NCBI GenBank assembly: GCA_008011715.2
Contig: CP136508.1
Coordinates: forward strand, 2,294,001-2,358,000
Reading direction: 5' to 3'
Origin: [Empedobacter] haloabium
Lineage (GTDB): Bacteria > Pseudomonadota > Gammaproteobacteria > Burkholderiales > Burkholderiaceae_D
Length of the DNA stretch: 64,000 nucleotides
In this document: piece after piece, positions 1-64,000 of the stretch
How the letters are laid out: the number at the start of each line of letters is the position of its first letter
How positions within the stretch are numbered: position 1 is the first letter of the stretch
Notes under the pieces: generated by a model
The model's database searches: none
The model's input: only the letters and a program-made list of their open reading frames with translations
What the model was told of the DNA's origin: nothing
Position numbers and translations under genes: made by a program

Positions 1-1030
1 AGTTCGGTTTCTTTCCGATCTTGATCCTCGACACATACTTAGTGCGGTGCTGATCGGTCAAGCGCAGCTTCGGGGGCCGGTCGCCCACGTAGACGCGGTC
101 GTTAAATTCGGTGAGGGCGTGTCGAAGGCCCTCGAAGGTCGCGTCCGCCTTAATCCAGGTAAAGCAGTTACCAACACGGTCCTTGTGCTGGTTGCCGCTA
201 GCGGCGTGGGCATCCGAGCAATCCAGCAAAAGATCGTTGACGTTGGCCTCGGTCAGCTTGCGGCGCGCCTGCGCGTATTTGGCCGGGCTTTCGGCGGCGG
301 TGAAGACGATGTTCGCGCGATTGATTACATGCTTCTTCTCGGCGATCGACTGGTCGTCCCACTTCATGTTGTCCCACTCGGTTTTGCCCACCGCGATCAG
401 GTGACGATCCTGCAGATTGTGGTTGTTCAGCGCACCCAAGATTTTTTCCATGCTCACGCACAGGTTGTTGAAGCCCTCATGCAAGGCGGAACCGTAGGCC
501 GATCGCTTGTCCTCGGGCACGGAGTCGATGATCAGTTGGCCGAGCTCGGCGATGCTCTGCGGCGTGATCACGGCGTTCCAGCGGCCGCGGTACTCCTGCG
601 CCGAAGGTATCAGGTCATACGACGGCGCCAAGGCAGACAGGAACTGCTGCCGGATCGTGTCAGGTTCGAGCTCGTCGAAAATCACGTGCAGGTTGATGCG
701 ATTCCAGTCAGATTTGGAATATAAGCCGTCCTCGCCCTTTTTAACCACACCGGCGAATTTGTCAAGCCGTAGTTCGATTACTGGTAGGAACAGGTCGATG
801 TTGGACAGGCGCCCATTGGCCTTCTCGCGACGGATACGCTCGTAGCCATCGACGAACAGGTAGTCATTGACGCCAATCACTTTGAAATCCGACGGGAGCG
901 CCTCAAGGTCGGCCAGAAACGCTTCCCATGCCTCCTCCTGATTTCCCTCGTAGTTGTGCACGATGGAGGAGGGGGTGTGGACGTGTAGATCCCACTTCTT
1001 CCAAGTCGAGCCCACAGAAAGGTTGCCCAT
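1..1030 (-). CDS. PHP-domain protein, N-terminal part (TrlF-type ATPase likely)
   Basis: This reading frame starts at ATG 1030 and runs off the left edge with no stop, so about 343 codons are visible. A GGAG ribosome site lies just upstream of the ATG. The protein begins with a PHP-type motif, WDLHVHTPSS (His16 and His18), the HxH metal-binding signature of PHP phosphoesterases, and further on has LLDCSDAHAASG, another PHP-like Asp/His motif. An N-terminal PHP domain followed by a large AAA/SMC-like ATPase is the arrangement known for TrlF-type proteins, which often sit in mobile or defence regions. The ATPase half would lie outside the window, so the family call is inference. The plus-strand frame at 47-724 is a shadow of this gene. 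Codon use looks less GC-extreme than the downstream core genes, which fits an acquired island. Confidence 0.7.
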   Translation of the reverse strand, partial: MGNLSVGSTWKKWDLHVHTPSSIVHNYEGNQEEAWEAFLADLEALPSDFKVIGVNDYLFVDGYERIRREKANGRLSNIDLFLPVIELRLDKFAGVVKKGEDGLYSKSDWNRINLHVIFDELEPDTIRQQFLSALAPSYDLIPSAQEYRGRWNAVITPQSIAELGQLIIDSVPEDKRSAYGSALHEGFNNLCVSMEKILGALNNHNLQDRHLIAVGKTEWDNMKWDDQSIAEKKHVINRANIVFTAAESPAKYAQARRKLTEANVNDLLLDCSDAHAASGNQHKDRVGNCFTWIKADATFEGLRHALTEFNDRVYVGDRPPKLRLTDQHRTKYVSRIKIGKKPN

Positions 1031-1112
1031 TTTTTCTCCGAGAAGGCGACCATTCGCGCGCGGTCACATCGGAGCGACGCACGAATATTGATGGAAGTAA
1101 ACTATTCGCTTG

Positions 1113-1118
1113 ATTATA
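1113..1118 (-). promoter_or_regulatory. candidate -10 box for the PHP-domain gene
   Basis: On the minus strand this reads TATAAT, a perfect sigma-70 -10 hexamer, within an AT-rich stretch (about 1085-1140) that stands out from its surroundings. It lies about 83 bases upstream of the ATG at 1030. No good -35 hexamer is visible at 16-18 bases spacing, so this is a candidate only. Confidence 0.4.
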
Positions 1119-1305
1119 TATTCATATCTTTCGGAAAATGCGAGAAATGGCAGGGGTATGTAAGTTCTCTACAACGCCGCCATACTCGGGAGCACGGCTT
1201 CAGTCCTTGCCTTGTTGCGCGCATGTCGTATTCCGAACGATTGCAGATCCGAAGCGATGCTCATCGGAGTGCGTTGCGGAGGTTTCTGTGCAATCTCGAC
1301 TTTGT

Positions 1306-1329
1306 CTACCCACAAAGCTACCCACAAAT
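1306..1329 (-). repeat. tandem 12-base repeat, integrase-arm-like
   Basis: Two adjacent copies of CTACCCACAAAG/T lie head to tail. On the minus strand they read TTTGTGGGTAG twice. Repeats of the TTTGTGGGTA type are familiar from the arm-type integrase sites beside P4-like integrase genes at tRNA-borne islands, as I recall. No integrase is found in the window, so the functional reading is inference. Confidence 0.4.
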
Positions 1330-1481
1330 GCCTGCGAGCTGTCCGAACACGGCGGGAGACTTGGGGAGACGATCCACAGTTGCATAGCCGCTTTGCCCTA
1401 GGAACGGTGGCCTCGCTTGGACGTACGGAGACGCAGGTGGACAACCAGTTCGACAGACACCGTCTCCGCCAGAACAAATAA

Positions 1482-1507
1482 AAAAGCCTCCCGTGCGGGA
1501 TGCTTTT
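1482..1507. terminator. bidirectional intrinsic terminator
   Basis: Arm AAAAGC-C-TCCCG (1482-1493) pairs with CGGGA-T-GCTTTT (1496-1507) with one internal mismatch and a two-base loop. The A-run on one side and the T-run on the other make it usable in both directions. It separates the island-like left edge from the tRNA-like fragment to the right. Confidence 0.65.
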
Positions 1508-1514
1508 AACAGTC

Positions 1515-1540
1515 TGGACGGAAGACGGTGGGATTCGAAG
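1515..1540 (-). other. tRNA-Ser 3'-end-like fragment (candidate attachment site)
   Basis: On the minus strand this reads as a T-loop TTCGAAT, then CCCAC, then CGTCTTCCG and a terminal CCA. This strongly resembles the T-arm, acceptor strand and CCA of a bacterial serine tRNA. The 5' half of a tRNA cannot be folded from the adjacent sequence and the T-stem pairs poorly, so it is not a working tRNA gene. Fragments of tRNA 3' ends typically mark the end of islands that inserted into a tRNA gene. The match is by eye from memory of tRNA-Ser sequences. Confidence 0.4.
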
Positions 1541-1807
1541 CCCCACGCCGGCCAGTGCGGGGGCTCTCCGAATCGCCCATTTGCTGGCGCTTCGCGCCAG
1601 CGCCGTGCGCCGAGGACGCGCGACGTAACCCACTCCACCGCGAGAGACGAGCGCGGCAGCGCAAGGCGCTCGCAGCGCAGGCGCCTGCGCAAGAGCCTCC
1701 CCTGCGCAAGAGCCACCCCTGCCGCAGGCCGCAGTGCAGCCCGATTGCGAGAACGTACCCCTATTGGACAATAGGCGCAGCCGTCAGCAATAAGGAACGC
1801 CAACCGT

Positions 1808-2089
1808 ATGCGTAGCAAGTCCACGAAGTGGTCAGTCGCAGCGAAGCTGTTGCCGCCAATCGCAGTGTGGCTGACAGGCGAGGCAGTCGGCTATCCGCTG
1901 TGGGACCGAAAGGTCATGCAGACCGGGAGCCCGGATGTGTTGGCGGCGATGCTGATTACGATCGTCACGTTGGCAAGGTTCGCCGCTGCGATCTGGTTGC
2001 TGTTGTCTGTGATCGTACTTCGGCAGGGACCTCACGAAAAAACGCCGTGCTGGATGAAGCGGCCCACTTCAAACGGCCGGGATAGGTAA
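1808..2089 (+). CDS. small putative membrane protein
   Basis: This 93-codon frame starts at ATG 1808 with AAGGA about 11 bases upstream. The translation has a hydrophobic stretch near residues 12-30 (LLPPIAVWLTGEAVGYPL) and a stronger one near residues 43-71 (VLAAMLITIVTLARFAAAIW and beyond), so one or two membrane segments are plausible. I do not recognise a family. It stands alone between the island edge and zwf. Another frame overlaps it (1828-2085) but has no hydrophobic pattern. It could be a chance frame. Confidence 0.45.
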   Translation: MRSKSTKWSVAAKLLPPIAVWLTGEAVGYPLWDRKVMQTGSPDVLAAMLITIVTLARFAAAIWLLLSVIVLRQGPHEKTPCWMKRPTSNGRDR

Positions 2090-2296
2090 CTCAAGCGGAG
2101 TCGATAGGCCTGTCAGCAATTGCGCGTGTGGCGCTGGAATATTGTTCTCGATGGCGCGATATCCGTCGCGGGGCAACGAAAGCACGGGCTGAGAACGGAG
2201 CGGCTGCCGGAGCTGGCCTGAGCTGGAACACGGCGCCGCACACAAATCCCCAGACCAATGTATCCTAGTCAATTCCGCAATCTTTTCCAGAACACC

Positions 2297-3763
<1,467 letters not shown>

Positions 3764-4828
3764 CCGGCACCCATTGGCGGTCACGCGCTGTCCGTCTACC
3801 TGACGACGCGACAGCGTGATCGCCGATCGGCCGGGCTGGCCGGGCACGGTGCCCGGTCGTCTGACTCGGGCGCGTCGATCAACGGCGCCCTTATGCGCCA
3901 CGCGCAAAAAAACTGATACGCCGATTGCGCGCCATTCGTTCGATAAGGCGCATCAATCCATCGTGCGCTGCACGCGTCACATTATCCCGGCTGCGTAAAT
4001 CGCCGCATTCCAATTCATTCTCCTATCGAGCCGGTCGCGTCCCCACGCCTCTGATACCAGTAACGTGCCGGGCCGGCCTCCAGGCTGCCGGAAATGGCAG
4101 TCCGTGCGCATTATTGCGCCCGGCGCGTCAATACCACTTCTTCGATAAACAGGCCGTGCCAGTTAATTCGATGCAGGGGTGATTGGCTTTGCAGCAGGCT
4201 GATAAGGGATTATGTCCACATTACCTCCATATTTCGAGAGTTAGCTTATCCCGACGGTCCATCTCCACGGAACGCCCGTCTCCGGATCGCCGCGGATATT
4301 GATCAAAGGAACTTTACTTCCGCGAAGCGCAGCATATGGTTCGGCCAGCCAACAGCGATGTAGCGGGGGTACTGCCCCGTCCTGCTGGGGAAAGAGGATC
4401 GCCGCACGGCAAGCCCGGTCTGCTCGGGAGAAACCTGACAAAGATATCAGGTTGAAATCCATTTCACGGCATATTCGATCTTGAAACGATGACATGTCAC
4501 AGTAGCGTAATGTCCATTGCTTAGGATCGGCGCATCTTCACAGCCAGCGCCATAATCGGACGCCTGGGGAAAAAGAGAGTTACTGAAAATAATTGCGCCT
4601 GTTCCTGAAAGAACATTGCGTCTCCTATCTTTATATTTCTCTGCGCCACATAATCGCCATCCTTCATTTGCAAATGCGGTTTTAATGGTTGCGAAGACTT
4701 TAAAGTTTGTACTATGCTTCACGCCGAAAACTGAAAGACTTTCACCATTGCAGCTGAACGCCGCAATGGTTGTTTCCACGCGATAAAGGAATTGGCACCC
4801 TTATCGCCATCTGAAAAAGCGATTTTCA
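3764..4828. other. gene-poor, lower-GC stretch before the lipopeptide cluster
   Basis: About 1 kb without a supported gene. Just after zwf there is an imperfect hairpin (about 3781-3820) and a tight 7-base-pair hairpin (3840-3856), neither followed by a T-run, so termination is uncertain. From about 3990 to 4828 the base composition is clearly more AT-rich than the rest of the window. A 110-codon GTG-started frame on the minus strand (4447-4779) gives an even amino-acid composition but has no ribosome site and no family I recognise. The right half must contain the promoter of the exporter and NRPS genes. One weak candidate is TTGCGA (4689-4694), 15 bases, TACTAT (4710-4715). Confidence 0.5.
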
Positions 4829-6250
4829 ATGAGCGGATCGGTCAATGAATTGCGTGAAATCAGCCCGGCGTCCCGTGCCATCGGGGCGGACGGGCAGGGC
4901 GATGCCGCGCTGCCAACCGTGCCGGCCGCCGACAAGCCACGCGACCCGGTCCGCCTGACCTTCGGCCTGCTCTGGCTCAGCGAAGCCGCCTTCGATTTCG
5001 GCTCCACCTTGATCAGTTTCGCCATCGGCGTGTGGATCTACGGCCAGACCGGCTCGGTCCAGGACTATTCGTTGTCGGTGCTCGCCGCCGCCGTGGCCTC
5101 GATGCTCGTCATGCCGTTCGCGGGCACGTTCGCGGATCGCTACGACCGCCGCGCGGTGGTCGCAGGGTGCGACCTGGCCGCGGTGGCGGCCACCGCCGCC
5201 ATCGTGCTGTTCTTCTTCGTCAGCCGCCTGGGTGTCGAGGTGCTGTACCTGTACACCGCACTGTCCGCCGCCATCGCATCGTTGCGGCGCTGCGCGATCC
5301 GCGTCGTCGTCAGCACCATCGTGCCCAAGGAGCGCTTCACCCAGGTCAGCGGGTTCTCCGGGATGTCGCGCGCTGTCGTGCAGGTCGTTGCCCCCAGCGC
5401 GGCCGGCCTCCTGATGGCGCGAGCAGGATTGCCCGGGGCGATGACGCTGCACCTGGGATTGCTGGTCGGCGGTGCCTTGCTGGCGTTCGCCGCCCTGGCG
5501 CGGGCGCGCGCCGCGCTGCGCGGCTGCCATGCGTCCGGACGCTCCTTCGCGCACAGCGCACGCGCCAGCTTCCTCGGCGCGCTGGGCTACCTGAAGGACA
5601 GCCCCCTGATGCGCAGCCTGCTGCTGTACGGCGCGCTGGTGCAGTGCCTGTTGGTGCTGGCGACCGTGATGCTGACGCCGATGGTGCTGGCGACGCATTC
5701 CTCCAGGGTGCTGGGCCTGGTGATGTCGATCGGCGCCGCCGGCGCTCTGGCCGGCTCGCTGCTGGCCGCCACGGCGATCATCAGGCGCCACCTGATGCTG
5801 TGGGTGCTGGTGTGCGACGCCATCCAGTCCGCCGCCATCCTGGTGGCCGGACTGACGACGACACCGCTGGTGTGGTGCGTCGCCGCGTTTGCCTGCCTGT
5901 TCTGCGGCAGCGCTTCCGTCGCCTGCTCCGGCGCGCTGTGGATGCGCAAGGCTCCGCTGGCGCATCAGGGCAGCGTGTTCGCGCTGCTGTCGGCGTCGAA
6001 CCTCCTGGTGATGAGCCTTGTGCTGCTGGTCGGCGGCTACCTGGCCGACGCGGTGCTGGAGCCTGCGCTGGCCGACGGCGGCGCGTGGCGCCACACGGTC
6101 GGCGACTGGTTCGGCACCGGCAAGGGGCGCGGCATCGGCTTGCTGTTCTTCGGTGCCGGTGCCTGCGGTCTGCTGGTGAGTGGCCTGGCCCTGGCCAGTC
6201 GCGATTTGCGCCGGCTGGAGCAACTCGTGCCGGAGCGTCCGGACGATTGA
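4829..6250 (+). CDS. MFS transporter, likely lipopeptide exporter
   Basis: A 473-residue membrane protein of the major facilitator superfamily (MFS_3-like). After a 40-residue polar N-terminus come about 11-12 hydrophobic segments. The loop motif GTFADRYDRRAVV (about residues 97-110) is the usual conserved MFS loop between helices 2 and 3. The long polar insert near residues 410-430 is extracellular or a loop. It ends 76 bases before the first NRPS gene on the same strand, so co-transcription is likely, and export of the peptide or self-protection is the natural role. No strong ribosome site precedes ATG 4829. Substrate specificity cannot be read from the sequence. Confidence 0.88.
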   Translation: MSGSVNELREISPASRAIGADGQGDAALPTVPAADKPRDPVRLTFGLLWLSEAAFDFGSTLISFAIGVWIYGQTGSVQDYSLSVLAAAVASMLVMPFAGTFADRYDRRAVVAGCDLAAVAATAAIVLFFFVSRLGVEVLYLYTALSAAIASLRRCAIRVVVSTIVPKERFTQVSGFSGMSRAVVQVVAPSAAGLLMARAGLPGAMTLHLGLLVGGALLAFAALARARAALRGCHASGRSFAHSARASFLGALGYLKDSPLMRSLLLYGALVQCLLVLATVMLTPMVLATHSSRVLGLVMSIGAAGALAGSLLAATAIIRRHLMLWVLVCDAIQSAAILVAGLTTTPLVWCVAAFACLFCGSASVACSGALWMRKAPLAHQGSVFALLSASNLLVMSLVLLVGGYLADAVLEPALADGGAWRHTVGDWFGTGKGRGIGLLFFGAGACGLLVSGLALASRDLRRLEQLVPERPDD

Positions 6251-6326
6251 TCGCGCAGTGGGCGCAGCCAGCCATCCGCCCCCTGCGTCTGTTTTCAATG
6301 AACCATCGATAAGGAAGTCTCAGCCC

Positions 6327-17051
<10,725 letters not shown>

Positions 17052-20000
17052 CACACCGGCCGTGGCGCTGGACCTGGCCGACCTGTCGGTCGAGCGGCTG
17101 CGCGGTGCGCAGACCAGCGCCACCTTCGACCTGGCGCTCGATTTCGAAGAGGTCGGCGAGCGCATCGTCGGCCAGCTCAACTACGCCACGGCGCTGTTCG
17201 ACGCCGCCACCGTGCGGCGCCATTGGGGCTACCTGCACGCCATGCTGCGCGCAATGGTGGCAGACGAGCGCCAGCGCGTGCACGACATCGCGCTGCTGGA
17301 CGAGACAGAGCGCACGCTGCTGCTGGAAGGCTTCAATGCCACCCGGCGCGAGCGTGGGCCGGCCGAACCGGTACACCGGCTGTTCGAACGGCAGGCGGCC
17401 GCGCGACCGGATGCGCTGGCGCTGGTACACGATACCCACCAGCTGAGCTACGGCGCCCTCAACGAACGCGCCAACCGGCTGGCCCATCACCTGCGCGCGC
17501 TGGGAATCGGGCCGGACGCGCGGGTGGCCTTGTACATGGAGCGCGGCATCGACGTCATCGTCGCGATGCTGGCGACGCTGAAGGCGGGCGCCGGCTACGT
17601 GCCGCTGGATCCGTCCCAGCCCGCCGAGCGGTCGGCGCACCTGCTGGCGGACTGCGCCCCCATGGCGGTGCTGACCCACGCCGCCTTGCGCACCAGCCTG
17701 CAGGCGCCGGCGGGCTGCCACGTCGTCGCCGTCGGCGGCGAGGACTGGGCCGGCCTGCCCGGCCACGATCCGGACCCCGCCACGGTCGGCGTGGAGGCGT
17801 CGCACCTGGCCTACGTGATCTACACCTCCGGCTCGACCGGCACGCCGAAGGGCGTGCAGGTCGAGCACCGCCAGCTGTGGCACCAGTTGGCGGCGCTGCA
17901 CGAGCTGTACGACGTGACGCCGGCCGATCGGGTACTGCAGTTCTGCGCGCTGACCTTCGACGTGTCGGTCGAGGAGATCTTCGGCACCCTGCTGCATGGC
18001 GCCACGCTGGTGCTGCGCACCGAGGCATGGGTCACGGATCCGGCCAGCTGGTGCCGGCTGTGCGCGCGGCACGGGCTGACGATCGCCAACCTGCCGACCT
18101 TGTTCTGGCAGCAGCTGGCACTGGAGCCGGACGCGCGGATTCCCGCGCACCTGCGCCAGATCGTCATCGGCGGCGACGCGGTCGCGGCGAGCGCGCTGGA
18201 AGCGTGGTGGCGCCGGCCGGGGCATCGCCCGGCGCTGGCCAATGCCTACGGGCCCACGGAAACGACGATCAATGCCACCGTCGCCCGTTGCGCGCCGACG
18301 GACGCGCCGGGCAGCATCGGCCGGCCCGTGCCGGAAGGCCGCATCTACGTGCTGGACGGCGCGCACCAGCCGGTGCCGCTGGGCGTGGCCGGCGAGATCC
18401 ATGTGGGCGGCGCGCACGTCGCGCGCGGTTACCTGAACCGCCCCGAGCTCGATGCCGAGCGCTTCCTGCCCGATCCGTTCGTGCCGGGCGGCCGCATGTA
18501 CCGCACCGGCGACCTGGGGCGCTGGCATGCCGACGGCACCGTCGAGTTCCTCGGCCGGAACGATTTCCAGGTCAAGCTGCGCGGTTACCGCATCGAGCTG
18601 GGCGAGATCGAGGCGCACCTGGCGCGGCTCGACGGCGTGCGCGCGGCGGCCGTGCTGGCGCGCGAGGACCGTCCCGGCGAAAAGCGCCTGGTGGCCTACG
18701 TGGTCGGCACGAGCGACGCGGCACGCCTGCGCGCGCAGCTGGCCGAGCAGTTGCCGGACTACATGGTACCGGCGGCCTACGTGACGCTGGACGCGCTGCC
18801 GTCTACGGCCAACGGCAAGCTGGATCGCCGCGCGCTGCCGGTGCCGGACGAGGGGGCGCTGGTGCAGCGTGTGCACGAGGCCCCGCAGGGCGAGATCGAA
18901 ACGGTCCTGGCCCGGATCTGGGCGGAGCTGCTGGGCATCGCGCAGGTGGGACGCCAGGACAGCTTCTTCGAGCTGGGCGGCCACTCGCTGCTGGCCGTAC
19001 GGCTGGTGTCGCAACTGCGCCAGCAGCTGGGCGTGGAGCTGCCGCTGGCCGCGTTGTTCGAATCGCCGCGGCTGGCCGAGCTGGCGCGCGAGGTGGCCAT
19101 GGCCGCGCGCACCACGCTGGCGGCGATCACGCCGGCCGACCGTACGACGCCGCTGCCGCTGTCGTATTCCCAGCAGCGGCTGTGGTATGTGACGCAGATC
19201 GATGCGCAAGCCCACACGGCCTACCATATCCCGGGCGCGCTGCGCCTGCGCGGTGCCCTCGACCAAGCGGCATTGCAGGCGGCCGTGGCCCGCGTCGTCG
19301 AGCGCCACGAGATCCTGCGCACCCGTTTCGTCACCCTGGCCGGCCAACCACGCCAGGTCGTCGACGCGGCGCAAGGCTTCACGCTGCAGTACAGCGACGT
19401 GGCCGGCGTGCCGGCCGAGACGCTGCGCCAGCTCTGTCATGACGAGGCCACCGCACCGTTCGACCTGGCACACGGCCCGCTGCTGCGCGGCCGCCTGCTG
19501 CGCCTGGCCGACGACGACCACCTGCTGCTGGTGACGCTGCATCACATCATCGCCGACGGCTGGTCGCTGAGCGTGCTGGCGCGCGAGGTGTCGGCGCTGT
19601 ACGAGGCGTACCTGCGCGGCGCGCCCGACCCGCTGGCGCCATTGCCGATCCAGTATGGCGACTACGCGGCCTGGCAGCGCGAGTGGCTGCAAGGACCGGT
19701 GCTGCAACAGCAGCTGGCGTATTGGGTGGGGCAGTTGCAGGGCGCGCCGGCACTGCTGGCGCTGCCGACCGACCGGCCCCGACCCGACACGCAGGATTAC
19801 CGCGGCGCCACGCTGCCGGTTGCGCTGGATGAAGGGCTGGGGCGCGCGCTGGCCGTGCTGGGCCAGCGCCACGGCACGACGCTGTACATGACGGTATTGG
19901 CCGCGTGGGCCGCCGTGCTGGCGCGCCTGTCCGGCCAGGCCCAGGTGGTGATCGGCAGCTCCGAGGCGGGGCGCAACCGCGCCGAACTGGAGCCGCTGAT

Positions 20001-22292
20001 CGGCTTCTTCGTCAACGCCCAGGCGATCCGCTTCGACCTGGAGGGCGACGTCAGCGTCGCGGCGCTGCTGGCGCAAGCGCGGCAGCTCGCCCTGCAGGCG
20101 CAGGCCCATCGCGACGTGCCCTTCGAGCAGGTTGTCGAGGCCGTGAATCCGCTGCGCTCGATGGCCTACAACCCGATCTACCAGGTGCGGCTGGCCTGGC
20201 AGAACACGCCCGAGGTGCGCCTGGACCTGGCAGGGCTCGGCCTGGACAGCGTGGGCAACCAGGCCGGCAGCGCGCAGTTCGATCTGTCGCTGGACCTGGA
20301 GCAGGCCGGTGACCGGATCGTCGGCCAGTTGAACTACGCCACGGCGCTGTTCGACGAGGACACGATCCGGCGTCACTGGGGTTACCTGGAGGCGATGCTG
20401 CGGGCGATGGTGGCGGACGACGGCCAGCAGGTCGATCGGATCGCGTTGCCGGACCAGGCGGAACGGCAGCTGCTGCTGCATGGCTTTAACCAAACACGCC
20501 GCGACTACCCGGCCGAAACGCTGATCCACGCGCTGTTCGAAGCGCAGGCGGCCCGCCAGCCGGAGGTGCTGGCGGTGGCCTGCGAAGGCACTGAACTGAG
20601 CTATGGTGCCCTCAACGAGCGCGCCAACCAGCTGGCGCACCACCTGCGCAGGCTGGGCGTGCGGCCGGACGAGCGGGTCGCCGTGTTCGTGGAACGCAGC
20701 GTGGACATGGCGGTGGCGCTGCTGGCCACGCTGAAGGCGGGCGGCGCCTGCGTGCCGCTCGATCCGGTCCACCCGGACGAGCGCCTCGCGCACATGCTGG
20801 CGGACAGCGCGCCGGTGGTGGTGCTGACCCAGGCCGGCCTGCAAGGGCGCCTGCCCGCGGCGCGGGGTGCCGTCGTGCTGGACGCCCAGCCATGGCAGCA
20901 CTCGGCCTGGGCGGCCGAGCCGGCGAGCGATCCGGCGCCGGCCACGGTCGGCCTGCATGCGGCGCACCTGGCCTATGTCATCTACACGTCCGGCTCCACC
21001 GGTACGCCGAAGGGCGTGATGGTCGAGCACCGCAACGTGCTGACGTTCCTGCGCGGTCTGGAAGAACGCATCCACGGCGTGGCGCCCGACTGCCGCCGCA
21101 TCGCCTGGAACTCGTCGTTCGGCTTCGACATGGCCGTCAAGGCCTGGGGCCAGCTGGCGCTGGGCCGCAGCGTCCATATCGTACCGGAGCGCACCCGCCT
21201 GGACGCCGACGCGCTGCTGGCCTTCATCGAGCGGCACGCCATCGAGGCGATGGAATGCACGCCGTCGCACCTGCGCATGCTGCAGGGCGCCGGCTTCCCG
21301 CAGCAGCGCGGCCGCACACTGCGCAAGCTGCTGCTGGGCGGCGAGGCGATCGACGCGGCGACGTGGCGCGCGCTGGCGGCCCACGACGGCATCGGCTTCT
21401 TCAATATGTATGGGCCGACCGAGTGCAGCGTGGACGCGGCCTGCGGTCCCGTGGCCGGAGACGTGCCGCACATCGGCCAGGTGATGCCGAACGCGCGCAT
21501 CTACCTGCTGGATGCGCACGGCGAGCCGGTACCGCTGGGCGCCGCCGGCGAGATCTGCATCGGCGGTGCCGGCGTGGCGCGCGGCTACCTGCACCGTCCC
21601 GAACTGACGGCGGAGCGCTTCGTGCCCGATCCGTACGCCGGCATCGACGGTGCGCGCATGTACCGCACCGGCGACCTGGGGCGCTGGCGCGCGGACGGCA
21701 CCATCGAATACCTGGGCCGCAACGATTTCCAGGTCAAGGTGCGCGGCTTCCGCATCGAGCTGGGCGAGATCGAAGCGCGCCTGGCGCGCCTGCCCGGCGT
21801 ACGCCAGGCGGTCGTGCTGGCGCGCGAGGACAGTCCCGGCGACCAGCGCCTGGTCGCCTATGTCGTGGCGGACCCGCAGGTGCCGGCGCCCGACCCCGCC
21901 GCGCTGCGTGCCCAGCTGGCCGCGCAGCTGCCGGAGTACATGCTGCCCTCGTCCTATGTGGCGCTGGAGCGGTTGCCGGTGACGCCGAACGGCAAGCTCG
22001 ATCGCAAGGCCTTGCCGGCGCCGGAAGGCCAGGGGCTGGTGCAACGTCCGTACGAGGCGCCGGCCGGCATGGTGGAGCAGGCGCTGGCGGCCATCTGGGC
22101 CGAACTGCTGGGGGCCGAGCGGGTGGGCCGCCACGACAACTTCTTCGAACTGGGCGGTCATTCCGCCCTGGCGATCCAGGTGATTTACCAGATGAGCGCA
22201 AGGCAGTTGCAGGCCGACGTGCAGATGGTCTTCAACGCGCCGAGCCTGGCGCACCTGGCCGCCGCAACCATTCAACTTGAGGAGGTCGAGCT

Positions 22293-25200
22293 GTGAGTGC
22301 ACTGGAATTGCTGGACAAGCTCGATGCCCGTGGCATCGCGGTGCGGGTGAAGGGCGACAAGCTGGCGCTGATCGGCGACCAGCGCCAACTGGCCGACGAT
22401 GGCCTGATGGCATCGCTGCGTTCGCACAAGGAGGACCTGATCGCGCTGCTGAAGCGGCGCGCCGGCAGCGACGCGCAGGGCGGCATCCCGGCCGGGACGC
22501 AGCACATCGTGCCCGACATGCTGCCGCTGGTGGCGCTGGCGCCGGCGCAGATCGAGCGGCTGGTGCAGGCAACGCCGGGCGGTGCGGCCAATATCCAGGA
22601 CATCTATCCGCTGGTGCCGCTGCAGGAGGGCATCCTGTTCCATCACCGCGTGCAGAGCGCGGCCGACACCTACGTGCTGCCCACCTTGCTGCGCTTCGAC
22701 AGCCGCCAACGGCTGGACGGCTTCATGGCGGCACTGAACGAGGTGATCGCCCGCCACGACATCTTGCGCACCGCCGTGCACTGGGAAGGCCTGGCCGAAC
22801 CGGTGCAGGTGGTGTGGCGCCAGGCGCGTGTGGAGGTACGCACGCTGGAGCGGGCGCCGCAAGGTAGCGACGCGGTGACGCAGCTGCAGGCGCATGCCGA
22901 TCCGCGCCGCGAGCGGCTCGACGTGCGCCAGGCGCCGATGCTGCGCGCCTACGCGATGTTCGATGCCGCCACCGGCACCTGGCTGATGCAATTGCTGCAC
23001 CACCACCTGGTGCTGGATCACACTGCCTCCGAGCTGTTGATCGGCGAGATCGCGCTGCTGCTCCAGGGCCGGCGCACCGAGCTGGAACCGCCGGTCCCGT
23101 TCGGCCGCTTCGTGGCCCAGGTACGGCAAGGCATGGGCGCGGCGGACCATGAGGCGTACTTCCGGCGCGAGCTGGGCGACGTGGCCGAACCCACGGCGCC
23201 GTTCGGCCTGATGGACGTGCAGGGCGACGGCTCGGCCGTGCTGCGCTATGGCGCGCGCATGGAACCGGCGCTGGCGGCACGGCTGCGGCGGCAGGTCAAG
23301 TCGCGCGGCGTCGGCGCCGCCAGCCTGTTCCACCTGGCGTGGGCCCGCGTGCTGGCGTGCTGCGTTGGCCGCGACGACGTGGTGTTCGGCACCGTGCTGT
23401 TCGGCCGCATGCAGGGCGCGGCCGACACGGCGCGGGCGCTGGGCATGTTCCTCAACACGCTGCCGCTGCGCGTGCGCATGGCCGACACCGTCGAGCAGGG
23501 CCTGAAGCGCACCCAGGCCGCGTTGGCCGAACTGCTGCGGCACGAGCATGCGCCCTTGACGCTGGCACAGCGCTGCAGCGCGCTGCCGGCCAACGTGCCG
23601 CTGTTTTCCAGCCTGCTGAACTACCGCTACAGCCATGAGGGCGAAGGCGAAGGTAAGGTACTGGAAGGCATCGAGCACCTGGGCGGACATGACCGTACCA
23701 ATTATCCGTTCGTGCTGCACGTGGACGACCTGGGGACAGGCTTCGAGCTGACCGCGGAGGTCGATCACAGCGTGGCCGCGCCACGCGTGGTGGCATTCAT
23801 GCTGACGGCGCTGGAAGGGCTGGTGCGGGCACTGGAACACGACCCGGCCCTGCCGCTGGCCGCGCTGGACGTACTGCCGCCGGACGAGCGCCGGCAGGTG
23901 CTGCACGACTTCAACGCCACCGCCACCGGGTATCCAGCTGCGCTGCTGCACGAACTGGTCGAACGGCAGGCGGCACGCACGCCGGCCGCCACGGCCGTGC
24001 GCTTCGAAGGCACGGAACTCGGTTATGGAGAACTCAATGCCCGCGCCAACCAGCTGGCGCGCCACCTGCGCGGCCTGGGCGTGGGTCCCGACCGGACGGT
24101 CGGCGTGCTGCTCGAGCGCAGCGAGCACCTGGTGATCGCGCTGCTGGCGGTGGTCAAGGCGGGCGGCGCCTACGTGCCGCTGGACCCGTCGTATCCGGAC
24201 GAGCGCCTGGCCCACATGCTGCGCGACAGCGCGCCGCTGGTGCTGCTGACCCAGGAAGCCCTGGCGGACCGGCTGGCGGCCCCACAGCTCGTACTCGATA
24301 CGGCGGCGACGCAGGCCCTGCTGGCCGCTCGCGAAGACACCAACCTGGACCCGGCCGGCCTGGCAGCGGACCACCTGGCCTACGTGATCTACACGTCCGG
24401 CTCGACCGGCCAGCCGAAGGGCGTGATGAACAGCCACCGCGGCATCGTCAACCGCCTGCAATGGATGCAGCAGGCCTATGCGCTGGGGCCACGGGACGTG
24501 GTGCTGCAGAAGACGCCGTTCGGCTTCGACGTCTCGGTCTGGGAGTTCTTCTGGCCCCTGATGACGGGTGCGCAACTGGTGCTGGCGCGGCCGGAAGGAC
24601 ACAAGGACCCGCACTACCTGGGCGCGGTGATCGAGGCGGCCGGCGTGACGACCTTGCACTTCGTGCCGTCGATGCTGCAGGTGTTCCTGAGCCAGCCGGA
24701 CGCCGTGGCACGCAGCGCCAGCGTGCGGCAAGTCATGTGCAGCGGCGAGGCGCTGCCGGCCGCGCTGGCGCACGCCGCGCGCGCGCAGCTGCCGCAGGCG
24801 CAGCTGCACAACCTGTACGGACCGACCGAGGCGGCGGTGGACGTCACCGCCTGGACCTGCACGGGCGAGGAAGGCACGGCGGTGCCGATCGGCCGGCCGA
24901 TCGCCAACACGCGCATGTACGTGCTGGACACGCATGGCCGTCCGGCGCCGCTGGGCGTGGCGGGCGAGCTGTATATCGGCGGCGTGCAGGTCGCGCGCGG
25001 CTACCTGAACCTGCCGCGACTGACCGAGGAACGCTTCCTGGCCGACCCGTTCGTCGTGGGTGGACGCATGTACCGCACCGGCGACCTGGGGCGCTGGCGC
25101 CCCGATGGCGCCATCGACTACCTGGGCCGCAACGACTTCCAGGTCAAGCTGCGCGGCTTTCGCATCGAGCTGGGGGAGATCGAGGCGCAACTGCTGCGCC

Positions 25201-25771
25201 AGCCGGGCGTGCGCGAGGCGGTGGTGCTGGCGCGGCCGGACGGCGCCGGCCTGGTGGCCTACCTGGTCGCCGCCCCGGCACCGGAACCGGCCGACCTGCG
25301 CGCGCAACTGGGCCGGCACCTGCCGGACTACATGATCCCGGCCGCCTACGTCACGCTGGACGCGCTGCCGCTGGGGCCGAACGGCAAGCTCGATCGCAAG
25401 GCCTTGCCGGCGCTGGACGGCGCCGCGTTCGGCCGCCAGGCGTTCGAGGCACCGCTGGGCGAGGTGGAACAGGCGCTGGCGGCGATCTGGAGCGAGCTGC
25501 TGGGCATCGAACGGATCGGCCGGCAAGACCACTTCTTCGAGCTGGGCGGCCACTCGCTGCTGGCGATCCGCCTGCTCGAGCAGCTGCGCCAGCGCGGCTG
25601 GTCGCTGGACATCCGCGCCCTGTTCGCCCATCCAAGCCTGGCCGGGATGGCCGCGGCCATCGAACTGGCCCGCGGCGCCGAGACCCCTGCCATGGACGTG
25701 CCGCCCAATGCGATACCGGAGAGCTTCGCGGCATCAAACGAACCACACGACGACATCGAGGAATTCAGACT

Positions 25772-25775
<4 letters not shown>
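22293..25775 (+). CDS. NRPS module 6: docking-C/E-A-T, serine
   Basis: GTG 22293 overlaps the previous stop by four bases and has a strong GAGGAGGT site six bases upstream. The first ~55 residues ([17 protein letters not shown]...) are a TubC-type beta-hairpin docking domain that should grasp the acidic tail of the preceding NRPS. Then come a dual condensation/epimerisation domain (residues about 85-520; [11 protein letters not shown] at 102, HHLVLDH near 237), an adenylation domain (about 540-1035) and a carrier domain (Ser near 1088). The adenylation pocket is DVWHMSLVDK, the serine code. The A-T part is a near copy of module 2 in DNA. The dual domain should invert residue 5. The 1160-residue protein ends DDIEEFRL, another acidic docking tail. 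Confidence 0.96.
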
Positions 25776-34026
<8,251 letters not shown>

Positions 34027-34027
<1 letters not shown>

Positions 34028-35007
34028 TGATTACACTACTGGACGAACACACCATGGAGAGCCTCTGCGCGGACGCGCCTTTCGAGGTGACGGCCACGCC
34101 CGGCTTCCCCTACCTGATCGAGGCCGGCGCCGGCGCCACCCACTGCCAGCGCTGGTTCGGCGCCGCGGCGTCCGGGCTGGTCGGGCAACTGCGCCACACG
34201 GGGGCGCTGCTGCTGCGGGGCTTCCCGTTGCGCAGCGCCGCCGACTTCCGCGCCGCGGTCGGCGCGATGGCGCCGCAGCTGCGCGGCTATGCCGGCGGCA
34301 CGTCGCCGCGCAGCCAGGTCGCCGAGGGCGTCTACACCTCGACGGAATACCCGAAGCAGCTGGAGATCCCGCTGCACAACGAGATGTCGTACAGCTGCCA
34401 GTGGCCGGAGTTGCTGTACTTCTTCTGCGCCGTGGCGCCAGCCACGGGCGGCGAGACGCCGCTCGCCGACTCGCGCGGCATCCTGGCGCGCATGCCGTGG
34501 GACATCGTGGAGGAGTTCGAACGGCGCCAGTTGATGTACGTGCGCAACCTGGCCTCGGCCCAGTCGCGCTACAACTCGTGGACCAAGGCCTTCGAGACGA
34601 CCGACCAGGCCAGGGTCGAGGCCTACTGCCGCGACATGGACATCGGCTATGCATGGCAGCCCGACGGCGGCCTGCGCATCCAGGAAGTGCGGCCGGCGCT
34701 GCGCACGCATCCGGTCACCGGCGAGCGGGTCTGGTTCAACCAGGTCCACCTGTGGCATGCGTCGAACACGCCGATGGCCAGCAACGTCAGCGCGCAGATC
34801 GAGGCGGGCCTGCCGATGGCGGCCTACTACGGCGACGGCGGCCGCATCGACAACGACACCCTGGCAACCGTGCGCGCGGTCATGAACGCGGAAAAGCGGC
34901 TGTTCCGCTGGCAGCAGGGCGACCTGCTGATGGTGGACAACGTGCTGGCGGCGCATGGCCGCATGCCGTTCGACGGCCCGCGCCAGATCCTGGTGGCGAT
35001 GTCGTGA
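34027..35007 (+). CDS. TauD/AsnO-type Fe(II)/2-oxoglutarate hydroxylase 1
   Basis: A 326-residue non-heme iron oxygenase. The iron triad reads His117-x-Glu119 (LHNEMSY) and His310 (AAHGRMPF), with Arg319 positioned to bind 2-oxoglutarate. HxE instead of HxD is the pattern of AsnO, VioC and clavaminate synthase, and the overall fold is that of the TauD/SyrP group that beta-hydroxylates amino acids for NRPS pathways. Its ATG shares one base with the NRPS stop (TGATG), so translation is coupled. Together with the next gene it could hydroxylate the acidic residues of modules 5 and 8, either free or carrier-bound. Which enzyme serves which module cannot be read from the sequence. Confidence 0.88.
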
Positions 35008-35048
35008 CACGCCACCCCTAATCCATCAACCATGAACGACGGGAATCC

Positions 35049-35966
35049 ATGAACATCAAAGGTACGCAAGGCGAGTCCCTCGCCAACTGGATCAAGCACA
35101 ATCGCGGCGACATCGACGCGGCGCTGTGGAGCGACGGCTACGTGCTGTTCCGCGGCTTCGACGTGGGCGGCCTCGCAGGCTTCGAGGAGTGCGCCGGGGC
35201 GGCGTGCAACACCCTGTACAAGCATTACGGCGATTTGCCGCTGGCCAGCGCCAGCGAGAACGTCTACTTCGCCACGCCCTATCCGAAACACCTGGAAATC
35301 CAGTTCCACAACGAGGCGTCGCACACTCACACCTGGCCGTCGCGCCAGCTGTTCTTCTGCCTGGAGCCGGCACCGCAGGGCGGCGAGTGGACGCTGTCGG
35401 ACGGGCGCAAGGTGCTCGAGGCCATGCCGGCCGAAATGCTGGCGCGCTTTCGCGAGCAGGGCCTGGTGTACCGGCGCCGCTTCATCCGCGGGCTGGACGC
35501 CTCATGGCAGCAGTTCTTCAAGGTGAACGACCTGCAGGAGCTGCGCGAGAAGATGGCGCCCACCGGCCACGAGATCGACGCACCGTCGGAAAACGACGTC
35601 ACGGTGTCGTTCCGCACCCATGCGGTGCTGCCGCTGCCGGAGCGCGGCACCGAGGCGTGGTTCAACCAGATTCTCTTGCACCATCCGGACGCGCTGCCGC
35701 AGGAGGTCGGCGACCTGCTGCGCAAGCACTTCCCGCGCGACAAGTTCCCGCGCACGGTGTTCTTCGGCGACGGCAGCGCGATCCCGGCGGAATGGGTCCG
35801 CAAGGTCGACGAGGTGCTGACCGAGTGCTCGATCCGCATCCCCACGCAGGCCAACGACGTCCTGCTGGTCAACAACCTGCTGATGGCGCACGGGCGCCTG
35901 CCGTATGCCGGCAACCGCCAGATCCGGGTCGCGCTGGGCGACATGCGCACGCACGGTACGGCCTGA
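35049..35966 (+). CDS. TauD/SyrP-type Fe(II)/2-oxoglutarate hydroxylase 2
   Basis: A 305-residue oxygenase with His87-x-Glu89 (FHNEASH) and His281 (MAHGRLPY), followed by basic residues (Arg290, Arg293) for 2-oxoglutarate. It resembles the SyrP/TauD proteins found beside lipopeptide synthetases and is a distant relative of the preceding gene rather than a recent copy. It starts 41 bases after that gene with a GGGAA site upstream of ATG 35049. The likely job is beta-hydroxylation of aspartate or a similar residue in the peptide. Substrate and timing are inference. Confidence 0.87.
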   Translation: MNIKGTQGESLANWIKHNRGDIDAALWSDGYVLFRGFDVGGLAGFEECAGAACNTLYKHYGDLPLASASENVYFATPYPKHLEIQFHNEASHTHTWPSRQLFFCLEPAPQGGEWTLSDGRKVLEAMPAEMLARFREQGLVYRRRFIRGLDASWQQFFKVNDLQELREKMAPTGHEIDAPSENDVTVSFRTHAVLPLPERGTEAWFNQILLHHPDALPQEVGDLLRKHFPRDKFPRTVFFGDGSAIPAEWVRKVDEVLTECSIRIPTQANDVLLVNNLLMAHGRLPYAGNRQIRVALGDMRTHGTA

Positions 35967-36013
35967 GGCGGCCGGATGACCGATCACTTCAACCCATTTT
36001 CCCGGAGAGCGGC

Positions 36014-37195
36014 ATGATTCAACGGCAGCACGTCGTCAACGATTTCTTTGCCGAGGCGGAAGCGATGCGCTCGGCCTACGACCTGAAGGTCAAGGACCCC
36101 TACCGCCAGACCGTCAGCTGGCAATACTTCTGCGCGCCGCAGATGTACACCTACCTGCGCACGGTGCCGCAGCAGGTGATCCCGGAGCCGCTGTTCGCGC
36201 GCTTCATGCAGCACATGAAGCAGTGGTGCATCGAGCACGTGGGCCTGCTGCCGATGGGCGTGCCCAACCTGCACCTGATGGTGAACGGCTGCACCCTGGG
36301 GTTGCACAGCGACTTCCAGAACGGCACCTTGGGCTACGTCTACTCGCTGACGCGCTGGCAGACCCGCAAGTTCGCCGGCGGCGAGACGCTGCTGCTGCGC
36401 GACGGCATCCCCAGCTACAAGAAGCACCACGTGCAGGGCGAGTCGCTGTACGAGCTGGTGCCGGCGCAGTTCAACCAGCTGCTGCTGTTCGACGACCGCA
36501 TCGTGCACGGCACCCAGACCATCGAAGGCAGCATGGACCCGCGCGAAGGCCGCATCGCCTTTGTCGGCCACCTGCGGCCGACGTCGCCCGTCGTCAAGGG
36601 CGCGCTCGATGCGACCGCCGCGCGCAGGGTCATCCTCGACCTGCAGCGCGACCTGGCCGGGCAGCTGAAGGACCGCGAGGACTGCAAGGACGTGCAGGGC
36701 ACCGTCACGTTCCGGCTGGAGGTCGGCGCATCGGGCCAGGTCGAATCGGTGACGGTCTTGATCGACCACCTGGTGACGCCCGCCGCCGGCTACGCCGCGT
36801 CGGCGCCGGTCGACGAGGTCCGGCGCATCGTCCAGCAAGGCATCGCCGCGCTCAAGTTCCCCGACGGCGCCGGCAAGTCGACCGTGACAGCGGCCGTGCT
36901 GGTGCCGCTGCCCGACCTGCGGCCCATCGAGATCGCCGTGCCGCATGCGGGTCGCGCCGCGATGCTGCGCGAGGTGCTGCGGGCCCAGCTGAAGGAACTG
37001 GAGGCGCAGGGCTTCCAGATCGAACAGGCGGGCGACGAGTTCCTGATGCGCGAACCGCTGGCGGGAACCATCCGCATCGAAGCAACGCGCATCGTGGCGG
37101 CGTTCGATCCGCCGATGTGGGTGCCGTCGCAGCGCGAGCACTTCCAGGCCAACCTGAGGGACAGCCTGGGTATGCTGGCGCGGGCCGGCGGTTGA
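36014..37195 (+). CDS. prolyl-hydroxylase-like oxygenase with a C-terminal extension
   Basis: ATG 36014 has GGAGAG four bases upstream; the open frame reaches back to 35126 only as a shadow of the previous gene. Residues about 80-190 carry a prolyl-4-hydroxylase-like double-stranded beta-helix: His98-x-Asp100 (LGLHSDFQ), GGETLLLRD, and His165 (IVHGTQ) with basic residues after it. Residues about 230-310 (TVTFRLEVGASGQVESVTVL and on) resemble the C-terminal domain of AgmX/TonB-like proteins, an unusual partner. The length is 393 residues. With three proline-activating modules upstream, it is the best candidate for making the hydroxyproline of the peptide. The C-terminal part has no obvious role. 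Confidence 0.72.
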   Translation: MIQRQHVVNDFFAEAEAMRSAYDLKVKDPYRQTVSWQYFCAPQMYTYLRTVPQQVIPEPLFARFMQHMKQWCIEHVGLLPMGVPNLHLMVNGCTLGLHSDFQNGTLGYVYSLTRWQTRKFAGGETLLLRDGIPSYKKHHVQGESLYELVPAQFNQLLLFDDRIVHGTQTIEGSMDPREGRIAFVGHLRPTSPVVKGALDATAARRVILDLQRDLAGQLKDREDCKDVQGTVTFRLEVGASGQVESVTVLIDHLVTPAAGYAASAPVDEVRRIVQQGIAALKFPDGAGKSTVTAAVLVPLPDLRPIEIAVPHAGRAAMLREVLRAQLKELEAQGFQIEQAGDEFLMREPLAGTIRIEATRIVAAFDPPMWVPSQREHFQANLRDSLGMLARAGG

Positions 37196-37204
37196 GACCC
37201 GCGC

Positions 37205-38599
37205 ATGGGCTGGCTCGATAGCGTGCTGCTGGGCGGTGCCGTCCTGTTCGCCCTGGCGGCGGCGCCGGGGCGGGCGGCGCGACCGGCTCCCGCCCTGGCG
37301 ATGCTGGGGGTGTTGGCGGCAGGCTGCGTGCTGCAAGTCCTGGTGGAAGGCTGGTACTGGCAGTTCCTGCCGGCCTACGCGCTGATCCTGTTGGCGGCGG
37401 TGCGCATGGCAAGGGGCAGCACAGGCGGGCGTCGAAGAGAATGGGCACTGCGCGCCACCCAACTGGCCGGCGCCGGCACCCTGGCCGCCAGCTGGGTATT
37501 CCTGCCGGTGCCCGAGCTGCCGGCGCCGCGTGGACCGTATGCCGTCGGCACCCAGGTGTTTCGCTGGGTCGACCCGACGCGCCCGGAACCGGCCACCGAC
37601 GCTCCTGGCGACCGGCGCAACCTTGTCGTGCAGGCCTGGTATCCGGCCGCGCACGGCGCCGTCGGCGCACGTGCGGCCTACATCGATGGCCTGGGGCACC
37701 TGCCGGACTTCGTCGCGGCGGTGCCGCGCCTGTTCCTGGCGCACTACGACCGCATCGACACGCACGCCATCGTGCGCGCCCCCGTACCGGGCGGGCGGCA
37801 CAAGTGGCCCGTGGTGCTGTTCTCGCCAGGGTATGGCGCGTCGCGCGCGTTCTACACGACGCTGGTCGCCGACCTGGCCAGCCACGGCTTCGTGGTCCTT
37901 GCCGTCGACCACCCGTACGAAGCGGCGCTGACGCAGCTGGCCGACGGACGCCTCGCCACGCCGGTCGAGCGCTTCGTCGCCAACGATCCCGAGCGGCTGG
38001 CCTATATGGGCGAGCACCTGCGGACCCGCAGCGCGGACCTGCGCGCCGTGCTGGATCGCCTGGACCGGCCGGACGGCCTGGGCAACCTGTCCGGACGGCT
38101 CGACCTGGCGCGCATCGCGGCGGTGGGGCACTCGTTCGGTGGCGCCGCCTCGGTCGCCGTGATGGCCACGGACGCGCGCGTCGCGGCGGCGGCCAATATC
38201 GACGGCACGCTGTACGGCGGCCTGGCCGAGCGGCGTCTGGACCGGCCGTTCCTGCTGATCGAGAGCGATCATGGCGAGACGGGCCATTCGGCCAGGTACC
38301 TGCAGGGCAACCGGCGCCTGCTTGCCAATCTGCGCGCCGCCGGCTTCCGCTACCAGATCGGCCACGCGAACCACTACAGTTTCACGGACGTGCCGTTGTT
38401 GCTGTCGCCGCCGGCGCGCTGGCTGCTGGCGCGCTTCATGGGCGGTTCACGCGGTCCGGCCGAGAGCGTGCAGGCCACCGGCGACATCCTGGTGGCATTC
38501 CTGCGCCAGGCGGGGCAGGGCCAGCCGGCCCTCGTGCAGGCCGCAGTGCGGCGCCACCGCGATATCGAGGGCGGACGCACCGGTCCGGCCGGCGGGTGA
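37205..38599 (+). CDS. membrane-anchored alpha/beta hydrolase (PAF-acetylhydrolase-like)
   Basis: A 464-residue protein that starts nine bases after the oxygenase stop. Three hydrophobic segments (about residues 4-20, 29-45 and 53-63) and a fourth near 80-95 precede an alpha/beta hydrolase domain. Catalytic features are FSPGYGAS (oxyanion region, about residue 204), the nucleophile motif GHSFGG (near 305), an acid after LLIESDHGE and a late His in HANHYS. This is the pattern of platelet-activating-factor acetylhydrolase-like esterases. It is the last gene of the run beginning with the exporter. It could hydrolyse a lipid or the lipopeptide itself; this cannot be decided from sequence. Confidence 0.75.
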   Translation: MGWLDSVLLGGAVLFALAAAPGRAARPAPALAMLGVLAAGCVLQVLVEGWYWQFLPAYALILLAAVRMARGSTGGRRREWALRATQLAGAGTLAASWVFLPVPELPAPRGPYAVGTQVFRWVDPTRPEPATDAPGDRRNLVVQAWYPAAHGAVGARAAYIDGLGHLPDFVAAVPRLFLAHYDRIDTHAIVRAPVPGGRHKWPVVLFSPGYGASRAFYTTLVADLASHGFVVLAVDHPYEAALTQLADGRLATPVERFVANDPERLAYMGEHLRTRSADLRAVLDRLDRPDGLGNLSGRLDLARIAAVGHSFGGAASVAVMATDARVAAAANIDGTLYGGLAERRLDRPFLLIESDHGETGHSARYLQGNRRLLANLRAAGFRYQIGHANHYSFTDVPLLLSPPARWLLARFMGGSRGPAESVQATGDILVAFLRQAGQGQPALVQAAVRRHRDIEGGRTGPAGG

Positions 38600-38650
38600 C
38601 GGGACGCCGCGGCGCGCTGGCTGGCCGGCCCGGCTGGCCGGTGGCGCAAG

Positions 38651-38674
38651 CGCTATATAGTCGTGTATATTGCG
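38651..38674 (+). promoter_or_regulatory. ModE-type operator upstream of modA
   Basis: The sequence CGCTATATA-GTCGTG-TATATTGCG is an imperfect palindrome of the ModE box type (CGnTATAT, six-base spacer, TATATnnCG), centred about 40 bases before the modA start. ModE with molybdate represses transport genes through such boxes, so modA is likely shut off when molybdate is plentiful. No modE gene is in the window. Confidence 0.65.
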
Positions 38675-38701
38675 CTTTTGACTACTTGCGACGAGGCGAC
38701 G

Positions 38702-39433
38702 ATGCACAAGAATATCCTGGCTGCCGCGCTGCTGGCCGTGCCGCTGTGCGCGGGCGCCGCCGATCTGACGGTGTCCGCGGCGGCGAGCCTGAGCAATGCT
38801 TTCAAGGAGCTGGCGCAGGCCTTCGAAGCCGCCAATCCGGGTGACAAGGTGCTGCTGAACTTTGCCGCGTCCGATCCGCTGGTCCAGCAGATCGCCAAGG
38901 GTGCGCCGGTGGACGTGCTCGCGGCGGCCGACCAGGACGCGATGGACAAGGCCGAGCGCGCCAAACTGCTGGCGGCCGGAACGCGGCGCGACTTCGTCAG
39001 CAACACGGTGGTGCTGGTCGTGCCTGGCGGCAGCAGGATCGCGACCCTGGCGGACCTGAACGGCGCGGCGCGCCTGACCACGGGCAACCCCGCCAGCGTG
39101 CCGATCGGGCGCTACACACGGGAGGCGCTGGAGCAGGCCGGCCTGTGGCAGGCACTGGCGCCCAGGTTCGTGTTCGGCGCCTCGGTGCGCCAGAGCCTGG
39201 ACTACGTGGCACGCGGCGAGGCGGATGCGGGCTTCGTCTACGCCACCGACGTGATGGCGCAGAAGGACAAGGTGAGGGCGGTGCTGACGCTGCCGACCGT
39301 CACGCCGGTGCGCTATCCGATCGCCGTCACCGCCAACGCCGCGCAACCGCGGCTGGCCCTGCGCTTCATCGACTTCGCCGCTGTCGGGCCGGGCCAGGCG
39401 ATCCTGCTGCGGCACGGCTTCGGCAAGCCCTGA
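38702..39433 (+). CDS. modA: molybdate ABC transporter substrate-binding protein
   Basis: A 243-residue periplasmic protein with a signal peptide (MHKNILAAALLAVPLCAGA) followed by the ModA start DLTVSAAASLSNAF, in which the SAAASL segment lines the oxyanion pocket. Further family landmarks are PVDVLAAADQDAMDKA, TGNPASVPIGRYTREALE and GEADAGFVYATD. ATG 38702 is preferred over the in-frame 38663 codon because it gives a clean signal peptide and keeps the operator outside the gene. modB and modC do not follow; the next gene is convergent and overlaps its last 68 bases. The permease and ATPase are presumably encoded elsewhere. Confidence 0.93.
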   Translation: MHKNILAAALLAVPLCAGAADLTVSAAASLSNAFKELAQAFEAANPGDKVLLNFAASDPLVQQIAKGAPVDVLAAADQDAMDKAERAKLLAAGTRRDFVSNTVVLVVPGGSRIATLADLNGAARLTTGNPASVPIGRYTREALEQAGLWQALAPRFVFGASVRQSLDYVARGEADAGFVYATDVMAQKDKVRAVLTLPTVTPVRYPIAVTANAAQPRLALRFIDFAAVGPGQAILLRHGFGKP

Positions 39434-40028
39434 GACGCGCGGCGGGCCCGCTCGCTGCCCTGTCCAGCCTGCGCAGCTCGAGCGCGCGGCGCAGGCTGCG
39501 GACGTCATGCGTCCACGCGGGCAGCACCAGCGAAATCAGCATCCCTTCCAGCTCGGACACGACGCCGATCGCCAGCGCGAGCCACAGCCATGGCCCGGCA
39601 TCGTCGAACATCACGATCGCGCTGACGGCGACCAGCAACGATACGCCGAACAGCTTGGCGCTCTGCGCATGGTAGCTGGCGCCGCGGCCGAAGCGCCACC
39701 AGTCGAGCGGATAGCGCGCCGCCTCCAGCGCGATCACCAGCGCGATTCCCCAGCAGTGTGCGAGCACGATGTCGCGATGGCTGAACCACAGGCTGACCAC
39801 GATCGCCAGGGTATAGACGGTGTCGGCAATGCTGTCGGCCTGGCGCAGGCCGGGCGTGGCGGTGCCCCAGCGGCGCGCCAGCTTGCCGTCGAACCAGTCG
39901 GACAATGCCGCGGCCGCGAACTGGCACATCCACAGCCAGGCCGGCAGTCCCTGGACGGCAAGCCAGATCGCGACCGGGGCCAGCACGATACGGCTTAATA
40001 CGAGCAACCATGGTATGAGTTTTTTCAT
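39366..40028 (-). CDS. CDP-alcohol phosphatidyltransferase family protein
   Basis: This integral membrane protein has the family signature SDWFDGKLARRWG...RQADSIAD, i.e. the DG-x2-AR-x(8)-G-x3-D-x3-D pattern that binds CDP and metal. Such enzymes move a phosphatidyl group onto an alcohol head group in phospholipid synthesis. The start at ATG 40028 (MKKLIPWLLVL) puts the first membrane helix at the N-terminus; an upstream in-frame start at 40088 would add 20 polar residues. The Arg/Ala-rich last ~35 residues lie largely in the 68-base antisense overlap with modA and look like a read-through tail. The head group is not predictable. Confidence 0.85.
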   Translation of the reverse strand: MKKLIPWLLVLSRIVLAPVAIWLAVQGLPAWLWMCQFAAAALSDWFDGKLARRWGTATPGLRQADSIADTVYTLAIVVSLWFSHRDIVLAHCWGIALVIALEAARYPLDWWRFGRGASYHAQSAKLFGVSLLVAVSAIVMFDDAGPWLWLALAIGVVSELEGMLISLVLPAWTHDVRSLRRALELRRLDRAASGPAARLRACRSRAAAGSPGPARQRRSR

Positions 40029-40203
40029 CGGGCATTTCCGTTCACGAAAAGCCGCAGTGTAAACACCTGGGGCCGTATTCGGCGGCATGCCGGATTATTT
40101 CGAGGTCAAGCTCTAAATTAATAATAAATTATGTGTTTCAATTGGCCCGCCTGATCAGTCATCAGCATCGGAACAATATAAAGGAGGGGCCGGATGATAT
40201 TGG

Positions 40204-40707
40204 ATGATTTTCGTTGCGCGCTGCCGGCTGCGATGCCGATTGAGCCTGATCGTACTGGGGGGCCTTGCCAGGAACGGCGAAGCGGTCAGCATCGTGGGCG
40301 GCCGCGACCGGCCCTGCAGCATGATCACTGACGAGAGCGGCCAACCCTTGCTGTTTCTCGACGGTCCGGACGCGCGACAACTGGTCGGCGTGAGAAAAAA
40401 CGATATCGTCACGGTGGACCTGGAAAAGGCAAGTTACTCGGTGATTTATTCGCACGACAACCTGAGCTGGTATCCGCGCCGTTATGGCACTTCGCTCTTC
40501 TTCAGCGATTCGGTCGGTTATTCTCCCCGTTCGGTCAATCGGCATCCGGTGCGCAGGTTATTCCACGATGACCTGGCCAGGAAACGGCTGCGTCGCCTGC
40601 TGGCGCCCTGGCAGGCCAGCGACATGCGCACACCGAGTCTGCTCGACGGCGGGCGACCGTCAGTACCTTCGCGGTGGCGTTCGCCGCGATTCCACGCCAA
40701 AGGCTGA
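40204..40707 (+). CDS. hypothetical protein, uncertain
   Basis: A 167-codon frame with an AAGGAGGGG sequence about 14 bases before ATG 40204, which is further than usual. An ATG at 40194 is better placed relative to that site but opens a frame that stops after about 44 codons. The middle of the long frame (VSIVGGRDRPCSMITDESG to about residue 110) has a balanced composition, while the end is Arg/Ser-rich and looks non-coding. I do not recognise a family. A competing minus-strand frame (40162-40545) is equally anonymous. It sits between divergent membrane-protein genes. Confidence 0.35.
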   Translation: MIFVARCRLRCRLSLIVLGGLARNGEAVSIVGGRDRPCSMITDESGQPLLFLDGPDARQLVGVRKNDIVTVDLEKASYSVIYSHDNLSWYPRRYGTSLFFSDSVGYSPRSVNRHPVRRLFHDDLARKRLRRLLAPWQASDMRTPSLLDGGRPSVPSRWRSPRFHAKG

Positions 40708-40806
40708 CGAAAGCCTGTTAGCCGGGCAATCGGCGCAGGTTCGTCACCGGCCGTTGCCGCACTGGTCCGTTTTTATGGTTAAATCCGGCTTTTGCCCGAG
40801 CCGCCC

Positions 40807-42621
40807 GTGAACGCCGCCGTCACCGCCACCTGCCTACTCGCATTGCTGCATTTCGGCCGCCCCGTGCTGCAGCCGATCGTCCTGGCGTTGATGCTGAGTC
40901 TCGCGGTGGCGCCGCTGATCCGGGCATTGGCCGGGACGGGCCTGTCGCGCCTGCATGCGACCTTCGCCACATTGGGACTGGTCTGCGCCGCGCTGGTGGC
41001 GGGCGGCATGCTGCTGGGCGCGCAACTGCTGACGCTGTCGGACGACCTGCCGCAATACCGCAGCGAGATCCTGGTCAAGCTGCGCGACGTGCAGCGCCTG
41101 GCCGAACGGCAGCCGCTGGCCCGTTTCCCGGTCGACCTGCTCGGCGACGAAGCCTTCGCGGCGCCGGAAGAGGGCGCCGAACCGCGCCTGCAGGCGGACG
41201 GCACGCGGCCGATTCCCGTCGAGATCCGCGAGCACACGTCGGCCAAGGACACGCTGACGAAGTTTGTCGCGGCGATCTCCGGCCCGCTGGGCGAGGCGGG
41301 CCTGGTGTTCGTGCTGCTGGTGTTCATCCTGCTCGACAGCGAGAACCTGCGCGAGCGCGTGCTGCGGCTGACGGGCCAGCGCACCGTCAGCCGCACGCTC
41401 AAAGGGCTGGAGGACGCGGCCCATGGGGTGTCGCGCTTCTTCTTTTCGCAGTTCGTCGTCAACCTGGTCTTCGGTGCCGTGCTGGCCGTGCTGCTGTGGG
41501 TGCTGGGCCTGCCCCACGCGGCCTTGCTGGGTGTCCTGTGCGCGCTGCTGCGCTTCGTGCCTTACATCGGCGCGCTGATCGCGGCCAGCGGCATCGCGCT
41601 GTTTGCCGCCGCCTGCGGGCCGGGCTGGGCCCTGGCGGTGTATGCCGTCGTCATCTTCGGCGTGCTGGAAGTGGTGCTGGCCAATGTCATCGAGCCGCGC
41701 GTGTATGGCCACAGCTCCGGCATGTCGCCGCTGGCCGTGATCGTGTCGGCGCTGTTCTGGAGCGCGCTGTGGGGGCCGGTCGGGCTGTTGCTGGCCACGC
41801 CGCTGACCTTGTGCATCGTCGTCGCCGGACGCTACATCAAGGCGCTGGAACCGGTCAGCATCCTGCTGGCCGAGGCGCCCAACGCCAGCGAGGCGCAGCG
41901 CTTCTACCACCGCCTGCTGGGCGGCGAGGCGGCCGCGATCGTGCAGGACGCGCGCGCGTTCCTGCGCAAGTACACCCTGGCGCGCTACTGCGACCAGGTG
42001 CTGCTGCCAGGCGTCGAGCTGGCGGTGGCCGACCTGCGCGACGACAGCGCCGAACCGGGCCAGCAGCAGCGCGTGCGCGCCACCATCGCGCTGGTCACGG
42101 AAACGCTGGGGCAGCGCGCGGCGCCGCTGCGCTCGCACCGCCGGCGCGTGTCGATGCTGAACGAAAGCATCGGCGCCCACCTGCGCCACGCGCGCGAGGA
42201 GCGGCTGGGCCGCTGGCAGGGCTCGCTGGAGGTGCCGGAGCGCTCCATCGTGTTGTGCGCCAGCCTGCCGACGGTGCGCGAGGAATTCCTGTGCGAGCTG
42301 CTGGTGGTCAGCCTGCGCGAGGCCGGTATCGACGCGCGCAGCCTGGTGCTGGGCGGCCTGGACGACGACAGCCGGCCCGACGCCGAGCACCTGGTGTCGA
42401 GCGTGCTGGTCGTGCATCCTGCCGACAGCGCGCCGGATGCCTGGCTGGAAGCCGTCGGCCGGCTGCGCGCCAACCTGCCGGACGCGCCGCTGGTGGCCAT
42501 CGCGCCACGCGAGCCGGCCATGCCGCAGGCGCTCGGCCAGCATGTGGACCTGGTGCTGAAATCGTTCGAGGAGGCACTGGCGTTCGTCACGCCGGCCAAG
42601 GCGGGCGCCGCGGGCGGCTAG
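40807..42621 (+). CDS. AI-2E family permease with long cytoplasmic tail
   Basis: A member of the AI-2E/PerM membrane family. Hydrophobic segments near residues 10-30, 50-75 and 155-180, and a cluster from about 210 to 340, flank the soluble loop (residues about 80-150) usual for the family. Segments LRFVPYIGALIAASGI and SPLAVIVSALFWSALWGP are family landmarks. After about residue 350 there are roughly 240 more residues of soluble sequence, much longer than the typical ~350-residue family member. The probable start is GTG 40807; a TTG at 40792 is in frame, and no ATG is near. The substrate is unknown; the AI-2 name is historical. A second member lies at 51995. Confidence 0.85.
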   Translation: MNAAVTATCLLALLHFGRPVLQPIVLALMLSLAVAPLIRALAGTGLSRLHATFATLGLVCAALVAGGMLLGAQLLTLSDDLPQYRSEILVKLRDVQRLAERQPLARFPVDLLGDEAFAAPEEGAEPRLQADGTRPIPVEIREHTSAKDTLTKFVAAISGPLGEAGLVFVLLVFILLDSENLRERVLRLTGQRTVSRTLKGLEDAAHGVSRFFFSQFVVNLVFGAVLAVLLWVLGLPHAALLGVLCALLRFVPYIGALIAASGIALFAAACGPGWALAVYAVVIFGVLEVVLANVIEPRVYGHSSGMSPLAVIVSALFWSALWGPVGLLLATPLTLCIVVAGRYIKALEPVSILLAEAPNASEAQRFYHRLLGGEAAAIVQDARAFLRKYTLARYCDQVLLPGVELAVADLRDDSAEPGQQQRVRATIALVTETLGQRAAPLRSHRRRVSMLNESIGAHLRHAREERLGRWQGSLEVPERSIVLCASLPTVREEFLCELLVVSLREAGIDARSLVLGGLDDDSRPDAEHLVSSVLVVHPADSAPDAWLEAVGRLRANLPDAPLVAIAPREPAMPQALGQHVDLVLKSFEEALAFVTPAKAGAAGG

Positions 42622-43808
42622 AGCGGGGAATGGGCGTCCGGCCGCGGCGAGCGGATCAGGTCTGCCGCATGGCGGCGGCCGGCTTCCGTCAGGTAAGGCC
42701 ACAGCAGGTCATAAGGGATCGTGAAGGCGACGGCGCACAGGCGGTCGGCATCGCCGCGTGTTTCGGGGGCGACACCCAGGCCCTCCGCCTGCGCCCACAT
42801 GTGGGCACCATCGAACTTGACTGTGACGGCGTCGCCGCATTCTTCCCTTTCCTCGCGGCCGCTGGTGTCGAGGAAGCGGCTCAACGCCGATCCGCGTGGT
42901 TCGACCGGCTGCTCCTCGTCCTGCTCCGGTGCTTCGACGACGGTGGCCCGTGGCTCGGCGGCAGGCCCGCCCTCGGGGTCCAGCTCACCGGTGGACGCCA
43001 GGGTCAGCCAGTCGGGAAGCAACCACTTGCTGACGTCCTCCCACTCCTGCGTGACGAGATTCCACGTCCGGACGCTATTGCCAACGCCGCCGTGGGCACC
43101 GCCGCAAGCGCCTTCATTGTGGTTGCTGATCGCTACCAACGCATCGCCATAGGCTATGACCTTGCTCTCGTCCTCGCGGTAGTTGTTGTGGTCGGGGCCT
43201 CGATCGATGAAGCCGAGGACGCGACACCACAGCGCCTCCTCGAGCTTGTCCGTGAAGTGTTTCAACAGCTTCTCGTTCAGCGCGGCAACCCCCGGCCCGT
43301 CGCCGAGAAAGCGCAGTCCTTGCAGGCCGCTTGCCCCCGGCACGGTGAATTCCTGCCAGGCACGGCGCTCGTCCAGCACGACCAGCCGCGTGATCCGCAG
43401 TTTCAGGCCGGCGAGCCGGGTGGCGCCGTAGGCGTCGCGCTCGATAGCGCCGGCTGCCAGTCGGTCACTGGCGCCGCCATGGGCCGCGGTGCGCACGCCC
43501 GCCAGCCGACCGTCCGCGCAGGTGAGCCTCAGTACACCGGTAGGATGCCCGCGCAAATCGCTTTCCTGCCATGCATCCGGATGTCCCGCCAGCGGCGTGA
43601 GGACCAGCTCGTCCAGGCTGCCGCCACGGTAGTAGCGGCCGGCCAGCGTATCGCCGCTGGCGAGCGCCTTGTCGATCTCCAGGCTGACGGCCTCCTTGCC
43701 CAGCGTGCCGCGCCAGACGCCTTCCCCGCAGGGTGCGGCCGCGGCCCGGGCGGAGAGGGCCAGCGCAACGCTGAGCACCAGTAAGTGATGACAATGGTGG
43801 CGGGGCAT
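42618..43808 (-). CDS. secreted protein of unknown function
   Basis: A 396-residue protein with an N-terminal signal peptide (hydrophobic LLVLSVALALSARAAAA). The N-terminal half (GEGVWRGTLGKEAVSLEI) looks like a beta-rich domain repeated in many periplasmic proteins. A Cys-containing segment (NHNEGACGGAHGG) and WNLVTQEWEDVSKWL recall DUF3298/RsiV-like domains, but this is weak. An acidic linker (EAPEQDEEQP) lies near residue 290. It is convergent with the AI-2E permease and overlaps it by four bases. No function is proposed. Confidence 0.75.
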   Translation of the reverse strand: MPRHHCHHLLVLSVALALSARAAAAPCGEGVWRGTLGKEAVSLEIDKALASGDTLAGRYYRGGSLDELVLTPLAGHPDAWQESDLRGHPTGVLRLTCADGRLAGVRTAAHGGASDRLAAGAIERDAYGATRLAGLKLRITRLVVLDERRAWQEFTVPGASGLQGLRFLGDGPGVAALNEKLLKHFTDKLEEALWCRVLGFIDRGPDHNNYREDESKVIAYGDALVAISNHNEGACGGAHGGVGNSVRTWNLVTQEWEDVSKWLLPDWLTLASTGELDPEGGPAAEPRATVVEAPEQDEEQPVEPRGSALSRFLDTSGREEREECGDAVTVKFDGAHMWAQAEGLGVAPETRGDADRLCAVAFTIPYDLLWPYLTEAGRRHAADLIRSPRPDAHSPL

Positions 43809-43866
43809 GGACGCTCCTGGTGGTAAAGATGCGCCAGTGTAGCGTGCACGACCGTGCCGCGCCGCC

Positions 43867-44163
43867 TCAGACCAGATTCACGCCCAGCACGAAGCGGATC
43901 TTGCCCACGTTCGCGCCTTCGCGCTCGACCTCGACCGAGCGCAGCACGGGCAGCACCAGCGATGTGCCGCTGCCGTATACCTCGCCATGCCGCTGCAGGT
44001 AGCGCAGCTCGGTTTCCGCGACCTGGAAGGGTTCCACCGAGTAGGGGGTGCCGGCCGCGTTGCAGCCGTGCTCGACCAGCTTCTTCATGATGCGCCGGCA
44101 GCCCTCGTCGACCGGGGCGTCGGCGACTGCGATATCCAATGTGATGTTGCCTGTTTTTCTCAT
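43867..44163 (-). CDS. small hypothetical protein
   Basis: The frame extends upstream to 44355, but ATG 44163 has AGGAGGA at the right distance and begins the sensible sequence (MRKTGNITLDIAVADAPVDE). The 98-residue product is soluble, acidic-to-neutral and Val-rich near the end (VEREGANVGKIRFVLGVNLV). I recognise no family. The region 44164-44420 between it and the divergent cupin gene is AT-richer and probably holds both promoters. Confidence 0.6.
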   Translation of the reverse strand: MRKTGNITLDIAVADAPVDEGCRRIMKKLVEHGCNAAGTPYSVEPFQVAETELRYLQRHGEVYGSGTSLVLPVLRSVEVEREGANVGKIRFVLGVNLV

Positions 44164-44420
44164 GCATCGTCCTCCTGCGGCCTGTCCTGCACGGGCAGGC
44201 CGACACGGCCCGCTGGTAGCGATATCAGCCGTATTGGTTATTGCTGTGGAGATACCGCTAATATGACAGATTGATGACATTTCGTAAAGGTGGACAGCCG
44301 CGGCCGCACAGATCGGCGCTGGCGTTGCCGGCCGCCTGCACCGCCACGTACGCACTGGACGCCACGGTAGACGCGCGTGCCCGGCTGTGCCAGTATCGTC
44401 GGCACATCCGAGGAGACGCC

Positions 44421-44798
44421 ATGACGCTCGATCCGCAATCCACCTACGTACACCTGGGCGAGGACGGCGCGGCCACGCCGTTGTCCGCCGCCGGCTTCTG
44501 GGACATGCCGGCAGCGGACGCCGCCCGCTTCGGCGGCGGCTGGACCATTACGGAATTCACCTTCAGCGACGATTGGTCCAACTGGGAGCGGCATCCGGCC
44601 GGGGACGAGTTCGTCTACCTGCTGGCCGGCGCCGCCGATCTGTGGCTGGAGCAGAACGGCGCCCTGCGGATCGTCGCGCTGCAGGGCAGTGGCGCCGTGC
44701 TGGTGCCGCGCGGCACCTGGCATACGGCCCGGATCAAGGCGCCCAGCCGGATGCTGTTCGTGACGCGGGGCGAGGGAACGGAGCACCGGCCGGATTGA
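44421..44798 (+). CDS. small cupin-fold protein
   Basis: A 125-residue protein with the cupin pattern: HPAGDEFVYLLAGAADLWLE (first motif) and a second block GSGAVLVPRGTWHTARIKAP with the His expected at the metal site. ATG 44421 has GAGGAG six bases upstream; the open frame from 44271 contains no better start. Single-domain cupins of this size bind small ligands or act as isomerases or dioxygenases; the role here is open. Confidence 0.8.
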   Translation: MTLDPQSTYVHLGEDGAATPLSAAGFWDMPAADAARFGGGWTITEFTFSDDWSNWERHPAGDEFVYLLAGAADLWLEQNGALRIVALQGSGAVLVPRGTWHTARIKAPSRMLFVTRGEGTEHRPD

Positions 44799-44966
44799 GC
44801 GCGCCGCTGCGGCCGCTGGCTCGCACCCGGCGGTCGCAGGCGACTGGCGGTTTGCTACTGCATGAAATGACAGTCGCGCTCCCGACACGGCCGTTTTTGC
44901 GTTATCGTCACTTGCCTGATGCCGGGGCGCGCCGTGCGCGGCCCGACCTGCCTGGAGATATCGACC

Positions 44967-45974
44967 ATGATCAGCATGAATCAGCTGGCCGCGCCCTTCG
45001 TTGCGCTGTCGGTACTGGCCGGCCTGGTGCCGGGCACCGCGGCCGCCGTGCCGCAGGAGGAAGCGATCGCATTGCGGACGCCCAGCGGCACCCTGAACGG
45101 CACCTTGCGGCTGCCGGCGGGCGGCAAGCCGGTGGGCGTGGTGCTGATCATCGCCGGTTCCGGTCCGACCGACCGTGACGGCAACAATGCGCTGGCCGGC
45201 CGCAACGACAGCCTGAAGCTGCTGGCGGAGGCGCTGGCCGGGGCTGGCTACGCATCGGTGCGCTACGACAAGCGCGGGATCGGCCAGAGCAGCGGCGCCG
45301 GCGTGGATGAGGCGGCGCTGCGCCTGGAAATGTACGTGGACGATGCCGCGGCCTGGGTGAGCAAGCTGAACGGCAGCGGCCGCTTTCCCGCGGTCGTGAT
45401 CGCCGGGCACAGCGAGGGGTCGCTGATCGGCATGCTGGCGGCCCAGCGTGCCAACGTGGCGTCGTTCATTTCCCTGGCGGGCAGTGCCGACGGTCTCGGC
45501 ACGTTGTTGCGCAAGCAGCTGGCCAGCCAGCTGCCGCCCGCCCTGGCGGCCGACAACGAACGTATCCTGCAGGCCATCGAACGTGGCGTCACCACCGACG
45601 CCGTGCCCGCGCCACTGCAGGCGTTGTACCGGCCCAGCGTCCAGCCCTACCTGATCTCGTCGGTGCGCTACGTGCCGGCGCGCGAGATCGGCAAGCTGAA
45701 GGTACCGGTATTGCTGGTGCAGGGGACAACGGACCTGCAGGTCGGGGTCGAGCAGGTGCGGGCGCTGCAGGCGGCCAAACCGGACGCTTGCCTCGCCCTG
45801 CTGCCGGGCATGAACCATGTGCTCAAGGAAGTGCCTGCGGACCTGGCGGCGCAGCAGCGCTCCTATGGCGATCCCGCCTTGCCATTGCACCAGGCGCTCC
45901 CGGCTGCGATTGAACGCTTCCTGCGCAAGCCCTGTGCCGTGCCGGCCGCGCCGGCTCCGGCCGAGGCCAGCTGA
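44967..45974 (+). CDS. secreted alpha/beta hydrolase (S33-like)
   Basis: A 335-residue protein from ATG 44967 (GGAG upstream), with a signal peptide (LAAPFVALSVLAGLVPGTAAA). The hydrolase landmarks are IAGSGPTDRDGNN (oxyanion region), RYDKRGIGQSSG, the nucleophile GHSEGS, an Asp in LLVQGTTDLQV and a His in GMNHVLKEV, giving a complete Ser-Asp-His triad. Proteins of this layout are annotated as alpha/beta hydrolases or serine aminopeptidase S33-like. The upstream in-frame start at 44919 would spoil the signal peptide. The neighbours give no functional hint. Confidence 0.85.
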   Translation: MISMNQLAAPFVALSVLAGLVPGTAAAVPQEEAIALRTPSGTLNGTLRLPAGGKPVGVVLIIAGSGPTDRDGNNALAGRNDSLKLLAEALAGAGYASVRYDKRGIGQSSGAGVDEAALRLEMYVDDAAAWVSKLNGSGRFPAVVIAGHSEGSLIGMLAAQRANVASFISLAGSADGLGTLLRKQLASQLPPALAADNERILQAIERGVTTDAVPAPLQALYRPSVQPYLISSVRYVPAREIGKLKVPVLLVQGTTDLQVGVEQVRALQAAKPDACLALLPGMNHVLKEVPADLAAQQRSYGDPALPLHQALPAAIERFLRKPCAVPAAPAPAEAS

Positions 45975-46007
45975 CGGCGCGCTGCCGTTCGGAACAAGGA
46001 GAAAACA

Positions 46008-46544
46008 ATGACGAAGGCCGAACTTCCGGTATCGCGGCGCCAGCTCGGCTGGCTGGCCGTCATGCTGCTGACACCGATCCTGCTCGTCAGCGTCGCCGTG
46101 ACCCAGGTGCCCCCGAAGCCCGGCCATACGGCCATGGACGCCTTGCTGGGCTGGAGCGTGCTTGGCGCCGTGACGCTGGTGCTGCTGACCATGCTGGTCA
46201 TGATGGCGCGGCGCCACGCGATCGACATCGACGACAACGTCCTCGTGGTACGTCACAGTCTCTACACGCTGCGCCTGCGCCGGGCCGACGTCGGCGCGCT
46301 GCACCTGCGCCGGGTCACGTCGCGCAACGAACTGGGACTGGGCCTGCGCACGAACGGTATCGCGGCCTGCGGCTATTATTCCGGCTGGTTCTCGGGCCAG
46401 CGCGGCGAGCGCGTCTTTTGTGCCGTGTCCACGTGGCCGGCCTACCTCGTTACCGTCGAGGGCAACGCGCGCTGCCGGCGCCTCGCGCTGAGCATGTCTG
46501 CCGAGGTGGCCCAGCGCGTTGCCCGCTGGGCGCCGCCAGCGTAG
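46008..46544 (+). CDS. membrane protein with bacterial PH-like domain
   Basis: ATG 46008 has AAGGAG seven bases upstream. The 178-residue product has two hydrophobic segments (residues about 13-33 and 46-66) followed by a compact C-terminal domain (IDIDDNVLVVRHSLYTLRLR, then YLVTVEGN near 145) that looks like a bacterial pleckstrin-homology fold, as in proteins with two TM helices and a PH_10-type domain. It starts 33 bases after the hydrolase gene. The function is unknown. Confidence 0.6.
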   Translation: MTKAELPVSRRQLGWLAVMLLTPILLVSVAVTQVPPKPGHTAMDALLGWSVLGAVTLVLLTMLVMMARRHAIDIDDNVLVVRHSLYTLRLRRADVGALHLRRVTSRNELGLGLRTNGIAACGYYSGWFSGQRGERVFCAVSTWPAYLVTVEGNARCRRLALSMSAEVAQRVARWAPPA

Positions 46545-46576
46545 TCGCCAGCGCACGCAGTTGTCAATAAGGTATC

Positions 46577-47218
46577 ATGCGCGGTTTTGACTGCCGCGAC
46601 CCCATGATGCCTTGTCCCCGATTTCTGTTCCGCCTGTTCCTGATGTGGTGTGCCCTGTGCCTGTGCATGAGCGCCAGCGCCGCGCCGAAAGACCCGTACG
46701 ACCCCGGCAGCCCGGCCGCCGCCGTGCTGCCCGTGCTGCAGGCGCTGGGCGCCGTGCCGGCCGACGCGGCCGATGCGGTGCAGCGTTACGACGCGATCCT
46801 GGCACCCCAGGTCAATATGCACATGTTCCTCGATGCAGTGCTGCTGCGCGCGCCGCAGGGCATGCGCGCGCTGGACGAGGCAAGCCAGGAGCGCCTGGGC
46901 ACCCTGGTGCGCCGGCATCTGATCGCCAGCCACCTCGACCTGCTGCGCCAGCTGGGCCGCGCCATCGTGCCGCGCAAGGTCGGCGACATGGTGGACGTGT
47001 CGATGGGCTCGGTGGTGTTCGACGCGCGGCGCGGCAAGGCCAAGCCGGTGCGCCTGCAGGTGCTGACGGTGCGCGGCTGGAGCGACTGGAAGATCGGCGA
47101 CCTGGCGCTGGGCGACACGCTGCTGTCGGACCGTTGCCGTGCCGCATACGCCAAGGAGATCCAGGCCGGCGGCGCGCCCGCGCTGCTGGCGCGGCTGGAG
47201 GCCGAGGCCGCGCGCTGA
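46577..47218 (+). CDS. secreted MlaC-like protein
   Basis: ATG 46577 has AAGG four bases upstream; ATG 46604 or 46607 would give a shorter, cleaner signal peptide (CPRFLFRLFLMWCALCLCMS) and may be the true start. The mature part has the order seen in MlaC/Ttg2D phospholipid-binding proteins: a helical half with VLPVLQALG and LRQLGR, then GWSDWKIGDLALGDTLLSD and IQAGGAPALLARLEAE, which parallels the MlaC ending (WKV-D-EG-SL, then EI-GG-GLI). The match is by eye and weak, and no mla genes are adjacent. It may bind a lipid in the periplasm. Confidence 0.55.
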   Translation: MRGFDCRDPMMPCPRFLFRLFLMWCALCLCMSASAAPKDPYDPGSPAAAVLPVLQALGAVPADAADAVQRYDAILAPQVNMHMFLDAVLLRAPQGMRALDEASQERLGTLVRRHLIASHLDLLRQLGRAIVPRKVGDMVDVSMGSVVFDARRGKAKPVRLQVLTVRGWSDWKIGDLALGDTLLSDRCRAAYAKEIQAGGAPALLARLEAEAAR

Positions 47219-47312
47219 ACCCGCAATGGACAAGGCGCCGTGCCCCGGTCCTGATGAACTTTCCGATTTCAGAAGGAAACTTCATTGGGACGAGGGCACA
47301 GCGCCATGGAGA

Positions 47313-47347
47313 ACGCCCGCCAGCATGCAAAGCACACTGGCGGGCGT
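47313..47347. terminator. hairpin between convergent genes
   Basis: An 11-base perfect stem (47313-47323 with 47337-47347, ACGCCCGCCAG) around a 13-base loop lies in the 155-base gap between the MlaC-like gene and the DUF3297 gene, which converge here. There is no T-run, so it may be a weak bidirectional terminator or an RNA-stabilising hairpin. Confidence 0.4.
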
Positions 47348-47373
47348 GGAGAAGACCGGCCAGTCGGCCGGGC

Positions 47374-47622
47374 TTACAGGTAAAACGCTTCGACCTTGCC
47401 TTTCAGCTTGATCAGCATCGGCTGGCCCTTGCGGTCCAGCGCCTTGCCGGCCGGGACCTTGATCCAGCCTTCGCTGATGCAGTATTCGGAGACGTCCTGG
47501 CGTTCCTTGTCGTTGAAGCGGATGCCGACGTCGTGTTCGAACACGGCGGCCACGTGATGCGGGCTGCGCGGGTCCGTCGACAGACGGTCCGGCAGGGGAG
47601 GGAGTTGTTTGGTATCGTTCAT
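47374..47622 (-). CDS. DUF3297 family protein
   Basis: An 82-residue protein starting MNDTKQLPPLPDRLSTDPRS and containing HHVAAVFEHDVGIRFNDKER, EYCISEGWIKVPAGKALDRK and IKLKGKVEAFYL. This is the full-length pattern of the small DUF3297 proteins common in Proteobacteria; the function is unknown. ATG 47622 is preferred over 47631 because it gives the conserved N-terminus. It follows the DUF5710 gene by 52 bases on the same strand. Confidence 0.88.
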   Translation of the reverse strand: MNDTKQLPPLPDRLSTDPRSPHHVAAVFEHDVGIRFNDKERQDVSEYCISEGWIKVPAGKALDRKGQPMLIKLKGKVEAFYL

Positions 47623-47674
47623 GGGCGCCAATTATCCGTCAACTGGGCGTTTGCCACAACCCGCGCACGCCGCG

Positions 47675-47992
47675 TCAGTCCTGCATCCAGCGGGCGAACG
47701 GCGCCGCGTCCACGCCGGCCGGCACGTACCACTTCTTGATCGCCGCGTCCCAGCGCGCGCCCAGGGCCTTGGCCTCGTCCTTTTCCGCGAACGGCACCTT
47801 CAGCACCGCGACGGCCTGCGCCGACTTCGCGCGCGCCGGGGCGGACGGGCGGGCGACGGGCGCCGCGGCGCCCGCGGCGGGCCACACGGGGGCGGTCGTC
47901 TCGACCTGCGAGCCGTCTGCCCGCACCTCGACCCAGCGGGTGTCGTCGAGCTTCAGTTTGTAGGGCGGCGCAAAGGGCAGGTCGGGCGTCAT
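47675..47992 (-). CDS. DUF5710-domain protein
   Basis: A 105-residue protein. The C-terminal 45 residues hold the DUF5710 signature VPFAEKDEAKALGARWDAAI-KKWYVPAGVD, a short motif also found appended to DNA-processing proteins. The N-terminal half is a variable Ala/Pro-rich linker after LDDTRWVEVRADGS. The role is unknown. It is likely co-transcribed with the DUF3297 gene. Confidence 0.8.
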   Translation of the reverse strand: MTPDLPFAPPYKLKLDDTRWVEVRADGSQVETTAPVWPAAGAAAPVARPSAPARAKSAQAVAVLKVPFAEKDEAKALGARWDAAIKKWYVPAGVDAAPFARWMQD

Positions 47993-48036
47993 GACGATAC
48001 TGGATGAGGAAACCGGGCCGGCATTATAACAAGGGC

Positions 48037-50154
48037 TCAGCCGGCCGGCGCGAGGGCGCGGCGCAGGTCGTCCGCGCTGGCCGGCTTGGTCAGGTGCACG
48101 TCGAAACCGGCCGCGCGGGCCCGCTCCACGTCCGCCTTCTGGCCGTAGCCGGTCAGTGCCACCAGCCGCAGCGGCGCGGCGCCCGCTTCCTCGCGCAGCG
48201 CGGCGGCCAGCGCATAGCCGTCCATGTCCGGCAGGCCGATGTCGAGGATCGCCACCGCCGGCGGATGGCGCCGGCCCAGCGCCAGCGCCTCGGCCGCGCT
48301 GTGCGCCACGTGCACGTCGTGGCCGATCTGGCGCAGCAGCGCCGCGCTGGTGACGGCAGCGTCCTCGTTGTCGTCCACCAGCAGCACGCGCTGGGCGGGC
48401 ATCGGCGCGTGCGGCGCGCTGTCGGCCGGGCTGGCGGACGATTGCGTCAGCGGCAGCTCCACCTCGAAGCGGCTGCCCTGGCCGGGCCCGGCGCTGTGCG
48501 CGCTCACGCGGCCGCCGTGCAGCTCGACGATGCGGCGCACGATGGCCAGGCCCAGGCCCAGCCCGCCGGTGCGCCGGGCCAGCTGCTGCGGCGCCTGGAA
48601 GAACGGATCGAACACGTGTTCCAGCAACGCCGCGCTCATGCCGACGCCCGTGTCGCTGACGGTCAGGCAGGCATGGCCCGGCGTCGTCGTCAGCGTCACC
48701 TGCGCGCTGGCGCCGCCGAAGCGGGCCGCGTTCGACAGCAGGTTGTTCAGCACTTGGGTCAGGCGGCTGTCGTCGCCCCGCACCCAGACGTCGATTGGCG
48801 CGGCCAGCGCGATCTGCTGGCCCGGGAACGCGGCCACCGCCTGGCGCACGATGTCGGCCAGGTTGACGGGGCGCAGCTCCAGCTGCAGCTTGCCGGAGGT
48901 GATGCGCGACACGTCCAGCAGGTCGTCCACCAGCCGGCGCAGGTGGTTGACCTGGCGCCGCAGCACGGCGCGTTCGCGCTTGGTCGTCGCCTCGTCGCGC
49001 AGGTCCATCAGGTCGAGCGAGGCGACGATGGGGCTGAGCGGATTGCGCAGCTCATGCCCCAGCACGGCCAGGAACTCGTCCTTGGCGCGGCCCGCCTCGC
49101 GTGCCCGGGCCAGCGCCTGTTCCTGCTGGTCGAGCGCCTCGCGCAGCGACGCCAGCAGGCGCGAACGTTCCTCCTCGTGCGCCGTGTGCTGGCGCGCGGC
49201 CGCCGTCAGCGCCTCGCCGATCGTGCGGAGCTCGCGAATGCGCGAGGGAGGCACGCTGACGGCGGCGCCGGCGCCCAGCGCGGACGCGGCCGATTGCAAC
49301 TGGCGCGTGGCGCGCACCATGCGCGCGGCCAGCAGCGAGGCCAGCGCGATACAGGCCGCCAGCGAGCCGGCGATGCCCATGCCGTACATGGCAAAGCTGT
49401 GCAGGAAGGCCGAGCGCAGCAGGGCCGTCGGCGTGCCCACGGCCACGGTCCAGCCGTAGCGTGACAGCCGCGTATAGGCCGCCGTCACGTCCATCCCTTC
49501 CAGGGTGGTGCTGGCACCCACCCCTTCCGGCAACGGGTGGTGCAGCAGGCGCGTCAGGCTGGGGCTGGGCGGGCCGCCCACGCGCGCCCGGTGATCGGCG
49601 GAGCGCGCCACGATCAGGCCCGAGCTGTCCAGCACCGAAATGACGGCGCCGGGCGGCACCACCTGGCGCTGAATCACGCGCAGCAGCCGGTCGGGGCGGA
49701 TCACGGCCGTCAGCACGTACAGGCGCCCCGCCGCGTCGCTCACCGGCACCCGCACGGGCAGCGCGACGCGGCCGCCGGCACCGCGTGCGACGTGGCCGAC
49801 CACCGCATGACGCACGGCCAGCGCCTGGCGCAGGCTGGCCGGGTCGGCGATCGGCACGGCCGGCGCGCCATAGGGGGCGGTAGTGCGGAACAGCATGTTG
49901 CCGTTGCCATCGGTCAGGATCACGGACAGCCACTCGGGCTGCGTTGCGGCCTGCAACCGGGCCACGGCGTAGAAGGCGGCGACGTCGCCTGCCGCCAGCG
50001 CGGGCGTGCGCGCCATGCCGGTCAGCGTGGCGACGACGCCGTCGAGTTCCGCGTCGGCGGCGCTCGACAGTGCCCGTGCCAGGTCCAGCATCGAGCGTTC
50101 CTGCTCGCGTTGCTGGTACTCGCTGGCGGCATGGATGCTCCACACGCCCAGCAA
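48037..50154 (-). CDS. hybrid sensor histidine kinase with receiver domain
   Basis: A 705-residue sensor from TTG 50154. Order: extracytoplasmic dCACHE-like sensor (residues about 30-235), TM helix (about 255-280), HAMP-like linker and coiled coil (280-350), HisKA with LGHELRNPLSPI (phospho-His near 365), HATPase with NLLSNAARFGG, DTGVGMS and GGLGLGLAIVRRIVELHGG, and a C-terminal receiver (VLLVDDNEDAA, AILDIGLPDMDGY with the phospho-Asp, HLTKPAS). The same frame continues upstream with a clear membrane helix (IALRTLLILLTGLGLLPLA) as far as a TAA stop, but there is no ATG, GTG or TTG in it; the first possible codon is ATT 50211. The real start is therefore probably upstream of 50154, or the sequence has an error there. 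The signal is unknown. Confidence 0.85.
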   Translation of the reverse strand: MLGVWSIHAASEYQQREQERSMLDLARALSSAADAELDGVVATLTGMARTPALAAGDVAAFYAVARLQAATQPEWLSVILTDGNGNMLFRTTAPYGAPAVPIADPASLRQALAVRHAVVGHVARGAGGRVALPVRVPVSDAAGRLYVLTAVIRPDRLLRVIQRQVVPPGAVISVLDSSGLIVARSADHRARVGGPPSPSLTRLLHHPLPEGVGASTTLEGMDVTAAYTRLSRYGWTVAVGTPTALLRSAFLHSFAMYGMGIAGSLAACIALASLLAARMVRATRQLQSAASALGAGAAVSVPPSRIRELRTIGEALTAAARQHTAHEEERSRLLASLREALDQQEQALARAREAGRAKDEFLAVLGHELRNPLSPIVASLDLMDLRDEATTKRERAVLRRQVNHLRRLVDDLLDVSRITSGKLQLELRPVNLADIVRQAVAAFPGQQIALAAPIDVWVRGDDSRLTQVLNNLLSNAARFGGASAQVTLTTTPGHACLTVSDTGVGMSAALLEHVFDPFFQAPQQLARRTGGLGLGLAIVRRIVELHGGRVSAHSAGPGQGSRFEVELPLTQSSASPADSAPHAPMPAQRVLLVDDNEDAAVTSAALLRQIGHDVHVAHSAAEALALGRRHPPAVAILDIGLPDMDGYALAAALREEAGAAPLRLVALTGYGQKADVERARAAGFDVHLTKPASADDLRRALAPAG

Positions 50155-50369
50155 TGCCAGCGGCAGCAGGCCGAGTCCCGTCAGGAGGATCAGCAGCGTG
50201 CGCAGTGCAATGGCTGTCTCTTATGAACGGCCGGCGAGGGCGCATGGGTGTCCTGTCGAAAAACCCATTATACGGGCTCGGCGTGCCCATGGATGGGACA
50301 GCGGCCAGGCGAGCGCCGCCGCGGCCGCCGCTGTGGCAAAAACGTAATTCGACCGTGACGGAGGCACCG

Positions 50370-50978
50370 ATGCATATCGCCTTGCTGGGGGATTCGGTAT
50401 TCGACAATGCCGCCTACGTGGCGCCGGGAATGGACGTGGCGGCGGCGCTGCGACGGCGGGCGCCTGGCTGGCGCGTGACCCTGCTGGCGCGCGACGGTGC
50501 CGTGCTGGCTGGCGTGCCGGCCCAGCTGGAGCGCCTGCGCGCGCTCGAGACGGTGCCCGACGAGCTGGTCGTCAGTTGCGGCGGCAACGACATCCTCGGC
50601 CTGCAGGCCTTGCTGCACGGCCCGGCCGGCACGCTGCTGGCGGCACTGGAGCAGCTGGCCGCCTGGCGCGACGATTTCCGGGTCCGCTACGCCGGCATGC
50701 TGGAGGCGCTGCTGGCCACCCGCCTGCCCGCCACGGTCTGCACGATCTACGACGCGGTGCCGGGCCTGAACCCGGCGCTGCGCTGCGCCGTCGGCATCTT
50801 CGACGACGTCATCGCTTTCGAGGCCGGACGGCGCGGCGTGCGCGTGCTGGAGTTGCGGGCCGTCTGTACCGGGCCCGCCCACTACTCGGCCCGCTCGCCG
50901 ATCGAGCCCTCGGCCGAGGGCGGCGACCGGATCGCCGCCGCCATCGCCGGCCTGGTGGGCATGCCACGGATACAATAA
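50370..50978 (+). CDS. SGNH/GDSL hydrolase family protein
   Basis: ATG 50370 has GGAGG five bases upstream. The 202-residue protein starts MHIALLGDSVFDN (block I, nucleophile Ser9), has GGNDILGL (block III, near residue 72) and ends with SPIEPSAEGGDRIAAAI where the usual DxxHP block V would be, but without the catalytic His. It may be a divergent or impaired esterase. There is no signal peptide. It is 6 bases upstream of the RNase Z gene and probably co-transcribed. The region 50155-50369 between it and the divergent kinase holds their promoters. Confidence 0.8.
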   Translation: MHIALLGDSVFDNAAYVAPGMDVAAALRRRAPGWRVTLLARDGAVLAGVPAQLERLRALETVPDELVVSCGGNDILGLQALLHGPAGTLLAALEQLAAWRDDFRVRYAGMLEALLATRLPATVCTIYDAVPGLNPALRCAVGIFDDVIAFEAGRRGVRVLELRAVCTGPAHYSARSPIEPSAEGGDRIAAAIAGLVGMPRIQ

Positions 50979-50984
50979 GCGCCC

Positions 50985-51956
50985 ATGGAACTACAATTTC
51001 TCGGCACTTCTTCCGGCACCCCCAGCAAGACGCGCAACGTGGCCGGCCTCGCGCTGCGCCTGGACGGCGGTGGCTGGGTCCTGGTCGACTGCGGCGAAGG
51101 CACGCAGCACCGCATCCTGCACACCACGCTGTCGCTGCACGCGTTGCAGGCGATCTGCATCACCCACCTGCATGGCGACCACTGCTACGGCCTGCCCGGC
51201 CTGCTGGCCAGCGCCGGCATGGGCAACCGTGTCGAGCCGCTGCTGTTGATCGGCCCGGCCGGGCTGCGCGACTACGTGGCCGGGGTGATGGCGACGACGG
51301 AGCTGCGCCTGCCGTTCGAGCTGCGCTTTGTCGACGTGACCGCGCTGGCGGCGATGGCGCCGCTGCCGGCCCTGGAGATCGCCGCGGTGCCGCTGTCGCA
51401 CCGGCTACCGTCATGGGCCTACCGTTTCGCCGAGCGCGGGGTCGAGCGGCGGCTGGACGGCGCCAGGCTGGCCGCGGCCGGCGTGCCGCCCGGCCCAAGC
51501 TGGGGCCAGCTGCAACAGGGGCGCACGGTCACGCTGGCGGACGGCCGCGTGCTGCACGGCGCCGATTACCTGCTGCCGGCGCGGCGACCGCGCGTGGTCG
51601 TGGTGGCGGGCGACAACGACTGCCCGGAGCTGCTGCGCGACGCGGTGCGCGACGCCCACGTGCTGGTGCACGAGGCCACCTACACGCAGGCCGTGCTGGA
51701 CAAGGTAGGGCCAGGGCCGCAGCACAGCTGCGCGCGCATGGTGGCGCGATTCGCCGCGGCGGCCGGCCTGCCGCAACTGGTGCTGACGCACTTCAGCCCG
51801 CGCTACCTGGACGTGCCCCGCCCGGGCCTGCCGGCGATCGCGGACCTGGAGGCGGAAGCGCGCGCCAGCTACGGCGGCGCGCTGTTCATGGCGGCCGACC
51901 TGGCCCGTTACCGGCTGGACCGGCAGGGCACGCTGGCGCCGGTCCATCAGGCATAA
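50985..51956 (+). CDS. rnz: ribonuclease Z-like metallo-hydrolase
   Basis: A 323-residue metallo-beta-lactamase-fold nuclease. It begins MELQFLGTSSGTPSKTRN with VDCGEGTQH, the metal motif THLHGDH (near residue 63), PLSHRLPSWAYRF, GDNDCPEL, LVHEATY and LTHFSPRY, all diagnostic of RNase Z/ElaC rather than other MBL-fold enzymes. It processes tRNA 3' ends in the cytoplasm. The start codon ATG 50985 is six bases after the hydrolase stop. The product is close to the usual ~305-residue length. Confidence 0.93.
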   Translation: MELQFLGTSSGTPSKTRNVAGLALRLDGGGWVLVDCGEGTQHRILHTTLSLHALQAICITHLHGDHCYGLPGLLASAGMGNRVEPLLLIGPAGLRDYVAGVMATTELRLPFELRFVDVTALAAMAPLPALEIAAVPLSHRLPSWAYRFAERGVERRLDGARLAAAGVPPGPSWGQLQQGRTVTLADGRVLHGADYLLPARRPRVVVVAGDNDCPELLRDAVRDAHVLVHEATYTQAVLDKVGPGPQHSCARMVARFAAAAGLPQLVLTHFSPRYLDVPRPGLPAIADLEAEARASYGGALFMAADLARYRLDRQGTLAPVHQA

Positions 51957-51994
51957 TGCGCGGGCGTGCCCGTGCCGTGCAACCAGTGAAAGCC

Positions 51995-53008
51995 ATGTCC
52001 AACGACAGAAAAGAAGAACTCAGCAACATAGCTTCCTACATCCTGATCGCGCTGTTTCTGTTCATCGCGCTGCTGAAAGGCCTGCTGGGCGCCCTGTTCG
52101 CCGGCCTGCTGATGTACTCCCTGATCCACGTGATCGCGCCCACCCTGGGCCGCCGCATCAGCGACGCGCGCGCCCGCACGATCGCGGCCGCGGCCATCGG
52201 CACGATCCTGATCGTGCTGGTCGGCCTGGCGATCTGGGGCCTGGTAACGCTGTTCAAGATCGACGCCAACAGCCTGACCAACGCCTTCCGCAAGCTGGCC
52301 GACGTGATCGACGCCTCGCGCGACCAGATTCCGCCGTGGCTGAGCGCGCGCCTGCCGGTCGGGGCGGAGGGATTGCGCGAGACGGTGACGACATGGCTGC
52401 GCGAGCATGCCGCCGTGGCCCAGGCGTTCGGCGCCGAGGCGGGCAAGGCCCTGACGCGCATCCTGATCGGCATGATCATCGGCCTGATGGCATCGCTGCG
52501 CGACACGGTGCCGCCGGGACCGCGCCGGCCGCTCGCCGCGGCGATGGTGCAGCGCCTGACCTTGCTAGCCGACTCGTTCCGCAACATCGTGTTCGCGCAG
52601 GTGTGGATCTCCGGGATCAACACCGTGATCACCGGCATCTTCGTGTTCGTCGTGCTGCCGCTGGCCGGCGTGACCTTGCCGCTGTCGAAGACCGTGGTGG
52701 CCGTGACGTTCATCGCCGGCCTGCTGCCGGTCATCGGCAACCTGATCTCGAACACGGTCATGGTGGTGGTGGGGCTGTCGTATTCGCTCAACGTGGCGGT
52801 GGCGGGGCTGGCGTTCCTGGTCGTCGTGCACAAGCTGGAGTACTTCCTCAACGCCCGCATCATCGGCTCGCACATCAACGCGCGCGCCTGGGAGCTGCTG
52901 ACGGCGATGCTGGTGGGCGAGACCTTGTTCGGCATCGCCGGGGTGATCGCCGCGCCGGTGTTCTATGCGTATGCGAAGAAGGAGCTGGCGGCGCGGGAGT
53001 TGATTTGA
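51995..53008 (+). CDS. AI-2E family permease
   Basis: A 337-residue PerM/AI-2E family membrane protein, close to the standard length, with hydrophobic pairs at residues about 13-50, 65-85 and 145-160, and a C-terminal cluster (about 200-330). Family landmarks are VTFIAGLLPVIGNLISN and EYFLNARIIGSHINARAW. ATG 51995 is chosen; an in-frame ATG at 51956 would add 13 basic residues. It shares the family with 40807 but lacks that protein's tail. Two such permeases within 12 kb are probably unrelated in role. Confidence 0.86.
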   Translation: MSNDRKEELSNIASYILIALFLFIALLKGLLGALFAGLLMYSLIHVIAPTLGRRISDARARTIAAAAIGTILIVLVGLAIWGLVTLFKIDANSLTNAFRKLADVIDASRDQIPPWLSARLPVGAEGLRETVTTWLREHAAVAQAFGAEAGKALTRILIGMIIGLMASLRDTVPPGPRRPLAAAMVQRLTLLADSFRNIVFAQVWISGINTVITGIFVFVVLPLAGVTLPLSKTVVAVTFIAGLLPVIGNLISNTVMVVVGLSYSLNVAVAGLAFLVVVHKLEYFLNARIIGSHINARAWELLTAMLVGETLFGIAGVIAAPVFYAYAKKELAARELI

Positions 53009-53012
53009 GGCT

Positions 53013-53106
53013 GGGGTCTGTCCCTTCAGGGACTGACCCCGAAGTTGTTCGAATCCGTCGAAACGCTGCCTGAGTTCGGGGTCGGTCCCCTGCGGGGACG
53101 GATCCC
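53013..53106. repeat. pair of GGGGTC palindromic repeats
   Basis: Two hairpin-forming elements lie between the AI-2E stop and the lyase-like gene. The first is GGGGTCTGTCCC (53013-53024) facing GGGACTGACCCC (53029-53040); the second is GGGGTCGGTCCCC (53078-53090) facing GGGGACGGATCCC (53094-53106). The same core recurs at 58812. They look like a dispersed REP-like family and also sit where two genes converge, so they may help end transcription. Confidence 0.6.
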
Positions 53107-53111
53107 AACCG

Positions 53112-56100
53112 CTACAGCCGGTAAATCACGAAATCCGTGACCCGCTGGCGCGACTTGGTGGTGCGCAGCGCGAACCAGCCCGATTCGGCCACCGCGCCGG
53201 CGGCGCCGAAGAACTGCACGCCGTCCACGTACACCCGCGTCCCCGCGCCATCGACGACGATGCGGATGCGGTACGGCCGGTTCGGCCGCAGCAGGTACGG
53301 TGCGGCCGTGTATTCCTGCAGCAGTTGGCGCGTGCCGCTGCCGTCCAGGCGCCGGAAGCGCGTGGTCGTGTTGCCGTTGCCGCCGATGCCGGCGTAGTAC
53401 ATCGGCACGCGGTCGTAATCGGCCAGCCTGCCGGACAGCGCCCGGCCACCGGTCTGCGCCTGCCAGAACATGTTCAGGTCCGACACGCGGTCGTGCGGCC
53501 CGCCGTCCTCCAGCACCGTGCGCGTAAACGCGATCTCGTAGTGCCCGTGCAGCGGCTGCGCCAGCCACACCGTCAGCCCCGCCGTGGCGGCCAGCTCCAG
53601 CGCCCCGTCCCGTACCACCGCCGCGGCCTGCGGCGGGTCGCTTTCCGCCTCGACGCGCCAGCGGCGCGGGTCCAGGCGGGCAAAGTCGTCGCGCAGCAGC
53701 ACCGGCCCGGGCGGCCGCGCCAGCGGCTCGAGCGCCAGCAGGCCCATTGCCCCCAGGCCCCACTGGGCGGCGGCGTTGGTGGAGATGCCGGGCGCTTCGT
53801 CCACGTCCGCCAGCACGGCGGGCGCGCGCACGCGCCGCACCGCGAAGTCGCTGTCGACGAGGCCCGCCTTGCCGGCATCGAACTGGCGCCAGGCCTGCGC
53901 CATCAGGGCGGGATCGCGCGCCAGCGCGGCCGCGTAGCCCAGCAGGCGCGCATGGCCCTGGCTCAGATTGAGCTTGCCGAGGTCCTGGCCCAGTGCCGCG
54001 CGTTGCTGCCCGGGCGTGGCGTTGTACAGGCGGCAGTAGTCCAGCCAGGCGGCGCGAAATGCCGGCTCGGGCAGATTGCGCAGCAGCTCGGCGCAGATTT
54101 CCGTCAGGCCGAACACGGCCGACAGGTGCGACACCGACAGCCGGCCAGCCGTCTCGCGCAGGAAGGCGCCGGTGTCCAGGTTCATCACGGCGCCGCCGGT
54201 AAAGAAGCCGTGCGGCTGGGCCGCGATCGAGGCCATGCCGGCCAGCAGCCGGTCGCGCAGCGCCGGCTCGCCGTGGCGTTCCCAGGCGATGAACCAGGCC
54301 GAGGCGATGGCACCCCAGTCGGTGCCGAACGACACGCTGGCATGGCCAGCTTGCGTGGCCGCGACCTGGCCGACCTTGCGGCCCGGGACCACGTCGCGCA
54401 GGCGGCGCACGGCCTCGACCTGCTCGTCCAGCAGGTCGCCGATGCGCTCGTCCGCCGCCAGGTAATACAGGAAGCGCCGGTTCAGCGCCGTCGAGATGCG
54501 CAGCTGCTTGGCGCTGTCGCCCCAGTGCTGCACGCCGTGGCGCGTGCCGAGCGGGGCGAAACGGCCGATGTGGTACACGTCCACCTCGCCGGTGTGGCGC
54601 GTCATCGCCTCGGCCAGGCGGGAAGGCGTCGGCGCGGCCGGAGTGCAGGAAGTAATGCCACAGCCAGATGTCGGTGCTCAGTTCCGAATTGTCCCAGGCG
54701 TAGCCGCCCACGTCGTAGCGCCACATGTGGCGCGGCGCATCGTAGGTGTGCATCACGTCGCCGTAGTCCCAGAAGCCGTACCAGCGGCGCTGCTCGACCT
54801 GGTCGCGGTAGAACTCGAACAGGCCCGCCAGGCGCGCCTGCAACCGGCTGGTGCGGGCGTCGCCAGCGGCGGCCGCTGGCGCCCAATACGGACCGAACGC
54901 CTCGGCCGCATGCAGCCGTGCCGGCGGCGGCACCAGCCGGGGTGGCGCCTCGATGCGGGCGGCGATGTGTATAAGCGGCCAGCTGTACATCGTCCGGTGT
55001 GGCCGGCAGCAGCTGCAGTTCCAGTTCGCTGGTGCGGGCAATGCCGTGCGGCGTGCCGAAGCCCGGTTCGTAGTCCTCGTACGTGATGTCGAGCCCGGCG
55101 CGCTGGCTGGCATGGTTGTCCTGGCCCAGGCCGTCGTGGTAGAAGCGCAGGTCCAACGGCGGCGCCTGCGGCGCCCACAGCCACAGCGTGACGCTGGCCG
55201 CATCGGTGGCGGCACCGGCGATGTCGATCTGGCCCGGGTAGCTTTGCCAGAAGTGCCGGATGCCGAACGCGACGCCGCCGGAGCGGCCGCCCAGGTAGCC
55301 GGTGCCAGCGGCGCGGGTGCCGCTGGCGGCGTGCACCCAGCCGTGTCCGGGCGCCGTGCGCTTGTCGATCGAGAAGCCGTCCGCACTGGACTGCAGCAGG
55401 CGGTAGTCGCCGAATGCCGGGACATAGCGCAGGCCGGTGGACAGCGGCGCCGGCAGGTCGGCGGCGGGCGGCAGCGGCTGGCCGGCGCGCTGCGCGGAGG
55501 TCAGCGCGGCGCCCGGGTCGCGCCGCAGGCCCGTCACGCCGCGCACGCTCTCGGCAAACACGCCGCCGTTGGCCCCGACGAAGCGCACGTAGCGTTCGTG
55601 CGGCGCGCCGTCCAGGGCCGCACCGAAGCGCAGGCCGACGCCGCGCACGAACTGGTGCGCCGGTTCGATGTCCACGACCAGCGTATGCAGGATGCGCACG
55701 CTGTCCGCGCCGCGATGGAAGTACAGGCGCACGATGAACGGCAGCAGCGTGGCACCGTCGGCATGGCGATGGGTGCCGGTGGCTTTCAGCACGGCGCGCA
55801 CCGGACCGTCCTGCTCGACCTCGACGCGCTCGATCTCGCCGCGGTAGCGCCGCCGCGTGGGCGTGCCGCTCTCGTCGTCGCTGGCATCGTCGGCCAGTAC
55901 CACCAGTTCGCCGTCGCGCAGGACGGGGCGCTGCGCCAGCGCCAGGCTGGCGAACAGGCGGCCGCCCTGGCGTGGCAGGCGGCATTGCAGCGCGCCCGTA
56001 TCCACCACGATGTCGTCCGCCTCTTGCGTCGTCATGCCGGGTGCCGCCGGCGCGGCAGGTCCGGACACGGGTTCCAGCGCATAAGCCGGCTGCAGGGCGG

Positions 56101-56431
56101 CGCCGGGGCCCAGCGCGTGCGCGCTCCACTTGACGGAGCCGTCCGGCCAGTGCGCCAGCGGCCACGATTGCAGCGCCGGCGCGCCGCTGCCGGCCAGCCG
56201 GAAACCGCTACCCCGCGGCACGTGGCCCTGCGGCCACGGTACGCCCCAGGCAGTGCCGGCGAAACTGGCCGGCGGCGTGCCGTCCAGCCAGCGCAGCGGC
56301 GTTTCCAGTGCGGCCGGAGCGCCGCCGCGCGGGGCCGCGCGCGCGTGGGCCGGCAGCACCGGCGCCGCGGCCAGCAAGCCGGCCAGTTTCAGGATGCTGC
56401 GTCGCCGCGCGTTCGTCGTCTTCAATGCCAC
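53112..56431 (-). pseudogene. exo-rhamnogalacturonan-lyase-like gene with two frameshifts
   Basis: Translation starts at GTG 56431 (GGGAGA just upstream) with a twin-arginine-type signal (RRRSILKLAG). The first frame gives a PcRGLX-type barrel-like start (LRWLDGTPPASFAG) up to about base 54970 (AAYT). The next frame carries on with HIAARIEAPPRLV and WYGFWDYGDVMHTYDAPRHM to about 54622. The third frame continues RLAEAMTRHTGEVDVYHIGR to the stop at 53112, ending in a beta-rich DUF6250-like domain. Each junction needs one base skipped (near 54966-54972 and in the GGG at 54620-54622). The corrected length is 3318 bases, exactly 1105 residues plus stop, which is full length for the family. Such enzymes cleave rhamnogalacturonan-type polymers outside the cytoplasm. 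Its start lies eight bases after the TonB-receptor stop, so the two are one operon. Confidence 0.75.
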
Positions 56432-56439
56432 GTCTCCCG

Positions 56440-58716
56440 TCAGTAGTTGTAGGCGAGGGTCGCACCCACCGTGCGCGGCTCGCCGCGCCAGCCGGCCACG
56501 GAGCCGTAGTCGCCATTGACCAGCCGGCGCCAGTAGGCCCGGTCGAAGGCATTGTTGACCCACACGGTGGCGCTCCAATCGCCGTGCGCCAGCCGGCCAC
56601 CGGTGCCCGCCGTGAACGACGCCAGGCCGTAGCCGGGCAGGCGCGTGAACGCGGAGTTGTCGACGGTGCCGTAGGTCCAGCTGCGGTACGCATAACGGGC
56701 ACTGACGAATGAACGCAGGCCGCCGGCAGCGGTCCAGCTGTAGCGCGCGCTGGCATTGTAAGTCAGCCGGGGAGCGTTAAATACTCGTTCTCCTGAGAGA
56801 TTGCAGGAGGGCGGCGGCTTCGGTGCCAGCGTCACCTCGGGCGCGCAGCGCGCGTGCGCGTAATCGGTGTAGTAGGCGTCGTTGTAGACCGCGCCGGCGT
56901 CGATCTCCCAGGCGCGCGTGGGCGCCAGCCGGATGCTGGCCTCGACGCCGCGCGCGCGAAACGAACCCGCGTTCATCAGGTAGACCTGCTGGTCCTCGGG
57001 GTCGTAGCCCTGGGTCTGGAAGTCGCCGACCGCTGTCAGGAACACGTCGCCCTGCAGTGCCACGTGCCCGCCGGCCAGCGTCGCGCTGGCGCCGATCTCG
57101 CCCGAGCGGGTGCGCTCCGGCTTGACGAACAGCGAATCGATGCCGGCCTGGCGGGCGGCGCCGGCCGAGATGTTCAGGCCACCGGACTTCTCGCCGTACG
57201 AGACCGCCGCGTACGTGCGCCATTGCGCCGAGGGGCGCCATGTCGCGACCAGCGTGCCGGAAGGCAGCGTGTGATTCTCGGTCAGGTGGCCCGTATTGAA
57301 CGGCACCCGGTTGTAGCGCACGAAGCTGCCGCTCTTTTCCTGCACATTGGCGCGCGCGCCGGCCATGATGTCCAGCCGTGGCGTGACGTGCCAGGTACCC
57401 TGGGCGAACGGCGACAGCATGCGGTCGCGCAGCGTGCCCAGGCGGATCACGTCCAGCCCGCGGTAGCTGGCGCTGTCCAGGAACAGGCCGGGCAGGGCGG
57501 TGGCCGCATAGCGGGTGTGCGCCACCGTTTCCATGTGCTGCCCCAGGTATGTCAGGCCGAGCGCGTAAGCGACAATACCGCCGGCCGGCGAGTCGAGCCG
57601 CAGCTCCTGCGACCAGCTGCGGTCGCGGACGGCGGTGCCGGTGTCGGCGTAGATGCGTACCGACAGGCCGTCAGCCATCGACGGCTGCGAGCGGTAATAG
57701 CGGTACGACGTGACGGAACGCAGCTTGTAGCCGCCGCCGACCAGCCAGTCGGCCTGCGCCGACAGGCCGCCTTGCACGATATGGATGCGATTCTCGTCGT
57801 CCAGGTCAACGTCCGGGCCGAACACGACATTGCCGCCGACCGCCGCCACGTGGGCCAGGTAGTTGTCCTTGCCGTCGAACGCATGGGTGGCCACCAGCAC
57901 CGGTGTCGGCGTGTTGTTGCTGTTGTTGTAGTCGGCCGACAGGCGCAACGCGAAGTCATCACGCTGCTTGAACAGCAACTGGCCCCGGCCGCCCGTCGCC
58001 GTGCCGCCATTCAGGCGGTGCCCGGTGCGCAGGTTGGTGACAGCGCCGTCGTTGCCGCTGCGGACCAGGTTCAGTCGCCCGGCCACGCTGGCGCCGAGCG
58101 GGCCGGACAGCATCGCGTTGACGCGCTGGTAGCCACGCTGGCCGGCCGCCCAGGTGACGCTGGCCTCCGGCGTGAACGAGGGCGGGCGGGTATGGATGTC
58201 CAGCACGCCGCCGGTGGCGTTGGCGCCGAACATCGTGCCCTGGGCGCCGGACAGCACCTCGATCCAGTCGACGTCGCCCAGGCCGTTGGCCAGCATGCCG
58301 GGGCGCGCCAGGTAGACGTTGTCGAGGTAGACGGCGACGGAGCTGGGCATGCCGATATTGGCGTCGCCGCTGGCCTGCCCGCCGCCATCGCCCACACCGC
58401 GGATGCTGATCTGCATGTCCGACGGGTCGGTGCTCTGGATGTGGATGCCGGGCACCAGCTGCTGCAGTTCCTCCAGCGTGCCCACGTTGTTGCGTTGCAG
58501 CTCGTTACCGTCGACGCGGTAGGCCGACGTGGGCGTGCGTTGCGGGTCGGTCGGCTCGGCGGCGCGCCCCTGGCGCACACCGTTGACGGTGACGGTGGCG
58601 ATCGCCACCTGCGACGCCTGCGCGGCGGCGAGGTCCTGCGCCGGCGCGCTGGCCGCCGCGGTCAGGGAGAGGAAGGGCAGGGCGGCCCGTACGGCCAGGG
58701 ATGTCGTCGTATGCAA
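56440..58716 (-). CDS. TonB-dependent receptor (glycan uptake likely)
   Basis: A 758-residue outer-membrane receptor beginning at TTG 58716 with a GAGG site six bases upstream; no ATG is available. It has a signal peptide (LAVRAALPFLSLTAAASAPA), a plug domain (residues about 55-180, with LQQLVPGIHIQ, ISIRGVG and GTMFGANATGGVLDIHT), and a beta-barrel ending in the aromatic AYNY. The plug lacks a canonical TonB box that I can point to with certainty. It is followed directly by the lyase-like gene and preceded by an ECF sigma factor, a layout typical of polysaccharide-utilisation transport. The specific substrate is inference from the lyase neighbour. Confidence 0.9.
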   Translation of the reverse strand: MHTTTSLAVRAALPFLSLTAAASAPAQDLAAAQASQVAIATVTVNGVRQGRAAEPTDPQRTPTSAYRVDGNELQRNNVGTLEELQQLVPGIHIQSTDPSDMQISIRGVGDGGGQASGDANIGMPSSVAVYLDNVYLARPGMLANGLGDVDWIEVLSGAQGTMFGANATGGVLDIHTRPPSFTPEASVTWAAGQRGYQRVNAMLSGPLGASVAGRLNLVRSGNDGAVTNLRTGHRLNGGTATGGRGQLLFKQRDDFALRLSADYNNSNNTPTPVLVATHAFDGKDNYLAHVAAVGGNVVFGPDVDLDDENRIHIVQGGLSAQADWLVGGGYKLRSVTSYRYYRSQPSMADGLSVRIYADTGTAVRDRSWSQELRLDSPAGGIVAYALGLTYLGQHMETVAHTRYAATALPGLFLDSASYRGLDVIRLGTLRDRMLSPFAQGTWHVTPRLDIMAGARANVQEKSGSFVRYNRVPFNTGHLTENHTLPSGTLVATWRPSAQWRTYAAVSYGEKSGGLNISAGAARQAGIDSLFVKPERTRSGEIGASATLAGGHVALQGDVFLTAVGDFQTQGYDPEDQQVYLMNAGSFRARGVEASIRLAPTRAWEIDAGAVYNDAYYTDYAHARCAPEVTLAPKPPPSCNLSGERVFNAPRLTYNASARYSWTAAGGLRSFVSARYAYRSWTYGTVDNSAFTRLPGYGLASFTAGTGGRLAHGDWSATVWVNNAFDRAYWRRLVNGDYGSVAGWRGEPRTVGATLAYNY

Positions 58717-58795
58717 TCGTAGCCTCGTGTCGTGATGTCGATACAGGCCATGTGCAACGAGAATGGCCGAGCGTCAGCGCCGGCTTCGGATTTTT

Positions 58796-58840
58796 TTGTT
58801 GCCTGAAAAATGGGGTCTGTCCCCATTTTTCAGGCAACAA
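58796..58840. repeat. 45-base perfect palindrome overlapping the sigma-factor stop
   Basis: Arms of 20 bases (58796-58815 and 58821-58840) are perfectly complementary around a five-base loop TCTGT. The inner part carries GGGG-loop-CCCC followed by ATTTTT in both directions, so it can act as an intrinsic terminator either way. The right arm includes the last codons and stop of the ECF sigma gene. The core GGGGTCTGTCCCC is shared with the repeats at 53013-53106. Confidence 0.75.
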
Positions 58841-59333
58841 GGCAGGCGGTCCGTGCCTGCGCCACGTACTTGCGCACCATGCTGGCGGAGACGCCCAGCC
58901 GTGCGGCGATGTCGGCGTAGGCCAGTTCGTCGTACTGGCTCAGGAGGAACGCGGTGCGCACACGCGGGCCGAGCCGGTTCAGCGCGGCGTCGATGCGGGC
59001 GACCTCCTCGACGCCCAGGCAGACGTCCTGTGCCGATGGCGCGTGGCATTCGGGGCGTTGCGCCAGCTCGGCCAGGTGGGCGCGTTCCAGGTCGCGCCGG
59101 CGCCACAGCTCGAACGTGAGGCGGCGCGCGATGGTCGTCAACAGCGCGCGCGGCTGGCGCACCTGGCTGACGTCGTCCAGCGCGACCAGCTCCGTAAAGG
59201 CCGATGCGGCCAGGTCCTCGGCGTCGTGGCGCGAGCCGGTCAGGCGGTGCATGCTGGCGGTCAGCCAGCCGTAGCTGTGGCGGAATTCATGATGCAGGAA
59301 TTGCTGGCGAAGTAGCGTTGGGGCGAGAGTCAT
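58830..59333 (-). CDS. ECF-type RNA polymerase sigma factor (FecI-like)
   Basis: A 167-residue sigma-70-family factor. Region 2 covers about residues 10-75 (HRLTGSRHDAEDLAASAF) and region 4 about 110-160 (ALNRLGPRVRTAFLLSQYDE, then YADIAARLGVSASMVRKYVA, the helix-turn-helix). This is the size and layout of FecI-like factors that drive TonB-receptor genes. It lies upstream of and in the same direction as the receptor at 56440, but no FecR-type anti-sigma gene is adjacent. The start at ATG 59333 is the first in frame; only a weak ribosome site is seen. Confidence 0.88.
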   Translation of the reverse strand: MTLAPTLLRQQFLHHEFRHSYGWLTASMHRLTGSRHDAEDLAASAFTELVALDDVSQVRQPRALLTTIARRLTFELWRRRDLERAHLAELAQRPECHAPSAQDVCLGVEEVARIDAALNRLGPRVRTAFLLSQYDELAYADIAARLGVSASMVRKYVAQARTACLVA

Positions 59334-59686
59334 CGTGCGTGCTGGTCATGCGGCTGGGTGCGCCCCACGCGACAGGAGAGAACACGCGGGGCGCTGCGGC
59401 CCGGCTGGCCGTATGGTCAATATAGACAGCACGGCCGCGGAAGAAAACAAAGCATTTCGACTATGCTTCGTCGGATTTCTCAGCCTGGGCCAATTGTGAA
59501 ATCGCAGACAACGTTGCACGGTGCCGTGCCCGGCAAATCCGCTGCCGGGGCGGCTCGCACGGCCATCGTTGTTAAATAACACTGGATGTTGCCGTACGGA
59601 ATTGTTATACTGGCCCCCCACTTTCGCATCGGGAGGCGCGCACCGGCCTGCCGTTCGATGCCAACGCCAACCCCGGATGTCCTGCC
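59334..59686. other. divergent promoter region between sigma factor and TonB receptor
   Basis: No gene is seen. The left part should hold the promoter of the ECF sigma gene (a TATATT box on the minus strand lies near 59416-59424). The right part holds a better candidate for the receptor at 59603-59611. Short open frames here overlap each other on both strands and look random. Confidence 0.5.
59603..59611 (+). promoter_or_regulatory. candidate extended -10 promoter of the TonB receptor operon
   Basis: TGT-TATACT matches the extended -10 pattern (TGn followed by a near-consensus -10 hexamer). The -35 position (about 59583-59588, TGGATG) is poor, which is normal for extended -10 promoters. Transcription would start near 59618, leaving a ~70-base leader before ATG 59687. 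Confidence 0.45.
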
Positions 59687-61693
59687 ATGATGCGCGGTCG
59701 TAGCCCTGTTGCCTTTGCTGTCCTCTGCCTGACCGCGCCGCTCGCGCCGCATGCCGGGGGCGCCACCCCCGACGACCTGACGGCGCTGCCGCTGGAGCAG
59801 CTGCTGCAGGTGCCGATGGTGACGTCCGCCTCGCGCTTCGAGCAGCCCGTCAGCGATGCACCATCCGCTGTCGTCGTGCTGACCGCGCGCGACATCCGCG
59901 AGCACGGCTGGCGCACCCTGGCCGATGCGCTGGCGTCGGTACCGGGGCTGTACGTGACGCAGGACCGCAACTACAGCTACCTGGGCGCGCGCGGTTTCCT
60001 GCGCCCGGGCGACTACGACAGCCGCTTCCTGCTGCTGATCGACGGCGTGCGCCTGAACGACGCCGTCTACGACCAGGCCCTGATCGGCAACGAGGGCCTG
60101 CTGGACATGGACCTGGTGGCACGCATCGAGTACGTGCCGGGTCCCGGCGCCGCGGTGTACGGCTCCAACGCGCTGTTCGGCGTCATCAACGTCATCACGA
60201 AGGCGGGCAGCGCGCTCGCCGGCGCCCAGGCCAGCGCCACGCTGGCGGGTGCAGGCGAGCGGCGCGTGCGCGCCAGCTATGGCTGGCATGCGCAGAACGG
60301 CGATGACCTGCTGCTGTCGGCCAGCGCCTATCGCCGCCGCGGCGACGACCTGTATTTCGCCGAGTTCGATACGCCGGAGCAGAACGGCGGGCTGGCGCTC
60401 GGCCTGGACGGCGAGCGCGCGCACAGCGTGTTCGCCAAGGCGGCGGGGCGCGGTTTCACGTTCTCCGCCGGCTACGTGGCGCGCACCAAGGACATCCCCA
60501 CGGCCTCGTTCGGCGCCGTGTTCAACCTGCCCAACTACACCCACGACACCCAGGCGTTCGCCAACCTGGGCTACACTCGCCAGGCCGGGGCCGGCGTGCT
60601 GCTGGCCGCGAACGCCTTCTGGGGCCGGGCCGACTACGAAGGCGCCGGCTGGTATCCGGACGAGGAGGCCGCCGCCCGCCGCAACGTGGACGGCGCCCAC
60701 GCGGCCTGGTATGGCGCCAACCTGCACGCGACGGTGACGGCGTTCGCCGGCCACAAGCTGGTGGCCGGCATCGAGGCCCGGCGCAATGCCCGGCGCGAAC
60801 AGTACAACTACAACGAGGCGCCGTACGAGCTCCTGCTGGACGAGCGCCGTGCCGACAGCCGCTGGGGCGTGTACCTGGACGACGAGATCGTGCTGCGCCC
60901 CGGGCTGCTGCTCAATGCCGGCCTGCGCTACGACCGCGACAGCGTGATCGGCAGCCGCGTCAGCCCGCGCGCGGCGCTGATCGCGCAAGCCGGTCCGCGC
61001 GATACCGTCAAGCTGATCGCCGGCAACGCCTACCGCTCGCCCAATGCCTACGAGCTGTATTACGGCATCGCTGCCGCGGACGGCATGCTGGCCAATCCCG
61101 GCCTGCGGGCCGAGGTGATCCGCACCAAGGAGCTGGTGTGGGAACGCCGCCAGAATGCCTACGGCAAGATGACGGCGTCACTGTTCCACTATCGGATGGA
61201 CGAACTGATCACGCAGCAGCTCGATGCCGATACGGGCATGCTGGTGTTCCGCAATACCGACCGCGCCTCGGCGCGCGGCGTGGAGCTGGCCGGGGAACGT
61301 GCCTTCCGCTCGGGCGCGCGCGTGCGCGCCAGCTATACCTGGCAGCTGGCGCGCGACGGCGCGGGAGCCTGGCTGGTCAGTTCGCCGCGCCACCTGGCCA
61401 AGCTGGCGGCCGCCGTGCCGCTGGCCGGGCTGCCGGCGCGACTGGCCAACGAAATGCAGTGCAGTTCCGCGCGCCGCACGGAACACGCGCTGGCCGCCGG
61501 CTACTGCGTGGCGAACCTGACGCTGACCACGCTGCCCGGAGCATTCGGCCGCGGCATCGGCGTGGCCGTCAGCGCCTACAACCTGTTCGACCGCCGCCAT
61601 GGCGATCCGGCCGGCCCGGCCTTCGTGCAGGAAGCCGTGCCGCGCGCCGGTCGCACGCTGGCGCTGCGGCTGGACTACGAATTCGGACGCTGA
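59687..61693 (+). CDS. TonB-dependent receptor (BtuB/CirA-like)
   Basis: A 668-residue outer-membrane receptor with a signal peptide (SPVAFAVLCLTAPLAP) and a plug domain (residues about 35-165; VTSASRFEQPVSDAPSAVVV, then PGPGAAVYGSNALFGVINVI). A 22-stranded barrel follows, ending in LRLDYEFGR rather than the more usual terminal Phe/Trp. It is the first gene of a three-gene run with YfiR and GGDEF-EAL. In that position receptors of this type are annotated as signalling or vitamin/siderophore receptors; the ligand is unknown. The ATG at 59690 is an alternative start. Confidence 0.9.
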   Translation: MMRGRSPVAFAVLCLTAPLAPHAGGATPDDLTALPLEQLLQVPMVTSASRFEQPVSDAPSAVVVLTARDIREHGWRTLADALASVPGLYVTQDRNYSYLGARGFLRPGDYDSRFLLLIDGVRLNDAVYDQALIGNEGLLDMDLVARIEYVPGPGAAVYGSNALFGVINVITKAGSALAGAQASATLAGAGERRVRASYGWHAQNGDDLLLSASAYRRRGDDLYFAEFDTPEQNGGLALGLDGERAHSVFAKAAGRGFTFSAGYVARTKDIPTASFGAVFNLPNYTHDTQAFANLGYTRQAGAGVLLAANAFWGRADYEGAGWYPDEEAAARRNVDGAHAAWYGANLHATVTAFAGHKLVAGIEARRNARREQYNYNEAPYELLLDERRADSRWGVYLDDEIVLRPGLLLNAGLRYDRDSVIGSRVSPRAALIAQAGPRDTVKLIAGNAYRSPNAYELYYGIAAADGMLANPGLRAEVIRTKELVWERRQNAYGKMTASLFHYRMDELITQQLDADTGMLVFRNTDRASARGVELAGERAFRSGARVRASYTWQLARDGAGAWLVSSPRHLAKLAAAVPLAGLPARLANEMQCSSARRTEHALAAGYCVANLTLTTLPGAFGRGIGVAVSAYNLFDRRHGDPAGPAFVQEAVPRAGRTLALRLDYEFGR

Positions 61694-61695
61694 CC

Positions 61696-62202
61696 GTGAC
61701 CGCTCCGTTGTCACGCATATTGTCACGGGCGATGCTGCCGGCCGTGCTGCTGTACGCAACCGCCTGCGACGCGCAGAACGACGACAGCCGCCTGAAGGCG
61801 GCGTTCATCTTCAACATCGCCCAGTTCACGACATGGCCGCCGGCCGCCGCTGCGCGCCCGCTGGCCATCTGCGCCAGTCCGGCCCACAGCCTGTGGGCCG
61901 GACTGCGCGAGCTGGATGGCAAGATGCTGGCCGGGCGTGCGCTGAGCGTCATCGACAGCAGCACCGGCCGGCCCTGCGACATCGTCGTCTACAGCGCCAC
62001 CGCCGCGCCGGCCCTGGCGCCGGCTGCCGTGCCAGGCACGCTGACGATCGTCGATGGCGCGCGCAGCGGGCATTACCAGGGCGCCGTCACGCTGGTCGAG
62101 GAAGACCCGCATCTGCGCTTCGACATCGATACCCGCGAGGCGGCCCGGGCCGGCCTGAGATTCAGCTCGCGCCTGCTGCAACTGGCCAGGAACGTACTCT
62201 GA
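61696..62202 (+). CDS. YfiR family periplasmic protein (DUF4154)
   Basis: A 168-residue protein from GTG 61696, two bases after the receptor stop; the open frame back to 61138 is a shadow. It has a hydrophobic N-terminus (ILSRAMLPAVLLYATACDAQ, signal peptide) and the YfiR pattern LKAAFIFNIAQFTTWP, then LAICASPAHSLWAGL, with GRPCDIVVYS and a C-terminal FDIDTREAARAGLRFSSRLL. YfiR proteins hold back the membrane diguanylate cyclase YfiN. The gene ends inside the start of the downstream cyclase (TGATG), fitting a regulator-enzyme pair. Confidence 0.88.
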   Translation: MTAPLSRILSRAMLPAVLLYATACDAQNDDSRLKAAFIFNIAQFTTWPPAAAARPLAICASPAHSLWAGLRELDGKMLAGRALSVIDSSTGRPCDIVVYSATAAPALAPAAVPGTLTIVDGARSGHYQGAVTLVEEDPHLRFDIDTREAARAGLRFSSRLLQLARNVL

Positions 62203-64000
62203 TGCCGCACCGCAAACAAGCCGTCGCACCCGGCCAGCAGATCACGCGCACGCTGGGCGCGGGCCAGCTGGCGGCCGCCATCTCCGCGCTGGTTTTCGTC
62301 GGCGCCATCCTGCTGGCCTGCGAATGGGTCGCGCTGCGCGGCGCGCTGGCCGACGAGACACGCATGCAGGCCGCCATCGTGGCCGACAACGTCGCCGCCT
62401 CGCTGATGTTCGGCGATCAGCAGGCCGCCGGCGAGATGCTGGCATCGCTGCGCCAGGCCGGGCACTTGCGCACGGCCGCGCTGTACAGCCGCGACGGCCG
62501 GCTGTTCGCCCGCTACGTGGCGCCCGCGCATGCGCACCGCGCCGGCCTCGAGGCGGCCATGCCGGCCGTGGGCACGCTGGCGGTGACGCATCCGGTCAGC
62601 TATCGCGGCCAGGCGCTGGGCCGGATCGAGCTCGTCACCGGCGCCGACCGCATCGTCACGGGCCTGCTGCGCTATGCCGGGCTGCTGGCGCTGGCGTCGC
62701 TGGGCGGCCTGCTGGTGGTCGCGGTCGTGATGTACCGTACCCGTGCACGCGTGGCCGCGGCGGAACGGGAGCTGCACTACCTGGCCAATACCGACGCGGT
62801 CACCGGCCTGCCGAACCGGCGCGCCACCTACCAATGGCTGGAACAGGCCATTGCCGACCATCGCGACGGCCAGGTCGCCGTGCTGCTGGTCGACCTGGAC
62901 AACTTCAAGCTGGTCAACGACACGGCCGGCCATGCGGCCGGCGACGTGCTGCTGCGCCAGGTGGCGGCGGCGCTGGGCGGCGTGGTGCGCCCGCCCGACC
63001 TGGTGGGGCGCATCGGCGGCGACGAATTCGCCGTCATTGCCGAAGTGGCCGACACGGCCGGCGCCCAGGCCATCGGCGAACGCCTGCTGGCGGCCCTGCG
63101 CACGCCGTTCGCCTTGGCATCGGGCGAGGTGTTCGCCACCGCGAGCGTGGGCCTGTGCCTGTATCCGCAGGATGCGCCCGGCATGACGGAATTGCTGAGC
63201 AGTGCGGACGCGGCGCTGTACCGTGCCAAGAGCGCCGGCCGCAACCGGCTGGTCGCCTTCGTGCCCGAGATGACGCTGGCCGCGCAGCGCCGCGCGCAGC
63301 TGGAGGCGGAGCTGCGCCGTGCCATCGAGCAGGAAGCGCTGCTGCCGTATTATCAACCGCAGTTCGATTGCCGCACGGGCGCGATGGTGGGCGTCGAAGC
63401 GCTGCTGCGCTGGCCGCACCCGGAGCGCGGGTTCGTCTCGCCGGCCGAGTTCATCCCGGTCGCGGAGGACACGGGCCTGATCGTCGAACTGGGCCGCTGG
63501 GTGCTGCGGCGCGCCTGCGCCGACCTGGCCGCCTGGGACCGGGCTGGCGCGCCACCGCTGACGGTGGCGGTGAACGTCTCGGCGCGCCAGCTGAAGGAAC
63601 CGGACTTCCTGGGCGACGTGCTGGCCGCGCTGCACGCCAGCGGCCTGGCACCCGGCCGGCTCGAGCTGGAACTGACGGAAAGCCTGCTGATGGACGACGT
63701 GGAGTGCGCCGTCGCGTTCATGCACGCGGTGCGCGCGGCCGGCGTGCGCCTGTCGATCGACGACTTCGGCACCGGCTACTCGTCGCTGGCCTACCTGCAG
63801 TCGTTCCCGATCAACCAGTTGAAGGTGGACCGCAAGTTCGTGCAGTCGCTGCCGGTGGCCGGCCACACGATCGCCACCGCCGTGATCGCGCTGGCGCGCG
63901 GTTTCGGCCTGGCCGTGGTCGCGGAGGGCGTGGAGCGGCAGGAGCAGCTCGACTGGCTGCGCGCCGCCGGCTGCGATCATGCGCAGGGCTTCCTGCTGGG
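62202..64000 (+). CDS. GGDEF-EAL membrane protein (YfiN-like), 3' end missing
   Basis: ATG 62202 overlaps the YfiR stop by one base. About 599 codons are visible and the stop lies beyond the right edge. Order: TM helix (about residues 20-45), periplasmic CHASE8-type sensor (TRMQAAIVADNVAASLMFGD, to about 160), second TM helix (about 160-180), GGDEF domain (about 195-355) with intact RIGGDEF (near 270) and the upstream DLDNFKLVND, then an EAL domain from about 375 with EALLRW, DDFGTGYSS and VVAEGVE. Both catalytic signatures are intact, so it may make and break cyclic di-GMP. The YfiR neighbour suggests that YfiR controls it across the membrane. Confidence 0.93.
   Translation, partial: MPHRKQAVAPGQQITRTLGAGQLAAAISALVFVGAILLACEWVALRGALADETRMQAAIVADNVAASLMFGDQQAAGEMLASLRQAGHLRTAALYSRDGRLFARYVAPAHAHRAGLEAAMPAVGTLAVTHPVSYRGQALGRIELVTGADRIVTGLLRYAGLLALASLGGLLVVAVVMYRTRARVAAAERELHYLANTDAVTGLPNRRATYQWLEQAIADHRDGQVAVLLVDLDNFKLVNDTAGHAAGDVLLRQVAAALGGVVRPPDLVGRIGGDEFAVIAEVADTAGAQAIGERLLAALRTPFALASGEVFATASVGLCLYPQDAPGMTELLSSADAALYRAKSAGRNRLVAFVPEMTLAAQRRAQLEAELRRAIEQEALLPYYQPQFDCRTGAMVGVEALLRWPHPERGFVSPAEFIPVAEDTGLIVELGRWVLRRACADLAAWDRAGAPPLTVAVNVSARQLKEPDFLGDVLAALHASGLAPGRLELELTESLLMDDVECAVAFMHAVRAAGVRLSIDDFGTGYSSLAYLQSFPINQLKVDRKFVQSLPVAGHTIATAVIALARGFGLAVVAEGVERQEQLDWLRAAGCDHAQGFLL

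What the first reader, a model, noticed from the sequence alone, without database searches (positions are those of the whole stretch)
4829..38599. Eight-module NRPS line whose predicted peptide matches empedopeptin
Pocket residues read by eye give Pro1, Ser2, Pro3, basic-type4, acidic-type5, Ser6, Pro7, acidic-type8. Dual C/E domains follow modules 1, 2, 5 and 6, the first C domain is placed for N-acylation, and two HxE oxygenases, a prolyl-hydroxylase-like enzyme and tandem thioesterases are present. From memory, empedopeptin is an acylated, calcium-dependent, lipid-II-binding cyclic octapeptide with two hydroxyaspartates, arginine, two serines and prolines including hydroxyproline, from an organism now placed near Massilia. 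The order and decorations agree. No MbtH-like gene or fatty-acid gene is in the window.
Basis: partly seen in the sequence, partly recalled or inferred. Interest (0 to 1): 0.9.

Follow-up and report, generated by a model that had tools for sequence, protein, structure and literature searches.

The report
Empedopeptin antibiotic cluster, third oxygenase
This stretch is a bacterial gene cluster of the already described type that makes the antibiotic empedopeptin; what is worth following is a conserved third oxygenase-like gene that the published account does not mention, and a reading-frame break in the largest synthetase gene as this genome was deposited.

Summary
The window holds an eight-module NRPS whose A-domain codes read Pro-Ser-Pro-basic-acidic-Ser-Pro-acidic, with dual C/E domains in modules 2, 3, 6, 7, tandem TEs and two TauD oxygenases. 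This is the published empedopeptin cluster type; in Massilia sp. YMA4 empA-E were inactivated and the product identified by LC-MS/MS (PMC8069584). Product identity here is inference from a known kind.

Three additions. (1) As deposited, the empE frame is broken near 16.56 kb; G028, G029, G101 and G664 are open there. An assembly indel is likelier than real inactivation, unproven. (2) A 393-aa gene (36014-37195) occurs in the same 6 of 392 family genomes as TauD1, next to it in all 6, with H98/D100/H165/R180 in 57 of 57 aligned sequences. It has no Pfam match at E 0.001, and no term searched for in the published main text points to it. It is my candidate for the Pro7 hydroxylase; its fold is unproven. 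(3) A domains of modules 1/7 and 2/6 are homogenised within each genome.

The parts
4829..6250 (+). MFS transporter, probably export or self-protection; same place in G028, G029, G101 and G664
   Evidence: Pfam MFS_1 4.7e-19; tblastn at 62-85% identity in the four relatives whose upstream side was fetched
6327..16570 (+). EmpE-like NRPS, first part: C(starter type)-A-PCP, C/E-A-PCP, C/E-A-PCP and the N-terminal part of the module 4 C domain (the open frame runs on to 17051 out of register)
16520..16570 (+). Place where the reading frame of the EmpE-like gene breaks, inside the module 4 C domain
   Evidence: C-domain matches in two frames; G028 protein matches frame +3 up to 16565 and frame +1 from 16561; G028, G029, G101, G664 open across it
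16561..22296 (+). EmpE-like NRPS, second part: rest of module 4 and module 5
22293..25775 (+). EmpD-like NRPS, module 6 (C/E-A(Ser)-PCP); TubC_N docking match below the Pfam cut-off at the N terminus
25772..34027 (+). EmpC-like NRPS, modules 7 and 8 with two thioesterase domains; TubC_N docking domain at the N terminus
34027..35007 (+). TauD1, HxE-type 2OG oxygenase; EmpB by inferred gene order; inferred Asp5 beta-hydroxylase
   Evidence: Pfam TauD 1.8e-38; H-N-E motif; mutant data of PMC8069584
35049..35966 (+). TauD2, HxE-type 2OG oxygenase; EmpA by inferred gene order; inferred Asp8 beta-hydroxylase
   Evidence: Pfam TauD 9.4e-32; H-N-E motif; mutant data of PMC8069584
36014..37195 (+). Third oxygenase-like protein (393 aa), inferred Pro7 hydroxylase
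   Evidence: H98-x-D100...H165...R180 in 57 of 57 aligned sequences; linked to TauD1/TauD2 in 6 of 6 genomes; no Pfam or NCBIfam match for the window protein at E 0.001
37205..38599 (+). Alpha/beta hydrolase (PAF-acetylhydrolase-like); hits in G028 and G029, none at E 1e-20 in the fetched G101 and G664 stretches; role in the pathway open
   Evidence: Pfam PAF-AH_p_II 9.9e-23; tblastn

Best explanation
An empedopeptin biosynthetic gene cluster. A starter-type C domain on EmpE is expected to put a 3-hydroxy fatty acid on Pro1. EmpE (modules 1-5), EmpD (6) and EmpC (7, 8) build Pro-Ser-Pro-Arg-Asp-Ser-Pro-Asp, dual C/E domains turn residues 1, 2, 5 and 6 to D, and the tandem TEs release the ring. 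TauD1 and TauD2 hydroxylate the two Asp residues; the third oxygenase-like protein most likely hydroxylates Pro7; the MFS pump most likely exports the product. Shown here: domains, codes, C types, gene order, conservation. Shown by others in YMA4: need for empC, empD, empE, the product, the effect of empA and empB. Inferred: every activity in this strain, the residue each oxygenase acts on, and the role of the third gene (about 0.6). As deposited the empE frame is broken, so the line would end in module 4 unless the break is a sequencing error.
For: Third gene: the same 6 of 392 family genomes hold it (E 1e-20) and TauD1 (E 1e-90), none one alone at these cut-offs (the TauD1 cut-off was put in the gap seen, where the fourth hit has 1.2e-152 and the fifth 3.2e-75); 10 of the 34 third-gene clusters P0002-P0035 share an exact longest-contig length with one of the 29 TauD1 clusters P0001 and P0122-P0149; a homologue in Lysobacter sp. 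BMK333-48F3 (P0018), named as the tripropeptin source in PMC4154637 and PMC11451712 (passages). In YMA4 the analogues that the text singles out in the empA and the empB insertion mutants have Pro7 unmodified or are described without hydroxylated Pro7, as expected if plasmid insertions are polar on a downstream gene.
Against: No product measured; the supplementary tables of the paper were not seen. The frame break in empE. For the third gene: no Pfam match of its own at E 0.001, and at E 1 only TonB_C at 0.15; 2OG-FeII_Oxy_3 matches in only 2 of 57 relatives, best 0.0011, and 2OG-FeII_Oxy_4 in 1; no oxygenase match in 5 and in 10 homologues scanned apart; profile-profile comparison with a set of 2OG-FeII_Oxy_3 proteins, whole and N-terminal part, found nothing; no solved relative by profile; of the 86 weaker clusters P0036-P0121 none shares a contig length with the 120 listed TauD1 clusters (of 1793 found), so the family is probably not confined to this pathway. 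The published text speculates that EmpA and EmpB act together.
Confidence: 0.93

Rival explanations
1. A tripropeptin- or plusbacin-type line rather than empedopeptin.
For: Same gene order, same substrate types at modules 3-8 and the same oxygenase genes in G101 (5,186,898 bp, the contig length of a Collimonas fungivorans protein) and G664, whose codes give Thr-Pro-Pro-basic-acidic-Ser-Pro-acidic; the Pep2Path paper reports that order for C. fungivorans Ter331 (passages).
Against: Modules 1 and 2 of the window read Pro and Ser, not Thr and Pro.
Confidence: 0.03
2. The empE frame break is real and the cluster is a dead or non-producing copy in this strain.
For: The break is in a single-contig assembly and not in an obvious homopolymer; other long NRPS frames of the genome (4731, 2806, 2465 aa) are open.
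Against: A second frame break lies at about 54.62 kb in an unrelated gene of the window, at a short run of G relative to G028, which suggests indel noise; the other emp genes are open and conserved.
Confidence: 0.35
3. EmpA and EmpB alone carry out all three hydroxylations and the third gene has another role (export, resistance, regulation).
For: The published main text names only two dioxygenases; the plusbacin preprint likewise credits two TauD enzymes (passage); profile comparisons do not tie the third protein to known 2OG families.
Against: HxD...H...R in 57 of 57 aligned sequences, linkage in 6 of 6 genomes, three hydroxylated residues against two TauD enzymes, and no hydroxylated Pro7 described in the text for either mutant.
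Confidence: 0.35

Closest known systems
Empedopeptin cluster empA-E of Massilia sp. YMA4 (PMC8069584)
   Same: Eight modules split 5+1+2, predicted order, dual C/E positions, two TEs, two dioxygenase genes
   Different: Deposited empE frame broken here; a third oxygenase-like gene, an MFS gene and a hydrolase gene flank the line here, none mentioned in the main text of that paper by the terms searched; the YMA4 genome itself could not be fetched by name, so whether it has them was not tested
Cluster of Duganella sacchari Sac-22 (G029/L027)
   Same: Gene order; seven readable codes of the same type, four identical and three differing at one residue; TauD1 81%, third gene 78%
   Different: empD lacks the core of its A domain in that assembly
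Tripropeptin-like cluster of Collimonas fungivorans (G101) and relative G664
   Same: Substrate types of modules 3-8, gene order, TauD1, TauD2, third gene
   Different: Thr1-Pro2; no hydrolase hit; module 2 A domain is a near copy of module 3 (94.2% in G101)
2OG-Fe(II) oxygenases of the prolyl 4-hydroxylase type (Pfam 2OG-FeII_Oxy_3)
   Same: HxD...H...R and a GGE motif in the third gene product (layout of the superfamily recalled)
   Different: No significant profile match for the window protein; about 180 further residues at the C terminus without a family

Membership tests
Empedopeptin biosynthetic cluster | Eight modules in three NRPS genes, 5+1+2 | tested here: met
   with the frame break in the first gene as a caveat
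Empedopeptin biosynthetic cluster | A specificities Pro-Ser-Pro-Arg-Asp-Ser-Pro-Asp | tested here: met
   Ser code also in PMC12283262, Pro reading recalled; Arg4, Asp5 and Asp8 rest on codes identical with those of D. sacchari and on the published predictions, no predictor was run
Empedopeptin biosynthetic cluster | Dual C/E in modules 2, 3, 6, 7; LCL in 4, 5, 8; starter C in module 1 | tested here: met
   motifs (no start printed for module 5) and three clades in the tree, window module 4 left out; starter function by position and separate clade only
Empedopeptin biosynthetic cluster | Tandem TE in the last module | tested here: met
   (two stretches)
Empedopeptin biosynthetic cluster | Two dioxygenase genes after the NRPS | tested here: met
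Empedopeptin biosynthetic cluster | Product m/z 1126.56 and its MS/MS | not testable with these tools
   published for YMA4 only
Tripropeptin cluster | Thr1-Pro2 codes | tested here: not met
2OG-Fe(II) oxygenase superfamily (third gene) | HxD/E...H iron ligands and a basic residue for 2-oxoglutarate | tested here: met
   57 of 57 for H98, D100, H165, R180; that these are the ligands is inferred from the layout
2OG-Fe(II) oxygenase superfamily (third gene) | Significant match to a family profile | tested here: inconclusive
   none for the window protein; 2 of 57 aligned sequences match 2OG-FeII_Oxy_3, best 0.0011; none in 5 and in 10 homologues; hhalign negative
2OG-Fe(II) oxygenase superfamily (third gene) | Double-stranded beta-helix fold | not tested

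The most novel reading that the evidence does not exclude
The third gene founds an undescribed family of iron oxygenases without a Pfam model (233 homologues at E 0.001 among 8000 scored) that hydroxylate proline on or for an NRPS, filling the unassigned Pro hydroxylation step of empedopeptin, tripropeptin and perhaps plusbacin; the 2021 phenotypes of the empA and empB mutants for Pro7 would then be polar effects.
Probability: 0.5. Interest if true: 0.5.

Novelty: already known. Interest (0 to 1): 0.35.

Why it matters
[quoted passage not shown] The cluster type is known. A third conserved oxygenase-like gene would complete the tailoring scheme and can be tested by one deletion. The A-domain-sized copying between modules is a clean natural example of the exchange unit that NRPS engineers look for.

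Tried and rejected
Identifying the strain: the one genome scan gave D. sacchari and four distant loci, and says that records of the window's own genome or near ones may be left out. The window's genome and G028 differ by 1.3% in 16S and are 86.4% identical over 33.7 kb of the cluster, so I take them for different species. A 99%-identical third-gene protein lies in another genome whose longest contig is 6,328,781 bp (P0002), which may or may not be YMA4; two passages of PMC9098870 gave no genome size.

Fold of the third gene: PDB profile search gave only chance matches; Pfam on 5 homologues at E 10 and on 10 at E 1 gave no oxygenase; profile-profile comparison with 19 2OG-FeII_Oxy_3-type proteins, 21 TauD proteins and, as control, 6 A domains was negative for all three, as was the N-terminal part alone against the first two. 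The 2OG set was picked by a motif pattern from 30 loci, so some rows may not be true members.

The PCP tree is not used: my motif search picked the same PCP twice for several modules. The comparison of frame breaks covered 30 and 36 ORFs (77 and 81 kb); its lists of 5 and 4 splits hold joins of neighbouring genes and opposite-strand ORFs, so it is a rough guide only. Some of the 4 may be real breaks in G028; they were not looked at. The break at 54.62 kb was looked at by alignment.

A class-wide sample of 369 genomes held the third gene only in the window's own; too sparse to show distant contexts.

Considered and rejected: a second frame break between empD and empC. ORF starts at 24461 and 25772 share one frame and the genes overlap by 4 bases, as empE and empD do.
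Full report
What is there. The window is base 2,294,001 to 2,358,000 of a single-contig genome of 6,478,808 bases. From 6327 to 34027 run three NRPS genes with eight C domains (one in two pieces), eight A and eight PCP domains and two thioesterase stretches. Two TauD-type oxygenases follow at 34027-35007 and 35049-35966, then a 393-residue protein at 36014-37195 and a hydrolase at 37205-38599. An MFS transporter lies upstream at 4829-6250.

Specificity. Ten-residue codes were taken from an alignment of the A domains: DVQYIAHVVK, DVWHMSLVDK, DVQFVAHVVK, DVENVGAINK, DMKELGMVDK, DVWHMSLVDK, DVQYIAHVVK, DMKELGMVDK. DVWHMSLVDK is named as a Ser code in PMC12283262 (passage); the Pro reading of DVQ..AHVVK is recalled. 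For module 4 (basic) and modules 5 and 8 (acidic) I ran no predictor: these three codes are identical with those of Duganella sacchari (G029), which PMC8069584 says has the same cluster, and that paper predicts Arg4, Asp5 and Asp8 in YMA4. The Pep2Path paper predicted ornithine instead of arginine at module 4 in Collimonas (passages), whose code is the same (G101).

C domains. Modules 2, 3, 6 and 7 start with YPLxPLQxGILFH, modules 4 and 8 with SxAQQRLW, module 1 with neither; the motif search printed no start for module 5. In a tree of the C domains of five lines (window, G028, G029, G101, G664; window module 4 left out because it is split, D. sacchari module 6 not extracted) module 1 stands alone, modules 4, 5 and 8 form a clade, and modules 2, 3, 6 and 7 fall together. 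This matches the published calls for YMA4: dual C/E in 2, 3, 6, 7, giving D residues at 1, 2, 5 and 6.

What is known. PMC8069584 (abstract, results section, first part of methods, legends and passages seen; supplements and figures not seen) describes the cluster in Massilia sp. YMA4: empE five modules 15.9 kb, empD one module 3.3 kb, empC two modules 8.2 kb with two TEs, and two dioxygenases empA and empB; insertion mutants in empC, empD and empE made no empedopeptin. In the window the corresponding lengths are about 16.0, 3.5 and 8.3 kb. The original producer, ATCC 31962, has a draft genome (PMC6838624, whole text); the 2021 paper did not find the cluster in it and suspected the assembly.

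Frame break. The first NRPS gene is not one open frame. The module 4 C domain matches in one frame up to profile position 190 and in another from 201. The G028 protein matches the window in frame +3 up to 16565 and in frame +1 from 16561. G028, G029, G101 and G664 have the gene open across this place. In the window a second gene (PcRGLX/DUF6250, minus strand) is broken at about 54.62 kb relative to G028, at a short run of G. Two breaks in 64 kb favour indels in the sequence over two real mutations, but the break in empE is not in an obvious homopolymer, and other long NRPS frames in the genome are open. I put real inactivation at about one third. D. sacchari's empD and the TauD2 gene of G101 also look damaged in their assemblies.

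The third oxygenase-like gene. The protein at 36014-37195 has no Pfam or NCBIfam match at E 0.001. A search found 233 homologues among 8000 scored candidates (120 listed). In an alignment of 57 sequences (the window's and 56 of the 120 listed), H98, D100, H165 and R180 are present in all 57, with a GGE motif between, the layout of 2OG-Fe(II) oxygenases (layout recalled). Only 2 of 57 members match 2OG-FeII_Oxy_3, best E 0.0011, and one 2OG-FeII_Oxy_4; no oxygenase family matched in 5 and in 10 homologues scanned apart. Profile-profile and PDB profile comparisons were negative. So the assignment rests on the motif and on linkage. The linkage is strong: of 392 family genomes searched with each protein, the same six hold the third gene (E 1e-20 or better) and TauD1 (E 1e-90 or better), none holds one alone at these cut-offs, and the two lie about 1 kb apart with TauD2 between them in all six. 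The TauD1 cut-off lies in the wide gap between these and weaker TauD relatives (39-47% identity) seen. Ten of the 34 third-gene clusters P0002-P0035 share an exact longest-contig length with one of the 29 TauD1 clusters P0001 and P0122-P0149, Lysobacter sp. BMK333-48F3 among them. Of the 86 weaker clusters P0036-P0121 none does with any of the 120 TauD1 clusters listed (of 1793 found), so more distant relatives may serve other pathways.

Why Pro7. The paper says that Asp5, Pro7 and Asp8 are all hydroxylated (one sentence writes Ser7). It describes analogues with OH-Asp5 but unmodified Pro7 and Asp8 in the empA mutant, and with OH-Asp8 or no hydroxyl in the empB mutant, and speculates that the two enzymes act together; the full tables are in supplements that I did not see. 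The mutants were plasmid insertions. If the letters run against transcription, as module order suggests (residues 1-5 from gene E, 6 from D, 7-8 from C), empB is TauD1 and empA is TauD2, and the third gene lies downstream of both. Then EmpB would act on Asp5, EmpA on Asp8, and Pro7 would be lost in both mutants by polarity, which must then be partial for empA in the empB mutant. This is inference: the gene order in YMA4 beyond the lettering, and the presence of the third gene there, were not seen. A preprint on plusbacin also credits only two TauD enzymes for Asp and Pro hydroxylation (PMC11451712, passages). No title or abstract start listed by my searches speaks of a third enzyme, in a library that lacks most subscription journals; the listed papers were otherwise not read for it.

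Copying of A domains. Within the window the A domains of modules 1 and 7 are 94.8% and of modules 2 and 6 97.5% identical, against 85-92% between the window and G028 at these four positions. In G028 the pairs are 96.5% and 99.0%, in G029 modules 1 and 7 88.3%. At DNA level the near identity covers about 1.4-1.8 kb, the A domain, and falls off in the C domain and behind the A domain. In a tree of 39 A domains, modules 4, 5 and 8 group by position in all five lines, but 1 with 7 (window, G028, G029) and 2 with 6 (window, G028) group by genome (support 0.97 to 1.0). In G101 and G664, modules 2 and 3 pair by genome instead (support 0.98 and 0.82). The module 1 C domain is orthologous across the empedopeptin-type and tripropeptin-type lines while its A domain differs in type, so position 1 looks like a replacement limited to the A domain; at position 2 in G101 and G664 both C and A resemble module 3. 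Recombination of A domains is a known theme (search listing only).

Other points. One MbtH gene lies elsewhere, next to another NRPS, and three ACPS-type matches (phosphopantetheinyl transferases) are in the genome, so these helpers need not be in the window. The TubC_N match at the N terminus of EmpC passes the Pfam cut-off (27.4 against 26) and that of EmpD does not (20.2); this fits an E to D to C order.

Verdict. Correctly read, already known as a kind, with a testable open step (the third gene) and a warning about the broken frame.

Noticed in passing
window 16520-16570: Reading frame of the largest NRPS gene is broken inside the module 4 C domain; open in four relatives.
   Followed up: partly
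window 53112-54975 (minus strand): PcRGLX/DUF6250 gene broken at about 54.62 kb relative to G028, at a short run of G.
   Followed up: partly
window A domains of modules 1/7 and 2/6 (A3 motifs at 8166, 27893, 11418, 24390): A domains homogenised within each genome over about 1.4-1.8 kb; the neighbouring C domains are not.
   Followed up: yes
G029 (L036), empD: Module 6 of Duganella sacchari lacks the core of its A domain in this assembly, perhaps a collapse of near-identical modules 2 and 6.
   Followed up: no
G101 (border of L038 and L039), TauD2: TauD2 gene of the Collimonas-type genome appears frame-broken near its C terminus; it matches over nearly full length in G664 and G730.
   Followed up: no
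G000:C1:5017968-5042085 and 2525530-2530098: Two further NRPS loci in the same genome, the second beside the only MbtH match.
   Followed up: no
window 36014-37195, residues about 215-393: C-terminal part of the third oxygenase-like protein has no family; weak TonB_C matches in 4 of 57 aligned sequences, best E 0.015.
   Followed up: no
window 49944-51956 and 59687-61693: GDSL lipase-like protein, metallo-beta-lactamase-fold protein and a TonB-dependent receptor downstream; no link to the cluster shown.
   Followed up: no
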